Origin: Sphingomonas aliaeris
Lineage (GTDB): Bacteria > Pseudomonadota > Alphaproteobacteria > Sphingomonadales > Sphingomonadaceae
DNA: 64,000 bases
NCBI RefSeq assembly: GCF_016743815.1
Contig: NZ_CP061035.1
Span: 2,482,501-2,546,500 of the forward strand
Reading direction: 5' to 3'
Part shown: in pieces, positions 1 through 64,000 of the stretch
Position numbering within the stretch: position 1 is the first letter of the stretch
Layout of the letters: every line of letters begins with the position of its first letter
The notes under the pieces: generated by a model
What the model was told of the DNA's origin: nothing
The model's input: the letters and a program-made list of their open reading frames with translations, nothing else
Database searches by the model: none
Position numbers and translations under genes: made by a program

Positions 1-1029
1 CAGCGCCGCCGCCGTTCTGGCGAGCGCGACCGTCGCCGTGTCGAATGGCGGCGTCTCGAACGCGCCCATCGGGCCATTCCAGACCAGCGTGCGGCAATTC
101 TTCAGCACGTCCGCCAGCGCCTCGACCGCGGCCGGACCGACGTCCAGGATCATCTCGTCCGCGGCGACCTCGTGCACGTTGCACGTCCGGACGCTGGGCG
201 GATTGGCGGCGAATTCCTTTGCGACGACCACGTCGTACGGAAGGTGGATCGTGCAGTTGGCGCGCTCCGCCGCGTCGAATATCTCGTCCGCCGTGCCGGT
301 CAGGTCATGTTCGCACAACGACTTGCCGACATCCACGCCGCGCGCCGCGAGGAACGTATTCGCCATCCCACCGCCGATGATCAGGTGATCGACCTTGGTC
401 ACCAGATGCTTGAGCACGTCGAGCTTGGACGACACCTTCGCACCGCCGACCACGGCCGCGACGGGATGCTCTGGATTGCCCAGTGCCTTGTCCAGCGCGT
501 CGAGTTCCGCCTCCATCGCGCGGCCCGCAAAGGCGGGCAGGACATGTGCGAGCCCTTCGGTCGAGACGTGCGCGCGATGCGCGGCGGAAAAGGCATCGTT
601 GACGTACAAATCGCCCAGCTTCGCGATCTGCGCGGTCAGGTCGGCGTCGTTCTTTTCCTCGCCACCGAAGAAGCGCGTATTTTCCAGCACGGCGACATCG
701 CCCGGCTGCAAGGTGGCGACGGCGGCTTCGGCGCCGTCCCAATCGATGAAGCGCACGGGGCGGCCCAGCACGGCCTCGTAAGGCTTGGTAACAAGAGCAA
801 GCGACATGGCCGGATTGCGTTCGCCCTTCGGACGTCCGAAATGCGCCAGTACGAGCACGATCGCACCCTTGTCGGCCAGTTCGCCGACGGTCGCGAGCGT
901 TGCACGCAACCGCGTATCGTCGGTCACCGCACCATCCGCCATCGGTACGTTCAGGTCTTCGCGAACGAGCACGCGCTTGCCCGCGACATCGCCCATATCG
1001 TCCAGCGTCTTGAAGGCTCTCGTCGTCAT
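1..1029 (-). CDS. pgk: Phosphoglycerate kinase (3' part missing, cut by window edge)
   Basis: Catalyses 1,3-bisphosphoglycerate + ADP to 3-phosphoglycerate + ATP in glycolysis (cytosol). The reverse-strand frame opens at ATG 1029 and runs to the window edge without a stop (343 codons of an expected ~395-400). The N-terminus carries the family motif VLVREDLNVPM, then LAHFGRPKGE and VGGAKVSSKLDVL, which are typical substrate-binding segments of PGK. Its ATG overlaps the TGA of the MOSC gene (ATGA, 1026-1029), so it is the third gene of a translationally coupled gapA-MOSC-pgk operon. Only the C-terminal end of the nucleotide domain is missing. Confidence 0.97.
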   Translation of the reverse strand, partial: MTTRAFKTLDDMGDVAGKRVLVREDLNVPMADGAVTDDTRLRATLATVGELADKGAIVLVLAHFGRPKGERNPAMSLALVTKPYEAVLGRPVRFIDWDGAEAAVATLQPGDVAVLENTRFFGGEEKNDADLTAQIAKLGDLYVNDAFSAAHRAHVSTEGLAHVLPAFAGRAMEAELDALDKALGNPEHPVAAVVGGAKVSSKLDVLKHLVTKVDHLIIGGGMANTFLAARGVDVGKSLCEHDLTGTADEIFDAAERANCTIHLPYDVVVAKEFAANPPSVRTCNVHEVAADEMILDVGPAAVEALADVLKNCRTLVWNGPMGAFETPPFDTATVALARTAAAL

Positions 1030-1577
1030 CGTTCGATCCTGATCTCATCGCCGACGGCAATCGTGCCGCCCGTTATCACCATCGCGCAGGCCCCGCCGCG
1101 CCAGTCCGGTAGCAGCGCCGCACGCAATCCATCCGCCAGAACTTCCATCCGCTCGCACGGATCGGTCTCGCGCGTGATTTCCAGCACGACATCGTCGCCG
1201 ATGCGGACGCGTATGCCCCGAACCTGCGGCAGATCGAAGCCATCGATCAACAGGTTGGAACGGCGTTCCTCCCACGGAATGACATGGCCGACCTCAGCCG
1301 TCGCCGCTTCCCAATCGCCCCGTTCCATCAGCGTGACCTGGCGCCGGTACGGCTTGCCCTTCATCGCGCCGCGGAAGTCGCCGACGATGCCGCGCTCCAG
1401 CGTGACCGCGGCGTGATCGACGGTTTCCATCGGCGCCTTGGGCCGCATGTGCCGGGCGATGCCGGCCAGCGTTCCAACGGTGCCGTCAAGCCGCCCCTCC
1501 AGAAAGGCTTCCTTGCGCGCATTCTCGGCGCGCTTGGAAGACGATCCCGGACGGGCCAGCGTGACGGCAGAATCCAT
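1026..1577 (-). CDS. MOSC-domain protein lying between gapA and pgk
   Basis: A 183-residue MOSC-domain protein (the fold of molybdenum-cofactor sulfurase C-termini, in the YiiM/YuaD relatives). Diagnostic segments are GIVGDFRGAMKGKPYRRQVT, WEERRSNLLIDGFDLP and the conserved Cys in ITRETDPCERM, followed by LLPDWRGG. Start chosen at ATG 1577 because it overlaps the gapA stop (ATGA 1577-1580 region) and matches family length; an upstream extension would run into gapA. Its own TGA overlaps the pgk ATG. MOSC proteins are thought to handle sulfur carried on a conserved Cys; the substrate here is unknown. A glycolytic role is only suggested by position. Confidence 0.88.
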   Translation of the reverse strand: MDSAVTLARPGSSSKRAENARKEAFLEGRLDGTVGTLAGIARHMRPKAPMETVDHAAVTLERGIVGDFRGAMKGKPYRRQVTLMERGDWEAATAEVGHVIPWEERRSNLLIDGFDLPQVRGIRVRIGDDVVLEITRETDPCERMEVLADGLRAALLPDWRGGACAMVITGGTIAVGDEIRIER

Positions 1578-2587
1578 CAGAGGAACTTGCCCATCGCACC
1601 CGCGGTATCGACCATACGGTTCGAAAAGCCCCATTCATTGTCGTACCAGCTGACGACGCGAACCAGCTTGCCGTCCAGCACTGCCGTTTCCAGGCTATCC
1701 ACGGTCGAAGAGGCGGACGTGTGCATCAGGTCGATCGAAACGAGTGGTTCGTCGGTATAATCGAGGATGCCCTTCAGCGGGCCGCTTTCCGACGCCGCCT
1801 TCAGGATCGCATTGACCTCGTCCTTCGTCGTATCGCGCGACGGAGTGAAGGTCAGGTCGATCAGCGACACGTCGGGGGTCGGCACGCGGATCGCCGAGCC
1901 GTCCAGCTTGCCCTTCAATTCGGGCAGCACTTCACCGACGGCACGCGCCGCACCGGTCGTGGTCGGGATCATCGACATGCCCGCGGCACGCGCACGACGC
2001 AGGTCCGGGTGGATCTGGTCGAGAATCTTCTGGTCGTTGGTGTAGGCATGAACCGTCGTCATCAGGCCGCGTTCGATACCGATCGCGTCGTTCAGCACCT
2101 TCGCCACCGGGGCGAGGCAGTTCGTGGTGCAGGATGCGTTGGAGACGATGTGGTGCCCCGCCTCGAGCTTGTCGTTGTTCACGCCGTAGACGACGGTCAG
2201 GTCGACGCCCTTTGCAGGGGCGGAGATCAGCACCTTCTTGGCACCGGCATCGATATGCTTCTGCGCGCTCTCGCGATCGGTGAAGAAGCCGGTGCATTCC
2301 AGGACGATATCGACGCCCAGTTCCTTGTGCGGCAGGTTTGCGGGATCGCGCTCTGCGGTGACGCGGATACGCTTGCCGTCGACGACCAGATCCTGGCCCT
2401 CGGCCGAAACCTTGCCCGGATACTTGCCGTGAACGCTGTCGCGGCTGAACAGCCACGCGTTCGACTTGGCATCGGCGAGATCGTTGATCGCGACCAGCTC
2501 CAGCCCCGTATCGCCGCGTTCCAGAACCGCGCGCGCCACCAGGCGACCGATGCGCCCGAACCCGTTGATCGCTACCTTGACCGTCAT
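1577..2587 (-). CDS. gapA: Type I glyceraldehyde-3-phosphate dehydrogenase
   Basis: Oxidises and phosphorylates glyceraldehyde-3-phosphate to 1,3-bisphosphoglycerate using NAD+, the step before Pgk. At 336 residues it has the usual length. The Rossmann motif INGFGRIGR is at residues 7-15, the active-site segment [12 protein letters not shown] with the catalytic Cys lies near residue 150, and the C-terminal [12 protein letters not shown] is intact. First gene of the gapA-MOSC-pgk operon; its TGA shares bases with the MOSC ATG. The 260-base gap upstream separates it from the divergent zapA group and should contain its promoter. Transketolase, a common upstream neighbour of gap in relatives, is not here. 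Confidence 0.98.
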
Positions 2588-2814
2588 TTCCCGTCTCCCG
2601 TTAGATGCAGGCCCGATCGGGCCGAATTCCGGCGCGCGGTGGCCGCATCCGCCACATCTGCACGAATCGCAGGCGCAGGATCGGATGCTGAAACGGCCAT
2701 TTTAGCGCGCATTTCCTAAATATAGGCCGGGCGGCACCGCACCGGCGGTCGATAATATGCGCGGTCTTTGCTGTGGCGCGTCCCGCGCGTCAACTGCGTC
2801 GGGGCAAATGCATG

Positions 2815-2842
2815 TTGTCGCCGGGACAAGGCGTGCTATCTG
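2815..2842 (+). promoter_or_regulatory. Predicted sigma70-type promoter giving a leaderless transcript
   Basis: TTGTCG (2815-2820) and TATCTG (2837-2842) with a 16-base spacer. The expected start of transcription, about 7 bases after the -10 box, falls on the ATG at 2849, and no Shine-Dalgarno sequence precedes that ATG. This fits a leaderless mRNA. Inferred from sequence only. Confidence 0.45.
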
Positions 2843-2848
2843 AACGCG

Positions 2849-3082
2849 ATGGCCGTTTCCACCATCGACCGCATCAGCGCCGCCATCACACGGATCGAAG
2901 CTGCCAGCGCCAACCGCGCCACGGCAGCCGACGCGCTGACGCGCCGTCACGCGGCGTTGCGCACGCGGATGGCCGACGCGATCGCCGCGCTGGACGAACT
3001 CATCGTGCAGACCGAAAACGACGCTTCCGACGAGCCTTCCGCAGTCGACGAGACGGACGCCGAGGATGCGCACGATGGCTGA
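2849..3082 (+). CDS. Small coiled-coil protein upstream of zapA
   Basis: A 77-residue protein, mostly Ala-rich amphipathic helix (residues 1-55, probably coiled coil) with an acidic tail (NDASDEPSAVDETDAEDAHDG region). It precedes zapA and overlaps it by 8 bases, so the two are very likely co-translated, suggesting a helper or partner in Z-ring assembly. I recognise no named domain. Start taken at ATG 2849 because the upstream promoter and a conserved-looking N-terminus (MAVSTIDRIS) place it there; a longer in-frame start at 2768 would include implausible Cys/Arg-rich residues. Confidence 0.7.
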   Translation: MAVSTIDRISAAITRIEAASANRATAADALTRRHAALRTRMADAIAALDELIVQTENDASDEPSAVDETDAEDAHDG

Positions 3083-3374
3083 TGTCACGCTAACCATCGG
3101 CGGCAGCCGCCACATCGTTGCCTGCCGCGACGGGGAAGAGGATCAGCTGCTGACGATCGGCGCGCTGCTCGACGCGCGCTGGTCTGCGGCAAAGCGTGCG
3201 GCGGGTGGATTGGGCGGCGAGCGGGCTATGTTGTTCGTCGCCTTGATGCTCGCCGACGACCTGCACGACGCGCAGAACCGCCCGCCCGAAGCCGCCCCCG
3301 CCAGCGTGTCCGACGCGCAGCTCGAAAAGCTTGCGGATCGGCTCGAAGCGCTTGCCGCGAGCCTTGAGAATTAA
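3075..3374 (+). CDS. zapA: Cell division protein ZapA
   Basis: ZapA binds FtsZ and cross-links protofilaments at the division ring. The 99-residue product begins ADVTLTIGGSRHIVACRDGE, a typical ZapA beta-hairpin, followed by the dimerisation helix with MLFVALMLADDLHDAQ and a C-terminal coiled coil (LADRLEALAASLEN). ATG 3075 is preferred over the in-frame ATG three codons earlier because it gives the family N-terminus. It overlaps the upstream small gene and is followed directly by 6S RNA and fau, the usual alphaproteobacterial order. The last codons also contain the -35 box of the 6S RNA promoter. Confidence 0.92.
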   Translation: MADVTLTIGGSRHIVACRDGEEDQLLTIGALLDARWSAAKRAAGGLGGERAMLFVALMLADDLHDAQNRPPEAAPASVSDAQLEKLADRLEALAASLEN

Positions 3375-3392
3375 CCGCCCCCGCGCTATATA
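3364..3392 (+). promoter_or_regulatory. Promoter of 6S RNA
   Basis: TTGAGA (3364-3369, within the end of zapA) and TATATA (3387-3392) are separated by 17 bases. The predicted start, near 3398-3400, coincides with the 5' strand of the 6S closing stem. Confidence 0.6.
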
Positions 3393-3396
3393 TCCT

Positions 3397-3562
3397 CGTG
3401 GCGGGCACTGCCCGGTACGAGCCTTACCGATTATCCCTGAGGCGATTCTTCTTCCTAGGGGGTTGTCCCTGCGCAGGTCCTGGCCTGTCGTACATGATCC
3501 CCACCTGATGCTTTTGGCGTCAGAGGATATTCAGGCATACGGCCACGGCGGTCCCGCCACCC
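3397..3562 (+). ncRNA. ssrS: 6S RNA
   Basis: Non-coding stretch between zapA and fau, the standard alphaproteobacterial locus for 6S RNA, which binds sigma70 RNA polymerase and acts as a promoter mimic. The ends pair: GTGGCGGG (3398-3405) with CCCGCCAC (3553-3560), forming the long closing stem; an inner hairpin (CCTGCGCAGG, 3468-3477) sits near the apex. The length of about 165 bases is typical. Exact ends are estimated from the promoter and the stem. Processing with the downstream fau mRNA is possible. Confidence 0.85.
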
Positions 3563-3578
3563 GACCCGGCCGTCCGAC

Positions 3579-4133
3579 ATGATCCTGGACAAGAAGGTCC
3601 TGCGCGCCCGGATGCGCGCGGAACGCGACCGCTTCGTCGCTTCGTTCCCGGACAAGAAACCCGCGATCCTGGTCCCGCCCGAGTTTCGCGACCGCCTGGC
3701 GCATGGGCTGACCGTCGCATCCTATGTACCGATGGGTGGCGAGGCCGATCCCTCCCCGCTCGCGCGCGCCGCGGTCGAGGCCGGCTGCGAGATCGTCCTG
3801 CCGCACGTCACCGGACCGAAACCCCCGCTGCGTTTCCTAGCCTGGGATACCGAAGCGGCACTGATCGCCGGCCCGTTCGGCCTGCACCAGCCCGTCGAGA
3901 CGGCGGACGAACGCGCGCCGGACATCATCCTTACGCCGCTAGTCGCCTTCGACGCCGCGCTCAACCGGCTGGGCCAGGGTGCCGGCCATTACGACCGCGC
4001 CTTCGCCGCCTTCCCCGATGCGTGGCGGGTCGGCGTTGCCTGGAGCGTCCAGCAGGTCGACGCGCTCCCCGCCGACCCGTGGGACGTGCCACTGCACGCC
4101 ATCGCCACTGAAACCGACTGGATATTCGCATGA
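3579..4133 (+). CDS. fau: 5-formyltetrahydrofolate cyclo-ligase
   Basis: Converts 5-formyl-THF to 5,10-methenyl-THF with ATP, a folate salvage step. 184 residues. The N-terminal ILDKKVLRARMRAERDRF, the central YVPMGGEADPSPLARA and the conserved C-terminal signature LVAFDAALNRLGQGAGHYDR with GVAWSVQQ are all those of the YgfA/MTHFS family. It lies immediately downstream of 6S RNA, as is usual, and overlaps the DUF2842 gene by ATGA (4130-4133). Confidence 0.95.
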   Translation: MILDKKVLRARMRAERDRFVASFPDKKPAILVPPEFRDRLAHGLTVASYVPMGGEADPSPLARAAVEAGCEIVLPHVTGPKPPLRFLAWDTEAALIAGPFGLHQPVETADERAPDIILTPLVAFDAALNRLGQGAGHYDRAFAAFPDAWRVGVAWSVQQVDALPADPWDVPLHAIATETDWIFA

Positions 4134-4342
4134 CGCCAAGCTGGCGCAAACCCGTGGGCGCATTGGCGATCCTGCTGCTGATCGCGATCTGGGTGATCGG
4201 CGTGGCGAGCCTGTCGAACACGGTCGCGACATGGCACTGGGTCTTGCAACTGGCGTTCTACCTCGTTGCCGGGATCGCCTGGCTGTGGGTGCTGCCGATG
4301 CGTCGCATGCTGCAATGGATGGAAACCGGTCGCTGGCGGTGA
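4130..4342 (+). CDS. DUF2842 small membrane protein
   Basis: A 70-residue inner-membrane protein with two predicted transmembrane helices (about residues 9-28 and 39-58) and a short basic C-terminus ending RRMLQWMETGRWR. The WRKPVG start and the PMRRMLQWM end match DUF2842, a small family widespread in alphaproteobacteria with no known function. Its ATG overlaps the fau stop, so it is translationally coupled to fau. Confidence 0.85.
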   Translation: MTPSWRKPVGALAILLLIAIWVIGVASLSNTVATWHWVLQLAFYLVAGIAWLWVLPMRRMLQWMETGRWR

Positions 4343-4357
4343 CGGGGTACGTCCCCG

Positions 4358-4438
4358 CCCGTTCGTTTCGAGCGTAGTCGAGAAACAGACCTCAGGGCCT
4401 GCGGACAAGGCTTCTCGACGTCGCTCGAAAACGAACGG
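4358..4438. repeat. Palindromic intergenic repeat, family B (copy 1)
   Basis: Imperfect inverted repeat. The left arm begins CCCGTTCGTTTCGAGC (4358) and the right arm ends GCTCGAAAACGAACGG (about 4438). A second copy lies at 57735. It can fold into a long hairpin and sits between DUF2842 and the convergent tRNA-Asp gene. The remaining bases of the 4343-4504 gap show nothing further. Confidence 0.75.
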
Positions 4439-4504
4439 CGGATGGGAGAAAACCCGAGCTCATAATTCTGTAAAACCCACATCGCCGATCCCGCATGAAG
4501 GGGA

Positions 4505-4581
<77 letters not shown>

Positions 4582-4601
4582 TTGTAAAGCGTGGAGGCGG
4601 C

Positions 4602-4630
4602 TCACTATGCGGGCGGCCGCACCCTGTCAA
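4602..4630 (-). promoter_or_regulatory. Promoter of tRNA-Asp
   Basis: Reverse-strand consensus TTGACA (4630-4625), 17-base spacer, TAGTGA (4607-4602). It lies 20 bases before the mature 5' end of tRNA-Asp. Confidence 0.65.
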
Positions 4631-4670
4631 CGCGGTTTCTGCGTCGACCCCGAACATTTATCCCAAGCGG

Positions 4671-5943
4671 TCAGCTGCCGGTGTCGGCGCGGGTATCGAT
4701 CCCGCGCCCGCGCCGCTTGCGTTGCTGCGTCAACGTGCCGTGTTCGAACAGGAAACCCGCAATATCGGGCTTGCCCGCCGCGCCGATGACCGTCTGCAGG
4801 ATGATCAGCAGTGGCACGGCAAGCAGCGCGCCCGTCGTCCCCCACACCCATCCCCAGAAGCTGATCGAGATGAGAATCATGATCGGATTGATCGTCAGCC
4901 GGTGCCCGACGATCAGCGGCGTGACGACGTTCGCCTCGACCAGATGGAAACCGTACATGATCGCCGGCGGGGCCAATGCGACCCAGATGTCGGAAAAGGT
5001 CATCAGCCCCCGACCGCCAGCAGCAGCGCCGCTACGACCGGCCCGAAATACGGCACATAGTTGAGCAGCACGACGATCCCGCCCCACATCAGCGGAAACG
5101 GCATGCCAAGCGCATAGAGAGACCCCGCCACGCACAGGCCGAGCGCGATGTTGATCGCGGTGATCGTGCCCAGATAGGACGATACGTCGTCGACCACGTC
5201 CTGGATCACCCGGGCGGTGGCCATCGCGCCCCCGAAACTCGTGCGGCTGGTGATCGTCCGCTTCCGCATCCGGGTCCAGCCGGACAGGAAGAAGAAGGCG
5301 GTGAGGATGCCGAAGAACAACTGGATGATGACCGCAGGCGCGGATGTCGCCGCCAGTTCGAGCACCGAACTGGGCGGCGCGACCCCGGCGGTGGGCGCCG
5401 GCTTGATCGGCGTGGACGCGACCTGACGCAGCGTCTTGTTGACGTATTTTTCCAGGTTCGAATACAGATCGAGCAGCGGCGCCAGATTGCTCTGGATGCG
5501 GTCGATACGCGTCGGCAGCAGGCGGAAGAATTCCGTCGCGGGCACGACGATCGCGGCGAGCGCGATGTTCGCCACGATCAGGAACAGCAGCACGCAGAAC
5601 AGCGCCGCGAGCGGGGACGGCACGCGCCGCCGCTCCAGCCATTCCAGAACCGGGATCAGCGCGATCGCGATCACGAGCGCAGTCGTCGTCGGCAGGAAGA
5701 ATTCCGCCCCCGCCTTCAACGCGAACGGCGTGGCCAGCGTCAGCCCGATGCCGGCGATCAGCGTCAGCGCAGCCAGCAAGCGGTCGCGCCGCAACGCAAT
5801 CCGTGCGTCGTCTTCCTCGACACCCGCATCGATCGGCAGTCCGAACGCACCGGTCGCCCCCCGGAAGCGCCGAGGGGCGCTCCGGGAGTCGGTGCAGCGG
5901 CAGGCTCGACCGGATTCGCGTGCTCGTCGGTTACCATCGTCAT
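4671..5943 (-). CDS. AI-2E-family (TqsA/PerM-like) permease, two apparent frameshifts
   Basis: Multi-spanning inner-membrane protein of the AI-2E transporter/PerM family (possible export or antiport role; substrate unknown). The middle frame has the hydrophobic segments LLAALTLIAGIGLTLATPF, ALVIAIALIPVLEWLERRRV and the family motif LLNYVPYFGPVVAA; the last frame supplies GFHLVEANVVTPLIVGHRL. The frames join if one G is added in a G run at 5007-5011 and another at 5857-5862. With both, translation runs from ATG 5943 (or ATG 5937) to TGA 4671, about 424 residues, usual for the family. The errors are probably in the sequence rather than true pseudogenisation, but this is not proven. Confidence 0.8.
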
Positions 5944-6014
5944 CGAATGTCCTGCTCCCTGATCGTCACCCTAGCTGCATTCCCCTCGCTTGTAATCCCG
6001 GCTAGCGTGGCGCG

Positions 6015-7502
6015 ATGTCCGATCTCATTCTCGTCATCGACGAAGGCACCACCTCCACCCGCGCAATGCTCTTCAAGCCGGACGGCACCTGCGTCGCCGT
6101 GCAAGCCGATGATCTCACGCAACATTATCCCGAGTCCGGCCGGGTCGAACATGACCCGTCCGAAATCTGGACGAAGACGCTCGCCGTCGCCCGCGCGGTG
6201 ATCGACAAGGCGGGCGGCGCGGACCGGATCGCCGCGATAGGCATCACCAACCAGCGCGAGACCCTGGTGTTCTGGGACAAGGAGACGGGCGAACCGCTTG
6301 CCCCCGCGATCGTGTGGCAGGACCGGCGGACCGCCGCGACGTGCCGCGCAATGAAGGAAGCCGGCCACGAACCCACCGTGCAGGCGAAGACCGGGCTGCT
6401 GCTCGATCCCTATTTCTCCGGCAGCAAGATCGGCTGGGCGATGGAGAACTGGCCGCAGTTGAAGGAGGCCGGCGACCGGCTGGCGATCGGCACGATCGAA
6501 TCGTGGCTGATCTGGAAACTCACCGCCGGGGAAGGCCGCGCAGGCGAACACGTCACCGACGCGACCAACGCCAGCCGAACCGCCTTGATGGCGATCGGCA
6601 GCGGCAATTGGGACGACGGGCTGATCGAACTGTTCGGCGCGCCGCGAAAGGCGTTGCCCGAGATCGTCGATTGCGCGGGACGGTTCGGCGAGACAACGCT
6701 CTTCGGCGCGCCAATCCCGATCTGCGGCATTGCCGGGGACCAGCAGGCGGCGACGATCGGCCAGTCCTGCCTTCAGGTCGGCGATACCAAGGCGACGTTC
6801 GGCACCGGCGCATTCGTGCTGACTCAGGCCGGTCGTATCCCGCCGACGTCGCACAACCGCCTGCTCTCGACGATCGCGTGGCAGATCGGCGGGCGCCGCG
6901 CCTATGCGCTGGAAGGATCGGTCTTCGTCGCGGGCAGCCTGATCAAATGGCTGCGCGATTCGCTCGGCCTGTTCGGCAATGCCGCGGAAACCGAGGCACT
7001 GGCGCGCAGCGTGAAGGACAATGGCGGAACGTATCTCGTCCCTGCCCTTTCCGGTCTCGGTGCGCCGTGGTGGGAGCCCGATGCGCGCGGCACGATTTCC
7101 GGCCTCAGCTTCTCGACCGGCAAGGCGCATATCGTCCGCGCCGCGCTGGAGGCGATGGCGCATCAGGCGCATGATCTGAAGACCGCCTTCGCGGCCGACG
7201 GCGTCGACTGGAACTGCGTGCGGATCGACGGCGGCATGGTCGCCAACGACTGGATGGCGCAGGACATGGCCGACATCCTGAATATCGAGGTCGAGCGCCC
7301 CGAATTCGCCGAAACGACGGCCCTTGGCGCTGCGATGCTCGCTGGCATCGGCAGCGGCCTGTTCAAGGATCTGGACGCGGCCAGCGTGATGCGCGGCAAG
7401 GTCGAAACGTTCAGGCCGTCGATGGACGAGGATCTCCGCCAGCACCGGCTGAGCGGGTGGCAGCGCGCGGTGAAAAGCGTGGTGGTGGCGGCGTCCGGCT
7501 GA
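6015..7502 (+). CDS. glpK: Glycerol kinase
   Basis: Phosphorylates glycerol to sn-glycerol-3-phosphate with ATP. 495 residues, the normal length. FGGY-family features are ILVIDEGTTSTRAMLF (phosphate-binding, residues 5-20), GITNQRETLVFWDKETG, IVWQDRR, and the C-terminal half GTGAFVL, ALEGSVFVAG and RIDGGMVANDWMAQ. It stands alone: no glpF, glpD or regulator is adjacent. It converges with the gene at 7515-7886, with only 12 bases between the stops. Confidence 0.97.
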   Translation: MSDLILVIDEGTTSTRAMLFKPDGTCVAVQADDLTQHYPESGRVEHDPSEIWTKTLAVARAVIDKAGGADRIAAIGITNQRETLVFWDKETGEPLAPAIVWQDRRTAATCRAMKEAGHEPTVQAKTGLLLDPYFSGSKIGWAMENWPQLKEAGDRLAIGTIESWLIWKLTAGEGRAGEHVTDATNASRTALMAIGSGNWDDGLIELFGAPRKALPEIVDCAGRFGETTLFGAPIPICGIAGDQQAATIGQSCLQVGDTKATFGTGAFVLTQAGRIPPTSHNRLLSTIAWQIGGRRAYALEGSVFVAGSLIKWLRDSLGLFGNAAETEALARSVKDNGGTYLVPALSGLGAPWWEPDARGTISGLSFSTGKAHIVRAALEAMAHQAHDLKTAFAADGVDWNCVRIDGGMVANDWMAQDMADILNIEVERPEFAETTALGAAMLAGIGSGLFKDLDAASVMRGKVETFRPSMDEDLRQHRLSGWQRAVKSVVVAASG

Positions 7503-7514
7503 CACGGCCCCGCC

Positions 7515-7886
7515 TTACTCCGCCGCGAAAACGTCCCGTGCAATGGCCACGGCATTCAACGCCGCCGGAAAGCCGGCATAGGGGATCACCTGCAGGATCG
7601 TTTCGACGATCTCCTGACGGGTCGCGCCGACACGCGACGCAGCCTGCAAGTGCACCTTCAGTTGCGGGGCGGCGGTCCCCATCGCGGTCAGCGCGGCAAC
7701 TGTCGTGAGTTCGCGCGTCTTCAAGTCCAGCCCGGGTCGTGCGAATATGTCGCCATAGGCGAATTCGATGATGTACCGGCCCAGATCGGGCGCGATATCC
7801 TCCAGGCTGCGGATCACTTCGGCACCGTACGGCCCGGCGACGATCTCGAGTTGCTCCAGCCCGCGACGATATCGATCATCCTGCAT
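7515..7886 (-). CDS. Carboxymuconolactone decarboxylase-family protein (AhpD-like fold)
   Basis: A 123-residue all-helical protein of the CMD/AhpD family. Segments YRRGLEQLEIVAGPYG, IAPDLGRYIIEFAYGDIF and TRELTTVAALTAMG match 4-carboxymuconolactone decarboxylase relatives. Family members decarboxylate ring-cleavage lactones or act as peroxidase-type reductases; this one lacks the AhpD CxxC, so a decarboxylase-like or unknown activity is likelier. ATG 7886 gives the standard N-terminus (MQDDRYRRG). An in-frame ATG at 7967 would add a Tat-like leader (DRRAMMTAATALPLS) overlapping merR by 92 bases; it is considered less likely. It forms an operon with the upstream MerR regulator. Confidence 0.8.
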   Translation of the reverse strand: MQDDRYRRGLEQLEIVAGPYGAEVIRSLEDIAPDLGRYIIEFAYGDIFARPGLDLKTRELTTVAALTAMGTAAPQLKVHLQAASRVGATRQEIVETILQVIPYAGFPAALNAVAIARDVFAAE

Positions 7887-8337
7887 GGTCGGCTCCGGTG
7901 TCGAGGGTATCGTGCTCAAGGGCAGCGCGGTCGCCGCTGTCATCATCGCTCGGCGGTCGATAGTCATCGTTCTGGCCTCCGATTGCCGTTTCCATAGTGC
8001 GATACAGGTCGATCTTGTCATCGAGCGCGGTGATCAGGCCGGTCAGTTCGGCCACGCGGGCAGCAAGACCCGCGCGGTGCGCCTCCAGCATCTCACGTCG
8101 GGCCACGGTCGTTGCGGGCCCTTCGGTTCGCAACCGGCTGTACTTCAGCCGGTCGCGCATCGGCATTCCCATCGCCTGCAATTTGCGCAGGAAAGACGCC
8201 CAGCCGATATCGGCCATCCCGTAGGATCGCCGCCCGCCCGCATCGCGGACCGATCGCGGCAAAAGCCCGATCCGCTCGTAATATCGCACGGTGTCCGGGG
8301 TCAGGCCGCTATGTGCGGCGAAATCGCTTATCTTCAC
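7876..8337 (-). CDS. MerR-family transcriptional regulator
   Basis: A 153-residue regulator with an N-terminal MerR winged-helix domain (KISDFAAHSGLTPDTVRYYE, then GLLPRSVRDAGGRRSYG), a dimerisation helix and a polar, poorly conserved C-terminal tail. No Cys cluster for metal binding is present, so it probably senses an organic ligand or redox state through another route. GTG start. The upstream promoter has the 19-base spacer and central dyad typical of MerR activation, so it probably controls itself and the co-transcribed CMD-family gene, which it overlaps by 11 bases. Confidence 0.9.
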   Translation of the reverse strand: MKISDFAAHSGLTPDTVRYYERIGLLPRSVRDAGGRRSYGMADIGWASFLRKLQAMGMPMRDRLKYSRLRTEGPATTVARREMLEAHRAGLAARVAELTGLITALDDKIDLYRTMETAIGGQNDDYRPPSDDDSGDRAALEHDTLDTGADHAG

Positions 8338-8361
8338 GGTGGCAGGCTCCCTTGCGGACCC

Positions 8362-8392
8362 GCCCTACCGGTTGGAGCGCACTCCAGGTCAA
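8362..8392 (-). promoter_or_regulatory. MerR-type promoter/operator
   Basis: Reverse strand: -35 TTGACC (8392-8387), -10 TAGGGC (8367-8362), spacer 19 bases. The spacer is largely filled by the perfect palindrome TGGAGTGCGCTCCA (8386-8373). An over-long spacer with a central dyad is the hallmark of MerR-activated promoters. Confidence 0.8.
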
Positions 8393-8436
8393 CAGCTAAT
8401 TCGGCCGATGATGGTTGGCTCGTGCTAAAGCTCACC

Positions 8437-8544
8437 CGTCACCCCGGACTTGTTCCGGGGTCTACGGTTCCGCGTTTAAACCGGATGAAAAATGGGCCAT
8501 GAGTTAGCGGCAGGGCGGACCCCGGAACGAGTCCGGGGTGACGG
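8437..8544. repeat. Palindromic intergenic repeat, family F
   Basis: Arms CGTCACCCCGGAC...CCGGGGTC at 8437-8462 and GACCCCGG...GTCCGGGGTGACGG at 8518-8544 are inverted complements; each arm also contains a short internal palindrome. It lies between merR and the end of the acyl-CoA synthetase gene, and the rest of this gap (8393-8604) holds no other feature. Confidence 0.75.
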
Positions 8545-8604
8545 CACTTCACTGGATACAATTCGACTGTAGTCCGCCCCGGATATCCCATCGCCACCCC
8601 CCGG

Positions 8605-10356
8605 TCAGGCAGGCACCCCCACCCGATCCTCGAACAACGCTTTCAGATCCTTCTTCAGGATCTTGCCGTTGGCGTTCCGCGGCAACGTCTCCGCGACGAA
8701 GCGGATCGCCACAGGTGTCTTGAAGACCGCCAGCTTCGATCGCACCCACGCCTGGAGTTCGGCCTCGCTCGCTTCCATGCCCGGTGCCAGATGCACGACT
8801 GCGGCCGGCTCCTCGCCCAGCGTGCGGTGCGGGATGCCGATCAGCGCGCAGTCGGTGACTGCCGGGTGCGCGTACAGCACGTTCTCGACCTCGCTGGAAT
8901 AGATATTCTCGCCGCCGCGGATGATCATGTCCTTCGCCCGGTCCACGACGAACAGGAATCCTTCGTCGTCCAGTCGGGCGAGATCGCCAGTGCGGACCCA
9001 GCCGTCGACGAACGTCTCGGCCGTCGCCTCGGGCTTGTTCCAATACCCTTTCACGATCATCGGCCCGCGTGCCCACAACTCGCCGACTTCGCCCACCGGC
9101 ATCTCGGTCACGCCATCGTCGTCCATGATCTTCAAATCAGCGACCGCGACCGGCGGGCCGGCGCTGGTCGGGCGGTTGAGATAATCCTCCGCCGAATGAC
9201 TGGTGACCGTCGCCATCGTCTCGGTCATGCCCCAGCCATTGCCCGGCAACGCACCGAATTCCTCATGGATACGCCTGACGAGTTCCGGCGCAGACGGCGC
9301 GCCGCCATAAGCGATCGCCTCGATCGAGGAGAGGTCGTATTTGTGCCGTTCCGGATGCTCGATCAACTGCCAGGCGATCGTCGGCACGCCGCCCGTGACG
9401 TTGACCTTTTCGCTTTCGATCAACTCCATCGCGCGGATGACGTCCCATTTGCGCATGAAGATCACCTTCGATCCCGTGGCGATCACGCCCATCAGGCTCG
9501 CGCTGCACGCCGTGACGTGGAACAGCGGAATGACTATTAGCATCGTGCGCGGAATCGGATCGGGCACAGCCTCGCCCCGGCGCAACATCGCGCGCGCACC
9601 AGCATAACCACCGGACAGGATGTTGGTCATCAGGTTGCGATGCGTGCCCAACGCGCCCTTCGGGTTCCCGGTCGTGCCGCTGGTGTAGAAGATCGTCGCA
9701 TCGTCGTCCGGCGCGATCGCCACCTGCGGGAACGGGATATCGGGCAGGCTGGCATAGTCGTGCGGCGTGCCGATCAGATCCTCCAACCGTTCCGCGCGCC
9801 CCTCGAGCGTACCCGATGCGCGCGCGACGATCATTTTTTCCAGTGCGGGCAGCGCAGGCTTCGCCTCGACGAAGCGCTGATAGCGTTCGTCGTCCACGAA
9901 CAGCAGGCGAGCGCCCGAATCGTCGATGCCATATTCCAGTTCGCCCGCGGTCCACCAGGCGTTGAGCGGCACGACAATCGCCCCGATGCTCGCCGCGGCG
10001 AAAAAGATCACCGGCCATTCAGGCAGGTTGCGCATCGCCAGCGCGACCCGATCGCCCGCGACGACGCCCATCTCCTGCAACTTCGTCGCCAGGTGCGCCA
10101 CCGCACGATAATTCGCCTCGAACGTAACCCGTTCGTCCTCATACACCGTGAAGACGTTCTCCCCATGCGCGCGCGATGCCTGGATCAGCCAGGCCAGACT
10201 CGGCGGTGCATTCTTCCACGTGCGTGTGGGTACGCCGCGAATATCGACCGTCTCGATCTCGAACTTGCTGCCGGCTGGCGTCAGCAGCGCCTCGGCTTGC
10301 GGCAAAGTGACCTTCGGCCATGACGGATCGAGCGAAATCAGGGGTTCGGTCTGCAA
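8605..10356 (-). CDS. Long-chain-type acyl-CoA synthetase (class I adenylate-forming)
   Basis: Activates a carboxylic acid to its CoA thioester through an acyl-adenylate. About 583 residues. The P-loop DATIFYTSGTTGNPKGALG, the motif GNGWGMTET, then WVRTGDLARLDDEGFLFVVDR and the C-terminal lysine region LPRNANGKILKKDL are all intact. The start is set at TTG 10356 because GGAGAG lies 8 bases upstream; no ATG is available. It is the first enzyme logically feeding the beta-oxidation genes that follow, though it is on the opposite strand and divergent from the serine hydrolase at 10485. Confidence 0.92.
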   Translation of the reverse strand: MQTEPLISLDPSWPKVTLPQAEALLTPAGSKFEIETVDIRGVPTRTWKNAPPSLAWLIQASRAHGENVFTVYEDERVTFEANYRAVAHLATKLQEMGVVAGDRVALAMRNLPEWPVIFFAAASIGAIVVPLNAWWTAGELEYGIDDSGARLLFVDDERYQRFVEAKPALPALEKMIVARASGTLEGRAERLEDLIGTPHDYASLPDIPFPQVAIAPDDDATIFYTSGTTGNPKGALGTHRNLMTNILSGGYAGARAMLRRGEAVPDPIPRTMLIVIPLFHVTACSASLMGVIATGSKVIFMRKWDVIRAMELIESEKVNVTGGVPTIAWQLIEHPERHKYDLSSIEAIAYGGAPSAPELVRRIHEEFGALPGNGWGMTETMATVTSHSAEDYLNRPTSAGPPVAVADLKIMDDDGVTEMPVGEVGELWARGPMIVKGYWNKPEATAETFVDGWVRTGDLARLDDEGFLFVVDRAKDMIIRGGENIYSSEVENVLYAHPAVTDCALIGIPHRTLGEEPAAVVHLAPGMEASEAELQAWVRSKLAVFKTPVAIRFVAETLPRNANGKILKKDLKALFEDRVGVPA

Positions 10357-10484
10357 GGCTCGTCTCTCCAAATCTGAACATCGGGTTTGGCTTATCTGCC
10401 GCTTGTCGCCCGTTTACTGTTGATTCATGCGCCGCTCAAGGCAATAGCAGGCGCGCCGGCCATGACCGGCTTCGAATTAGAGGT

Positions 10485-11721
10485 ATGGACCGGACCATGA
10501 AAATCGCAAAGCCGGAAAAGCATGGTTTCGACGCGGGCCGGCTGGCCCGCATCGATGCGTTGCTAAAGGATCGCTATCTCGACACGGGCAAGCTCGCGAA
10601 CACGCAGATCCTTCTCGCGCGCGATGGCGAGATCGTGCATTTCGGCAGCCAGGGACCGGCGCGGGAGGGAAGTTCGGCGCAAATCGACGAAGGCTCGCTG
10701 TTCCGCATCGCGAGCATGACCAAGCCGATAGCCTCCATAGCTTTCATGATGTTGGTCGAGGAAGGTAAGGTCGCGGTCGATACGCCCGTTCACCACGTTC
10801 TTCCCGAATTTAAGGACATAGGCGTCTTCAACGGCGGCGGCGGCGACGCACCGTTCGGGACGAAGCCGACCGCGGAACCGATGCGGATGGTCGACCTGCT
10901 GCGGCACACCGCGGGCCTGACCTATGGCTTCCAATACCGGTCGAACATCGACGCGGCCTACCGCGCGGGCAAGATCGAGAATTGGCATGGCGGACACGAT
11001 CTGGACGGCTTCATCGGCGCGCTTGCCAAGATCCCGCTGGAGTTCTCGCCCGGCACATCGTGGAATTATTCGGTCGCGACGGACGTGCTAGGCGCGGTGG
11101 TGCAGCGGGTTTCCGGCATGCCGCTCGCCGAGTTTTTTCGAAACGCGCATCTTCGCGCCGCTCAAGATGCACGACACGTTCTTCGCCGTACCCGCGGACA
11201 AGACGGATCGGCTGACGGACTGCTACACGTTCGTTCCCGGAAAAGGCCGCGTGATGTATGATCGCGGTGCCGAAAGCGCGTGGAGCCGCATGCCGAAGCT
11301 TGTCTCGGGTGGCGGCGGCCTCGTCTCGACCGCGCTCGATTATCACAGATTCAATACGATGCTGTTGAACGGTGGCGAACTGGACGGCGCGCGCATCGTC
11401 GGGCGCAAGACGATCGACCTGATGACGATGAACCACCTGCCGGGGAATGCCGACCTGTCGACCATGTCCAAATCGCTGTTCAGCGAAGCGGCGAATGCGG
11501 GCACGGGTTTCGGCCTGGGCTTTGCGGTCAATATCGATGTCGCACGCTCTCTGATCCCGGGATCGGTCGGCGAATATTATTGGGGCGGCATGTTCTCGAC
11601 CGCGTTTTTCGTCGATCCGGTCGAGCGGTTGACGATGGTGTTCATGACCCAGATGTCCCCCAGTTCCACCTACCCTATCCGCCGGGAATTGAAGACGTTG
11701 ATCTACTCGGCGCTCACCTAA
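10485..11721 (+). CDS. Serine hydrolase, beta-lactamase/esterase EstB-like (one apparent frameshift)
   Basis: Class C beta-lactamase-fold esterase or hydrolase. The S-x-x-K nucleophile motif lies in [17 protein letters not shown], and [19 protein letters not shown] carries the conserved YSV/YxN tyrosine. The first part ends in frame after GMPLAEFF; the remainder continues in another frame as [20 protein letters not shown] to TAA 11721. Removing one T from the six-T run at 11133-11138 restores GAGTTTTTCGAAACG and a continuous product of about 411 residues. No signal peptide. ATG 10497 is an alternative start. It may hydrolyse an ester or lactone entering the neighbouring acyl-CoA route. Confidence 0.82.
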
Positions 11722-11776
11722 CCGACGGCGCGTCGCCACGGCGCCCGCAAACGAAACGAATCTTCAGGAGATAGAT

Positions 11777-13810
11777 ATGACCGGTCCGATCACCACCGAA
11801 CGCCATGACGACGTTCTTGTCATCATCTCGAACAATCCGCCGGTAAACGCACTCGGCGCCGCGGTCCGTCAGGGTCTCGAAGCCGGGATCAAGGAAGGCC
11901 TTGCCGACGATTCGATCAAGGCGATGGTCATCCGGTGCGAAGGCCGTACGTTCTTCGCTGGCGCCGACATCACCGAATTTGGCAAGCCTTTCGTCGAACC
12001 CGGCCTGCCCGCCGTGGTCGACCAGATCGAGGCATCTACCAAGCCGGTGATCGCCGCGATCCACGGCACCGCACTCGGCGGCGGCTGCGAGGTAACGCTC
12101 GGCTGCCACTATCGCATTGCCGTTCCGTCGGCGAAGATCGGTACGCCCGAGGTGAAGCTCGGCCTGTTGCCCGGCGCTGGTGGCACGCAGCGTATTCCGC
12201 GCATCGCCGGTGTCCCGCTAGCCCTGGAAATGACCGCAAAGGGCGATCCGATCTCCGCCAAGAAGGCGCTCGAGGCGGGGCTGATCGACAAGATCGCGGG
12301 TGAAGACAGCCTGATCGAAGACGCAATCGCTTTCGCCCGTGAAAAGGCCGGGACGACCGACCTTCCGCGTGCCAGCAAAAAGACTGCGCAGGCTGATCCC
12401 GAGGCAGTCGCTGCGTTCAAGAAAGAGAATGCGCGCAAATTCCGTGGGTTCGATGCGCCTGCTGCCAATATCGCGTGCGTCGAAAAGGCATCCGACGGAT
12501 CGTCGTTCGAAAACGGAATCGCGTTCGAACGGCAGGAATTTATGAAGCTGATGATGGGCACGCAGTCCGCGGCACAGCGTCACATCTTCTTTGCCGAGCG
12601 TCAGGCGGCGAAGATCGACGGTATCGCGTCCGATATCGCGCTGCGTCCGATCAACAAGGTCGGCGTGATCGGCGCGGGCACGATGGGCGGCGGTATCTCG
12701 ATGAACTTCCTGTCTGCCGGGATTCCGGTGACGATCGTCGAAATGGCGCAGGAAGCGCTCGATCGCGGCGCCGGCGTTATCCGCAAGAATTACGAGGCGA
12801 GCGCCGCCAAGGGCCGCCTGAAGCCAGAACAGGTCGAGGCCGCGATGGGCGCCCTGACCCCGACGCTCGATTTCTCCGCGCTGGCCGATTGCGACCTCAT
12901 CATCGAGGCGGTGTATGAGAATATGGACGTGAAGAAGGAAATCTTCGCGAAGCTGGACAGCATCTGCAAGCCGGGCGCGATCCTGGCGTCGAACACCAGC
13001 TATCTGGACGTGGACGAGATCGCGACCGCGACGCAGCGGCCGCAGGATGTCGTCGGCATGCACTTCTTCTCGCCCGCCAACGTCATGAAATTGCTGGAGG
13101 TCGTACGCGGTGCGAAGACCGCGGACGACGTGCTCGCCACGGTCATGGCGCTGTCGAAGAAGATCAAGAAGGTCGCGGTCGTTGCCGGCGTGTGCGACGG
13201 CTTCATCGGCAATCGCATGCTCAAGCCACGCCAGGTCGAGGCGATGAAGCTGCTGATGGAAGGCGCCACGCCCGAGCAGATCGACAAGGTCCATGTCGCC
13301 TTCGGCATGCCGATGGGTCCGTTCCAGATGAGCGATCTTGCCGGTGTCGACATCGGCTGGCACCGTGACCCGAACCGCATTGAAAGCATCCGCGACGCGC
13401 TTGCCGCCGAAGGACGCTGGGGCCAGAAAACGCAGAAGGGCTTCTACGATTACGACGAGAAGCGGAACCCGACCCCGTCGCCGCGCGTCGCCGAGATCAT
13501 CGAGAATTTCCGCAGCAAGTCGAACCTGCAGAAGCGCGAGATCAGCGACGAGGAGATCATCGAGAAGACGCTGTATACGATGGTCAACGAAGGTGCGCTG
13601 ATCCTGGAAGAGAAGATGGCCCAGCGCGCGTCCGATATCGATGTCGTGTGGATCTACGGCTATGGCTGGCCCGTCTATCGCGGCGGCCCGATGTTCTGGG
13701 CGGATACCGAAGGCCTCCCCAAGATCGTCGCCGGACTGGAGAAGCATGGCTTCAAGGTCGCCGAATTGCTCAAGAGCAAGGCGGAAAGCGGCGGCAAGTT
13801 CAATAGATAA
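11777..13810 (+). CDS. fadJ: Bifunctional enoyl-CoA hydratase / 3-hydroxyacyl-CoA dehydrogenase
   Basis: FadJ/FadB-like fatty acid oxidation enzyme. Residues ~1-190 form a crotonase domain ([48 protein letters not shown]); from ~294 there is an NAD-binding hydroxyacyl-CoA dehydrogenase domain ([46 protein letters not shown]), then duplicated C-terminal helical domains ([26 protein letters not shown]). 677 residues. AGGAG stands 8 bases before the ATG. It heads a plus-strand group with two acyl-CoA dehydrogenases and a thioesterase, each gap carrying a palindromic repeat. Confidence 0.95.
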
Positions 13811-13846
13811 CCGGGAAGGTCGGGGGCTGGCCGGGCCGGCCCTCGA

Positions 13847-13927
13847 CCGTTCGTGCTGAGCCTGTCGAAGCACATGACCTAAGCGCATCGCCCGTTACAC
13901 GCCCTTCGACAAGCTCAGGGCGAACGG
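13847..13927. repeat. Palindromic intergenic repeat, family A (copy 1)
   Basis: Left arm CCGTTCGTGCTGAGCCTGTC (13847-) and right arm CCTTCGACAAGCTCAGGGCG...AACGG (13903-13927) are inverted complements separated by about 30 bases. Copies recur at 16408, 17416 and 33191. Confidence 0.85.
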
Positions 13928-13940
13928 TGGAGAAAAGACC

Positions 13941-15131
13941 ATGACCGACACGACCCTCGACCAATTCCGCACTGAAACCCGCGCCTGGCTGGCCGAGAAT
14001 TGCCCGCCCGAAATGCGCGAGCCGGTGCGATCCGAAAAGGATGCCGTCTGGGGAGGACGCGACCAGTCCAACCTGACGCCGGCGCAGAAATCGTGGATGG
14101 ACGCGATGGCGTCGAAGGGCTGGACCGTTCCGGACTGGCCCAAGGCGTATGGCGGCGGCGGACTAACGCCGGCCGAAACCAAGATCCTGCGTGAGGAAAT
14201 GGCCGCGATCCGCGCGCGCAATCCGCTCAATTCGTTCGGCATCTCGATGCTCGGGCCGGCACTGCTTAAATACGGCACCGAGGAACAGAAGCTTACCCAC
14301 CTGACGAAGATCGCCAAGGGCGAAATCCGTTGGTGCCAGGGCTATAGCGAGCCGAACGCGGGGTCCGATCTCGCCAGCCTCGCGACCAGCGCGGAGAGCG
14401 ACGGCGACGATTATATCGTCAACGGCCAGAAGGTCTGGACCAGCTATGCCGACAAGGCCGACTGGATCTTCTGTCTCGTCCGCACCGACAAGACCAGCAA
14501 GCAGGGCGGCATCAGCTTCCTGCTGTTCGACATGGCATCGCCCGGTGTCTCGACCAAACCGATCCTGCTGATTTCGGGCAACTCGCCCTTCTGCGAAACC
14601 TTCTTCGACAATGTCCGCGTGCCCAAGGCGAACCGCGTATATGAGGAAAATAAGGGCTGGGATGTCGCGAAGTACCTGCTCGGCCACGAACGCGAGATGA
14701 TCTCCGGCATGGGCCTCGCCTCGACCGGTGGCAACCCGCTGATCGACGGCGCGATCGCCACGGTCGGTCTCGATCATGACGGTAAGCTCGCCGATCCGCT
14801 GCTCCGCGCGAGCATCGCGATGTTCGAAGTGCGCTCCAACGCGTTCGGGATGATGAGCGAGCGCTTCATCGACGAACTGAAAGCCGGACGCGCGCATCCC
14901 GCACAGCCTTCGATGATGAAATATTACGGTACCGAGCTGAACAAGAGCCGCTACGAACTGATGATGGCATCGGGCGGGTCGGACGCGCTGGAATGGGAAA
15001 GCGACCGTTCGAACGGCGGCAGCACCCCGCGCGCCTGGCTGCGTACCAAGGCGAACTCGATCGAAGGCGGGACGAGCGAAGTCCAGCTCAACATCATCGC
15101 CAAGCGGATTCTGGATCTGCCGAGCGCCTGA
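13941..15131 (+). CDS. Acyl-CoA dehydrogenase, first of a tandem pair
   Basis: FAD-dependent alpha,beta-dehydrogenation of an acyl-CoA. 396 residues with all three ACAD domains: N-terminal helical, central beta (GYSEPNAGSDLASLATSAES, then GQKVWTSYADKADWIFCLVR) and C-terminal helical. It ends KANSIEGGTSEVQLNIIAKR, where the Glu of IEGGTSE corresponds to the catalytic-base loop of one ACAD subclass. Immediately followed by a second, different ACAD (15263). Such unlike neighbours resemble the alpha/beta subunits of heteromeric steroid-side-chain ACADs, so the true substrate may be a bulky or branched acyl-CoA. Confidence 0.92.
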   Translation: MTDTTLDQFRTETRAWLAENCPPEMREPVRSEKDAVWGGRDQSNLTPAQKSWMDAMASKGWTVPDWPKAYGGGGLTPAETKILREEMAAIRARNPLNSFGISMLGPALLKYGTEEQKLTHLTKIAKGEIRWCQGYSEPNAGSDLASLATSAESDGDDYIVNGQKVWTSYADKADWIFCLVRTDKTSKQGGISFLLFDMASPGVSTKPILLISGNSPFCETFFDNVRVPKANRVYEENKGWDVAKYLLGHEREMISGMGLASTGGNPLIDGAIATVGLDHDGKLADPLLRASIAMFEVRSNAFGMMSERFIDELKAGRAHPAQPSMMKYYGTELNKSRYELMMASGGSDALEWESDRSNGGSTPRAWLRTKANSIEGGTSEVQLNIIAKRILDLPSA

Positions 15132-15141
15132 GCGATCAAAG

Positions 15142-15253
15142 CCCTCTCCCCCGCGGGGAGAGGGTTGGGAGAGGGGCAGTCCAATACCAACAGATACGGG
15201 CCGGCGAGGAGAGACTGCCCCTCTCCCCGGCCCTCTCCCCAAGGGGGAGAGGG
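15142..15253. repeat. Palindromic intergenic repeat, family C (copy 1)
   Basis: Outer arms CCCTCTCCCCCGCGGGGAG and the mirrored CCCTCTCCCCAAGGGGGAGA enclose a core running from GGCAGTCC to GACTGCC. The same core occurs, inverted, in the copy at 19907-20022. Its right end supplies the GGGAG that precedes the ATG at 15263 by 7 bases. Confidence 0.85.
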
Positions 15254-15262
15254 AGATTTCGA

Positions 15263-16390
15263 ATGCCACTCTACCTGAACGACGAACAGACGATGTTGCG
15301 CGACACCGCGAAGGATTTCGTCGCCGAACACGCGCCCGTCAGCCACCTCCGCTCGCTGCGCGACAAGAAGGACGAAGCCGGCTTCTCGCGCGATCTGTGG
15401 AAGTCCTTTGCCGAAATGGGCTTCACCGGCATCCTGATCGGTGAAGACGAAGGCGGGCTCGGGCTCGGCCATGTCGAGGCCGGGATCGTGCTGGAGGAAA
15501 TCGGCCGCAACCTGTCCCCCTCCCCGTTCCTGACCACCGCCGTCGCCGCGGTCGAGGCATTGAAGGGCAGCCCGCACGCCGCCAAGTATTTCCCAGGCAT
15601 CCTGTCGGGGGACACCGTCGCTGCGCTCGCGATCGACGAGGGGGCCAAGCACCGTGATACGGTCGCGCTGAAGGCCGAACGATCAGGCAACGGGTTCAAG
15701 CTGTCGGGCAAGAAGCAGTTCGTCACGCATGGCCACGTCGCCGATCTGCTGATAGTCGCGGCACGTACCGCCGGTTCGGCTGACGACGCGGAGGGGATTA
15801 CGCTGTTCGCGGTCGATCGCAACGCGGCTGGCCTGACCGCCAATCCGGAGCGCCTGACCGACTCCAGCCTTGCCGCGAGGATCGAATTCGACGGCGTGGA
15901 AGTCGATGCCGACGCGGTGATCGGCGAAATCGATGCCGGTCGCACACCGCTCGACCGTCTGTTGCGCGCAGGGCGCACCGGTGCCTCGGCCGAGTTGCTC
16001 GGCGTGGGTGGCGGCGCGATGGACATGACCGTCGGCTATCTGAAGGAGCGCAAGCAGTTCGGCGTCACGATCGGCAGTTTCCAGGCGCTGCAACATCGTG
16101 CCGCGCATCTGTACAGCGAGATGGAAGTCGCCCGCGCCGCCGTGCTGAAGGCCGCGCAATTGCTCGACCAGGGTTCGGACCGGGCCGACCACGCCGTGTC
16201 CGTCGCCAAGGCGATGACCGCGCTCGCCACCACGCTGTCGGTGCAGGAAGGCGTGCAGATGCATGGCGGCATCGGCATGACCGACGAATATGACATCGGC
16301 TTCTACATGAAGCGCGCCCGCGTGCTGGCCGAGATGTTCGGCGACGCGAATTTCCACGCCCACAAGCTGGCGACGCTGTCGGGGTATTGA
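15263..16390 (+). CDS. Acyl-CoA dehydrogenase, second of a tandem pair
   Basis: 375-residue ACAD-family protein. N-terminal helical domain MPLYLNDEQTMLRDTAKDFV, GILIGEDEGGLGLGHVEAGI, central domain GKKQFVTHGHVADLLIVAAR, then RKQFGVTIGSFQALQHRAAH and VQMHGGIGMTDEYDIGFYMK. The C-terminus ends FGDANFHAHKLATLSGY and lacks the usual YEGT-type catalytic Glu loop, as in non-catalytic or FAD-contributing subunits of heteromeric ACADs. It probably pairs with the enzyme at 13941. Start chosen at ATG 15263 with GGGAG 7 bases upstream inside the adjacent repeat. Confidence 0.9.
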   Translation: MPLYLNDEQTMLRDTAKDFVAEHAPVSHLRSLRDKKDEAGFSRDLWKSFAEMGFTGILIGEDEGGLGLGHVEAGIVLEEIGRNLSPSPFLTTAVAAVEALKGSPHAAKYFPGILSGDTVAALAIDEGAKHRDTVALKAERSGNGFKLSGKKQFVTHGHVADLLIVAARTAGSADDAEGITLFAVDRNAAGLTANPERLTDSSLAARIEFDGVEVDADAVIGEIDAGRTPLDRLLRAGRTGASAELLGVGGGAMDMTVGYLKERKQFGVTIGSFQALQHRAAHLYSEMEVARAAVLKAAQLLDQGSDRADHAVSVAKAMTALATTLSVQEGVQMHGGIGMTDEYDIGFYMKRARVLAEMFGDANFHAHKLATLSGY

Positions 16391-16407
16391 GGACGCGATG
16401 CTCCCCA

Positions 16408-16493
16408 ACCCGTTCGTCCTGAGCCTGTCGAAGGGCGTATCACACGCGCTGCCGCTTGTGGCACATGCTTCGACAAGCTCGGCACGATTGGGT
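16408..16493. repeat. Palindromic intergenic repeat, family A (copy 2)
   Basis: CCCGTTCGTCCTGAGCCTGT at 16409 and GCTTCGACAAGCTCGGCACG at 16467 form the arms; the right arm is partly degenerate. Lies between the second ACAD and tesB. Confidence 0.8.
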
Positions 16494-16505
16494 TAAGGGA
16501 GCACT

Positions 16506-17396
16506 ATGATCGACATGACCAACCCATCTCCCGAAGCTCTCGCGGCCGATCTTTGCGACCTGCTGACCGTGGAGGAGATCGACACCGATCTGTATCGCGG
16601 CCGGCGCATCGCCAACGGCCAAGGTCACGGGCGCGTGTTCGGCGGCCAGGTGATCGCGCAGGCGCTGCAGGCGGCACAACAATCGACGGACGCTCCGAAG
16701 GTCGCGCATTCGCTTCACGCCTATTTCATGCGGCCGGGCAATGACGACTATCCCATCCTGTTCCGCGTCGTCCGCGACTTCGACGGCAAGAGTTTCGCGA
16801 CCCGCCGCGTGATCGCGACGCAGAAAGGTCTTCCGATCCTCAACATGGCCTGTTCGCTACAGGTGCCCGAGGATGGCCTGCGCCATCAGGATGCGATGCC
16901 GGACGTGCCCCCGCCGGAGGATCTGAAATCCGATGTCGATGTCCGCGCCGGGATGGTCGACTCGATTCCCGAACGCTTCCGTGCACATTTCACGCGGCCC
17001 CGGCCGATCGAGATCCGCCCAGTCGCGCCGCGCAGTTTCATCAATCCGGAAAAGAGCGAGCCACGGCAGGATAGCTGGTTCCGGATTTCCGCCCCGATCG
17101 GCGACGATCCGGCGATGCATCGCGCAGTCCTGGCCTATGCGTCCGACATGGCGCTGCTCGGCACAGGCACGCTGCCGCACGGCGTCAACTGGATGACGCA
17201 CAAGTTGCAAAGCGCCAGCCTGGATCACTCGCTTTGGCTGCATGAGGATTTCCGTGCCGACGACTGGCTGCTCTATACCTGCGACAGCCCCTGGGCTGGC
17301 CATGCCCGCAGTTTCAACCGCGGCAAGATCTTCAGCCGCGACGGTCGGCTCGTCGCCAGCGTCGCGCAGGAAGGATTGATGCGCCTGCGCGAATGA
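16506..17396 (+). CDS. tesB: Acyl-CoA thioesterase II
   Basis: Hydrolyses acyl-CoA to free acid and CoA; in catabolic clusters it may release CoA from dead-end thioesters. 296 residues forming a double hot-dog. Family segments are GRVFGGQVIAQALQAAQQ, HSLHAYFMRPGNDDYPI, ASDMALLGTGTLPHG (catalytic Asp region) and LVASVAQEGLMRLRE at the C-terminus (catalytic Gln). GGGAG precedes the ATG. Last gene of the plus-strand fadJ-ACAD-ACAD-tesB group. Confidence 0.95.
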   Translation: MIDMTNPSPEALAADLCDLLTVEEIDTDLYRGRRIANGQGHGRVFGGQVIAQALQAAQQSTDAPKVAHSLHAYFMRPGNDDYPILFRVVRDFDGKSFATRRVIATQKGLPILNMACSLQVPEDGLRHQDAMPDVPPPEDLKSDVDVRAGMVDSIPERFRAHFTRPRPIEIRPVAPRSFINPEKSEPRQDSWFRISAPIGDDPAMHRAVLAYASDMALLGTGTLPHGVNWMTHKLQSASLDHSLWLHEDFRADDWLLYTCDSPWAGHARSFNRGKIFSRDGRLVASVAQEGLMRLRE

Positions 17397-17415
17397 GGCG
17401 CGAGAATCCTCCCAC

Positions 17416-17487
17416 CCGCTCGTGCCGAGCTTGTCGTGGGGGCGTGGACTTGAGACGGGTGCTTCGACAGGCTCAGCGCGAACGGTA
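17416..17487. repeat. Palindromic intergenic repeat, family A (copy 3)
   Basis: CCGCTCGTGCCGAGCTTGTC at 17417 and GCTTCGACAGGCTCAGCGCG...AACGG at 17461-17486. It separates the convergent tesB and PAS/MCP-like genes, a position where a bidirectional hairpin could terminate transcription. Confidence 0.8.
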
Positions 17488-17528
17488 GGGATTGAAAGGT
17501 CCTGATTCCGTCCAGTCGGGCATCGCCC

Positions 17529-18191
17529 CTACCCCGCAATCATCCGCCGTGCCTTGGCCGTGGCAAGCTGCGTGTCGGACGCCAGCTTCTTCACCTCGCT
17601 CGCGACCACCGCGAAGCCCCGGCCGGCATCGCCCGCCCGCGCAGCCTCGATCGTCGCGTTCAGCGCCAACAGGTTCGTCTGAACCGCTATACCTGCAATC
17701 GATTCGACCACGTCCGCCAACTGCGAGACGAGGGCTTCCATCACCACTCGTCGCGTATCGGCTTCTGCCTGATAGCGCTGGCTTTCCTTAAGCCGCTTCG
17801 CGACCTCATCCGCCAGCTTGACGCGGTCGCCCACGTCGCTGGCGAACTTCACGACGCGCACCACGTTGCCCGCGCCATCGAGAATGGGCGTGTAGGTCGC
17901 TTGCAGGCGCACGATGCGACCGCCCCGGCCCATCCGGACATATTCCCCGGCATCATGTTCGCCACGCGCCAGCTTGCGCCAGAATGCGGCATAATCGGCC
18001 GATGCGGCATAGGCCGGATCGCAGAATATGCAGTGATGCCGCCCGACGACGTCGTGAAGGTGATACCCCATCGCATTGAGGAATTTGCGGTTCGCCGAGA
18101 CGATGACGCCATCGGGCTGGAATTCGATGATCATTTGCGATTGGTCGATCGCGCTCCACAACGGACCATCACGGAAGCTGTCGTTCACCAT
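17529..18191 (-). CDS. Soluble PAS / methyl-accepting-type signalling protein
   Basis: 220 residues: a PAS domain ([60 protein letters not shown], residues ~15-125) followed by a short chemotaxis-receptor hairpin ([35 protein letters not shown]). There are no transmembrane segments, so it is cytoplasmic, perhaps an Aer-like energy or redox sensor. The signalling domain is much shorter than in full receptors. Start taken at ATG 18191 rather than the TTG at 18239. No chemotaxis partners are adjacent. Confidence 0.82.
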
Positions 18192-18312
18192 CGAAAATCC
18201 CAAACCCAGGGATTCGAATAGATGAAAACGGTTAACCAACTAAAAACGCAGCCGATTCGGCCCTAGATGTATATCAAGTCCGGTCCCGTCTCGTGCCACC
18301 CAAGCTGCGGGG

Positions 18313-19113
18313 TTACACTGCCGTCTTGCCATATTCCTGACGCGTGACCGGATGGCTCGACGACAATCCGCCATCGACCGCGATCGCCTGCCCGTTGACA
18401 TAGCTGGCCTCGTCGGATGCCAGGAAGGCGGCAACGTTGGCCAGTTCCTCAGGCTGCGCGCCGCGGCGTAGCGGGTTGAGCCGCCCGACCTTGTCCATCT
18501 TGCCTGCATCCCGCGCATAATCGAAGGTCGGCTTCGTCATGCCCGTCTCGGTCAGGCCGGGGCAGATCGCATTGACGCGCACGTTCGATCCGGCAAGCTG
18601 CTGCGCCGATACCATCGCGAGATTGATCACACCGGCCTTGGACGCCGAATAGGCCGGTGACCCGGCGCCCGACCGAATTCCCGCCACGCTCGCGGTCAAT
18701 ACGATTGCTCCGCCGCCACGCTCCGCGATCTTCGGCGCGGCATGCTTGATCGCCAGATACGGTCCGATCAAATTGACGCGCAGCACCTCGGTGATCAGTG
18801 CGACGTCGGTATCGAAGATGTTGGCCATCCCGCCCGAAATTCCGGCATTGGCGAACATCACGTCCAGCCCGCCATGCGCTTCGCAGGCGAGCGCGACGGC
18901 GCGGATCACGTCTTCCTCCTTGCCGGCGTCGATCTTGATGTGCCGCGCCGTGCCGCCGGCATCGGTAATCATCGCCGCGGTTTCTTCGGCGGCGTCAGAT
19001 ATGTCGGCGCACAGCACGCGCCCGCCTTCGGCCGCGAACAGCAGCGATGCAGCGCGCCCGATCCCCGATCCAGCGCCCGTGACGATGATCGACTTGTCCG
19101 TGAAACGCGCCAT
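18313..19113 (-). CDS. Short-chain dehydrogenase/reductase 1
   Basis: NAD(P)-dependent SDR of classical type, 266 residues. Cofactor motif [14 protein letters not shown] (residues 11-24), NAG in FANAGISGG, catalytic Ser in ASVAG and YxxxK in [10 protein letters not shown]-terminal [11 protein letters not shown]. The likely substrate is a hydroxyacyl-CoA or alcohol. It follows SDR 2 by 22 bases with GGAGAGA upstream, in the minus-strand group with the phosphotransferase, alcohol dehydrogenase and ACAD. Confidence 0.9.
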
Positions 19114-19135
19114 TATCTCTCTCCGTTCGCCGAAT

Positions 19136-19900
19136 TCAGATCGTCACGCCGCCGTCGATCACGATCGACTGGCCGGTCATGAACGCGCTCGCCGGGCTGG
19201 CAAGGAACACCACCGCGCCGGCTATTTCCTCCGCCACGCCGATGCGGCGCAGCGGCACGGTTTCGTTCGACGCCTTGATCCGCTCCGGATCCTCCCATAG
19301 CGCCTTGGCGAAATCGGTGCGGATCAGGCCGGGGGCGATGCAGTTGATGCGGACATTGTCGGGGCCGAATTCGTGCGCCAGGTTGCGCGCCAACTGCATG
19401 TCGGCGGCTTTGGAGATGCAATAGGCGCCGATCATCGTCGACCCGCGCAAGCCGCCGATCGAGGATACGATGACGATCGATCCATTCTTCCGCTCGCGCA
19501 TTTCGGGCGCGACCATCGCGATCAGCCAATGATTGCTAACGATATTGTTGTCGAGAATCTTGCGGAACTGCTCGTCGCTGATCCCCGATTGCGGGCCGTA
19601 ATAGGGGTTGGACGCGGCGTTGCAGACCAAGACGTCGATCTTGCCGAACGCCGCGCGCGTTTCGTCGACCAGATGTTGCAGGCCGGCCTTGTCGGAGATG
19701 TTTGCCGCCACCGCGATCGCGGTCCCTTCGCCGAATTTCGTGTTGATTTCCGCCGCGACCGCGTCGCACGCATCCTGCTTGCGACTGCTGATCACGACTT
19801 TCGCGCCATGCTCCGCCATCTCGAAGGCGCTCGCCTTGCCGATCCCCTTGGTGGATCCGGTGATGATGGCCACCTGGCCGGTCAGATCGAATAGCGACAT
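19136..19900 (-). CDS. Short-chain dehydrogenase/reductase 2
   Basis: Classical SDR, 254 residues: [13 protein letters not shown] cofactor motif, [12 protein letters not shown], catalytic Ser in VSSIGGLRG, and a YCISKAA active site (Y-x-x-x-K). It resembles DHRS4-like or 3-oxoacyl-reducing SDRs in acyl-CoA clusters. GAGGGAG, 5 bases before the ATG, is the end of the family C repeat at 19907. Distinct from SDR 1, so the pair is not a simple tandem duplication. Confidence 0.9.
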
Positions 19901-19906
19901 GTTAAC

Positions 19907-20022
19907 TCCCTCTCCCCTTCGGGGGAGAGGGCCGGGGAGAGGGGCAGTCTCTCCTCGCCGGCCCTATATCTATTGGTGATGGACTGCCCCTCTCCCAACC
20001 CTCTCCCCCAGGGGGAGAGGGC
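19907..20022. repeat. Palindromic intergenic repeat, family C (copy 2, inverted)
   Basis: Outer arms of CCCTCTCCCC/GGGGAGAGGG type enclose a core that, reverse complemented, closely matches the core of the copy at 15142-15253 (both contain GGGCCGGCGAGGAGAGACTG). The shared unique core shows these are copies of one ~115-base element, not independent hairpins. Confidence 0.85.
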
Positions 20023-20027
20023 TTTAG

Positions 20028-21086
20028 TTAAGCCCCGGCCTTCATCGCGAAATCCCATGCCGAATTGGCGAGCCGGTACACGCCCTCCGCCGATTTTTCG
20101 GCCTGCGCGCTGGATGCCGTACCCTCGACGATGCGTTTCTTGATGCCCTGAACGATGCCCGTCAGGCGGAACAGATTGTACGAGAAATACCAGTTGAGGT
20201 CCGGGACCCCGTCCCGCCCGGTCGCCGCGCAATAGCGTACAACCATATCCTCGATCGTCGGGATACCCGTCTCCGGCCCCGTCTCGCCCCTGACGCCCGA
20301 ACGGCCCTCCGGCTCGGTCACCCAGCTCATGAGGAAATAGGAAAAATCGGCCAGCGGATCGCCCAACGTCGACAATTCCCAGTCAAGCAACGCGATCACG
20401 CGTGGCTCGGTCTTGTGGAAGATCATGTTGTCGATACGAAAATCGCCGTGGACGACGGACGTCCGCGTCTGTTCCGGCACCGTGCGGCCGAGATAGTCGA
20501 TCAGCTTCTCGACCGATTCCATATGCTCCGTCTCGGACGCACGATATTGCTTCGTCCAGCGCGCGACCTGCCGCTCGAAATAATTACCCGGACGCCCGTA
20601 ATCGCCGAGCCCCGCCGCGACATGATCGGTATTGTGCAGCTCGGCCAGTGTATCGCACATCGCATTGTAGACACCGGTCCGCTGATCCGGCGTATAATCC
20701 GGCAGCGTCCCGTCCCACAGGTTGCGACCATCGGCGAACCCCATGACGTAGAAATCGGTGCCGACGATATCCTGATCGGTACACAGGCCGTACGGCTTGG
20801 CGACCGGGAAGCCGGTCGGATACAGGCCGGCAATGACGCGATACTCGCGATCCACGGCATGCGCGGACGGCAATAACGGGCCGAACGGCTTGCGGCGCAG
20901 GACATACTGACCGGACGGCGCGTCGATCTTGAAGGTCGGGTTGGACTGCCCGCCGGCGAATTTCGAATAGGTCAGCGGCCCTTCGAACCCCTCGACATTC
21001 GCCTCCATCCAGGCGGTCAGCTTCGCCTCGTCGAGCCGGTCCTTCTCGGGCACGGCGATCGTCTGCGGGGAGGAATCGATCGTCAT
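20028..21086 (-). CDS. Kinase-like phosphotransferase family protein (ACAD10/11-type partner)
   Basis: About 352 residues with an aminoglycoside-phosphotransferase/choline-kinase fold: N-lobe FAGGQSNPTFKIDAPSGQYV and VLRRKPFGP (ATP-binding Lys region), catalytic loop VVHGDFRIDNMIFH and metal-binding LLDWELSTLGDPLADFSYF. This subfamily matches the kinase domain fused to acyl-CoA dehydrogenases in animal ACAD10/11 and separate proteins such as LvaA, which phosphorylate 4-hydroxyacyl-CoA. Here it is next to an ADH and an ACAD10/11-type dehydrogenase. ATG 21086 shares one base with the ADH stop; the GTG just before is an alternative. Confidence 0.85.
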   Translation of the reverse strand: MTIDSSPQTIAVPEKDRLDEAKLTAWMEANVEGFEGPLTYSKFAGGQSNPTFKIDAPSGQYVLRRKPFGPLLPSAHAVDREYRVIAGLYPTGFPVAKPYGLCTDQDIVGTDFYVMGFADGRNLWDGTLPDYTPDQRTGVYNAMCDTLAELHNTDHVAAGLGDYGRPGNYFERQVARWTKQYRASETEHMESVEKLIDYLGRTVPEQTRTSVVHGDFRIDNMIFHKTEPRVIALLDWELSTLGDPLADFSYFLMSWVTEPEGRSGVRGETGPETGIPTIEDMVVRYCAATGRDGVPDLNWYFSYNLFRLTGIVQGIKKRIVEGTASSAQAEKSAEGVYRLANSAWDFAMKAGA

Positions 21087-22171
21087 CACGCGAACTCGAT
21101 CACCGAGCGAACCGTATCGCCGGTACGCAGTTTGGCCATCGCCGCATTGACGTCATCCAGCCTGATACGCTCAGCGACCATCGTATCCAGGTCCAGCCGA
21201 CCATCGAGATACATCTCGACCAGACGTGGCATGTCGATCGGGAAACGCGTCGAGCCGAGCAGCGAGCCTTGGAGCTTCTTGCCCGTCAGGAAGGTTGGAC
21301 CGGCGATGCTCACCGATCCCCCCGGCGCGATCATGCCGAGGATCGTCGCCGTGCCGCCGCGACGGAGGATGTTCCAGGCGAGTTCGGCGGTGTTGGGCCG
21401 ACCGACCGCCTCGATCGCGTAATTCACCCCGCCTTCGGTCATCGCGATGACTTTCTTGGTCAGATCGGGGTCCGACGCGTCCAGCCCGTGCGTCGCGCCA
21501 AGCTTCTTCGCGAGATCAAGCTTGTCCGCCACCGGGTCGATCGCGATGATCGCACCCGCGCCGGCAATCTTCGCCGCATTGATCGCCGCAAGCCCGATGC
21601 CGCCGCAGCCAATCACCGCGACGGTTTCGCCGGGGCGCAACCGGCTGTCGTTAAAGATCGCGCCGGCCCCTGTGATCACCGCGCAGCCAAGCAACGCCGC
21701 CCGGTCCAGCGGCATCTCTTTCGAGATAGCGACGCAGGCATTTTCATGCACCAGCATCATCTCGGCATAGGCCGACAGGTTGAGGAACGGCGCCAGTGGC
21801 GTTCCGTCCTTCAGGCTAAGCCGCGGTGGCGCATCCTTTGCACGGCGGGTGGAGGGATCGACACACAGGCTGGGGCGGCCGGTGATGCACATTTCGCAGG
21901 AACCGCAAAAGACAGTGAAGAAGGTGATGACGTGATCGCCAACTTTCAGGTGCGCGACATCGGATCCGACCGCCTCGACGATCCCCGCCGCCTCGTGCCC
22001 CGGCACTGTCGGCACCGGGTGCGGGAAGGCCCCGTCGATGAAGTGCAAGTCCGACCGGCATACGCCGCACGCGACGGTGCGGATGAGCACCTCGCGCGGG
22101 CCGGGATCGGACACCGCGATATCCTCGATCACGAGATCGGTCTTCGCTTCGTAAAGGACCGCTGCTTTCAC
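21086..22171 (-). CDS. Zinc-dependent alcohol dehydrogenase (class III-like MDR)
   Basis: 361-residue medium-chain dehydrogenase. Catalytic zinc ligands are in VACGVCRSDLHF and PGHEAAG, the structural-zinc region is FFTVFCGSCEMCITGRPSLC, and the NAD site is VAVIGCGGIGLAAINAAK. It probably oxidises an alcohol or hydroxyacyl intermediate made by its operon neighbours; the substrate cannot be named. GTG start (22171). It overlaps the phosphotransferase by one base or a few and follows the ACAD by 28 bases. Confidence 0.9.
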   Translation of the reverse strand: MKAAVLYEAKTDLVIEDIAVSDPGPREVLIRTVACGVCRSDLHFIDGAFPHPVPTVPGHEAAGIVEAVGSDVAHLKVGDHVITFFTVFCGSCEMCITGRPSLCVDPSTRRAKDAPPRLSLKDGTPLAPFLNLSAYAEMMLVHENACVAISKEMPLDRAALLGCAVITGAGAIFNDSRLRPGETVAVIGCGGIGLAAINAAKIAGAGAIIAIDPVADKLDLAKKLGATHGLDASDPDLTKKVIAMTEGGVNYAIEAVGRPNTAELAWNILRRGGTATILGMIAPGGSVSIAGPTFLTGKKLQGSLLGSTRFPIDMPRLVEMYLDGRLDLDTMVAERIRLDDVNAAMAKLRTGDTVRSVIEFA

Positions 22172-22199
22172 TGTTCTTCCCTCTCCCCGCCTGCTTCAC

Positions 22200-23477
22200 T
22201 TACCGGCGGACCGCATCCTTGGCCGCGACCGCCGCCGGCAGCTCGGCATATTTACCGAACTCGTTGCGGGCGATCGCACGGTTGTGGACCTCGTCCGGGC
22301 CGTCCGCGAAGCGCAGCGTGCGCATCGCCGCCCAGTCGTGCGCCAGGCGGAAGTCGCCCGATACGCCGCCGCCGCCATGCGCCTGGATCGCATCGTCGAT
22401 GATCTTCAACGCCATGCTCGGCGCCTGCACCTTGATCATCGCGATTTCCTGCTGCGCGCTCTTGTTGCCGGCACGATCCATCATGTCGGCAGCCTTCAGG
22501 CAGAGAAGACGCGTCATCTCGATATCGATGCGGGCGCGGGCGATCCGCTCCTCCCATACCGAATGGTCGGCGATGCGCTTGCCGAAGACGACGCGGGTCA
22601 GGAGGCGCTTGGCCATCGCCTCGATCGCTTCCTCCGCGGTGCCGATCGTGCGCATGCAGTGATGGATACGGCCCGGCCCGAGACGCCCCTGAGCGATTTC
22701 GAACCCGCGTCCTTCGCCGAGCAACACGTTCTCGACCGGAACGCGGACGTTCTCCAGCACGACTTCGCCATGCCCGTGCGGCGCATGATCATAGCCATAG
22801 ACCGACAGCATGCGCTTGATCGTCACGCCCGGCGTATCCATCGGGACGAGGATCTGGCTCTGCTGACTGTGGCGCGAGCCTTCCGTGTTCGTCTTGCCCA
22901 TCACGATGGCGATCGCGCAGCGCGGATCGCCCACGCCCGACGACCACCATTTCGTGCCGTTGATCACGTAATGGTCGCCATCGCGCACCATCCGCGTCTC
23001 GATATTGGTCGCATCCGACGACGCCACCGCGGGCTCGGTCATCAGGAAGGCGGAGCGGATCTCACCGTTCATCAGCGGACGGAGCCAGCGCTCCTTCTGC
23101 TCGCGCGTGCCGTAGCGATGGAACACTTCCATATTGCCCGTGTCCGGCGCCGAGCAATTGAACACTTCCGACGCCCAGCCGACGCGGCCCATTTCCTCGG
23201 CGCACAAGGCGTATTCGAGATTGGTGAGCTGCGTGCCTTCGAACTCGAACGTGTCGTCAACATGCGTCTGGCCGGAATGCGGCGGCATGAAGAAATTCCA
23301 CAGCCCAGCCTCCTTTGCCTTGAGCTTCATGTCCTCGATCACCTGGATCACTTTCCAGCGTTCGCCGGTGTGCGACTGCTCTTCATATTCGTGCTGGCGG
23401 GGACGGATATTCTGATCGATGAAATCGCGAACGCGATCCCGGAAGTACGATTCTCTCTCGCTCAGCGTGAAGTCCAT
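22200..23477 (-). CDS. Acyl-CoA dehydrogenase, ACAD10/11 type
   Basis: 425 residues; longer than the standard [71 protein letters not shown] and the C-terminal [20 protein letters not shown] match the subgroup found with kinase-like phosphotransferases (ACAD10/11, LvaC). In that chemistry a 4-hydroxyacyl-CoA is phosphorylated and the phosphate is eliminated during dehydrogenase-assisted rearrangement to a 3-hydroxyacyl-CoA. It is the first gene of a minus-strand operon, divergent from the double TetR regulator. Confidence 0.9.
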
Positions 23478-23518
23478 CTTCTCTCTCCGTCAGCCCGGTT
23501 TTGAGGCTGGTTAGACCG

Positions 23519-23534
23519 TACCGCGTTTTCGGTA
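23519..23534. promoter_or_regulatory. Candidate operator between the ACAD operon and tetR
   Basis: Perfect inverted repeat TACCG-N6-CGGTA in the 143-base divergent intergenic region. Its size and symmetry suit a TetR-family dimer, and the position could control both directions. Inferred; only one copy is seen. Confidence 0.4.
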
Positions 23535-23620
23535 AAGCGTTGGCAGGACATATTTTGCGGCTTCGCGTGGCCGCAGAGAAAAGACTGTTTCTTCTAAAGG
23601 AACTTGTTAGATTGTGTCCG

Positions 23621-24865
23621 ATGGAGCCGAACAAAGCGAATTTGATCGACGAGGAAGGCGGCACGAAGCGGTTTCGCGCGAAGCGCGACGCCATCCTGGC
23701 GGCCGCCGCACAAGCGATCAACGAACAGAGTGCGAAAGGCATGACCTTCGCAGATGTCGCGCGCCGCGTCGGGCTGAACACGACCAGCGTGACCTATTAC
23801 TTCAAGCGCAAGGAAGATCTTGCGACCGCCTGTTTCGAAAATACGCTCGAACGGCTGCAGGCGATGCTGGACGAGGCGCTGAAGGAAGCCACGCCGCAGG
23901 CGCGCGTCGCGAAATATCTGTCGATCAACATGCAGCGGCTTGGCGCGATCCAGAAGGGCGAGGCCACCGCCTTCGCCGTCCTGTCCGATCTGCGCGCGAT
24001 GGAGGAGCCTGCGCTCAGCCAGTTGATGGCCGGGTGGCGCGACGTGTTCCGCAAGACGCGGACGCTGTGGGGCCCCGCCCGCACCCGCGCCGAAACCGAC
24101 CTGCGCGGCGCGCGCGCGCACGTGCTGCTGGAAAATACGTTTTGGTTGCCGATCTGGCTGACGCGGTACGAACCCGATCAGTTCGACCGGATCGAGGCGC
24201 GGCTGATGGAGGTGTTCGAACACGGCATCGCCGCGCCGGGCGAGAATTGGGCCCCCGACCTGATCGATCTCGACCACGGCACGTCTGAGCCGGGGCGCGC
24301 CGCGTTCCTGCTCGCCGCCACGCGCCTGATCAACCAGCTCGGCTATCGCGGCGCATCGGTGCAGCGGATCGCATCCGAACTGAACGTGACGAAGGGCAGC
24401 TTCTACCACCATCTGGATGCCAAGGACGATCTGGTCATCGCCTGCTATAAACGCAGTTTCGACACGATCGCCGACGCCCAGCATCTGGCGGACGAACGTG
24501 GCGGCAGCCAGTGGCATCGCCTGTCCAGCATCATCGCGACATTGCTCGACGTCCAGTTTTCCGAACGCGGCCCGTTGCTGCGCACCACCGCTTTGTCCGG
24601 CCTGCCCGGCGGCGTGCGCAATACGATGATCGATCGATCGAACCGCATCGCGCGCCGCTATGCCGGCACGATGAGCGACGGAATTGCGGAGGGGTCGATC
24701 CGGCCAGTCGATGCGTTGGTAGCCGCACAGGCGTTGATGGCGCTTCAGAATGCCGCGTTCGACATGCGAAAATGGGCCAGCACCATGCCGCGCGATCGGG
24801 CCGTCGCCTTCTACGCCTCGACGCTCGCATTCGGCCTGTTCGACGACCGGGTGCTGGACCTTTGA
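23621..24865 (+). CDS. Double-domain TetR-family regulator
   Basis: 414 residues with two complete TetR units in tandem. The first DNA-binding domain (residues ~20-65) contains [20 protein letters not shown]; the second (~226-272) contains [20 protein letters not shown]. Each is followed by its own ligand/dimerisation region. The two HTHs differ, so this is an old fusion rather than a recent duplication. ATG 23621 is chosen because the reading frame upstream is not conserved-looking and lies in the promoter. It probably regulates the divergent ACAD operon, the downstream gcdH group, or both. Confidence 0.88.
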
Positions 24866-24908
24866 TCTTGCGGCTGGCAACGGCCACGTTGAAATACCGG
24901 AGAATATC

Positions 24909-26093
24909 ATGAGCGGCATGGGCCAATTCGACTGGGCTGATCCCTTCCTGCTGGACGACCAGCTGGACGACGACGAACGCATGATCCGCGATACGGCGCG
25001 CGCCTATGCGCAGGAAAAGCTTGCGCCGCGCATCATCGACGCCTTCGCGAACGAGGTCACCGACGTGTCGATCTTCCGCGAGATGGGGGAACTCGGCCTG
25101 CTCGGCCCGACGGTGCCCGAACAATATGGCGGGGTCGGCGCCAGCTATGTCGCCTACGGCCTGGTCGCGCGCGAGGTGGAGCGGATCGATTCCGGGTATC
25201 GCTCGATGATGAGCGTGCAATCCAGCCTCGTGATGTACCCGATCTACGCTTACGGTTCCGAAGCGCAGAAGATGAAGTATCTGCCGAAGCTCGCATCGGG
25301 CGAATATATCGGGTGTTTCGGGCTGACCGAGCCGGATGCCGGATCGGATCCGGGCGGGATGACGACGCGCGCGAAGAAGACCGCGAACGGATATGTCATT
25401 TCCGGCGCCAAGACGTGGATCAGCAATGCGCCGATTGCCGACGTCTTCGTCGTGTGGGCAAAGAGCGACGAGCATGGCGGCGGCATTCGCGGCTTCATCC
25501 TCGAAAAGGGCATGAAGGGTCTTGCGACGCCGAAGATCGAGGGCAAGCTGTCGTTGCGCGCCTCGATCACCGGCATGATCATGATGGACGAGGTCGAGGT
25601 CGGCGACGATGCGCTGCTGCCCGACGTGCAGGGCCTGAAGGGTCCGTTCGGCTGTCTTAATCGCGCGCGTTACGGCATTTCCTGGGGCAGTCTGGGCGCG
25701 GCGGAATTCTGCATGCACGCGGCCCGGCAATATGGGCTAGACCGCAAGCAGTTCGGCAAGTCGCTCGCCGCGAACCAGCTGTACCAGAAGAAGCTGGCCG
25801 ACATGCAGACCGAGATCGCGCTCGGTCTGCAGGCAAGCCTGCGCGTCGGTCGGCTGATGGACGAGGGCCGGTTCGCGCCCGAGATGATCTCGATCGTGAA
25901 GCGCAACAATGTCGGCAAGGCGCTGGATATCGCCCGGATGTCGCGCGACATGCATGGCGGCAACGGCATCAGCGGCGAATATCAGATCATGCGCCACATG
26001 ATGAACCTTGAAACCGTGAACACCTATGAAGGCGCGCACGACGTCCACGCTCTTATCCTGGGTCGCGCGATCACCGGGATCGCTGCGTTCTGA
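24909..26093 (+). CDS. gcdH: Glutaryl-CoA dehydrogenase
   Basis: Oxidative decarboxylation of glutaryl-CoA to crotonyl-CoA in lysine, tryptophan and glutarate catabolism; FAD enzyme. 394 residues. The N-terminal [19 protein letters not shown], the substrate-recognition region [34 protein letters not shown] and the catalytic Glu loop [20 protein letters not shown] identify the family. It starts a plus-strand operon with a GNAT and a CoA-transferase, which could activate glutarate. Confidence 0.95.
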
Positions 26094-26095
26094 GC

Positions 26096-26629
26096 ATGCC
26101 GGACCTGCAACCGACACTGATCGGCGAGACGGTCGAGTTGCGCCCAACCGTATCCGGGGATTGGACGGCGTTGTTCGCCGTCGCCTCGGATCCGGGAATT
26201 TGGGCGATACATCCGGCGCACGATCGCTGGCAGGAACCCGTGTTCCGCCGCTATTTCGACGATGCGCTGGCGAGCGGCGGCGGCTTGACGATCCGGCACC
26301 GCGCGACCGGGCGGGTCATCGGCGCGAGCCGGTACCGCATCGATCCCGACAACCCGCAAGCATGCGAGATCGGCTGGACGTTTCTCGCCCGTGATCATTG
26401 GGGCGCAGGCACCAATCGCGAGATGAAAGCGCTGATGATCCGCCACATCCTGCAATGGTTCGATGTCGCCACGTTCCATGTCGGCGAAACGAATATCAGG
26501 TCACGGCGAGCGATGGAAAAGATCGGCGGCGTGTTGAGCGATCGGACATCCACCGCCGTCCTCGCCGACGGGCCCGTCGTCCATGTCATCTACGACATCG
26601 GCCGTGACGCGGAGATTGCGCGCGCATGA
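26096..26629 (+). CDS. GNAT-family N-acetyltransferase (RimJ/RimL type)
   Basis: 177 residues. An acetyl-CoA-dependent acyltransferase fold: GETVELRPTVSGDWTALFAV at the N-terminus, GASRYRIDPDNPQACEIGWT as the central strand and HVGETNIRSRRAMEKIGGVL near the CoA-binding helix. The substrate is unknown. It begins 2 bases after the gcdH stop and overlaps the CoA-transferase gene by ATGA (26626-26629), so it is embedded in the glutarate operon, though a catalytic role there is not obvious. Confidence 0.88.
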   Translation: MPDLQPTLIGETVELRPTVSGDWTALFAVASDPGIWAIHPAHDRWQEPVFRRYFDDALASGGGLTIRHRATGRVIGASRYRIDPDNPQACEIGWTFLARDHWGAGTNREMKALMIRHILQWFDVATFHVGETNIRSRRAMEKIGGVLSDRTSTAVLADGPVVHVIYDIGRDAEIARA

Positions 26630-27732
26630 AGCCGCTCGCCGGGATCCGCGTCGTCGAGCTGGCACGCATTCTTGCCGGGCCGTGGTGCGGGCAGTTGCTC
26701 GCCGATCTCGGGGCGGATGTGATCAAGATCGAGCGTCCCGGTGCGGGCGACGATACGCGGCACTGGGGCCCGCCGTTCATGCACGGGCCGGACGGCGAGA
26801 ACCTCGACGCGGCCTATTACCACTCCACCAACCGCGGCAAGACCAACCGTGCGATCGACATTGCCACGCCGGAGGGCCAGTCCGAGATCCGCGCGCTGGT
26901 GGCGGATGCGGATGTCGTGATCGAGAATTACAAGGTCGGCGGGCTGGTCAAATACGGTCTCGACCATGCCAGCCTGTCCGCGATCAACTCGCGGCTGATC
27001 ACCTGTTCCATCACCGGGTTCGGGCAGACCGGCCCCTATGCGCACCGGGCGGGATACGATTTCATCATCCAGGGGATGGGCGGGATCATGTCGCTGACTG
27101 GCGAGCCGGACGGCGCGCCGCAGAAGTCGGGCATTGCCTATGCCGATATCTTCACCGGCGTCTATTCCGCGGTCGCGATCCTCGCCGCGTTGCGCACGCG
27201 CGACCGGGACGGGATTGGCGCGCATATCGACATGGCGTTGCTCGACACGCAGGTCGCGGTGCTCGCCAACCAGGCGCTCAACTGGATGGCATCGGGCAAG
27301 GTGCCGCACCGGATGGGGAACGGCCACGCCAACCTCGCGCCCTATCAGGGGTTCGCGGCGTCGGATGGCGACCTGATCATCGCGGTCGGGAATGACGGGC
27401 AGTTCCGCAAACTGTGTACCGTGCTCGACCTGCCGTTAGCGGACGATGCGCGCTTCGCCACCAACCCGGCGCGCGTCGAGAACCGCGCCGAGATGATCCC
27501 GATCCTGTCCACCGCGATCGCGACGTGGCGCAAGGCGGATCTTGCCTGGGCGCTGGAGGAAGCGGGCGTGCCCGCCGGCCCGATCAACCGAGTCGACGAA
27601 GTGTTTGCCGATGCGCAGGTCGTCGCGCGCGGGCTTGCGATCGACAATGCGGGCATTCCCGGCGTCGCTTCCCCGATCGTGATCGACGGCGTACGCATGG
27701 TATCCGACAAGGCCAGCCCGCCGCGGCCCTGA
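26626..27732 (+). CDS. Class III (CaiB/BaiF) CoA-transferase, probably glutarate CoA-transferase
   Basis: 368 residues. Family features are IRVVELARILAGPWCGQLLA, GADVIKIERPGAGDDTRHWG, VVIENYKVGGLVKYGLD (catalytic Asp follows in the family), ITGFGQTGPYAHRAGYDFI and QGMGGIMSLTG. Transfers CoA between carboxylates. Direct linkage to gcdH matches the gcdH-gcdG arrangement in which the transferase activates glutarate; this assignment is by context. It overlaps the GNAT gene by 4 bases. Confidence 0.88.
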   Translation: MKPLAGIRVVELARILAGPWCGQLLADLGADVIKIERPGAGDDTRHWGPPFMHGPDGENLDAAYYHSTNRGKTNRAIDIATPEGQSEIRALVADADVVIENYKVGGLVKYGLDHASLSAINSRLITCSITGFGQTGPYAHRAGYDFIIQGMGGIMSLTGEPDGAPQKSGIAYADIFTGVYSAVAILAALRTRDRDGIGAHIDMALLDTQVAVLANQALNWMASGKVPHRMGNGHANLAPYQGFAASDGDLIIAVGNDGQFRKLCTVLDLPLADDARFATNPARVENRAEMIPILSTAIATWRKADLAWALEEAGVPAGPINRVDEVFADAQVVARGLAIDNAGIPGVASPIVIDGVRMVSDKASPPRP

Positions 27733-27780
27733 TCCGGCCGCCGGGCACAAAGCCACGACATAGAACGGGAGAGAGACGTC

Positions 27781-28893
27781 ATGACCACCCCGCCCCTGCA
27801 CGGCATCCGCATCGTCGAGATTGCCGGGATCGGCCCCGGCCCTTTCTGCGGCATGATGCTGGCGGATCACGGTGCGGAAGTGATCCGGATCGAACGTCCC
27901 GCTGACTCGACGGTCACGGCCATCGCCGCCGATCCGCTGTTGCGCAGCCGTCGGACGATTGCGCTGGACCTGAAGAACCCGGACGCCATCGCCGCGGTGA
28001 AGCGCATTGTGGAGACCGCGGACGGGCTGATCGAGGGTTTCCGGCCCGGCGTGATGGAACGGCTCGGGCTCGGGCCGGACGTCCTGCTCGCCGCCAATCC
28101 GAAGCTCGTCTACGGCCGCATGACCGGATGGGGACAGACCGGTCCTATGGCGCCGCAGCCGGGGCACGACATCAACTATATCGCGCAGTCGGGCGCGCTC
28201 CACGCTTACGGGGCGGCCGGCGGGAAGCCGCAATTCCCGATCAACATGGTCGGCGATTTCGGCGGCGGCGGGATGATGCTGGCGTTCGGCATGCTCGCGG
28301 CGATCCTGCATGCGCAGCGCACCGGCGAAGGACAGGTCGTCGATTGCGCGATGACCGAGGGGTCGGCAGTGCTGATGAGCATGATCTGGGGCTTTCGCGG
28401 CGCGGGACGGTGGAGCGACCGGCGCGGCACCAACCTGCTGGACGGCGGTGCGCACTTCTACGACACGTATGAGACAGCGGACAGCAAATGGGTCTCGATC
28501 GGCGCGATCGAACCACAATTCTACGCCGCCCTTCGCCGCGTGATGCAGCTCGACGGAGACGAATGGTCGGCGCAATTCGATCCGCGCGGTTGGCCGACCC
28601 TAAAGGCGCGGCTCACGGAGCAATTCCGGACGAAAACCCGCGACGAATGGTGCGATGCATTTGCCGGACACGAAGTCTGTTTCGCGCCCGTCCTGGGCTT
28701 CGACGAAGCGGTTGCCGATCCGCACAACGTCGCGCGCAAGGCGTTCGTCGAGGTCGCCGGAGTGACTCAACCCGCGCCAGCACCACGCTATTCAGCCAGC
28801 CCCACCGTCGTGCCGGCGACGACACCACGCGATAACGGCGCCGTTCTTTCGGAACTGGGCTTTACGCCGGAGGAGATCGCCCGGCTGGGTTGA
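27781..28893 (+). CDS. Alpha-methylacyl-CoA racemase
   Basis: CaiB/BaiF-fold enzyme of 370 residues. Distinguished from CoA-transferases by GPGPFCGMMLADHGAEVIRI, MTGWGQTGPMAPQPGHDINY (the His/Asp pair region), INMVGDFGGGGMMLAFGMLA and DGGAHFYDTYETADSKWVSI, all typical of AMACR/MCR. Epimerises 2-methylacyl-CoA so that branched chains can enter beta-oxidation. GGGAGAGAG lies before the ATG. It supports the view that this region handles branched or steroid-like acyl-CoAs. Confidence 0.93.
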   Translation: MTTPPLHGIRIVEIAGIGPGPFCGMMLADHGAEVIRIERPADSTVTAIAADPLLRSRRTIALDLKNPDAIAAVKRIVETADGLIEGFRPGVMERLGLGPDVLLAANPKLVYGRMTGWGQTGPMAPQPGHDINYIAQSGALHAYGAAGGKPQFPINMVGDFGGGGMMLAFGMLAAILHAQRTGEGQVVDCAMTEGSAVLMSMIWGFRGAGRWSDRRGTNLLDGGAHFYDTYETADSKWVSIGAIEPQFYAALRRVMQLDGDEWSAQFDPRGWPTLKARLTEQFRTKTRDEWCDAFAGHEVCFAPVLGFDEAVADPHNVARKAFVEVAGVTQPAPAPRYSASPTVVPATTPRDNGAVLSELGFTPEEIARLG

Positions 28894-29113
28894 TTCCAAT
28901 GCAAATGCCGGTCTTGTCATACGGTTCGCGAGAGATTGGGAAAAGTACGTGATAAAGTCGTTGAAGATCAGCCAATTACAGGACTATCCTGCAAGAGAAC
29001 CGTCGCTCTCGCTTACACCTTTGTCCTTCAGCGTGAAGGAAGTCGCGGTAATACGGGCTTGGCATGGTTAATGCTTTGTGCCCAATGGTAAGGTGCTCAC
29101 TGGGGTTGAATCG

Positions 29114-29788
29114 ATGCGAATGACCAATGCTTACACAAGTGCACTGTGCGCCGCCGCCGTCTTGACGGCCGTCGCCGCGGCACCAGCCACTGCACAGAAT
29201 TTCACCAATCCTGGTACGATCGACATTATTGATGACGCTGAGACTACCAGCGACATCAACGTCACCGGTGTGACAGGCAACGTGACCGGCCTTACGCTGT
29301 CGTTGAACGGTTTGACCCACACCTATCCGGACGATCTCGTTTTCGGCGTTTACAATGCCTCGCAGGATCTTGGCTTCGTGTTCTTCAGCGGTGTCGGCGG
29401 CCGCGCGGATATCAGCAACGTGACCCTGTCGTTCAGCGACTTCGCAGCCTTTCCGGCACCCCGATCCTTCGTCGGCAACACGGAGCTCGTTTCTGGAACC
29501 TATCTGCCGTCCAACTACCTGGACTTTTCCTTCACCAGCGCCGGTAATGCGACATCGTTCTCCGATTTTCTGTCTGGCGACGTCAACGGCCTTTGGACGC
29601 TGATTGCGATCGATACCGTTCCTGCCGACACGGGATCGATCGCGAACGGCTGGAGCCTCAACTTCACCACCAGCGCAGCACCGGCCGTTCCCGAGCCGGC
29701 CACCTGGGGGATGATGATCCTGGGTTTCGGCATGATCGGTGCGGCCGCCCGCAGGCGCAAGGTCAAGACCAGCGTTCGCTTCGCCTGA
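29114..29788 (+). CDS. PEP-CTERM exosortase substrate with P-domain-like fold
   Basis: 224 residues: signal peptide (residues 1-27, ending APATAQ), a beta-rich body whose second half (NGLWTLIAIDTVPADTGSIA, then WSLNF) resembles the P/proprotein-convertase domain, and a C-terminal sorting signal: PEPATWGMMILGFGM, a hydrophobic helix, then ARRRK. Exosortase-type systems recognise such tags for export to the surface or matrix. No exosortase is in the window. ATG 29114 is preferred over ATG 29120 only marginally. The 220-base region upstream shows no other gene; a terminator follows. Confidence 0.88.
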   Translation: MRMTNAYTSALCAAAVLTAVAAAPATAQNFTNPGTIDIIDDAETTSDINVTGVTGNVTGLTLSLNGLTHTYPDDLVFGVYNASQDLGFVFFSGVGGRADISNVTLSFSDFAAFPAPRSFVGNTELVSGTYLPSNYLDFSFTSAGNATSFSDFLSGDVNGLWTLIAIDTVPADTGSIANGWSLNFTTSAAPAVPEPATWGMMILGFGMIGAAARRRKVKTSVRFA

Positions 29789-29809
29789 TCGCGACCGACG
29801 ACAGCATCA

Positions 29810-29838
29810 GCCGCCGTCCGAAAGGGTGGCGGCCTTTT
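29810..29838 (+). terminator. Rho-independent terminator after the PEP-CTERM gene
   Basis: GCCGCC (29810-29815) pairs with GGCGGC (29828-29833) around a 12-base loop, followed by CTTTT. It lies 22 bases after the stop codon. Confidence 0.7.
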
Positions 29839-29851
29839 GCTGCGTGGCAGG

Positions 29852-30652
29852 TCAGCCGAACCGATAGCCGCTGACCACCCAGCCCATCACCTCGTCGCGG
29901 TAATCGCGCATCGCGGCATCGTCCGCGCCCGCTCCCAATGCGACCATCAGCGGCAACAGATGCTCCGCCTCGGGATGGGCGAAGCGGGCGTGCGGCAAGC
30001 GATCCCATGACGCCACGCGCTCGGCGCGGCGGGCGGGGTCGGGATCGGTCACCGCGTCCGTCAACGCCGCATCCCATTCGTCGGCCATCGCGGTGACGTG
30101 GTCGCCGCGCTGGCGAAGATTGTGGAAGCTCATTCCCGATCCGACGATCAGCACGCCTTCGTCGCGCAGCGGCGCCAGCGCACGCCCCATCGCGATATGG
30201 GCCGCGGGATCGAGGTCCGCGCGCAACGACATCTGCACCAGCGGAATGTCGGCATCGGGCACCGCCACCATCATCGGAATGAACACGCCGTGGTCCCATC
30301 CGCGCGAAGCGTCCTCCACGGTGGCGAACCCCGCCGCCTCCAGCAGCGCCGCCGCCCGTCGCGCCACCGCGGGATCACCGTGCGACGGCCATTGCAAGCG
30401 ATACGTGTGCCGCGGGAAGCCTCCATAATCGTACGTCAGCGGTTGGCCGTCGCCGAGATGCAGCGTCACGTCCGGCGTTTCCCAATGCCCCGAGATCATC
30501 AGGATCGCGCGCGGTCGTTCGGGCAGCGACGCGATCAGCCCCGCCAGATAGGCTTGCATCGGCTGCCACATCGGGGCCGGCGGTCCACCGGCCGGATCCA
30601 TGAAGAAGCAGGGCCCACCGCCATGCGGGATGAACATCGTGGGAAGTTTCAT
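29852..30652 (-). CDS. LigB-type extradiol ring-cleavage dioxygenase (YgiD/4,5-DOPA dioxygenase family)
   Basis: 266 residues, class III extradiol dioxygenase fold. MFIPHGGGPCFFMDPAGG gives the first metal-ligand His region, MISGHWETPDVTLHLG the second, and RGWDHGVFIPMMV the catalytic His motif. Iron- or zinc-dependent; acts on catechols such as DOPA, physiological substrate unknown. ATG 30652 gives the standard N-terminus MKLPTMFIPHGGG; an upstream extension to 30769 is rejected. It converges with the PEP-CTERM gene and is divergent from the [2Fe-2S] protein at 30794. Confidence 0.9.
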   Translation of the reverse strand: MKLPTMFIPHGGGPCFFMDPAGGPPAPMWQPMQAYLAGLIASLPERPRAILMISGHWETPDVTLHLGDGQPLTYDYGGFPRHTYRLQWPSHGDPAVARRAAALLEAAGFATVEDASRGWDHGVFIPMMVAVPDADIPLVQMSLRADLDPAAHIAMGRALAPLRDEGVLIVGSGMSFHNLRQRGDHVTAMADEWDAALTDAVTDPDPARRAERVASWDRLPHARFAHPEAEHLLPLMVALGAGADDAAMRDYRDEVMGWVVSGYRFG

Positions 30653-30793
30653 GACCGGGATATCAGGCCGAGCGTCCCAGTCGGCAATAACCCCAACGGA
30701 AACGGGTCGTTTCGCGCGGCGAATAGCAGCGCGGCAGACCGTCCGGGCGAAAGCGCTTTCCCGATCCATCCCGCCTCGCCTAAGCTGTTCGGG

Positions 30794-31344
30794 ATGACCC
30801 GTTTCACCGTCAACAACCAGCCGGTCCAGTATCGCATGGATCCGAATACCCCGTTGTTATGGGCACTTCGCGATGCGTCCAACCTGACGGGTACCAAATA
30901 TGGCTGCGGCAACGGGCAATGCGGCGCGTGCACGGTCGATATCGACGGGCAGGCCGTCCTGTCGTGCCAGACGGCGATCGGCGCGATCGAGGGCAGCTTC
31001 GTCACGACGATCGAGGGGCTTTCGCGCGAGCGTGACCATCCGGTGCAACTCGCCTGGATCGCGCACAACGTTCCGCAATGCGGGTTCTGCGTGCCCGGTA
31101 TGATCATGGCCGCATCCGTCCTGCTGAAGAAGAACCGCAATCCTTCGGAAGACGATATACGCGACGGGATCACGAACCTGTGTCGTTGCGGCACCTATCC
31201 GCGGATCGTGGAGGCGGTGCTTGCGGCAGCGCGGGTACAGCGCGGCGACGAAACGATCGCGGCCGGTGCGCCCCCGGTATCGATCCCGCCGACGCCGCGC
31301 GTCAGGTGCCCGCGCTTACGCCGGGACGAGGCCGGGTCCGTTAG
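30794..31344 (+). CDS. Orphan (2Fe-2S) subunit of a xanthine oxidase-family dehydrogenase (IorA-like), frameshift near the end
   Basis: Small electron-transfer subunit of molybdenum hydroxylases such as isoquinoline 1-oxidoreductase. Two clusters: plant-type TKYGCGNGQCGACTVDIDG and the helical-domain pair NVPQCGFCVPGM and LCRCGTYPRIVEA. The body is intact. Near the C-terminus, adding one C to the run at 31271-31275 gives APPGIDPADAARQVPALTPG ending at TAG 31344 (about 183 residues); the raw frame ends 31360 with an Arg-rich tail. The matching large (Moco) subunit is not adjacent, which is unusual. Confidence 0.85.
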
Positions 31345-31458
31345 AAGGATTCCTTTCTGATCGCTGACAGCGCAGTTCAGACTCGGCTCATCGCCAATGA
31401 TGCACACCCCGTCTATCGACCGGGCAATCTTAGCGCCGGCGTGTCGAAGGAATTGTGG

Positions 31459-32391
31459 ATGCGTACTCCTCTTTTGGTGGCCCTGTTGGCCGCAACGGCC
31501 CTGATCCCTGCCGCCGCCAGCGCCCAGCGCATGGAGCGCGCCGTCGGCGACGATCGCCAGGCGCGGGTCGAGGCGCGGGCGGAACGCCGTGCCGAACGAG
31601 CGCAACAGCCGCGTGCGGAGCAACCCCGTTTCGAGCAGCCCCGTGCCGAGCAGCCGCGCATCGAACAGCCCCGTGCCGAACAGCCCCGTGCGGAACAGGC
31701 GCGAGATCGTGGCAACCGGCCGGATGGCGGTGGCGGATGGAACCGTGGGGCCCGCCCGGACGATCGCGGCGACCGTCGTCAGACCGACTTCGGCCAGAAC
31801 CGCCAGCCGCCCTTCGTTCAGCAAATTGCGCCTCCGCAGCAGCCGCAGCCGCAGCTCGGCAACGATCGCAACCGCGATGGCCGACCGGATGGTCGCGGCG
31901 GCAATGGCCAATGGCGCGGCGATCGCGGCGGCAATGGCCAGTCCGTCACGGCGGACCGGCGGAACGACGGCCGGCGCAACGACTGGCGCGGTGATGACGG
32001 TCGCGGCAATGACTGGCGGGGCAACACTGGACGCAACGACAATCGCTTCGCCGATCGCGGTCGCAACAACAATCGCGGCGCGTGGAACCGCGATTGGCGC
32101 CGGGACGGTCGTTACGACTGGAACAGCCGTCGCCAGTATAACCGCAACGCCTTCCACCTGCCGCGCTATTACGCACCACGCGGATGGAATGACGGCTATC
32201 GCCGCCTGAACATCGGCTTCACGCTGACCGCGTCGTTGTTCGGTAATAATTACTGGATCGAGGATTCATATTATTACGGCCTGCCGGAGGCTTACGGCCC
32301 CTATCGCTGGGTGCGCTATTATAACGATGCGCTGCTGGTCGATATCTATTCGGGCCAGGTCGTCGATACGGTGTACGATATTTTCTGGTAA
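31459..32391 (+). CDS. RcnB-like periplasmic protein with Gln/Pro/Arg and Asn/Arg/Gly repeats
   Basis: 310 residues. Signal peptide MRTPLLVALLAATALIPAAA to SAQ; then a degenerate EQPRA/EQPRF pentad array (residues ~47-83), a long Arg/Asn/Asp/Gly-rich linker (~85-205), and a C-terminal folded domain with NIGFTLTASLFGNNYWIEDS, a Tyr-rich segment and VRYYNDALLVDIYSGQVVDT that matches the RcnB domain (nickel/cobalt homeostasis in E. coli). Function here is unproven. AAGGA lies 8 bases before the ATG. Confidence 0.82.
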   Translation: MRTPLLVALLAATALIPAAASAQRMERAVGDDRQARVEARAERRAERAQQPRAEQPRFEQPRAEQPRIEQPRAEQPRAEQARDRGNRPDGGGGWNRGARPDDRGDRRQTDFGQNRQPPFVQQIAPPQQPQPQLGNDRNRDGRPDGRGGNGQWRGDRGGNGQSVTADRRNDGRRNDWRGDDGRGNDWRGNTGRNDNRFADRGRNNNRGAWNRDWRRDGRYDWNSRRQYNRNAFHLPRYYAPRGWNDGYRRLNIGFTLTASLFGNNYWIEDSYYYGLPEAYGPYRWVRYYNDALLVDIYSGQVVDTVYDIFW

Positions 32392-32478
32392 TATACGGGG
32401 TTTCGTCAGGGTCGGGCCCGTCGGATCATATCCGGCGGGCCTTGCCTTTGCGGCGTCGGCGGCACATTGCGCGGCGTC

Positions 32479-33156
32479 ATGACCGCCGTTCGAAAAGCCG
32501 GGGCAGCATCGCCCGTCCGCCGCCAGATCGGCGACACCGTATCACGCCGGCTGGAGGCGAACCCCGCGATCAAGCGCGCGAAGATCGACGTCGCGCAAAT
32601 CTATCAGCATCCCGATTTCCTCGACGCGGGGCAGTGCCAGGCACTGATCCGCATGATCGACGCGAACCGGCGTCCCTCGACATTGCTCAGCACCAATGCG
32701 GATGCCCAGTTCCGCACCAGCGAAAGCTGCGACATGGATCGCTGGTCCCCCGACGTCCGCCCCACGGACGAGAAGATCGCCGAACTGCTCGGCGTCGATC
32801 CCAGCACGGGGGAGACGATGCAGGGTCAACGCTATGCGCCGGGCCAGCATTTCCGCGCGCATCACGATTATTTCCATGTCGGCGAAAGCTATTACGACAA
32901 AGTGGTAGAGGCCGGCGGACAGCGTACCTGGACCGCGATGATCTACCTCAACGACGTGCCCGAAGGCGGCGCGACCTGGTTTCCGCAGGCGGGCATGCGC
33001 GTGGCGCCCAAGCGCGGGCTGTTGCTCGCGTGGAACAACATGAACCCCGATGGCAGCCCCAACGTCGCGACCCTGCACGAAGGCATGCCGGTCGTGAAAG
33101 GCACGAAGTACATCGTCACCAAGTGGTTCCGCGAGGCAAGCTGGCTGCGGGGGTGA
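32479..33156 (+). CDS. Prolyl-4-hydroxylase-like 2-oxoglutarate/Fe(II) dioxygenase
   Basis: 225 residues. P4Hc domain with the iron facial triad His-x-Asp in HFRAHHDYFHVGESYY, a distal His in TLHEGMPVVKGTKY and the 2OG-binding Lys shortly after it in the same segment; MIYLNDVPEGGATWFPQAGM is also characteristic. Hydroxylates a protein or small-molecule target that is not identifiable. ATG 32479 preferred over an upstream TTG. No obvious partner is adjacent. Confidence 0.9.
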   Translation: MTAVRKAGAASPVRRQIGDTVSRRLEANPAIKRAKIDVAQIYQHPDFLDAGQCQALIRMIDANRRPSTLLSTNADAQFRTSESCDMDRWSPDVRPTDEKIAELLGVDPSTGETMQGQRYAPGQHFRAHHDYFHVGESYYDKVVEAGGQRTWTAMIYLNDVPEGGATWFPQAGMRVAPKRGLLLAWNNMNPDGSPNVATLHEGMPVVKGTKYIVTKWFREASWLRG

Positions 33157-33190
33157 GGATTAAGGTGACCCCCGTACGACCAACCCCCTC

Positions 33191-33251
33191 CCGTTCGTGC
33201 TGAGCTTGTCGAAGCACCTGTCCGCGGTGCCCGCCCATCGACATGCTCAGG
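33191..33251. repeat. Palindromic intergenic repeat, family A (copy 4, truncated)
   Basis: Left arm CCGTTCGTGCTGAGCTTGTC is intact; the right arm (CGACATGCTCAGG) is short and reaches into the stop codon of guaD (33247-33249). It separates the convergent P4H-like gene and guaD. Confidence 0.7.
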
Positions 33252-34554
33252 AAAAGCGGAGAATCGGGATCGGGGCGTCCCGCGACCAGGCAAGTTCACC
33301 CGCGACATAGGTTCGCGCGATGGCCCGGTCGTCACCCAGCACCTGCAGCCCGAACAACCGGTCGTGCAGGGATGCGCCTGCCATCCGGCGTGCGAGCAAC
33401 GGCGTGGCTTTCCCGTCCAGCACGATGAAGTCCGCCTCCTGCCCCGGCTGCAATCCGCCGATCCGGTCGCTTAGCCCCAGCACCTTCGCGCCGCCCGCGG
33501 TCGCCAGATACAACGCGCGGAACGGATCGAGGCTCGTACCGCGCAACTGGCAGACCTTGTACGCCTCCCCCAGCGTCGACAGGATCGAGAAGCTGGTGCC
33601 CGCGCCGATATCGGTGCCGATTCCCGTCTTGACGCCACACGCCCCCGCCCGCGCAAGATCGAACAGGCCGGAGCCGAGGAAGAAGTTGCTCGTCGGGCAG
33701 AATGCGATGCCCGCCCCGGCCTCCGCCATCCGCGCCATCGCCGGATCGTCCATATGGATGCAGTGCGCGAACACCGATCGCGGCCCGACCAGACCGAAGC
33801 GATCATAGACGTCGAGATAGTCCCGCGCGTCCGGAAACCGCTCGGCCACTGCCGCGCATTCGCCAGCGTTCTCCGCCAGATGCGTGTGCATCAGCACGTC
33901 GGGATGCGCCGCGACCAGATCGCCCGCGCTGGCGAGCTGCGCATCGGACGACGTCAAGGCAAAGCGCGGCGTCACCGCATAACCCAACCGCCCGCGCCCC
34001 CGCCACCGCGCGATGAGCGCCTCGCTATCCGCCCGGCCGTCCGCCACGTCGTCTCGCAAGGTCTCCGGCCCGCGGTCCATCAGCACCTTGCCCGACACGA
34101 TCCGCATGTTGCGCTTCAGCGCGGCTTCGAACAGCGCATCGACCGATCCGGCATGCACCGTCGCGAAGACGAGCGCGCTGGTCGTGCCGTTGCGGAGCAG
34201 TTCGTCGAGGAAGAACGCCGCCACGCCGTCCGCATGCGCGCGGTCCGCAAACGCGGCTTCGGCGGGGAAGATGTGCCGCTCCAGCCATTCCAGCAACTGT
34301 TCGCCATGCGCCGCGATCCGGTCGGTCTGCGGGTAATGAACGTGGCAATCCACGAACCCCGGTACGATCAGGCCGTCGATACGCTCGACCGGCACGTCGG
34401 TGAAGCGGGGCGCCAGATCGGGGTGATCGCCGAACGCTATCACCAGCCCGTTTTCGACCAACAGCAGACCGTCGGCATGATGCCGGACCGTGCCGCCCTG
34501 TAACGGGTCTTCCGGTACGCTGAGGAGTTCGGCGCGATAGGCTTTGATCGTCAT
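33247..34554 (-). CDS. guaD: Guanine deaminase
   Basis: Converts guanine to xanthine + NH3, feeding the purine cluster upstream. 435 residues, amidohydrolase fold. Metal site VPGFVDCHVHYPQTD (His-x-His), then the helix GEQLLEWLERHIFPAEAAFA, the later ligands in LMHTHLAENAGE and VFAHCIHMDD, and the Asp in GIGTDIGAGTS. It is separated from xdhC by a 350-base repeat region and lies in the same direction, so it may have its own promoter or be the last gene of the cluster. Confidence 0.95.
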   Translation of the reverse strand: MTIKAYRAELLSVPEDPLQGGTVRHHADGLLLVENGLVIAFGDHPDLAPRFTDVPVERIDGLIVPGFVDCHVHYPQTDRIAAHGEQLLEWLERHIFPAEAAFADRAHADGVAAFFLDELLRNGTTSALVFATVHAGSVDALFEAALKRNMRIVSGKVLMDRGPETLRDDVADGRADSEALIARWRGRGRLGYAVTPRFALTSSDAQLASAGDLVAAHPDVLMHTHLAENAGECAAVAERFPDARDYLDVYDRFGLVGPRSVFAHCIHMDDPAMARMAEAGAGIAFCPTSNFFLGSGLFDLARAGACGVKTGIGTDIGAGTSFSILSTLGEAYKVCQLRGTSLDPFRALYLATAGGAKVLGLSDRIGGLQPGQEADFIVLDGKATPLLARRMAGASLHDRLFGLQVLGDDRAIARTYVAGELAWSRDAPIPILRFS

Positions 34555-34904
34555 TCAGCCGCACTCGCTTGAGCAGGTTTGTTCGCGCGGAGACGCGGGG
34601 AACGCGGAGGTGAATTGCCTGAGGCCGTCCGGTCGCGGATCAACGTGGCTTCGTAGGCAGGATAGCGTCGGTACTGTTCGCTCCCCCTCCCTGAAAGGGA
34701 GGGGTTGGGGGTGGGTCGCGTCCGGGCGTACCGATGCCGCCCGCCATGCATTCACGGTGTCGCGAGCATCGACCCACCCCCGGCCCCTCCCTTTCAGGGA
34801 GGGGAGTAAGAAGGTGCCCCTCCCTTCCAGGGAGGGGAGAAGGGCCTGCCCGCACCGCAAGCGAGCCACCTCCGCGTCTCCGCGTCTCCGCGCGAACTCA
34901 CTCC
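34555..34904. repeat. Nested inverted-repeat region, families D and E
   Basis: 350 bases without a gene. Outer arms: GTTCGCGCGGAGACGCGGGG (about 34579) and CGCGTCTCCGCGCGAAC (about 34882-34898). Inside lies a family D element, 34681-34838: CTCCCTGAAAGGGAGGGG and GTGGGTCGCGTCCGGGCG on the left, GACCCACCCCCGGCCCCTCC and CTTTCAGGGAGGGG on the right, plus an extra CCTCCCTTCCAGGGAGGGG arm. A related D element at 42997 shares the GTGGGTCGCGTCCGGGCG core in inverted orientation. No ORF of note. Confidence 0.8.
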
Positions 34905-35805
34905 TCAAGCCGCCGCCCGCCGCAACGACAAGATTTGCGCCAGAGCCGCCACCGCGATCACCCCCGGCTCCTTCCCGACGACCCCGGGCAGCCCGATCGG
35001 GCAGGCCAGCCGCGACGCATCCACCCCGTCCGCCGCCAGCCTTGTCAGAAACCGCGCGCGCTTCGTCGCCGAACCGATCAACCCGACGAACCGCGCCGGC
35101 GACCGTAACGCCGCGGCCGTCAGGTGATAATCCAGCGCATGATCGTGCGTGACGATCACCACCGCATCATCCGGCCCCGCCGACGCGGCGCACGCGACCA
35201 ACCCCGCCTCGTCAGCCAGCATCACGCCCGGATGCGACGCCTCCGCCGCGCGACTGTCGAACCACGCGAGCGTCAGCGGCAGGCCGGGCATAATCCCCGC
35301 AATCGCTCGCCCGACATGCCCCGCCCCGAACAGCAACAATGGTGTTCCCGACCGCTCGACCGGCTCGGCATAGCGACACCCAATCTCCGGCAACGCCCCC
35401 GCGCCGCCGGCGTCACACCATCCGCGCCAGCCACTCGCCGCACCTCGCCCGCCGCCAGTTCGCCGACGATATCGCCGCCCGCCTCGGCCACGACGATCCA
35501 GTCCGCCGTCGCCAACCGCTCCACCAGCACGCGCACCCGCCCGCCACAGCATTGCCCCAGCAGCGGCCCCAGCGGATAATCCTGCACGCGCCACGCACCG
35601 GCCGGATGCGACAGGATCGCTCGCGCCTGATCGATCACACGGTGCTCCAGCGCGCCGCCGCCGATCGTCCCGCCCAGCGCATCCGCGGTCACCGCCATCC
35701 GCGTTCCCGCCCCGCGCGGAGCGGACCCTCCGTCGCCAATATCGTGACAAGGGCGACCGGCTCGGCACCGAACGCCCGCCGCACGAGATCGCCCCAGTCA
35801 GCCAC
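34905..35805 (-). CDS. xdhC: Xanthine dehydrogenase accessory protein XdhC (two apparent frameshifts)
   Basis: Binds and sulfurates molybdenum cofactor and inserts it in XdhB. Translation is spread over three frames: ADWGDLVRRAFGAEPVALVT from GTG 35805, then MAVTADALGGTIGGGALEHR, QCCGGRVRVLVERLA, and finally LLLFGAGHVGRAIAGIMPGL, AVVIVTHDHALDYHLT, FVGLIGSATKRARFLTRLAA. Adding one G near 35726-35728 and one in the G run 35396-35400 gives a continuous product of about 300 residues. It overlaps the xdhB stop by 8 bases (GTGGCTGA), consistent with a working operon. Confidence 0.85.
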
Positions 35806-38092
35806 GCGCGCGAAGCTCGCCGACCGCCATCAGGATCCGCTCCGGCGTGGCGGGCGCGTCCAGCGCGGGAAGGCCCTTCCCCGGAGCCGTCGCCGCGACC
35901 GCCGCGGTCAGCGCGGAAAAGACCGAGATGGCCAGCATGAACGGCGGTTCGCCGACCGCCTTGGACCGGTGGATCGTCGCCTCGACGTTAAGCCCTGCCG
36001 CCCACAAACGGATATCCATCCGCGCCGGCCGGTCGCCCGCGGTCGGAATCTTGTAGGTCGAGGGCGCGTGTGTCAGCAGCCGCCCGCGATCGTCATAGAC
36101 CAGCTCCTCCGTCGTCAGCCAGCCCATACCCTGAACGAACGCGCCCTCGATCTGCCCGAGATCGATCGCCGGGTTCAGCGACCGGCCGACATCGTGGAGG
36201 ATATCGACCGCTAGCACGCGATGTTCGCCGGTCAGCGTATCGATCACCACCTCGGACAGCGCCGCGCCATACGCGAAGTACAGGAACGGCCGTCCCGAAT
36301 GCGTCGCGCGATCATAATGGATGTGCGGCGTCGCATAGAAGCCGGTGGACGACAACGATACGCGCGCCAGATGCGCCATCCGGCACACGGTCTCGAACGG
36401 GACAAGTTCGTCCCCCGCCACGACGCCGTCCGCCGTGAATCGCACGTCCCCCGCCTGACAACCGAACCGGTCGCCCAGGAAGTCCGCCAGCCGCGCACGC
36501 ACCGTGTCCGCCGCGCGGAATGCCGCCATGCCGTTCAGGTCCGCGCCCGACGACGCCGCCGTGGCCGACGTATTGGGCACCTTGTCCGTGCGCGTGGAGG
36601 TGACGCGGACACGATCGACCGGCACCGCGAAGACATCGGCGACCACCTGCGCCACCTTGATCATCAGACCCTGCCCCATCTCGGTGCCGCCATGATTGAT
36701 CTGGATCGACCCATCGGCATAGACGAGCACTAGCGCGCCTGCCTGATTGAGATGCGTCGTGGTGAAACTGATGCCGAACTTTACCGGCGTCAGCGCCAGC
36801 CCTTTCTTCAGCACCGTATTCCGCGCGTTGAACTCGGCGACCGCCGCCTGCCGCCGCGCATACTCTGCCTGCTCGGCCAGTTCGGCGATGATCTCCGGCG
36901 CGACATTATCGGTCACCGTCATGTGATAGGGCGTCACGTCGCGGCCGGGCGCGTACAGGTTCACCTGCCGCACCGACAGCGGATCAAGGCCCAGATGCAC
37001 CGCGATCGCGTCCATCACGCGTTCGATCGCCAACATGCCCTGTGGCCCGCCGAACCCGCGAAACGCGGTGTTCGATACCGTGTGCGTTTTCAACCGGTGG
37101 CTGACGATCTCAACCGCGGGCAGCCAATAGCAATTGTCCGCATGGAACATGGCGCGGTCGTTGATCGCCGAAGACAGGTCCCACGTCGCGCCGCAGCGTG
37201 ACGCCAGTTCGATCCGTATTCCCGCAATCCGGCCGTCCGGCGTGAAACCGACATCGTACCCGGCGGAGAATTCGTGCCGCTTGCCGGTCATTGCCATGTC
37301 GTCGTCGCGATCGGCGCGGATCTTCGCCGGACGCCCGGTCTTCGCCGCGACCAGAGCCGCCGCCACCGCGAACGCCGCCGCCTGTGTCTCCTTCCCGCCG
37401 AACGCACCGCCCATCCGCCGCACCTCGACCGTCACATCGGCATGCGAGCACCCCAGGACCTTCGCGATCAGATGCTGGATTTCGCTCGGATGCTGGGTGG
37501 AGGACAGGACGTGCACTTGCCCGTCCTCTCCGGGCACGGCCAGCGCGACTTGCCCCTCCAGGTAGAAATGCTCCTGCCCGCCCATCTCAAGCGTGCCGGA
37601 AATGCGGTGCGGGGCGGCGTCCAGCGCGGCAGCGGCATCGCCGCGTGCCATACGCTGCGCCTCCTCGATCACCGAACCCGCCGCCTTCGCCTGTGCGATC
37701 GTTGTCAGCGCCGGCAGCGGCTCCACGTCCACCACCGCCTTGCGCGCAGCACGCCGGGCGATCTCCACGCTGGTCGCCGCGACGACGAACAAGGGCTGGC
37801 CGGGATAGAGTATCTCGCCATCCGCAAACAGGCGGTCGTCGCCCTTCACCGGGCTGACGTCGTTGACGCCCGGAATATCCGCCGCCGTATAGACGCCGAC
37901 CACCCCCGGCACCGCACGCACCGCGTCCAGATCGATCCCGAGCAAGCGCGCATGCCCGTCCGCCGCCAGCCCGAAGGCGAGGTGGAGCAACCCGGGCGGC
38001 TCGGCGATATCGTCGATATAGACGGCCCGCCCCGCGACATGCGCCTCCGCGCTGTCGTGCCGCCGCGAGGCCCCGACGCTGCGCTCAGTCAT
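35798..38092 (-). CDS. xdhB: Xanthine dehydrogenase, molybdopterin-binding large subunit
   Basis: Oxidises hypoxanthine and xanthine to urate at a Mo centre. About 764 residues. AHVAGRAVYIDDIAEPPGLL, LEMGGQEHFYLEGQVALAVP, RRMGGAFGGKETQAA (Moco-binding), TAFRGFGGPQGMLAIERVMD, NHGGTEMGQGLMIKVAQVVA and KAVGEPPFMLAISVFSAL (region of the catalytic Glu) are present. ATG 38092 is chosen because it overlaps the xdhA stop by 8 bases; the open frame upstream lies within xdhA. XDH is a heteromer with XdhA, electrons passing to FeS and FAD. Confidence 0.95.
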   Translation of the reverse strand: MTERSVGASRRHDSAEAHVAGRAVYIDDIAEPPGLLHLAFGLAADGHARLLGIDLDAVRAVPGVVGVYTAADIPGVNDVSPVKGDDRLFADGEILYPGQPLFVVAATSVEIARRAARKAVVDVEPLPALTTIAQAKAAGSVIEEAQRMARGDAAAALDAAPHRISGTLEMGGQEHFYLEGQVALAVPGEDGQVHVLSSTQHPSEIQHLIAKVLGCSHADVTVEVRRMGGAFGGKETQAAAFAVAAALVAAKTGRPAKIRADRDDDMAMTGKRHEFSAGYDVGFTPDGRIAGIRIELASRCGATWDLSSAINDRAMFHADNCYWLPAVEIVSHRLKTHTVSNTAFRGFGGPQGMLAIERVMDAIAVHLGLDPLSVRQVNLYAPGRDVTPYHMTVTDNVAPEIIAELAEQAEYARRQAAVAEFNARNTVLKKGLALTPVKFGISFTTTHLNQAGALVLVYADGSIQINHGGTEMGQGLMIKVAQVVADVFAVPVDRVRVTSTRTDKVPNTSATAASSGADLNGMAAFRAADTVRARLADFLGDRFGCQAGDVRFTADGVVAGDELVPFETVCRMAHLARVSLSSTGFYATPHIHYDRATHSGRPFLYFAYGAALSEVVIDTLTGEHRVLAVDILHDVGRSLNPAIDLGQIEGAFVQGMGWLTTEELVYDDRGRLLTHAPSTYKIPTAGDRPARMDIRLWAAGLNVEATIHRSKAVGEPPFMLAISVFSALTAAVAATAPGKGLPALDAPATPERILMAVGELRARG

Positions 38093-39545
38093 GGTCGGAT
38101 ACCAGATCCAGCACGCTGACCTTCTCTCCGGACTGCTCGGCCCAGAGCCGCCGCAACAGGTTGCCCGCCGCCAGCGATCGGTATGCGGCGGAACCACGCG
38201 CATCGTCCAGCGGACGGAAATCCTCTGCCAGCGCCAGCGCCGCGTGCTCCACCGTCGCCCCGCTCCATTCCTGTCCGAACAAAGCCGCCTCGCAACGCGC
38301 AGCCCGTGCCGGAATGCCCGCCATGCCGCCGAACGCGACGCGCGCCGCCGATACCACACCCCGGTCGATCGAGATCGCGAACGCGCCGCAGACGGCGGAG
38401 ATATCGCTGTCGAACCTCTTGGTCAGCTTGGTCACGCGCACGATCGTGCCGGTCGCGGGGCGCGGCACGAACACGCTTTCGACGAACTCATCCGCCGCCC
38501 GGTCCTGCTTGCCGTAGGATAGGAAGAAATCCTCCAGCGCCATCGATCGCCGCTCGTCCCCGCGCCGCAGCGTCAACACAGCGCCGAGCGCGATGAGCGC
38601 GGGCGGCATGTCCCCGATCGGCGATCCGTTGGCGATGTTGCCGCCGATCGTTCCCGAATTGCGCACCTGTACGCCGCCGATCCGCCGCACCAGTTCGCCC
38701 AACTGCGGGTCCAGCCTCGCCAGCGCCGCGCGCGTCTCGTTATAGCGCACCCCCGCGCCTATCCTCAGCCCGTCCGGCGTCTCCTCAATCGTCCGCAGGT
38801 CGGCGATGTCGCCGATAAAGATCACCGCGCCCAGATCACGGTGCTGCTTCGTCACCCACAGCCCGACATCGGTCGCGCCGGCGACGATCCGCGCACCGGG
38901 ATTCGCCAGCATCAGTTCCGCCAGTTCGTCCGACGTCTCCGGGGCGAACCAGCCGGGGCCGGCGTTCGACCGCGCGATCGTGCGGAGACCGGCAACGATT
39001 CCGGCATCGTCGCCCGGCCCCGCCGGCACCGCCTCGCCTGCCTCCAGGATCGGGCCGTACCCCGTGCAGCGGCACAGATTGCCGGCGATGACATCGGCCA
39101 CCGGCTCGCCCGTCGTCCCGGCGGCTCCGACGCTCCGTCCGTAGAGCGACATGACGAAGCCCGGCGTGCAGAACCCGCATTGCGAGCCGTGCCGATCGAT
39201 CATCTCGCGCTGCACCGGGTGCAGGTCACCGCCGGCCGACAGGCTCTCGACCGTCTTCAGCGCCTTCCCGTCCAGCATCGGCACGAACAGGATGCACGCA
39301 TTCACCGCACGCCAGTTTACCGCCTCGCCGTCCGGATCGCCAAGCAGGACAGTGCATGCGCCGCAGTCACCCTCGGCACAGCCTTCCTTCGTCCCCGTCC
39401 GGCGCAACTTGTAGCGAAGCAGGTCGAGCACGCTGTCGGTCGCACCGGCCGTGACCGATACGATCTCGCCGTCCAGCAAAAAGCTGACGTTTCCGCCGCC
39501 GGGATTGGTCACGGTCTCAGCTGCCACGGTAGGTCGAATAGCCAT
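38085..39545 (-). CDS. xdhA: Xanthine dehydrogenase small subunit (FeS and FAD domains)
   Basis: About 486 residues. The N-terminal [2Fe-2S] domain is KEGCAEGDCGACTVLLGDPD, the second cluster is GSQCGFCTPGF with LCRCTGYGPILEA, and the FAD domain follows with ARIVAGATDVGLWVT and VRNSGTIGGNIANGSPIGDM. It accepts electrons from the Mo centre and passes them to NAD+ or another acceptor. ATG 39545 overlaps hiuH by 29 bases; a GTG at 39512, 5 bases past the hiuH stop, is an equally possible start. Confidence 0.95.
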   Translation of the reverse strand: MAIRPTVAAETVTNPGGGNVSFLLDGEIVSVTAGATDSVLDLLRYKLRRTGTKEGCAEGDCGACTVLLGDPDGEAVNWRAVNACILFVPMLDGKALKTVESLSAGGDLHPVQREMIDRHGSQCGFCTPGFVMSLYGRSVGAAGTTGEPVADVIAGNLCRCTGYGPILEAGEAVPAGPGDDAGIVAGLRTIARSNAGPGWFAPETSDELAELMLANPGARIVAGATDVGLWVTKQHRDLGAVIFIGDIADLRTIEETPDGLRIGAGVRYNETRAALARLDPQLGELVRRIGGVQVRNSGTIGGNIANGSPIGDMPPALIALGAVLTLRRGDERRSMALEDFFLSYGKQDRAADEFVESVFVPRPATGTIVRVTKLTKRFDSDISAVCGAFAISIDRGVVSAARVAFGGMAGIPARAARCEAALFGQEWSGATVEHAALALAEDFRPLDDARGSAAYRSLAAGNLLRRLWAEQSGEKVSVLDLVSDHD

Positions 39546-39855
39546 AGGGGCTGACCAGCAGCGGGACGTGATAATGGCCGCCCGTTTCCGCAATGCCGAA
39601 GTCGATCCGCACCACATCTAGGAACGGCGGGTCGGCCAGCACGACGCCCGCCGCGCGGTAATAGTCCGCCACCCCGAATTCCAGCGCATAGCGCCCGGCC
39701 CCCACCGCGCCCGCGCCGAGCAGTTCCGGGCAGCGCCCATCCCGGTTGGTCGTGCCCGACGCGATCAGTTCGCCTGCATGGAACAGCCGCACCGCCACGC
39801 CCGCCGCGGGCCGGCCGCTGGCGGTGTCCAGCACATGCGTCGTCAAACCCGTCAT
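39517..39855 (-). CDS. hiuH: 5-hydroxyisourate hydrolase (transthyretin-like)
   Basis: Hydrolyses 5-hydroxyisourate to OHCU. 112 residues. N-terminal TTHVLDTASGRPAAGVAV (active-site His), NRDGRC with the active Arg, GGHYHVPLLVSPYGYSTYRG with the signature C-terminus YRGS. ATG 39855 overlaps the upstream flavoprotein stop (ATGA), so production of HIU and its removal are translationally linked. Confidence 0.96.
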   Translation of the reverse strand: MTGLTTHVLDTASGRPAAGVAVRLFHAGELIASGTTNRDGRCPELLGAGAVGAGRYALEFGVADYYRAAGVVLADPPFLDVVRIDFGIAETGGHYHVPLLVSPYGYSTYRGS

Positions 39856-41258
39856 GCCGCCACCCCCTGAACCGCCGGCCATTCGGACACGAATTCGCGT
39901 TCATCGAAGGCGTGATAGTCGGACAGGATCGCATCGCGATCGTCGAGGAACAGTTGATCCGCCACCCCGCGCGCCAGTCGCGGCAATGCGAACTTCAATC
40001 CCGACAGCGCGGAGGCCGACAGTCCGTGGCTGATCAGCGCCGAATAATTGAACGCGAACAGCCCGTGCAACGCCCCCGCCGCGCCCGCCTGTTTCGCCTG
40101 AAAACGGAAGTCGGGGCCGAGATAGGGATGCGCGTCGATCACGGCGTTGGCGATCCCGACCGGCGCAGAATACCGGTCGCTCCACCGCGCGATGCCGTCC
40201 GCGACCAGAGCGAGTTCGGGCCGCAGTGCCGGATCGGTCACCAATCCCGTCGACAGGACGAGAAAGTCGTAATCGAACATACCCTTCGGCGTCGTGATCT
40301 TCACCACCCCTTCCCGCTCGGCGACGTCGGTCCAGGCGCTTCCGGTGTGCAGCGCGAACCCGGCGAACGACGCCGCATGATCGAACATGTCGCTCGTCGG
40401 CGGCTGGTTGCGATCGAAGAAGCTCGCCATGATCTCGTACTTGGTCGCATCGTCCAGCGCTGGAAAGCGTGGCATGACACCGGCCCGCTCCATGAAGCGG
40501 ATCGGGTTGACGCGGGGCAATTCCGCCCGCCGGATAAATACGTGCGCTGCCGCTACGCCGCTTTCGAGCGCCGCCGCCGCATTGTCGAACGCCGATGCAC
40601 CGCCGCCCAGGATCGCGACCCGCTTGCCCGCCAGCGCGGTATAATCGACCGCTTCCGACGTATGGGCATAGCGCTCGCGGGGCAGCGCCTCCGAGACGAA
40701 GCGCGGCACGTGCCACCCGCCGCCGCCCTGTATGCCCGTCGCCAACACCACCTTGCGCGCGATCAACGACGAACCGTCGCTAAGGTCCAGCCGGTACGTC
40801 CCGTCCGCCAGCGGGGTGATCAGGTCCAGCCGTACGCCGTTCCGCACCGGCAGTTTCAGCACGCGGCGATACCACCGCAGATAGGCCATCCAGTCCCGCC
40901 GCGCGATCTTGCCAAGCGCCGACCAGCCGTCCGCGCCGTGCTGCGCCTCCCACCACGCACGGAACGTCAGCGACGGGATGCCGAGGTCGATCCCGGTCAG
41001 CTGCTTCGGCGTCCGCAGCGTCCGCATCCGCGCATAGGTATCCCACGGCCCTTCGTATCCGGCAGGATTTTCGTCGATCACCAGCACGTTCGAGACGCGT
41101 TCGCGCTGCAAGGCTAAGGCTGCGCCCAGCCCGCTCTGCCCGCCGCCGACGATAACGACGTCAATCACCCCGTCCCGCAGACGCACCCAATCGGGCGCGT
41201 CATGATCCAGCATCGCCAGATCGTGCGTCACGCGCGCTTCGAGATGGTGCAGGCTCAC
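39852..41258 (-). CDS. FAD/NAD(P)-binding monooxygenase, probable HpyO-type urate hydroxylase
   Basis: 468 residues. The N-terminal FAD motif VVIVGGGQSGLGAALALQRE and ENPAGYEGPWDTYARMRTLR, a second Rossmann motif VAILGGGASAFDNAAAALES, and a C-terminal FLVLSTGLVTDPALRPELAL indicate a flavin monooxygenase-like enzyme. It lies between uraD and hiuH with 4-base overlaps (GTGA and ATGA), exactly where urate oxidation is needed, and no other uricase is present. HpyO of Xanthomonas is a described flavoprotein urate hydroxylase unrelated to HpxO; I infer the same role here. Alternative: another N- or C-hydroxylating flavoenzyme. GTG start. Confidence 0.75.
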   Translation of the reverse strand: MSLHHLEARVTHDLAMLDHDAPDWVRLRDGVIDVVIVGGGQSGLGAALALQRERVSNVLVIDENPAGYEGPWDTYARMRTLRTPKQLTGIDLGIPSLTFRAWWEAQHGADGWSALGKIARRDWMAYLRWYRRVLKLPVRNGVRLDLITPLADGTYRLDLSDGSSLIARKVVLATGIQGGGGWHVPRFVSEALPRERYAHTSEAVDYTALAGKRVAILGGGASAFDNAAAALESGVAAAHVFIRRAELPRVNPIRFMERAGVMPRFPALDDATKYEIMASFFDRNQPPTSDMFDHAASFAGFALHTGSAWTDVAEREGVVKITTPKGMFDYDFLVLSTGLVTDPALRPELALVADGIARWSDRYSAPVGIANAVIDAHPYLGPDFRFQAKQAGAAGALHGLFAFNYSALISHGLSASALSGLKFALPRLARGVADQLFLDDRDAILSDYHAFDEREFVSEWPAVQGVAA

Positions 41259-41734
41259 GCGACCATATCCATCCGCAGCCGGACGATCTTGCCGATCTCC
41301 GCGATCGCGGTGGCGATCTCCGTATCACGATCATTCTCCAGCCGGGCCTCCATCGCCGCGAGGATGCCCGCTTTGTCCGTCATCCGCACGCAGATGATGA
41401 AGGGGAAGTCGAACCGCGCGCGATATGCCGTATTCAATGCATGGAAGCGGTCGAACTCGGCTTGCGTCAGCCGGTCCAGCCCAGCCGACGCCTGTTCCGC
41501 CGCCGACGCCTCGGTCAGCGATCCGTCGACCGCCGCCTTGCCCGCCAGTTCGGGATGCGCGCGGATCAGCGACAGCCGCTCCTCGTCGCTCGCCTCGTTT
41601 ACCACCTGCATCATCCCGGCATAGGCATCGCCCAACGGCAACCGCGCCGCCGCGCGTCGCACCACCCACGGGCTGTGTTCGAACAGCGCGCCATAGCGGC
41701 GAATGAAATCGTCCGGATCGGTCGCGGCGGTCAT
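41255..41734 (-). CDS. uraD: OHCU decarboxylase
   Basis: 2-oxo-4-hydroxy-4-carboxy-5-ureidoimidazoline decarboxylase; gives S-allantoin. 159 residues, all helical. FIRRYGALFEHSPWVVRRAA, the active-site segment LIRAHPELAGKAAVDGSLTE (catalytic His), NTAYRARFDFPFIICVR are family motifs. ATG 41734 overlaps the HpxZ-like stop; the stop overlaps the flavoprotein start. Confidence 0.96.
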   Translation of the reverse strand: MTAATDPDDFIRRYGALFEHSPWVVRRAAARLPLGDAYAGMMQVVNEASDEERLSLIRAHPELAGKAAVDGSLTEASAAEQASAGLDRLTQAEFDRFHALNTAYRARFDFPFIICVRMTDKAGILAAMEARLENDRDTEIATAIAEIGKIVRLRMDMVA

Positions 41735-42111
41735 GACGTCTCCCCCTCCAGCGAGACATGCGCGGACACCACTTTCCATCCGTCCGCGAACTTCACCCAA
41801 GCCTGCGTCTGCCGACCGCGCCGCGCGCTGCCCGCCCGGTGGAACTCGGCATCGGCAGTCGCAAACACGTCGCCGTACACGGTGATCGCCACGCGTCCGA
41901 GGGTCCGCTGCGGTGACCCGCCCCGCCCTTTCCGGAACGCGCGGATTTCCTCGATCCCGTACAGCACCTCGCCCACGCCATAGCGGTTGGTCGTCGGCGC
42001 ATCGTGGAACAGCGCATCCATCGCCGGGATATCGTCCGCCATCAGCGCGCGCTCGTATTCGTGGAACGCCGCCGTCACCTCGGCCAGCAACACGGGATCG
42101 TCGACCTTCAT
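41731..42111 (-). CDS. hpxZ: HpxZ-like protein (SnoaL/NTF2-like fold, oxalurate catabolism)
   Basis: 126 residues with the NTF2-like layout: LLAEVTAAFHEYERALMADD, ALFHDAPTTNRYGVGEVLYG, EEIRAFRKGRG and WVKFADGWKVVSAHVSLEGE. It matches the DUF3225/AtzH/HpxZ group found beside oxalurate-degrading genes. Its molecular role is unsettled. It lies apart from hpxX/Y/W in this cluster, between puuE and uraD, with ATGA overlaps at both ends. Confidence 0.85.
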   Translation of the reverse strand: MKVDDPVLLAEVTAAFHEYERALMADDIPAMDALFHDAPTTNRYGVGEVLYGIEEIRAFRKGRGGSPQRTLGRVAITVYGDVFATADAEFHRAGSARRGRQTQAWVKFADGWKVVSAHVSLEGETS

Positions 42112-42992
42112 GCCGGATGAACCCGCATCCAGTGCCGCGCGATATCGATCCGGCGCGCCACCCACGCATCGCCGCTTTCCAGCACATGATCGAGGAACTG
42201 CGCCACTGCCAGTGCGCGTCCGGGCCGCCCGGCGATCCGCCCGTGCAGCCCCACAGACATCATCCGCCCGCCTTCCTCACGCAATTGCTCGAACGTATCG
42301 ACCAGATAGCGGAAGAACTGCACCCCTTCCGTAAAACCATTGAGCGCGACCATCTTCATGTCGTTCGCATCCAGCGAATAGGGCACGATCAATTGCGCGC
42401 GTCCGTGCCGCCGGTCGTAATAAGGCAGGTCATCGGCATAGCTGTCGGCATCGTAGAGGAACCCGCCTTCCTCCGCGATCAGCCGTGCGGTGTTCGGCGA
42501 TGTCCGCCCCTGATACCAGCCGAGCGGCCGCGCGCCCGTCAACCGCGTATGCAGCGCGATCGCCTCCGCGATATGCGCGCGCTCGACCTCTTCGGGTACG
42601 GTCTGATAGTCGATCCAGCGATAGCCGTGGCTGGCGATCTCCCAGTCCGCGGCCTGCATCGCCGCCACCGCCTCGGGGTTCATCTCCAGCGCCGCCGCTA
42701 CGCCGAACACCGTGACGGGCACACGTCGCGCGGTGAACAGCCGGTGCAGCCGCCAGAAGCCGGCGCGCGATCCGTATTCGTACAGGCTTTCCATCGCCAT
42801 CGCCCGCGCATTGTGGCTCGATGCGCCGATCATTTCGGACAGGAACGCCTCGGATCCTGCATCGCCGTTCAGGACGCTGTTCTCGGCGCCTTCCTCGTAA
42901 TTGACGACGAAGTTCACCGCGATCCGGGCGCCCCCTGGCCAAGCGGCGTCCGGTGGCGACTGGCCGTAGCCCGCAAGATCGCGAGCGTTCAT
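42108..42992 (-). CDS. puuE: Allantoinase PuuE (polysaccharide-deacetylase family)
   Basis: Hydrolyses allantoin to allantoate. About 294 residues. AVNFVVNYEEGAENSVLNGD at the N-terminus, VPVTVFGVAAALEMNP, WEIASHGYRWIDYQTVPEE (metal/active-site His), RTSPNTARLIAEEG and FLYDADSYADDLPYY are typical of PuuE, not of amidohydrolase-type AllB. The start ATG 42992 is abutted by the family D repeat, which provides GGGGAG almost directly before it, an unusually short spacing. Confidence 0.94.
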   Translation of the reverse strand: MNARDLAGYGQSPPDAAWPGGARIAVNFVVNYEEGAENSVLNGDAGSEAFLSEMIGASSHNARAMAMESLYEYGSRAGFWRLHRLFTARRVPVTVFGVAAALEMNPEAVAAMQAADWEIASHGYRWIDYQTVPEEVERAHIAEAIALHTRLTGARPLGWYQGRTSPNTARLIAEEGGFLYDADSYADDLPYYDRRHGRAQLIVPYSLDANDMKMVALNGFTEGVQFFRYLVDTFEQLREEGGRMMSVGLHGRIAGRPGRALAVAQFLDHVLESGDAWVARRIDIARHWMRVHPA

Positions 42993-42996
42993 TCTC

Positions 42997-43140
42997 CCCT
43001 CCCTGAAAGGGAGGGGTCGGGGGTGGGTAGAGGCTTGGCGACACACGCGCCGCCCCCCCGGACCAGACGCATCGCCCGGACGCGACCCACCCCCAGCCCC
43101 TCCCTTTCAGGGAGGGGAGCGAGAAGGGGTCCCTCCCTTC
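42997..43140. repeat. Palindromic intergenic repeat, family D (copy 2)
   Basis: CTCCCTGAAAGGGAGGGG (from 42999) and CCCTCCCTTTCAGGGAGGGG (ending about 43117) flank a core ending CCCGGACGCGACCCACCCC. Related to the element at 34681 but inverted. It fills the gap between pucG and puuE and continues with a degenerate third arm to about 43140. Confidence 0.8.
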
Positions 43141-43169
43141 CAGCGCGGAAAGCAAGACGGCGCCCGCCC

Positions 43170-44417
43170 TCACGCGCCCCACGCCTCCAGCGCCGCGTCT
43201 ACCCCCGCCCCCGCCGGCACCGCAAACCCCTCCGCGCGCAATACGCTCTCCAGCGCGCCCAGCGTGATCAACACCTTATGCTTCATCGCATTGTATCCCA
43301 TCGCGCCGATCCGCCAGATCTTGCCCTGCAACGGCCCGAACGCCGCGCCGATCTCGATCTCGAAATCCTCGCGCATCCGCGCCCGCACGCGTTCGCCGTC
43401 CACGCCCTCGGGGATCAGGATGCCGGTCACGTTCGTCATCCGGTGCGCATCGTCGCCGAACACCGTCAGCCCCATCGCGCGCGCGCCCGCGACGACCGCG
43501 CGACCCGCCGCCGCATGCCGTGCGAAGCGCGCCTCCAGCCCCTCGCCGAGCGCGACGCGGGCGCATTCCCGCGCGCCGTACAGCATCGTCGTCGCTTCGG
43601 TGTGGTGGTTCAGCCGCTTGTCCGACCAGTAATCCATGATCATCGCCAGATCGAAATAGTTCGAACCGATCCGCACGCCCGATCCGTCCACGATATCGTC
43701 GCGCCGGATCCCCTTCTCGACATGCCGGCGCGAGAAGATCCGCTCCGCCGCTGCGTCCGAAATCGTGATCGGCGCGGAGCCGGATGGCCCGCCGAGACAC
43801 TTCTGCAAGCCTCCGGTGACGACATCCAGACCCCAGGTGTCCGCCTGCATCGCCATCCCGCCCAGCGTCGCGGTCGCATCGACATAGGACAAGGCACCAC
43901 TAATGCGGCACAGATCGCCCAGCCCCGCGAGAGGTTGCGCCATCGTCGTCGACGTATCCCCGTGAACGGTCGCGACCACCTTGGGACGGGTCCGCGCGAT
44001 CGCCGTTTCGATGTCCGCCAGCGGCACCACCTGCCCCCACGGCGCGCTCACGGTTTCGATCACCGCGCCGATCCGTTCGAGTATTTCCGTCAGCAACAGC
44101 CCGAACCGGCCGAAATCCACCACCAACACCGTATCGCCCGGCGCGACCAGCGAGATCAGGCTCGCCTCGATCGCCGAGCGTGCCGTGCCGTCGATCAGGA
44201 ACGTCCAGCGATTGGCCGTCCCGAACACCGGCCGATACAGCGCCATCACCTGGTTCATGTACGCCGTCATTTCGGGGTCGAACTGGCCAAGCAGATCGGC
44301 GGACATCGCGCGCAGCACGCGGGGATGCGCGTTGACCGGCCCCGGCCCCATCAACAGCCGCTGCGGCGGATCGATCTCTCCGAACAAGTCAGGCGTCACT
44401 TGCGGCTCCAATTCCAC
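43170..44417 (-). CDS. pucG: (S)-ureidoglycine-glyoxylate aminotransferase
   Basis: PLP enzyme that transfers the amino group of ureidoglycine to glyoxylate, giving oxalurate and glycine. 415 residues, fold type I. RLLMGPGPVNAHPRVLRAMS, TFLIDGTARSAIEASLISLV, YVDATATLGGMAMQADTWGL and the PLP-Lys segment VVTGGLQKCLGGPSGSAPIT. GTG 44417 start overlaps allC by 29 bases; a GTG at 44399 is an alternative with an 11-base overlap. Its product oxalurate is the substrate expected for the hpx genes upstream, tying both halves of the cluster together. Confidence 0.92.
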   Translation of the reverse strand: MELEPQVTPDLFGEIDPPQRLLMGPGPVNAHPRVLRAMSADLLGQFDPEMTAYMNQVMALYRPVFGTANRWTFLIDGTARSAIEASLISLVAPGDTVLVVDFGRFGLLLTEILERIGAVIETVSAPWGQVVPLADIETAIARTRPKVVATVHGDTSTTMAQPLAGLGDLCRISGALSYVDATATLGGMAMQADTWGLDVVTGGLQKCLGGPSGSAPITISDAAAERIFSRRHVEKGIRRDDIVDGSGVRIGSNYFDLAMIMDYWSDKRLNHHTEATTMLYGARECARVALGEGLEARFARHAAAGRAVVAGARAMGLTVFGDDAHRMTNVTGILIPEGVDGERVRARMREDFEIEIGAAFGPLQGKIWRIGAMGYNAMKHKVLITLGALESVLRAEGFAVPAGAGVDAALEAWGA

Positions 44418-45663
44418 GATGCTCCGGCGTCTCGATGAACCCCAATGCTTCTATGAACCGAAGCATGACGCGCAGCGCGATCTCGACATCGCCCACCGCG
44501 ACCTGCTCGGCTCGATTGTGACTGATGCCGCCTGCGCAGGCGATAAACAACATCGCCGTCGGGCAAAGCCGCGCCAGGATCATGGCGTCATGCCCGGCCC
44601 CGCTCGCCAGCCGCCGATCGGGCTGGCCCTCTGCCCGCGCCGCCTCGGCCATCGCCTCCACCAGAACCGGATCGCACAGGCTGGCCGGCAGGTCATTGGT
44701 CCGCTCGATCGTCACGCCCATTCCGCGCGCCGCGCCGATCCGGCCGATCGCATCGCGGATCGCGCGCGCCGCTTCGTCCCGCACCGCGCCGTCCAGCGCG
44801 CGGATATCGATCGAAAATCCTACCCGCCCGGGGATGACGTTGGTCGCATTGGGCGCGACGATCATCCGCCCGACCGTCGCCACCAGATCCGCCGGGCCGT
44901 TCTGTCCCGCCTGCTCGACCGCCAGCACGATCTCCGCCGCCGCAGCCAGCGCATCGCGGCGCAAGGCCATCGATGTCGTGCCCGCATGCCCGGCCATCCC
45001 CTCGATCACCACACGGTATCGCAGTTGCGACGCGATGCCCGTGACGATGCCGACCGCCAGTCCCTCGATATCCAGCGCGGGCCCCTGCTCGATATGCGCC
45101 TCCAGATAGGCGAAAACCGATCCCGGATCGCGTCGTGCGGTATACACATCGCCGGCGGAGAAAGCCGCCAGCGCCTCCGCCGCCGAAACCCCGTTCGCGT
45201 CGCGGACCGCCAGTGCCTCGGCGGTCACATCGCCGACCAATGCCCGGCTCGTCAGCATCGCGCTCGGAAAGCGCGACCCTTCCTCGTCACCGAACGCGAT
45301 CACCTCGATCGCGAACGGCATCCGACGGCCGGACCGGTGCAGTGCGGCGACGCATTCTATTCCCAGCATGACCCCCAAAGGTCCATCATACCGCCCAGCA
45401 TCGCGGACGCTGTCGATATGGCTGCCGATCAGCAGTGCAGGCGCATCCGGCGTGGTGGCGTCATAGCGGCCGATCAGATTGGTCGCCCCATCGATGCGCA
45501 CCGTCATGCCGGCCTCCGCCATCCATTCCGCCACGCGCCCCTGCGTCGCGCCGAAGGCCGGCGTCATCCACGCGCGGAACAGCATATCCGGCGCATCGCT
45601 ATAGGGGGACACCCCCAGCGCATCGCAGCGCGCCACCGCCCGTGCGCCACCCGGATGATCCAT
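44389..45663 (-). CDS. allC: Allantoate amidohydrolase (M20 family)
   Basis: Hydrolyses allantoate to ureidoglycine, NH3 and CO2. 424 residues. Binuclear metal site GSHIDSVRDAGRYDGPLGVM, catalytic FGDEEGSRFPSAML, then EAHIEQGPALD and the dimerisation-domain MAGHAGTTSMALRRDALAAA; C-terminal SGAGHDAMILARLCPTAM. The same fold also covers N-carbamoyl amino acid hydrolases, but context makes allantoate by far the likeliest. ATG 45663 is 2 bases after the HpxW stop. Confidence 0.92.
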   Translation of the reverse strand: MDHPGGARAVARCDALGVSPYSDAPDMLFRAWMTPAFGATQGRVAEWMAEAGMTVRIDGATNLIGRYDATTPDAPALLIGSHIDSVRDAGRYDGPLGVMLGIECVAALHRSGRRMPFAIEVIAFGDEEGSRFPSAMLTSRALVGDVTAEALAVRDANGVSAAEALAAFSAGDVYTARRDPGSVFAYLEAHIEQGPALDIEGLAVGIVTGIASQLRYRVVIEGMAGHAGTTSMALRRDALAAAAEIVLAVEQAGQNGPADLVATVGRMIVAPNATNVIPGRVGFSIDIRALDGAVRDEAARAIRDAIGRIGAARGMGVTIERTNDLPASLCDPVLVEAMAEAARAEGQPDRRLASGAGHDAMILARLCPTAMLFIACAGGISHNRAEQVAVGDVEIALRVMLRFIEALGFIETPEHRGIGAASDA

Positions 45664-45665
45664 AG

Positions 45666-47246
45666 TCACCACGCGGCGACCGCACCGTCGCTGCGCGGGT
45701 CGGTCGCCCCTTCCAGCACGCCGGATGGATGCCGGACGATCGCCCCGGCATGCCCCATCGTCGCGGTGAACGGGTCGAGCAATTCCACCTGATGCCCGGC
45801 CGCGACCAACTGCTCGTACAGCGCGGGCGGGAAGCGATCCTCGATTTTCAGGCTGGTGCTGGCATCGCCCCACGTCTTGCCCAGCAGCCAACGGGGCCGG
45901 GTGATCGCCTCCTGCAACGGTACGCCGTAGTGGGCGTAGCGCGAGAAGATCGCCGCCTGCGTCTGCGGCTGTCCCTCACCCCCCATCGTGCCATACGCCA
46001 TTACGCGCCCGTCATCGAATCGCGCCATTGCGGGATTGAGCGTGTGAAACGGTTTTCGCCCGGGTTTCAATGCGTTCCACCCCGTTTCCGCCAACCGGAA
46101 CGAGCTACCCCGGTTTTGCCATGTGATCCCCGTCCCCGGAAGAACGATACCCGAACCATATTCGAAATACGTGCTCTGGATGCAGGATACGACCCGCCCG
46201 TCGCGATCGGCCGCACCGAACCAGCACGTATCGCCCGCGCTTGCCGGTCGCGGCCAGGGCAGGGCAGTTCGTGGATCGATCCGCACCGCCATCGCATCCA
46301 GCCCCGCCGCATCGTCCAGCCAACGCTGTGGATCGACCGTCATGTGCGCGAGATCGCCGACATGGTCGTCGCGGAACAGGAACGCCTGCTTGGTCGCCTC
46401 GACAAGACCGTGAATATGATCGAACCCCTCGGCCTCCGCCGCCGCCAGTCGGTCGAACAGTGCGAGGATCAGCAGGGATGCCACGCCCTGTGTCGGCGGC
46501 GCAGTGTTATACAGGGTCGCGCCGGAGACCGGGACGTGCAGCGGGTCCGGCCGGGTGGCGGCATGCAGGCGCAAATCCTGCCCGGTCACCGGACTGCCCA
46601 TCGCCTTCAGATCCGCCTCGATCATCCGTGCCAAAGGCCCGTCGTAAAAGGAACCGAAACCGTCCCGCGCGAGCAAGGTCAAAGCGCCCGCCAGCAATGG
46701 CTGACGCAGTATGTCACCCTCATTCAGCGGCTTACCGTCCGGTTCGAATATCGAAGCCCAAGCCCCTGGAAGATCGCGTAATTCCTCGCTCTTCGCAGCG
46801 CTGATCGCCGCGCCGCCGCGAGTCACCGGCACACCCCGCTCCGCATAGAGGATCGCATCGCGGAGCAATCGGGCGGGCGGCATAGAGCCGCCGCTGCCCG
46901 AGAGCGCCGCCGCCCAGCCGGAGACCGTCCCTGCGACCGTATTCGCAGCCAAAGGCCCCCGCCACGGTATCGTATCCAGTCCCGCATACAGGCCGAGGTC
47001 CGCCGAACGCGCCGCCGCCCCACAAGCGTCGATCGCGTGCATCCGCCCGTCCGGTTCGGCGATCAGCCAGAACCCGTCGCCGCCGATCCCGGTCATGTGC
47101 GGATAGACCACTGCCAGCGTCGCGGCGACCGCGACCGTCGCCTCCACTGCATTCCCGCCGTCGCGCAAGATGCTCAGTCCTGCCTGCGCCGCCAGATGAT
47201 GCGGCGCGGTCACCATGCCGTTCAGGCTCGTCACGTCGTGGATCAT
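45666..47246 (-). CDS. hpxW: HpxW-type oxamate amidohydrolase (gamma-glutamyltransferase family)
   Basis: Ntn hydrolase of 526 residues, made as a precursor that cleaves itself before a catalytic Thr. The processing site is ASAGDTCWFGAADRDGRVVS, with Thr as the new N-terminus of the small subunit; N-terminal MVTAPHHLAAQAGLSILRDG and HMTGIGGDGFWLIAEP, C-terminal MAYGTMGGEGQPQTQAAIFS. Lacks an export signal, unlike periplasmic GGT. HpxW proteins convert oxamate to oxalate and ammonia; assignment supported by the purine context. Confidence 0.88.
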   Translation of the reverse strand: MIHDVTSLNGMVTAPHHLAAQAGLSILRDGGNAVEATVAVAATLAVVYPHMTGIGGDGFWLIAEPDGRMHAIDACGAAARSADLGLYAGLDTIPWRGPLAANTVAGTVSGWAAALSGSGGSMPPARLLRDAILYAERGVPVTRGGAAISAAKSEELRDLPGAWASIFEPDGKPLNEGDILRQPLLAGALTLLARDGFGSFYDGPLARMIEADLKAMGSPVTGQDLRLHAATRPDPLHVPVSGATLYNTAPPTQGVASLLILALFDRLAAAEAEGFDHIHGLVEATKQAFLFRDDHVGDLAHMTVDPQRWLDDAAGLDAMAVRIDPRTALPWPRPASAGDTCWFGAADRDGRVVSCIQSTYFEYGSGIVLPGTGITWQNRGSSFRLAETGWNALKPGRKPFHTLNPAMARFDDGRVMAYGTMGGEGQPQTQAAIFSRYAHYGVPLQEAITRPRWLLGKTWGDASTSLKIEDRFPPALYEQLVAAGHQVELLDPFTATMGHAGAIVRHPSGVLEGATDPRSDGAVAAW

Positions 47247-47431
47247 TCCGCTTCATGCCCATCGCCCGGCCGCCCGGCAATCCGCACGGCGGATGCGCAC
47301 GATGGCGGCGTCAGGCGTAGGTCGGTCGGCATGCGGTCGTCCCCCGATCGTGCCAGACATCCTTCCCGTCGAACCGGTCGTTGCCGGTCCGACGACGCAG
47401 CCTATCATGCCGTCAGCGAAGCGAAAGCCCT

Positions 47432-48748
47432 TTAAAAGACGGGCACTGATCCGATTACGCCGTCGCGTTCCAGGCGCTTCGCATAAGCAAACAGCGCGCC
47501 CTCGCGACCCGGCCATCCGATCAGCTGGACGCCCAGCGGCAATCCGTTCGGGAGGCTGAGCGGCGCGGCGATCACCGGCAGGCCGATAAAGCTGATCGGC
47601 TGCGTCAGCCGCCCCAGATGCGCGCGCGCCGGAACGCGTTCGCCATCGACCGTCACGACCGGATCGGCGATCGTCGGCGCGACTTCCCCCACGCACGGTG
47701 CTACCAACACGTCATACGTCTCGAACACCCGCTCGACTGTCGCGCGGAAACGCTCGCGTACCTCCAGCGCCGCGAGATAATGCGCCGCCGGCAACATCGC
47801 GCCCGCGATCAGCCGGTCGCGCGTAGCAGGATCGAACGCCATCGCCCGGCACCGTAATTCCGGCAGATGCCGCCGTCCGCCTTCCGCCGCAGTCATCAGG
47901 AAAGCTGCCGACCGCGCCTGTTCGACGTTCGGCAATGACAGCTCGGGCAGCGACCCAAACACCGCCAGCGCGCCCTGCATTTCATCCGAAAGATTGTCGG
48001 CAAACCAGTCAGTTAGCCGAGCAATCTTCTTTTCGTTCTCAATCGAAAAGGTGCTGCCTGCCAGCACTGTACATACTGCGGAAAGTTCATCGATCGATCC
48101 GGCGAACGGCCCGATATCGTCGAAGCTGTCGACGAACGGATAGACGCCCGCCATCGGCAGGCTGCCATGCGCGGGCTTGTACCCGTACAGTCCGCACAAG
48201 GCCGCCGGCACGCGGATCGACCCGTTCGTGTCCGATCCCAAAGCGACCGGGACCATTCCCGCTGCCACCGCCGCTGCAGACCCGCCGGAAGAACCCCCTG
48301 CCAAGCGGCTAATATCACATGGATTTTTTGTCGTGCCGAATGTCGCGTTGATCGTCGCGAAGCCGTATGCATACTCATCCATGTTGCAGGTCGCGACCAG
48401 TACCGCCCCCGCCGCCCGCATGCGGACGATGGCCTCCGCATCGCACGTCGCTGGTGGCGCATCGCGCAGCATCCCCGCCCCTGCGGTCGTCGCCAGCCCC
48501 GCCACGTCGAACAGGTCCTTCACTGCGTACGGCACGCCCGCCAGCGGCCCAGGATCGCCACCGCCCGCAACGATCGCATCCACCGCGCGCGCCTCATCCA
48601 GCGCACGGTCGGCCAGCACGCGCGTGATTGCGCCGATCGCTCCGTCCCGCTCGCGTATCCGCGCCAGGCTGCGTTCTGCGAAATCGATCGCGGTACGCCG
48701 TCCGGCCCGCACGTCCGCGGCGATATCCAGCGCGGATTCACTCGACAT
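47432..48748 (-). CDS. hpxY: AtzE/HpxY-type amidase
   Basis: Amidase-signature enzyme, 438 residues: Lys of the Ser-Ser-Lys triad in GVPYAVKDLFDVAGLATTAG, NMDEYAYGFATINATFGTTK, and the Gly/Ser motif LAGGSSGGSAAAVAAGMVPV followed by ALGSDTNGSIRVPAALCGLY. Paired with the 49-residue HpxX/AtzG-like protein, which it overlaps by 11 bases, as in the AtzE-AtzG hydrolase. Probably acts on oxalurate or a derivative. ATG 48748 is favoured over an earlier TTG. The 185-base gap before hpxW shows no supported gene. Confidence 0.85.
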   Translation of the reverse strand: MSSESALDIAADVRAGRRTAIDFAERSLARIRERDGAIGAITRVLADRALDEARAVDAIVAGGGDPGPLAGVPYAVKDLFDVAGLATTAGAGMLRDAPPATCDAEAIVRMRAAGAVLVATCNMDEYAYGFATINATFGTTKNPCDISRLAGGSSGGSAAAVAAGMVPVALGSDTNGSIRVPAALCGLYGYKPAHGSLPMAGVYPFVDSFDDIGPFAGSIDELSAVCTVLAGSTFSIENEKKIARLTDWFADNLSDEMQGALAVFGSLPELSLPNVEQARSAAFLMTAAEGGRRHLPELRCRAMAFDPATRDRLIAGAMLPAAHYLAALEVRERFRATVERVFETYDVLVAPCVGEVAPTIADPVVTVDGERVPARAHLGRLTQPISFIGLPVIAAPLSLPNGLPLGVQLIGWPGREGALFAYAKRLERDGVIGSVPVF

Positions 48749-48887
48749 CGGCGGCAATCCTGCGCGCGTGCTCCAGCAATACGGCCAGATTGCCGCTAAC
48801 GCCGGGCAGGCATTCTGCGGGAATGTCCAGACCGATCAGCGCCTTGGCAATCGTTTCGATCTCTATGTCGGAAAGTGGTGGCTGCAT
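48738..48887 (-). CDS. hpxX: HpxX/AtzG-like small subunit (DUF4089)
   Basis: A 49-residue protein beginning MQPPLSDIEIETIAKALIGL and ending EHARRIAADVE. It matches the DUF4089/AtzG family that forms a complex with AtzE-type amidases and stabilises them. It is the first gene of the purine cluster on the minus strand. A 10-base inverted repeat covers its start codon. It overlaps hpxY. Confidence 0.82.
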   Translation of the reverse strand: MQPPLSDIEIETIAKALIGLDIPAECLPGVSGNLAVLLEHARRIAADVE

Positions 48888-48921
48888 CCGGGCATCACAG
48901 CGCAAACCATCCCCGGATGCA
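48883..48921. promoter_or_regulatory. Perfect inverted repeat over the hpxX start
   Basis: TGCATCCGGG (48883-48892) and CCCGGATGCA (48912-48921) are exact inverted complements 19 bases apart. On the minus strand the second arm read contains the hpxX ATG, and a possible promoter (TTGCAT, 17-base spacer, TGTGAT) overlaps the element. It may be an operator for the purine cluster or an RNA hairpin hiding the start codon. Confidence 0.5.
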
Positions 48922-48932
48922 ATGCATCGGCG

Positions 48933-49406
48933 TCAGCGGACGACCGTATCCCGCTTCATGGGCGCCAGCTTCGCCAGCATCCGGTTCTGCGCGAGATACG
49001 GAACTTTCTCGTCCCGCATCGACGCTTGCAGATTCTCGACCAGCGCGTTGAAGTCCGCGGCCTGCAGCCCGAGGTCCTTGTGCGACGACTTCATTTCGCG
49101 CCCACTATAGTCGCACCCGCCGTTCAGGATGTAACAGAACTGCTCCTTCAGCGTCCGGCGCAGCCGCACGACATCCTGCCCCTTGAAAATGTCGGAGATG
49201 CGCGGATCGGCGATATTGCGATCGACCATCCCGTCGACGACCCGCGCGATGCCCTCCTTACCATGAAATGCCCGGAACATATCCTCGCCTTCGAACTGGC
49301 GCGCGCCGGCATTGGCGTTGCTATGTTCATAGGGTTCGACCGGATCTTCATTCGGCGGCGTAACAGCCTGCATGGAGAGCAAAGATGCCAGGAAGAACGA
49401 AATCAC
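48933..49406 (-). CDS. Exported group I truncated haemoglobin
   Basis: 157 residues. N-terminal hydrophobic leader (MISFFLASLLSMQAV; GTG start with GGAG 8 bases upstream) followed by a polar linker and a globin domain from ~residue 42: MFRAFHGKEGIARVVDGMVD, ISDIFKGQDVVRLRRTLKEQ, FCYILNGGCDYSGREMKSSH. The His in KSSHKDLG is the candidate proximal haem ligand. Such globins bind O2 or NO. An exported one is unusual and lies directly downstream of the DUF3034 gene in the same operon. Confidence 0.82.
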   Translation of the reverse strand: MISFFLASLLSMQAVTPPNEDPVEPYEHSNANAGARQFEGEDMFRAFHGKEGIARVVDGMVDRNIADPRISDIFKGQDVVRLRRTLKEQFCYILNGGCDYSGREMKSSHKDLGLQAADFNALVENLQASMRDEKVPYLAQNRMLAKLAPMKRDTVVR

Positions 49407-49422
49407 TGCTCACACTCCATGT

Positions 49423-50318
49423 TCACAAACTGCCCTGCACCGACAGGAAAAGCCCGCGCTGCCGCCGAACGGTCGCGACATCGCCCAGATCGACATAGGC
49501 GGCGGTGAGCGCGACGTGTTTCGAGGCCGACCATGCGGCGAACACATCCAGCCCGCGCTGTTCGCGCGCGAAACCCAGATTGCTCGGCCGCGTGCGATAT
49601 TCCGCCCCCACCAGCAGGTTGCGCCTGACCAGCATCCCGGCCGACCCTTCGAACTTTGCCTTATACGCGTCGTTCCGATCTCCGCCGAAGCCGAGCAGCC
49701 CGAACTGGTTGGCCTTGGTCACGCGCACCGTCGCATTGACGACCAGCGAGCGCGACAGGATGATCTTGGTCGCCGCGACGTAGAAATCCGTGCCGTTCGA
49801 CTGGCGCCCGCCCACCGCGCGGATGATCGGCGCCTTGTCCGCGCGCTTGTGCTGCACGCCGATCGATATCTGCGGCAGGATCCGGTCCTGATCGTAGACC
49901 GCGCTGCCGATCAACCGCACCTTCGCGCCGTAGATATCCTGTCCGAACCTGAAACCCTTGCCCAAGCCGAGCGCCGCGCCCGCATCCCGCGTGTCGAAGC
50001 TTTGCCGCGCGAACGACAGTTCCACGCGATCCTTGATCCCCACCGCGACACCGCCGCTGGTCAGGTCGAAATCCGGCAAGGCGACATAGGTCGCATGCGC
50101 CTTCGCACCGATCCCGGCATCCGTCTCGTTACCTGCGATCAACGCCCAACTCGCCAGCCCGCCGCCGGCCGCGCCCTCGACGCTGGAGACGCCGCCGGTC
50201 AGCAACAGCTTGCCGCCCTGGCGCATCTCGCCCGCCATCGCAGCCCGCGGCCCCGCCGCCGCAAGCCCCCGAGACATAGGATCGTCAACATCACCCGAAT
50301 CGCAACTTTCGGCATCAT
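49423..50318 (-). CDS. DUF3034 outer-membrane beta-barrel protein (one apparent frameshift)
   Basis: About 298 residues. Starting at ATG 50318 (or 50315) the frame reads PKVAIRVMLTILCLGG, an obvious signal peptide; adding one G to the run at 50266-50270 joins it to LAAAGPRAAMAGE and the mature body GKLLLTGGVSSVEGAAGGGL, ATYVALPDFDLTSGGVAVGI, DRVELSFARQSFDTRDAG, LIGSAVYDQDRILPQISIGV and RNLLVGAEYRTRPSNLGF. Alternating strands and the terminal hydrophobic segment suit a barrel. DUF3034 function is unknown. It is transcribed away from the cupredoxin gene. Confidence 0.82.
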
Positions 50319-50427
50319 TCTCGGCACGCTCCGGCACATCGTTCGTACCCTCTTGCCGCTGGATGGTTAGCGTTGTGTGAAAGACCCATTTACGTGTCCG
50401 AAAGGCTGGCGAGCTATCGCTCACTCC

Positions 50428-51030
50428 ATGCTTATCCGTCTGCTTTTCATCGCCTTGGGAGTGGTTTCGACCCCGTTCGCAGCGCACGCCGCGACCGCGA
50501 ATATCGACGTGCGCGGCCCGGACGGAAAGCCGCTGGCGGGTGCAGTCGTGATGATCGACACACCGAAGAAGCCCGCCGCGCCGATCCGCTTCACCTGGGG
50601 CACCGCCATGTCCCAGCGCAACATCCAGTTCGATCCGCACGTCCTGATCGTGCCGATCGGATCGACCGTCACCTTTCCGAATTTCGACAAGGTCCGCCAC
50701 CACGTCTATTCCTTCTCCAAGGCGAAGAAGTTCGACCTGAAGCTGTACGGGAAGGACGATACGCGCAGCGTGCTGTTCGACCATGCGGGCGCCGTCGCGC
50801 TCGGCTGTAACATCCATGACCAGATGAGCGCGTTCATCCTCGTCGTCGAAACGCCGTTCGCGGTGCAGACGGACGTCAACGGCCACGCGACGATCGCGGG
50901 CGTGCCCGCGGGCGGCGCGACCGTGAGGATCTGGCATCCGTCGATCCGCGCGAAGGATAATGTCCTCGCACAGCCCGCGACGATCGCTGCCACCGGCTTC
51001 ACCAACACCTACACGATCCGCGGGCGATGA
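50428..51030 (+). CDS. Periplasmic cupredoxin-like protein
   Basis: 200 residues with signal peptide MLIRLLFIALGVVSTPFAAH. A cupredoxin domain follows: VLIVPIGSTVTFPNFDKVRH, then HVYSF, and a Cys-x2-His-x2-Met sequence in ALGCNIHDQM; with the earlier His these are the ligands of a type 1 copper site. A carboxypeptidase-regulatory-like beta domain completes it (TDVNGHATIAGVPAGG). Such proteins are sometimes labelled methylamine utilization proteins, but no methylamine genes are here. Start set at ATG 50428 for the signal peptide. ATGA overlap with the next gene. Confidence 0.85.
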   Translation: MLIRLLFIALGVVSTPFAAHAATANIDVRGPDGKPLAGAVVMIDTPKKPAAPIRFTWGTAMSQRNIQFDPHVLIVPIGSTVTFPNFDKVRHHVYSFSKAKKFDLKLYGKDDTRSVLFDHAGAVALGCNIHDQMSAFILVVETPFAVQTDVNGHATIAGVPAGGATVRIWHPSIRAKDNVLAQPATIAATGFTNTYTIRGR

Positions 51031-53405
51031 CCGTTCCGGTTACCGAGACAAAGCGGGAGCGTCGGCGGCTGTTCGGCTTCCAGCATCTGCGCACACGTCT
51101 GGCAGTGCTGTATGCCGGGCTTTTCGCGATCACGATCGTCGCAGTGGCGATCGTCGCACAGGTGATGATCCGCAACCACGCGCAAAACTCGGTCCGTGCC
51201 GAGTTGTCGACCAGCGGTATCGTCTATGACCGCATCTGGGCATTGCGGGCGAAATCGCTGACGGGATCGGCCGACGTTCTGGCACGTGATTTCGGGTTCC
51301 GCAGCGCCGTCGCCAGCGGGGACGGACCGACCATCTCATCTGCCGTGGCGAACCTGCGCGCCCGCGCCGGTGTCGCCAACGCCTTCGTCGTCGATACCGG
51401 CGGCGACGTGATCGGCGACGGCCCGGCGGACCTGCGCGACGCCATCACCGATCTGCCCTCGACCTTTGCGGACGGCAGCAACAACGCCGTCATAGCGACG
51501 GATGCAGGCACCTATCGCCTGATCGTCGCACCGATCCTAGCCCCGGTGGAGATCGGGCAAGTCGTTTTCGCCGTTCCGCTGGACGCGACGGAGATGCGTG
51601 CGCTCGAACGATTGTCCGCCATTCCGCTCAGCGCGACGATGCTGCATCGCCGCGCCGATGGCCACTGGATGTCGACGGACCGTACCAGTCTGGGCGACGT
51701 TGCGCTTGACCGCTATGTGAACGGCGCGACCCGATCAAGCGGGACGAAGCTCGCCACGCTCGATCTGCCGGGCGGAAAGTCGTTCGCGCTGGCGATCCCC
51801 CTGGCCGGGCGTGCCGAGACACCAGACGCGGCTCTGTTGCTCAGCTACCCGCTCGAAACCGCGCTCGCATCGTATCGCTCGTTGCAGATCGGCATCGCGC
51901 TCGCCGGCGCGGTAGGGCTCATCCTCGTCCTGCTCGGCAGCCGTCGCCTCGCCAACGGCATCGCCCGCCCGATCGCTGCGCTGGATGCCGCCGCCAAGGC
52001 GCTGGAAGAAGGATCCCGCGCGGAATTGAAGGTCGAGGGGTCGGACGAGATCGCCCGCCTCGCCGAAAGCTTCAATACGATGTCCGCCGGTATCCTGGAG
52101 CGCGAACATCGCATCACGCACCTCGCCTTTCACGATTCGCTGACCGGCCTGCCCAACCGCACCTATTTTCGCCAGCAGATGGAGGCCGCCCTCATCCGCG
52201 CGCCCAAGATGGGGGAAAAGGCCGCCGTCCTGTGCCTCGATCTGGACGGGTTCAAAGGCGTCAACGACACGCTCGGCCATCCGGTCGGGGATGCGTTGCT
52301 GCGACAGGTCGGCATGATGCTGGACGATCTGGTCAAGGACGGCACCGTCTCCCGCCTCGGCGGCGACGAATTCGCAATCATCCTGTCCGGCCGGCTCGAT
52401 AACGATCGGCCACGCGCGCTGTCGCAACAGATTATCGACAAGTTCCGCGCTCCGATCCTGGTCGACGGGCATCAGATCGCAACGGGCGTCAGCATCGGCA
52501 TCGCGATCGGACCGGGCGATGGCGAGGATGCGGACCTGCTGCTGAAAAGCGCCGACCTTGCCCTGTACCGCGCGAAACAGGACGGGCGCGGCGTGTTCCG
52601 CTTCTTCGAACCCGCGCTCGACGCCGCCGCACGCAAGCGCCGCCAGCTCGAACTCGACCTGCGCGAGGCGTTGCTGACGGGCCAGTTCCGGCTCAATTAT
52701 CAACCTATCTTCGATCTCGCCAAGGACCGCATCGGCTGCTTCGAATCGCTGCTCCGCTGGGAGCATCCGACGCGCGGCAACGTGTCACCCAGCGAATTCA
52801 TTCCGGTGGCGGAGGAAACCGGCCTGATCGTCGCGATCGGCGAATGGGTGATGCACGAGGCGTGCCGTCAGGCTGCGGACTGGCCGTCCCATGTCCGCGT
52901 CGCGGTGAACGTGTCGCCACTCCAGTTCCGCAATTCCGGCTTTTCGAACATCATTTTCCAGGCGCTGACCCGCAGCGGCCTGCCCGCCAACCGGCTGGAG
53001 ATCGAGATCACCGAATCCGTTTTCCTGGAAGGCGAAGACGGGGTCCTGCAGGTGCTTCATCAACTGCGCGGCATGGGCGTTCGCATCGCGCTGGATGATT
53101 TCGGCACCGGCTATTCCTCGCTCAGCTATCTGCGCAGCTTTCCGTTCGACAAGATCAAGATCGACAAATCCTTCGTCGATCGCGTCGCGCAGGACGAAAG
53201 CTCGGCGGCGATCGTCCTCGCCATCGTCGACTTGGCCAAGGCGCTCAAGATGGAGACGACCGCCGAGGGCGTCGAGGATCGCGACCAGCTCGACCAGCTT
53301 CGCGGTCAGGGGTGTTCCAGCATCCAGGGTTATTGGTTCAGCCGCCCGGTCGAAGGCGGCGCGGTGCTCGATCTGATCGCGGAGCCGATGTCCGCGGCGG
53401 CGTGA
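51027..53405 (+). CDS. Membrane sensor GGDEF-EAL cyclic-di-GMP enzyme
   Basis: 792 residues. TM1 ~25-48 (LAVLYAGLFAITIVAVAIVA), a ~235-residue periplasmic sensor of Cache type, TM2 ~285-307, HAMP ~308-360, GGDEF with an intact SRLGGDEFAIIL (~440), EAL from ~555 with ESLLRWEHP in place of EALLRW (the middle residue tolerates change) and intact NVSPLQF, LDDFGTGYSSLSYLRSFPFD, KIDKSFV and TTAEGVED. Both synthesis and breakdown may be possible. Translationally coupled to the cupredoxin, so the copper protein may tune the sensor. Confidence 0.93.
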   Translation: MTVPVTETKRERRRLFGFQHLRTRLAVLYAGLFAITIVAVAIVAQVMIRNHAQNSVRAELSTSGIVYDRIWALRAKSLTGSADVLARDFGFRSAVASGDGPTISSAVANLRARAGVANAFVVDTGGDVIGDGPADLRDAITDLPSTFADGSNNAVIATDAGTYRLIVAPILAPVEIGQVVFAVPLDATEMRALERLSAIPLSATMLHRRADGHWMSTDRTSLGDVALDRYVNGATRSSGTKLATLDLPGGKSFALAIPLAGRAETPDAALLLSYPLETALASYRSLQIGIALAGAVGLILVLLGSRRLANGIARPIAALDAAAKALEEGSRAELKVEGSDEIARLAESFNTMSAGILEREHRITHLAFHDSLTGLPNRTYFRQQMEAALIRAPKMGEKAAVLCLDLDGFKGVNDTLGHPVGDALLRQVGMMLDDLVKDGTVSRLGGDEFAIILSGRLDNDRPRALSQQIIDKFRAPILVDGHQIATGVSIGIAIGPGDGEDADLLLKSADLALYRAKQDGRGVFRFFEPALDAAARKRRQLELDLREALLTGQFRLNYQPIFDLAKDRIGCFESLLRWEHPTRGNVSPSEFIPVAEETGLIVAIGEWVMHEACRQAADWPSHVRVAVNVSPLQFRNSGFSNIIFQALTRSGLPANRLEIEITESVFLEGEDGVLQVLHQLRGMGVRIALDDFGTGYSSLSYLRSFPFDKIKIDKSFVDRVAQDESSAAIVLAIVDLAKALKMETTAEGVEDRDQLDQLRGQGCSSIQGYWFSRPVEGGAVLDLIAEPMSAAA

Positions 53406-53502
53406 CGCACACCTGACGACAGCGCGGCCGTCCACCCACAGCCGCTATTCCCGCGCACGTTTCCATCGGCTACGCCCGCGGCAAAAGCGGAGGAATGCCG
53501 AC

Positions 53503-54027
53503 ATGCCACAATATGAAATCGGCGGGAAACGCCCTGCCCTCGCGTCCGGCGCGTGGATCGCCCCCAGTGCGGACCTGATCGGCGATGTCCAATTGGCGGA
53601 GGATGCGAACGTCTGGTTCGGCGCTGTCCTGCGCGGCGACAATACCCCGATCCTGATCGGCGAACGCAGCAACGTGCAGGAAGGCGCGATGTGCCACAGC
53701 GATCCCGGTGCGCCGCTGACCGTCGGGGCGGATTGCACGATCGGGCATCACGCGATCCTTCACGGCTGCACGATCGGCGACCGCGTGCTGATCGGGATGG
53801 GCGCGATCATCCTCAACCGCGCGACGATCGGGGACGGCTGCATCGTCGGCGCAGGCGCGCTGGTGACGGAGGACAAGGTGTTCGAACCCAACAGCCTGAT
53901 CGTCGGCAGCCCGGCCCGCGCAGTCCGTCAACTCGACGAGACCGCGCAAGCCATGCTGCGCGCATCGGCCAGCCATTATGCCGAAAAGGCCCATGCCTGC
54001 GCCACCGGGCTCAAGCGCGTAGACTGA
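53503..54027 (+). CDS. Gamma-class carbonic anhydrase-like hexapeptide protein
   Basis: 174 residues, left-handed beta-helix built of hexapeptide repeats. APSADLIGDVQLAEDANVWF, GAVLRGDNTPILIGERSNVQ, MCHSDPGAPLTVGADCTIGH, HAILHGCTIGDRVLIGMGAI. Metal-binding His residues occur in CHSD and GHHAILHG, as in the YrdA/PaaY group. Forms a trimer; activity as a CO2 hydratase or CoA-thioesterase-like role is not determined. GGAGG is 9 bases before the ATG. Confidence 0.92.
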   Translation: MPQYEIGGKRPALASGAWIAPSADLIGDVQLAEDANVWFGAVLRGDNTPILIGERSNVQEGAMCHSDPGAPLTVGADCTIGHHAILHGCTIGDRVLIGMGAIILNRATIGDGCIVGAGALVTEDKVFEPNSLIVGSPARAVRQLDETAQAMLRASASHYAEKAHACATGLKRVD

Positions 54028-54051
54028 GCCCCCGAAGGAGCGGGCGGCCGG

Positions 54052-56637
54052 TCAGCCGCCCGCCTCCCAGGCTGTGACGGCCGGACGCAACCGCTCGGTC
54101 ACCTCGCGCCGCGCCGCCATGCCGGCGACGACGCGTGCAGCGCCGCCGCGGGCGTCCACCGGCAGGTTCTTCGCCGCGAACGCCGTGATCTTCGCCGGCA
54201 TCGCCGGATCGTTCGATCCCGCCCCCAGGCCCGGTACGTAGTTCGACCGTGCGCTCGCTTCCGTGAAGCTGTCGACCAGAGCGAAGTTCGCGACGGCGAA
54301 GTCGAACGCCATGTCCGGATGCTGCCCAGCGACAGCGCGCAGCAGGCTCGCCTTTTGCGGCGCGGTGATCCGGTCCGTCTTGATCAGGTCCAGCGCGCGC
54401 TTCGCCAGCGCGTCGTCCTTCGTGATCCCCAGCGCGCGGATATAGGCGTTGCGCCCGACCGGGTTCTTCTCGGCAAGCGCGATCTGCAACAACGCATCCC
54501 ATTCGGCCGGGCTGGCGTTCAACGCATAGGTCGTGATGATCGGGGTACGGATCGCCGGCGGAATCGCATTCGTATCGGTCCGCAATGCCGCGACATACGT
54601 CCGCGCCATGGCCATGATTTCCGCATCGCCCGTCGCACCCAGCGTGCCGATCAGCGTCTCACGCAAATTGCTGACTAGCGGCGACTCGCCCGCCTTGGCC
54701 CGGTATCCCACACGCTTCATCACCGGCGCCAGCAAGGCCGCATTCCGGCGTGCGAGCGTATCGCCCAGCGGCGTACCCTCGAATCGGTCGGCGATATGGC
54801 CGACCTGCCCGGCGACCATCGCCCATTCGATCGGATCCGCACCGACCTCGACCTTGTCGAGCAGCGCCAGATAGGCAGACAGGTCCTGATCGCCACTCAG
54901 CGCCAGTGCGAAATCGTCGCCCAGCGTGCCGAGCTGATCCCTCAGCGGCAGCCGCGTGAAATCGCGCACGATCGCCGCATGGCCCGCCGCGTCGTATCGT
55001 GCGCGCAGATAGCTGCCCTTGCCCTGGTTCAGCACGATCGTGCCGCAATCCTTCAACGTCACCACCGTCGGCGCAGCGCCGCGCACGGTCATATCGCTCT
55101 CCGCTTGCCCCAGCACGCCAAGGCGAAGCGGCACGCGCCACGTCAGCGGCTGCTTCGACGCGGCATCCAACCCGAAACGGCCCTGCGTCAGCGTCGCCTT
55201 GGTCATCCCCCCGCTGCACGTGGCTCCGGTCAGCGTGACCAGCGGAACGCCCGGTTGCAGCGTGAAATCATGCGCGATGTCAGCAACCCGCTTGCCCGCC
55301 GCCGCCGATAGCTCCGCCCACAATTGCTCCGTGACGGTGTTGCCGTATTTGTACTTCGCCATGTAGCGGCGGATGCCGTCGCGGAACACATCCGGCCCCA
55401 GCGTCGATTCCATCATGCCGATCACCGCCTGACCCTTTTGATAAGTGATGCCGTCGAACGCCTCGCCGATCTGGTCGACCGTCTTGATCGGACGGATGAT
55501 CGGGTGCGTCGCCGCGGTGGCATCGGCGGCCAGCGCCGCCTCCCGGTCGAACGACACCGCGGTCGCCGCGCCGTTCCAATTCGGGTTCAGATCGGTCGAG
55601 GCCTTGTTTTCCATCCACGACGCGAACCCCTCGTTCAGCCACAGATCGTCCCACCACGCCATCGTGACGAGATCGCCGAACCATTGGTGCGCCATCTCAT
55701 GCGCGACGACGGTGTAGATGCGCTGCCGGTTGCTCTCCGTCGCGCGTGCCGGATCGAACAGCAATTCGTTCTCAAAATAGAAGATGGCGCCCCAGTTCTC
55801 CATCGCGCCGAACGTCTGGCTGGATCCGGGGCCGGCGATCATGTCCATCTTGGGCAGCGGGTACGGGGTCCCGAAATAGTCGTTGTAATAGTCGAGCAGA
55901 CGCTTCGCCGCGCCAAGCGCATAGTCACCCTGCGCACCGACACCGCGACGGCTGATGATGCCGATCTCGGTCTTGCCCGCCATGACGGTGTGGCGCTCCA
56001 TGTCCCCCATGCCGAGGAACATCAGGTAGCTGGACATCTTCGGCGACACGTCGAAGCTGTACACTTGCGTGCCGTCCGCCTGTTTTGTCACGCTCGTCGC
56101 CGGCATGTTCGAAAAGGCGAGTTGCCCCGCCGGCGCCACCGCGCTCAGCTTGAACGTCGCCTTGAACGACGGCTCGTCCCAGATCGGCGCGAAACGGCGT
56201 GCGTCGGGCGCCTCGAACTGCGTCGCGAGCATCCGCGACGCGCTCCCGTCCTGATTCTTATAGTCGATCGCGAACAGCCCGAGCGGCGATTGGTTGATCT
56301 TGCCGCTCCACGCAAACCGCAGTTCGTGCACGCCCTTCGTCGCAGCCTTGGGCAGCGTCACCGTCAGTTGCTGCAATTCGGCGTCCTGCGCCACCGCGAC
56401 CTTTGCGCCGTCGAACGTCGCCGTCGTGATCGTCAGGTCCGCGGCGTTCAGCGTGATCGTCCGCGTCGCCTCGCGCACATCGACCGTGATCGCCTCGGTG
56501 CCCGCAAACGTCATCGCTTTCGCGTCCGGCGTGATCCGAATATCGTACGAAATCGGCGCGACATTGGTCGGAAGCTGACCCGCGGCAAAGGCAGGCGACG
56601 AAATACCAAGCAAAAGCAACGGGATGATACGTTTCAT
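54052..56637 (-). CDS. Exported M1-family aminopeptidase
   Basis: 861 residues. Signal peptide MKRIIPLLLLGISSPAFAAG; N-terminal saddle domain; substrate-recognition QTFGAMENWGAIFYFENELL; zinc site YTVVAHEMAHQWFGDLVTMA (HExxH near residue 313) with the third ligand in LWLNEGFASWMENKAS; C-terminal ERAP1-like helices. Trims N-terminal residues from periplasmic or extracellular peptides. ATG 56637 is preferred because the signal peptide begins there. Confidence 0.94.
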   Translation of the reverse strand: MKRIIPLLLLGISSPAFAAGQLPTNVAPISYDIRITPDAKAMTFAGTEAITVDVREATRTITLNAADLTITTATFDGAKVAVAQDAELQQLTVTLPKAATKGVHELRFAWSGKINQSPLGLFAIDYKNQDGSASRMLATQFEAPDARRFAPIWDEPSFKATFKLSAVAPAGQLAFSNMPATSVTKQADGTQVYSFDVSPKMSSYLMFLGMGDMERHTVMAGKTEIGIISRRGVGAQGDYALGAAKRLLDYYNDYFGTPYPLPKMDMIAGPGSSQTFGAMENWGAIFYFENELLFDPARATESNRQRIYTVVAHEMAHQWFGDLVTMAWWDDLWLNEGFASWMENKASTDLNPNWNGAATAVSFDREAALAADATAATHPIIRPIKTVDQIGEAFDGITYQKGQAVIGMMESTLGPDVFRDGIRRYMAKYKYGNTVTEQLWAELSAAAGKRVADIAHDFTLQPGVPLVTLTGATCSGGMTKATLTQGRFGLDAASKQPLTWRVPLRLGVLGQAESDMTVRGAAPTVVTLKDCGTIVLNQGKGSYLRARYDAAGHAAIVRDFTRLPLRDQLGTLGDDFALALSGDQDLSAYLALLDKVEVGADPIEWAMVAGQVGHIADRFEGTPLGDTLARRNAALLAPVMKRVGYRAKAGESPLVSNLRETLIGTLGATGDAEIMAMARTYVAALRTDTNAIPPAIRTPIITTYALNASPAEWDALLQIALAEKNPVGRNAYIRALGITKDDALAKRALDLIKTDRITAPQKASLLRAVAGQHPDMAFDFAVANFALVDSFTEASARSNYVPGLGAGSNDPAMPAKITAFAAKNLPVDARGGAARVVAGMAARREVTERLRPAVTAWEAGG

Positions 56638-56752
56638 GGGGATGTGCGACCTTATGACCTTTATCACGGCCGCACTAATCGGATGCCGCCGCTTGGCAAG
56701 CCCCGCCTGACCATCCGCACGCGACGCGCTGGACAGTCATTTCAGTTGCGCT

Positions 56753-57724
56753 ATGAAACGTACTCATGAGCCTTCCCCCATCCTGCAACGCCTGCGCTTG
56801 CCCATCATCGGGTCGCCGCTGTTCATCATCTCCGGCCCGGATCTGGTCATCGCCCAGTGCAAGGCGGGAATCGTCGGGTCCTTCCCGGCATTGAACGCGC
56901 GGCCTCAGGCGCAGCTCGACGAATGGCTCCACCGCATCACCGAGGAATTGTCCGCGTGGAACCGCGACAATCCCGATCGCCCCGCCGCCCCGTTCGCGGT
57001 CAACCAGATCGTCCACAAATCGAACGAACGGCTCGAGGCCGATCTCGCGACCTGCGCCAAGTGGCAGGTGCCGATCGTCATCACCTCATTGGGCGCGCGT
57101 GAGGATCTGAACACGACCGTCCACGGCTGGGGCGGCATCACGCTGCATGACATCATCGACGACCGCTTCGCGCGCAAGGCGATCGAAAAGGGCGCGGATG
57201 GCCTGATCGCGGTCGCGGCCGGCGCGGGTGGCCATGCCGGACGCCTGTCGCCCTTCGCGCTGATCCAGGAAATTCGCCAGTGGTTCGACGGTCCGCTCGC
57301 TTTGTCCGGCTCGATCGCGACCGGCGACGCGGTGCTCGCCGCGCAGGCGATGGGTGCGGATCTCGGCTATATCGGCTCACCCTTCATCGCGACCGAGGAA
57401 GCCAATGCCGATCCCGCGTACAAGGACGGCATCGTCGCGGGCAAGGCGTCGGATATCATCTATTCCAACCTCTTCACCGGGGTGCACGGCAATTACCTGC
57501 GCGGATCGATCCAGGCGGCGGGCATGGATCCGGACAATCTGCCAGAGGGCGATCTGAAGACGATGGATTTCGGCACCGGCAACGGATCGAAGCCCAAGGC
57601 GTGGAAGGACATCTGGGGTTCAGGCCAGGGCATCGGCGCGGTCACCGCGGTCGAATCCGTCGCCGTCCGCGTCGATCGAATGGAACGCGAATACAAGGCC
57701 GCCCGCGCTCGTCTGGGGCTGTAG
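56753..57724 (+). CDS. Nitronate monooxygenase (2-nitropropane dioxygenase family)
   Basis: 323 residues, FMN TIM barrel. LPIIGSPLFIISGPDLVIAQ and CKAGIVGSFPALNARPQAQL at the N-terminus, GADGLIAVAAGAGGHAGRLS (FMN and catalytic His region), LSGSIATGDAVLAAQAMGAD and GYIGSPFIAT. Oxidises nitronates to carbonyls and nitrite, protecting from propionate-3-nitronate; the native substrate is not certain. Divergent from the aminopeptidase. Confidence 0.9.
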   Translation: MKRTHEPSPILQRLRLPIIGSPLFIISGPDLVIAQCKAGIVGSFPALNARPQAQLDEWLHRITEELSAWNRDNPDRPAAPFAVNQIVHKSNERLEADLATCAKWQVPIVITSLGAREDLNTTVHGWGGITLHDIIDDRFARKAIEKGADGLIAVAAGAGGHAGRLSPFALIQEIRQWFDGPLALSGSIATGDAVLAAQAMGADLGYIGSPFIATEEANADPAYKDGIVAGKASDIIYSNLFTGVHGNYLRGSIQAAGMDPDNLPEGDLKTMDFGTGNGSKPKAWKDIWGSGQGIGAVTAVESVAVRVDRMEREYKAARARLGL

Positions 57725-57734
57725 ACCTCCGCAT

Positions 57735-57810
57735 CCCGTTCGTTTCGAGCGTAGTCGAGAAACCGATCGCCACAAGCAGACCGGCTTGTCGATTACGCCG
57801 ACACGAAAGG
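57735..57810. repeat. Palindromic intergenic repeat, family B (copy 2)
   Basis: CCCGTTCGTTTCGAGCGTAG (57735) is identical over its left arm to the copy at 4358; the right arm (CTTGTCGATTACGCC...CACGAAAGG) is degenerate. It separates the convergent nitronate monooxygenase and DUF1465 genes. Confidence 0.7.
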
Positions 57811-57845
57811 CCGGATAAAAAGCCGCCCGCCCTGGATCGCGGAAA

Positions 57846-58316
57846 CTAGAACGAACTCGCCAGCCGCGCGTGCATCGATTGCACCGGTGACATAAGCGCG
57901 CCTGACGGCCCCTCGTCCGCCTGAGAATCGTCCAGCCGCGCCACTCGGCGATACAGTTCCGCACTCGCAGTGATCAACGCGCGCGCCTGGGTCGGCATGG
58001 ACGATACCGCATGTGCCTCGCTTACCGGTGCGGGCCCAAGTCGCCGTGATGGATCCAGCGCATCCGCCGCGCGCAACTCCCCCGCATCCACCGCTCGCTG
58101 CGTCAGCAACCAAGCGATGATGTGCATCAGCCGCGTCGTCACCTTCAACGACTCGCATGAGAACGATACGCGCGCCATCGGGTCCAGCGCCTCGCGCTCC
58201 AGCCGCCCGGCCTCGTCGAAATAGCTGCGCGCTTCGTCGGCCAGCACCATCGCATCGACATAGAGCGTGTCGATCAGCCGGCGATGCATTCTCGGTTCGG
58301 GAGGAATTCGGCTCAT
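57846..58316 (-). CDS. DUF1465 family protein
   Basis: 156 residues, helical, no signal peptide. LIDTLYVDAMVLADEARSYF, SCESLKVTTRLMHIIAWLLT, GELRAADALDPSRRLGPAPV and LYRRVARLDDSQ match DUF1465, a conserved family in alphaproteobacteria of unclear function. ATG 58316 is used; the GTG immediately before is also possible. Confidence 0.85.
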   Translation of the reverse strand: MSRIPPEPRMHRRLIDTLYVDAMVLADEARSYFDEAGRLEREALDPMARVSFSCESLKVTTRLMHIIAWLLTQRAVDAGELRAADALDPSRRLGPAPVSEAHAVSSMPTQARALITASAELYRRVARLDDSQADEGPSGALMSPVQSMHARLASSF

Positions 58317-58432
58317 CACCGCCAGAGTGCCACAGTCATGTCACCGGTGACATAGCCGCAGTGCTGTTTTTGTAAGAAATTACGTGCCAAAGCGGATCAC
58401 TTCGGATCCCTCGCCCCGCCGCACGCATCGGC

Positions 58433-58630
58433 TCAGGCAATGATATCCGGGATCAAATGGTCCCCCAGCATGCTGATTTCGTCGCGTAATCGCAATTTGC
58501 GCTTCTTCAATCGGGCAAGTTGCAGCTGGTCGGTCGATCCGGACTCGATCAGCGCCATGATCGCCGAATCCAGGTCGCGATGTTCCGTACGCAGCACGTC
58601 GAGCCGCTTGGCAATCTGCGTTTCTTCCAT
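58433..58630 (-). CDS. DUF465 (YdcH-like) small protein 1
   Basis: 65 residues predicted to form a helical hairpin: KRLDVLRTEHRDLDSAIMAL and ARLKKRKLRLRDEISML, the DUF465 pattern (H-x-x-L-D, then L-K-K-x-K-L-x-L-K-D). No function is known for this family. A second, divergent family member follows at 58816. Confidence 0.85.
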   Translation of the reverse strand: MEETQIAKRLDVLRTEHRDLDSAIMALIESGSTDQLQLARLKKRKLRLRDEISMLGDHLIPDIIA

Positions 58631-58815
58631 GCGACCTCCCCCTCACCCCGATGCCGTAACGACCCTAGCAAAGTCGGACCACCCATGTGAGCGGAAAACG
58701 TTTTGGCGCAGAAATCGTGTCGACCTGTCGAAAGCGGGCAAAATCGATGAAGACAAATTGATCTATGCGTGTTTCTATATGTCCCCCGCCCAAGAACTGA
58801 AGGAGGATTGCTTCC

Positions 58816-58971
58816 ATGCAGACCGCACATTTCTCAGCACTTGAAGCCAAGCACGCCGGCCTCGATCGCAAGATCGCCGCCGAATCGCAGCGCCCCATGC
58901 CCGATGCAACGACGATTGCAGCGCTTAAAAAGCAGAAACTGCGCATCAAGGAAGAAATGACCGCGCAATAG
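58816..58971 (+). CDS. DUF465 (YdcH-like) small protein 2
   Basis: 51 residues: FSALEAKHAGLDRKIAAESQ followed by IAALKKQKLRIKEEMTAQ, the same H-x-x-L-D and L-K-K-x-K-L-x-I-K-E pattern as the neighbour at 58433. A strong AGGAGG (58801-58806) stands 9 bases before the ATG. The two DUF465 genes are divergent and only about 185 bases apart. Confidence 0.85.
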   Translation: MQTAHFSALEAKHAGLDRKIAAESQRPMPDATTIAALKKQKLRIKEEMTAQ

Positions 58972-59018
58972 CGGCTGACCCTCAGCCTCGCGCCTGGCAT
59001 CTGCCCGGCGCGGGGCCT

Positions 59019-59438
59019 TCAGCGCAGGATCACCGGTCCCGAAAATTTTTGCGACCGTGCTGCACCACTGGTTGGTTTGCGCGCGGCCTTTGGGTCGACC
59101 TTGCGGTCGAATGACACGCCTATACGGCCCGCCGCGACCCAGGCGATGCTACCCTTGATCCAGCCGATCCCCCGGACGTCCAGTTCGACCGGTGTGCCAA
59201 GAGCGATCGGCTCCGCATATTCCGCCATCAAGCCGCCGGTCGACAAGTTGCGGACCCGCACGTGCCGGCCCGTCGGCAAACCGACCTCGCGAAACTCCGC
59301 CATCAGGAAGAAGCTGTCCCGCGACGTATCTCGTGCGCTGGCGTTGTCCTGCGCAGCCACGTCGTCGCCGGAAAATTCTTGAAACCCGTCCATCAGATCG
59401 TCCGCAACGCCTCCGCTAGCTTGATCCGGGTTAGCCAC
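59019..59438 (-). CDS. PilZ-domain protein
   Basis: About 139 residues. An acidic N-terminal tail, then a PilZ barrel: RDSFFLMAEFREVGLPTGRH, VRVRNLSTGGLMAEYAEPIA (N-x-S-x-x-G motif), LDVRGIGWIKGSIAWVAAGR and IGVSFDRKVDPKAARKP. The NLSTGG loop is intact; the basic RxxxR cyclic-di-GMP motif is not clearly canonical, so ligand binding is uncertain. GTG 59438 has AAGG upstream; a TTG one codon earlier and an internal ATG (59393) are alternatives. Confidence 0.85.
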   Translation of the reverse strand: MANPDQASGGVADDLMDGFQEFSGDDVAAQDNASARDTSRDSFFLMAEFREVGLPTGRHVRVRNLSTGGLMAEYAEPIALGTPVELDVRGIGWIKGSIAWVAAGRIGVSFDRKVDPKAARKPTSGAARSQKFSGPVILR

Positions 59439-59456
59439 CAAACCTTACCGAAAGTC

Positions 59457-59612
59457 TTATTGGATCGGCTCGTCCAAGCGGCATTCGCCATCGGTCGGGG
59501 CAGAACAAGCCACGTCGCCGTCGAGGTGATAGGACCAGGACCGGAAACGCGTTCCGATCATCCGGGATGGCCCGCCGGGCGATCGTACCACGCGAGCATC
59601 GATGAAGAACAT
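59457..59612 (-). CDS. Possible small hypothetical protein
   Basis: A 51-codon frame (MFFIDARVVRSPGGPSRMIG at the start) preceding the PilZ gene on the same strand, with GGAG about 10 bases before ATG 59612. No domain recognised and composition is not distinctive; it could be chance. Otherwise the 59442-59703 gap is empty. Confidence 0.2.
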   Translation of the reverse strand: MFFIDARVVRSPGGPSRMIGTRFRSWSYHLDGDVACSAPTDGECRLDEPIQ

Positions 59613-59703
59613 GGCGGTTCGCTCCGCCACACCATTTTGCAAACGGTTTTGTAACGACGATAGGTGGCCGGAATTGATGATCCGGCCAAGACGTCGATTT
59701 GGC

Positions 59704-60162
59704 TCAGTCCTCGCGCGAAACCTTCTCGTTGCGCTCGTGCTTTTCCTGCGCCTCTACGGTCATCGTCGCGATCGGGCGTGCTTCCAGCCGGGCCAAGCTG
59801 ATCGGCTCGCCGGTCACTTCGCAATATCCGTATTCGCCATCGTCGATCCGGCGCATCGCCGCCTCGATCTTGGAGATCAGCTTGCGCTGGCGGTCGCGCG
59901 TGCGCAGTTCGATCGACCAGTCCGTCTCGCTCGACGCTCGATCGGTCAGATCCGCCTCGCGCAGCGAATCGACCTGCAATTGCGATAGCGTCCCCGCCGC
60001 TTCTTTCAGGATCGCGTCTTTCCACGCCTGAAGCTTCGCGCGGAAATATTCCTGCTGCTTCGGGTTCATGAACTCTTCGTCGGCACTGGGCCGATAGTTC
60101 GCGTCATTGGCTGGAGCCAATGGTTTTCCGGAGTCGTCCAATCGATTCAAGACCGTCGCCAT
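59704..60162 (-). CDS. dksA: DksA-type RNA polymerase-binding transcription factor
   Basis: 152 residues. Binds the secondary channel of RNA polymerase and, with ppGpp, adjusts stringent control. Coiled-coil region EYFRAKLQAWKDAILKEAAG through DLTDRASSETDWSIELRTRD with the acidic tip (Asp residues), then RRIDDGEYGYCEVTGEPISL and RPIATMTVEAQEKHERN. Only one Cys remains of the four-Cys zinc finger, a variant usual in this class of bacteria, so the fold probably does not need zinc. Confidence 0.93.
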   Translation of the reverse strand: MATVLNRLDDSGKPLAPANDANYRPSADEEFMNPKQQEYFRAKLQAWKDAILKEAAGTLSQLQVDSLREADLTDRASSETDWSIELRTRDRQRKLISKIEAAMRRIDDGEYGYCEVTGEPISLARLEARPIATMTVEAQEKHERNEKVSRED

Positions 60163-60408
60163 CCCAACTCTCCCCGTGGCCGTCCGACGCTTGTTGCGCC
60201 CGTATCGTCCATGCTGACCTCACCCCTGATGGCGCGCCTATACAAGCGCCCGAAGCACTCCACAAGCAATCCGGTGTGATCATGCCGCGTATCCCGGCGC
60301 CCTCCCCGTTTGCTCGTCACACGGACAAAACGCGGCGATCTGCGCGGACGCGCAAATATCTACCAGGGAACAAACGAACTGATCTTCCGACAATGCCGAC
60401 CCGGCTAA

Positions 60409-60437
60409 TTGTTCCCTAATGGCACGTTAACTATAGA
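60409..60437 (+). promoter_or_regulatory. Predicted promoter of the Ser-rich surface protein gene
   Basis: TTGTTC (60409-60414), 17-base spacer, TATAGA (60432-60437). The start of transcription near 60444 would leave a 150-base leader containing the short ORF at 60483. Confidence 0.5.
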
Positions 60438-60482
60438 CTTATCGACGCGGCGAGAAATAGCCGCCGGGTTTAGGAGGATAAC

Positions 60483-60533
60483 TTGGTTAACACGGTTGAA
60501 CTTAATGATTTGTTGGGCCCTTTGAATGAATAG
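60483..60533 (+). CDS. Possible 16-codon leader peptide
   Basis: AGGAGG (60472-60477) lies 5 bases before TTG 60483, which opens a frame encoding VNTVELNDLLGPLNE after the initiator and closing at TAG 60531. The Shine-Dalgarno is stronger than that of the following large gene. Very short; may be chance. Confidence 0.25.
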   Translation: MVNTVELNDLLGPLNE

Positions 60534-60594
60534 CAGCCTATCAGCTGCGGCTGAACGAACCTGACGGCAACGTCGGCAATAAGAGAGTGATATC

Positions 60595-61631
60595 ATGTCG
60601 GTGCGGATGGCTTTGGGCAAATTGTGCGCATGCACCTGCGGCGGCGCATTGATCGGCGGCGGCGCGGTCCACGTGGCGGAAAAGCCGAGGCCGCGGCCGG
60701 CCTATCAGAAGGTACTGCCCAAACGCCACGTACGTCCCGTTGCGCCTACCAGGGTTGCTGCTGCGCCGACCGGCTACCGGCCCCGCCGAGTCGTTTCGAA
60801 CCCGCAAGGGGCCTGCCCCCGCCCGTGGTCACGCTGGCGAGCCAGGAGGGGCCGATTCCCCTGCCCCCGCAGACGCCCTTTGGTGGGTCGGGCGGCGGAT
60901 CCGGCGGCGGCAATGGTGGCCTTGCCGTCATCGGCGGCAGCGGTGGATTCGGCAGTGGCGGCTTTTTCGGCGGCGGTTTCTCCGGCGGCGGTGGCAGCGG
61001 CAGTGGAAGCTCCGGCGGCGGAAGCGGGATCATAATCTCCTCGACCAGCAGTTCCAGCACCAGCAGCGGCGGGTCCACATCGTCAGGCAACGGCGGGTCG
61101 TCGGGCAACAGCAGCACCGGCGGTGCGGAAAGTTCCAGCACATCATCGTCCGCCGGCGGCGGCTCCAGCGGCAACGTTTCGTCGTCGTCCAGCGGCAACG
61201 GCTCTTCGTCCGGTTCGTCGTCGTCGAGCGGGAACGTCTCATCCTCCTCAGCGTCCAGCGGATCGTCGTCCAATTCCTCGGGGTCGAGCGGGGATGTCAC
61301 GTCCTCCGCCTCGGGCTCCTCGACCGGTGGTTCGACCAGCACGTCGTCCGCGAGCTCTTCGAACGGAAGCAGCACGTCCAGCAGCAGCTACGGTTCGAGC
61401 AGTCAGGGTTGGGGCAGCAGTGGCGGCTGGAGTTCGACCGGCGGCTGGAGCAGCAATGGCGGCAACGGTTCCACTGGCGGCAGCACCGGCTCCAGCAGTG
61501 GCAGCACCGGCTCTACGGGCGGGCCCCCGGCCCCCGTTCCCGCGCCGCCGATGGTCCTGCTGTTCGGCGCGGCGGCGGCGGCGCTCGTCGCCCGCAAACG
61601 CTTCGCCAAAAAGGCCGCAGCGGCGGCTTGA
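60595..61631 (+). CDS. Ser/Gly-rich surface protein with C-terminal PEP-CTERM-like anchor (one apparent frameshift)
   Basis: About 345 residues after adding one C to the run at 60781-60784, which joins GKLCACTCGGALIGGGAVHV and KRHVRPVAPTRVAAAPTGYR to PSRFEPARGLPPPVVTLASQ. Then comes a ~210-residue stretch almost entirely Ser and Gly with some Thr and Asn, ending with the anchor PAPVPAPPMVLLFGAAAAAL and a basic tail ARKRFAKKAA. That tripartite tail (Pro-rich motif, hydrophobic helix, Arg/Lys) is exosortase-like. The Ser-rich body may be glycosylated. No homologue recognised. Confidence 0.7.
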
Positions 61632-61639
61632 TCGAACCG

Positions 61640-61668
61640 AAAAGGGCTCCCGTCACGGGAGCCCTTTT
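61640..61668. terminator. Bidirectional Rho-independent terminator
   Basis: GGGCTCCC (61644-61651) pairs with GGGAGCCC (61656-61663) across a short loop, flanked by AAAA on one side and TTTT on the other. It serves the Ser-rich gene on the plus strand and the convergent host-attachment gene on the minus strand. Confidence 0.9.
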
Positions 61669-61671
61669 AAA

Positions 61672-62181
61672 TCAGGCGGCGATCAGCGCCTTCTCGATCT
61701 GATCGACCGGATGCCCGGTCAGATCCTTGTCGATCTCGGCCGTCAGCCGGCTGCTGACTTCCTTGTGATAATGTTTGCGCAGCTCGCCCAGCGTCTTGGG
61801 CGGCGCGATGATGATCAGCGATCCGAACTCGTTCTTCAACGCGCGCTGCTTCAGCATCTCCGCGGTTTCGGCGGCGAACCGGTCTTCCTCCTGCTGGTGA
61901 TAGTCCGTCTCACCCATCGATCCGCGCGACTCCGCAAATTGCGCACCGCCGCCGGATGCGTGATTGCTTCCGCCCTGCGCCGCTGCCGGGGCCTGCGATC
62001 CGCTCTGCGTCGATCGCGCACCGCCGGCCGCGTCGGTCTTCTGGTCGCGATCCGCCGGGTTCACATGCTCCTGCGCATGCTCGACTTTCAGGTTGGGATA
62101 TTCCGCATCGCCTTCGTTGCGGAAGAACAGCGCCTTGCGACCATCGGCGACCAGGACGAACGCGTTATGAGGGACTTGCAT
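61672..62181 (-). CDS. Host-attachment family protein
   Basis: 169 residues. NAFVLVADGRKALFFRNEGD at the N-terminus, a disordered Ala/Gly/Ser linker, then EDRFAAETAEMLKQRALKNE and LIIIAPPKTLGELRKHYHKE match the family called protein required for attachment to host cells, which has an eRF1/Pelota-like core. Cytosolic role unclear despite the name. ATG 62181 chosen for the conserved N-terminus; divergent from serS. Confidence 0.85.
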   Translation of the reverse strand: MQVPHNAFVLVADGRKALFFRNEGDAEYPNLKVEHAQEHVNPADRDQKTDAAGGARSTQSGSQAPAAAQGGSNHASGGGAQFAESRGSMGETDYHQQEEDRFAAETAEMLKQRALKNEFGSLIIIAPPKTLGELRKHYHKEVSSRLTAEIDKDLTGHPVDQIEKALIAA

Positions 62182-62319
62182 GCTCTGTTCCTTCTCTGTG
62201 ATAGCTGCCCGTGCAACGCGCCGCCCCCCGTGACGGTTGCGCGGGGCGCGCGGGCGGCGGTTGCGCCGCCACGCGGGCACCGGTTGCACAGCCGCGCACG
62301 CGACGGCATAGCGCAGGCC

Positions 62320-63598
<1,279 letters not shown>

Positions 63599-63599
<1 letters not shown>

Positions 63600-64000
63600 T
63601 GCGCATCCTGATCACCAATGACGACGGCTATCACGCCCCCGGCCTGACCGTCCTCGAACATATCGCCGCCGCCTTTTCGGACGATATCTGGGTCGTCGCA
63701 CCGGCGGAGGAGCAATCGGGCGCGGGCCATTCGCTGACGCTCAGCCGCCCGATCCGCGTTCGCAAGCATGCCGACCGGCGCTACGCCGTCGCGGGCACGC
63801 CGACCGATGCGGTGATGATGGCGCTCGCCCGCATCATGAAGGACGATCCGCCCGACCTGATCCTGTCCGGCGTCAATCGCGGGGCCAATCTGGCGGAGGA
63901 CGTGACCTATTCCGGTACCGTTTCCGCCGCGATGGAGGGTGCGCTGGCCGGCGTGCGATCGATCGCGCTCAGCCAAGTCTATGCCCGCGAAGGCATGGGC
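63599..64000 (+). CDS. surE: 5'/3'-nucleotidase SurE (cut by right edge)
   Basis: Metal-dependent nucleotidase for stationary-phase survival. 134 residues are visible of about 250. [20 protein letters not shown] (metal-binding Asp pair), [20 protein letters not shown], and [20 protein letters not shown] (Asn ligand and substrate loop) are intact. The start codon shares a base with the serS stop (TGATG); serS-surE is the usual alphaproteobacterial order. Confidence 0.96.

Follow-up and report, generated by a model that had tools for sequence, protein, structure and literature searches.

Within the window analysed here, a 64,000-nucleotide stretch of the Sphingomonas aliaeris genome, four genes are arranged as two divergent pairs (Table 1): a DUF3034 gene and a truncated haemoglobin (trHb) gene read leftward, and a cupredoxin gene and a gene for a dCache_3-HAMP-GGDEF-EAL enzyme read rightward. 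A preliminary description of this DNA had placed the four genes here; domain searches, and for the cupredoxin a structure model and structural matches, corroborate that placement, and the reported ATGA overlap of the cupredoxin and enzyme genes is present in the sequence at 51027-51030. We regard ATG 50428, the start used in the 99%-identical P0001, as a more likely cupredoxin start than GTG 50377; with ATG 50318 and ATG 50428 taken as starts, the divergent promoter region is 109 bases long, in agreement with the 110 bases given earlier. An Rfam search of 48000-54500 (c-di-GMP or other riboswitch) gave one chance match, far below cut-off. The AtzE-type amidase encoded at 47432-48757 belongs to another pathway and was excluded from the module.

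Table 1. Features of the four-gene locus (positions within the window).
Feature	Positions	Strand	Remarks
trHb gene	48933..49406	-	157 aa, GTG start; PF01152 match
DUF3034 barrel-coding part	49423..50277 (upper end approximate)	-	PF11231 match
Start of DUF3034 signal peptide	50278..50318	-	Frame differs from barrel; read from 50339: MCRSVPRMMPKVAIRVMLTILCLGGL...
Divergent intergenic region	50319..50427		109 bases between ATG 50318(-) and ATG 50428(+)
Cupredoxin gene	50428..51030	+	AlphaFold2 model; profile and structure matches
dCache_3-HAMP-GGDEF-EAL gene	51027..53405	+	792 aa; all four Pfam domains above cut-offs

The DUF3034 protein matches PF11231 at 329 bits (cut-off 25), and its structure model is a 12-strand beta-barrel (pLDDT 78, with residues 1-29 below 50). 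The closest folds among the matches listed are FapF (a secretion barrel) and KdgM/NanC (substrate porins); this resemblance of the model to solved barrels points to a 12-strand outer-membrane beta-barrel, in agreement with the outer-membrane-like protein originally described. A Gly-rich N-terminal segment is conserved. In the sequence of this genome the signal peptide is frame-broken, with ATG 50318 lying inside the reading from ATG 50339, and in the relatives P0121 and P0122 (96-98% identical) signal peptide and barrel are in a single frame. The name DUF3034 occurs once in the excerpted text of PMC12548924, in a legend on DUF3037 (probably a misprint), and once in that of PMC4255298, for an actinobacterial membrane protein; the excerpts of PMC6515357 have no bearing on it.

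The Pfam Bac_globin profile matches the trHb at 33.5 bits (cut-off 21), which together with a proximal F8 His marks it as a predicted group-1-like truncated haemoglobin; its best PDB matches are group-1 trHbs, with 3aq7 aligned without gaps over residues 45-140. The alignment places the proximal ligand at His109 and the CD1 residue at Phe74, together with Cys91 and Cys98, and the distal residues are apolar: Val61 (B10), Leu82 (E7), Leu86 (E11), and Leu122 (G8). The haem-ligand His, the CD1 Phe, and the two Cys (Cys-x6-Cys) are kept in 49/49 globins, E7 is L/F/V/I and E11 is L/F in all 49, B10 is L/V/I/M in 48 (one N), and B10, E7, E11, and G8 are jointly apolar in 45/49; hydrogen-bonding distal residues of the HbN type (TyrB10, Gln at E7/E11) are absent among the 49 trHbs. 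The TyrB10/GlnE11 pair functions in NO dioxygenation by HbN. Excerpts of a published study name these residues for the NO dioxygenase HbN, and report that Leu at E7, E11, and G8 accompanies low O2 affinity in clade N (PMC4720485). The apolar distal pocket of the module globin predicts poor O2 binding, with NO or CO as better ligands; of the O2 or NO proposed earlier, O2 becomes the poorer guess. As previously suggested, the trHb is predicted to be exported, based on a hydrophobic N-terminus (judged by eye in stop-to-stop frames), and a lipobox pattern in 25/48 globin sequences (pattern scan of stop-to-stop frames) suggests that the globin is a lipoprotein in many other lineages.

A Pfam search gave no cupredoxin match for the cupredoxin protein. 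There are weak profile matches to a NirK chain (E = 0.0005) and an amicyanin chain (E = 0.002), and the AlphaFold2 model (pLDDT 95) has amicyanin, plastocyanin, and NirK domains as its best structural matches among those listed, the cupredoxin fold sitting within a carboxypeptidase-regulatory (transthyretin-like) domain. The C-x2-H-x2-M site reads CNIHDQM, and the four predicted type-1 copper ligands (His91, Cys127, His130, and Met133, numbered from ATG 50428) are present in 63/63 alignment rows that cover them (64 rows in total). The modelled fold, the His, and the C-x2-H-x2-M ligands argue for a type-1 copper cupredoxin, consistent with the periplasmic copper protein first recognized here. 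Copper proteins of this kind carry the label ‘methylamine utilization’.

The enzyme is, as initially proposed, a transmembrane Cache-HAMP-GGDEF-EAL protein. Its EAL active-site motifs and its GGDEF motif ([GSA]G[DE]E[FY]) are intact, and no RxxD I-site was seen in it by eye. Among partners from DUF3034 loci, the EAL site (ExLxRW, DD(F/Y)G, EG glutamate) is intact in 42/42 and the GGDEF motif in 20/42; the most likely output of the module is therefore c-di-GMP breakdown. The earlier assignment of the enzyme to c-di-GMP metabolism stands, with a phosphodiesterase being a better reading than the dual enzyme assumed then. Outside DUF3034 loci, the EAL motif is missing in 3/31 full-length partners. 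A conserved metal ligand was sought in the sensor domain of the enzyme, and none was found.

Across 398 sampled Pseudomonadota genomes, DUF3034 occurs in 39, representing 13 families, and an exported trHb adjoins it in all 39; at least 41 intact exported-trHb places of at least 126 bits were found, of which 39 are beside DUF3034. All four genes are together in 30 of the 39 DUF3034 genomes. Scored genome-wide, the cupredoxin is present in at least 38/39 genomes with DUF3034 vs. at least 22/359 without (Fisher 2.7e-36), and within the Sphingomonadaceae in 18/18 vs. at least 2/131 (Fisher 2.7e-21); these counts by profile are lower bounds, with the best 8 (most genomes), 11, or 22 candidates scored. 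The gene set is kept through three gene orders and is also found on plasmids; lineages in which its genes recur include the sphingomonads, Pseudomonas, and Caballeronia. A chance neighbourhood is therefore excluded by the linkage statistics, and the four genes are a conserved multi-gene envelope unit with linkage far beyond close relatives; the refuting condition set in the preliminary description, linkage confined to close relatives, thus does not hold. The complete cupredoxin-EAL pair is missing beside the globin-barrel pair in 9/39 genomes, in five of which it is located elsewhere in the genome; in one DUF3034 genome (G078, locus L072) the cupredoxin was not matched anywhere. Of 31 cupredoxin loci, some of them on short contigs, 20 have no globin-barrel pair in the vicinity.

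NnrS, a marker of NO metabolism, is unassociated with the module (19/39 module genomes vs. 190/359 others, p = 0.74). In 91 regions upstream of cupredoxin genes, whether from four-gene loci or not, motif counts compared with block shuffles gave no enrichment for FNR/DNR (8 vs. a shuffle mean of 8.1), NsrR (6 vs. 5.6), or sigma-54 (24 vs. 18.9, shuffle maximum 26). A fifth conserved neighbour was sought among the 25 largest neighbour groups of 48 loci and none was accepted: the six most populous groups, with 37 to 8 loci each, look by eye like out-of-frame shadows of module genes, the largest other group is chemoreceptor-like (5/48 loci), and the hexapeptide-repeat gene at window position 53503 is near the module in 4/48 loci.

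We propose that the four genes form one envelope-spanning haem/copper signalling unit that drives a phosphodiesterase and probably reports a gas or redox signal at the envelope, a reading to which we give a probability of roughly 0.42. The globin would work at the outer membrane together with the DUF3034 barrel, binding at its haem a small molecule for which distal hydrogen bonds are unnecessary; NO is the likeliest candidate, although CO or an altered haem redox state could serve as input instead. The periplasmic type-1 copper protein would carry or report the state of the globin to the periplasmic dCache domain, and the inner-membrane enzyme, encoded directly behind the cupredoxin, would alter its c-di-GMP phosphodiesterase activity. 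In response to the signal, c-di-GMP would then fall (or cease to fall), and the cell would move between a surface-bound and a free-living state. In favour of this reading are the conserved linkage, the invariant metal-ligand residues of globin and cupredoxin, the apolar haem pocket seen by alignment, and the conservation of the EAL site. We infer the physical contacts, the electron or conformational relay, the identity of the ligand, and the sign of the response. A trans-envelope haem-copper wire, in which a barrel-docked globin senses NO or haem redox state and the cupredoxin relays this to the EAL enzyme for loss of c-di-GMP, is a more doubtful proposal; here, the cupredoxin in its transthyretin-like scaffold might convey the signal through the periplasm, and the globin Cys pair could be a redox switch. 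Such a wire would amount to an extracytoplasmic gas-sensing c-di-GMP pathway. Several observations weigh against a signalling unit: the unassociated NnrS, the lack of an enriched regulator motif, the frame-broken signal peptide in this genome, the 9/39 incomplete loci, G078 without a cupredoxin, the cupredoxin alone in 20/31 loci, the 3/31 partners without an EAL motif, and the sensor domain without a conserved metal ligand.

Type-1 copper proteins are classic electron carriers, and together with the amicyanin, plastocyanin, and NirK matches this would suit an envelope enzyme, in which the exported globin turns over NO, O2, or peroxide at the outer membrane, the cupredoxin supplies electrons, and the role of the c-di-GMP enzyme is limited to fitting the cell's lifestyle to that condition. 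Precedents in excerpted sources are a periplasmic truncated haemoglobin of cable bacteria proposed to reduce O2 (PMC12093952) and a trHbN of a microaerophilic Fe oxidiser proposed to act within a terminal oxidase (PMC3770913). We nevertheless consider such an enzyme rather unlikely, given that the TyrB10/GlnE11 pair of HbN is absent from the distal pocket, that the cupredoxin is linked more widely to the c-di-GMP enzyme than to the globin, and that no redox gene was seen by eye to recur beside the four genes among the 25 largest neighbour groups of the 48 loci. That each pair also occurs alone would be expected if two independent, often co-inherited pairs were involved, a copper/redox sensor (cupredoxin and EAL enzyme) and an outer-membrane pair handling haem or gas (DUF3034 and globin); this is unlikely in view of the near absence of globin-barrel pairs from genomes without a cupredoxin (present in 38/39, and in 18/18 Sphingomonadaceae), even where the pairs are unlinked.

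The similarity of the modelled DUF3034 barrel to FapF and KdgM/NanC and the lipobox pattern in 25/48 globins could instead indicate haem, iron, or nutrient uptake or globin export; DUF3034 would then be a channel or a secretion barrel, and its surface cargo or hemophore would be the globin. This would leave the copper protein and the c-di-GMP enzyme unexplained, and inspection of the same 25 groups by eye showed no recurrent gene for transport or haem degradation beside the module; we regard it as improbable. Accidental neighbours without a common function are strongly disfavoured, to the point of being barely credible, by the linkage statistics and by the persistence of the same genes in three different arrangements.

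If the signalling unit is real, its conserved outer-membrane sensor would be a new entry point into NO-to-biofilm signalling, and DUF3034, a clade of exported globins with apolar pockets, and the ‘methylamine utilization’ copper proteins would each gain a first functional context; its spread over sphingomonads, Pseudomonas, and Caballeronia makes the idea testable. To our knowledge, the haem sensors of known bacterial NO-to-biofilm pathways are all cytoplasmic. The earlier view that no system with these four parts has been described agrees with our search of open-licence papers, in which no description of the four-gene module was found.

Individual parts of the module have known counterparts. 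The globin shares its fold family and proximal His with group 1 trHbs of the HbN type, and differs from them in being exported or a predicted lipoprotein, in its invariant Cys-x6-Cys, and in lacking TyrB10 or GlnE7/E11; the cupredoxin shares its fold and C-x2-H-x2-M loop with amicyanin, plastocyanin, and the NirK type-1 domain. The cable-bacteria protein is likewise an exported trHb, although the excerpted source proposes it as an O2 reductase, unlike the sensor envisaged here (PMC12093952). H-NOX/NosP resemble our reading of the module in that a haem protein reports gas to c-di-GMP metabolism. These sensors have folds other than globin and are cytoplasmic, whereas the haem protein of the module has a globin fold and is predicted to be exported; no HNOB or FIST domain was matched in the four proteins (Pfam, E <= 0.001). 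According to excerpts of a further study, a distal Tyr is required in those H-NOX proteins that bind O2, and the ones lacking it bind NO to the exclusion of O2 (PMC8738867). In layout, the closest analogy is with YfiBNR, a tripartite c-di-GMP system of P. aeruginosa described in excerpted literature as an outer-membrane lipoprotein, a periplasmic protein, and an inner-membrane c-di-GMP enzyme that respond to periplasmic signals. No YfiR-family or OmpA-like YfiB domain was matched in the four proteins (Pfam, E <= 0.001). YfiN is a cyclase. In the module, by comparison, the outer part is a globin with a dedicated barrel, the relay would be a copper protein, and the output is EAL-type; the best reading by analogy is of a module that may be YfiBNR-like in layout and is assembled from other parts.

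The four-gene divergent arrangement claimed in the preliminary description was borne out in the window (G000:C1:2482501-2546500; genome 4.26 Mb, three contigs): 109 bases separate the two divergent pairs if they start at ATG 50318 and ATG 50428, and the ATGA overlap of the rightward genes was confirmed. Among named organisms, Sphingomonas species are the closest relatives. The gene layout stood, and the starts of the cupredoxin (following the relative protein P0001) and of the DUF3034 protein were corrected. In the DUF3034 gene of the window the signal peptide lies in one frame and the barrel in another (region 50200-50340); these share one frame in P0121 and P0122, which are 96-98% identical to it, and the mismatch reflects either a frame break of recent origin or an error in the sequence. 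The neighboring AtzE-family amidase (531 bits against a cut-off of 461) is accompanied by ORFs that by eye resemble an M20-type amidohydrolase and a gamma-glutamyltransferase, together a separate catabolic cluster.

Features at the window locus (window positions)
Feature	Position	Direction	Remark
AtzE-family amidase region	44389-48757		
Truncated haemoglobin	48933-49406	leftward	
DUF3034 protein	49423 to ~50277	leftward	
Cupredoxin	ATG 50428 to 51030	rightward	
dCache_3-HAMP-GGDEF-EAL protein	51027-53405	rightward	792 residues; ATGA overlap with cupredoxin

Sampling of 398 Pseudomonadota genomes gave 39 with DUF3034 (PF11231), spread over 13 families and 27/212 genera; none of 14 control genomes had it. 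Its surroundings were retrieved for all 38 positive genomes other than the window: the globin adjoins DUF3034 in 39/39 genomes, window counted, and all four genes occur together in 30/39 (the window and 29/38 loci). The linkage of the four parts, which the preliminary description proposed to look for across genomes, extends well beyond close relatives. In the nine exceptions, the cupredoxin is local with no EAL gene directly adjoining on the same strand (L068, L075), the EAL gene is local and the cupredoxin elsewhere (L073), the cupredoxin-EAL pair is at another genome site (L079, L081, L083, L084, L098), or there is no cupredoxin match (L072). L083 has an additional divergent cupredoxin relative locally, and the DUF3034 match of L084 (G261) begins only at profile position 87.

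Genome-wide, the cupredoxin profile (E <= 1e-10) matched 38/39 DUF3034 genomes vs 22/359 others (Fisher 2.7e-36); scoring was confined to the best first-look candidates, so these counts are minimum values. Because relatedness inflates this test, it was repeated within the Sphingomonadaceae, the family to which the window belongs, where DUF3034 is present in 18/149 genomes (16/96 genera); the cupredoxin (E <= 1e-20) was found in 18/18 of these, immediately divergent by coordinates in every case, vs 2/131 others (2.7e-21), one of the two being a partial match.

The four-gene set is kept in three orders: divergent (the window and six loci, all from its class); cupredoxin-EAL-DUF3034-globin (22 loci, and additionally Coralloluteibacterium L028); and DUF3034-globin-cupredoxin-EAL (L078 and a Caballeronia plasmid). 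A Novosphingobium plasmid has the divergent form according to public annotation; DUF3034 occurs in 13 of 72,556 plasmid records and is carried by several Pseudomonas species. The 31 loci gathered through the cupredoxin alone show broader pairing with GGDEF-EAL genes, including on contigs binned as Acidobacteriota, and 11 of them (L004, decayed, among these) also have DUF3034 and globin. Since the cupredoxin pairs with GGDEF-EAL genes beyond DUF3034 loci, and DUF3034 is linked to the globin, the unit consists of two nested pairs: a wide cupredoxin-EAL enzyme pair and a nearly inseparable DUF3034-globin pair. At L012, L030, L112, and L123, cupredoxin-family members have a GGDEF-like neighbor lacking the EAL motif, which suggests additional pairings of the copper protein with different output domains.

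The exported-globin profile identified 41 intact places at or above 126 bits, of which 39 adjoin DUF3034; a degenerate copy in G078 C3 scored 125.8 bits, and the next match only 83 bits. The other two (L121, L122) are exported globins that stand alone, with no DUF3034 found nearby, but they share the Cys pair. L129 is a second, more distant truncated haemoglobin within a module genome, and many genomes of family f38 have two tandem truncated-haemoglobin genes ~500 bases apart (e.g., G056:C44:10914-11723, G188:C6:27923-28745). Extra DUF3034-globin pairs in L004 (S. glacialis, 3813-5216) and L100 (G078 C3) are decaying, with frame breaks; S. glacialis has a further DUF3034 (P0168) and a further cupredoxin (P0034), both recorded with a 1,678,113-base contig.

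All 42 full-length partner enzymes of DUF3034 loci keep the EAL, DD, and EG motifs, vs 20/42 fitting [GSA]G[DE]E[FY] at the GGDEF motif and 1/76 partners of any length (not the window enzyme) matching a simple I-site pattern; phosphodiesterase function therefore appears to be maintained by selection. EAL is also kept in 28/31 further partners without DUF3034 nearby. The periplasmic sensor region has no conserved Cys, His, or Met (73-row alignment), so any metal sensing would have to be supplied by a partner, for instance the cupredoxin.

The window globin aligns without gaps over residues 45-140 to the solved group-1 truncated haemoglobin 3aq7 of Tetrahymena. By the site numbers of that protein, Val61 falls at B10, Leu82 at E7, Leu86 at E11, and His109 at F8; Leu122 is presumably G8, by comparison with HbN. 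All 49 aligned globins keep the His, CD1 Phe, Cys91, and Cys98, and distal sites are apolar at B10 in 48, E7 in 49, E11 in 49, and all four, G8 included, in 45. A family survey reports TyrB10 in 80% of truncated haemoglobins, and low O2 affinity alongside Leu at E7, E11, and G8 in clade N (PMC4720485). An exported haem protein with such an apolar pocket should bind O2 poorly, and NO and CO comparatively well. All 48 relatives have a hydrophobic stretch ahead of the globin; a lipobox pattern occurs in 25/48, and in 0/15 from loci divergent like the window. Divergent loci L002-L011 and L062-L067 have, at the lipobox place of other lineages, a conserved NAGA-like linker, ahead of the globin fold, that could be a docking segment.

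We tentatively propose, at a probability of about 0.42, that the four genes form an envelope haem/copper sensor setting phosphodiesterase activity. Behind this sensor reading are the observed parts, linkage, ligand residues, and EAL conservation, together with folds predicted as models. We infer the steps in between: the parts would contact one another and relay a signal toward the enzyme, with a putative ligand and a putative sign of the phosphodiesterase response. Counting against the sensor are the lack of association of the NO-metabolism marker NnrS with the module (19/39 DUF3034 genomes vs 190/359 others), the lack of enrichment of any upstream motif sought (FNR/DNR, sigma-54, NsrR), and the exceptions to four-gene linkage in both directions.

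The preliminary description's statement that it knows of no described system with these four parts agrees with the open-licence literature, in which we found no description and in which the two papers containing 'DUF3034' are unrelated to the module. Judged by the Pfam hits seen for the four proteins, the unit is a member of neither YfiBNR nor H-NOX/NosP, but it resembles the former in layout and the latter in logic.
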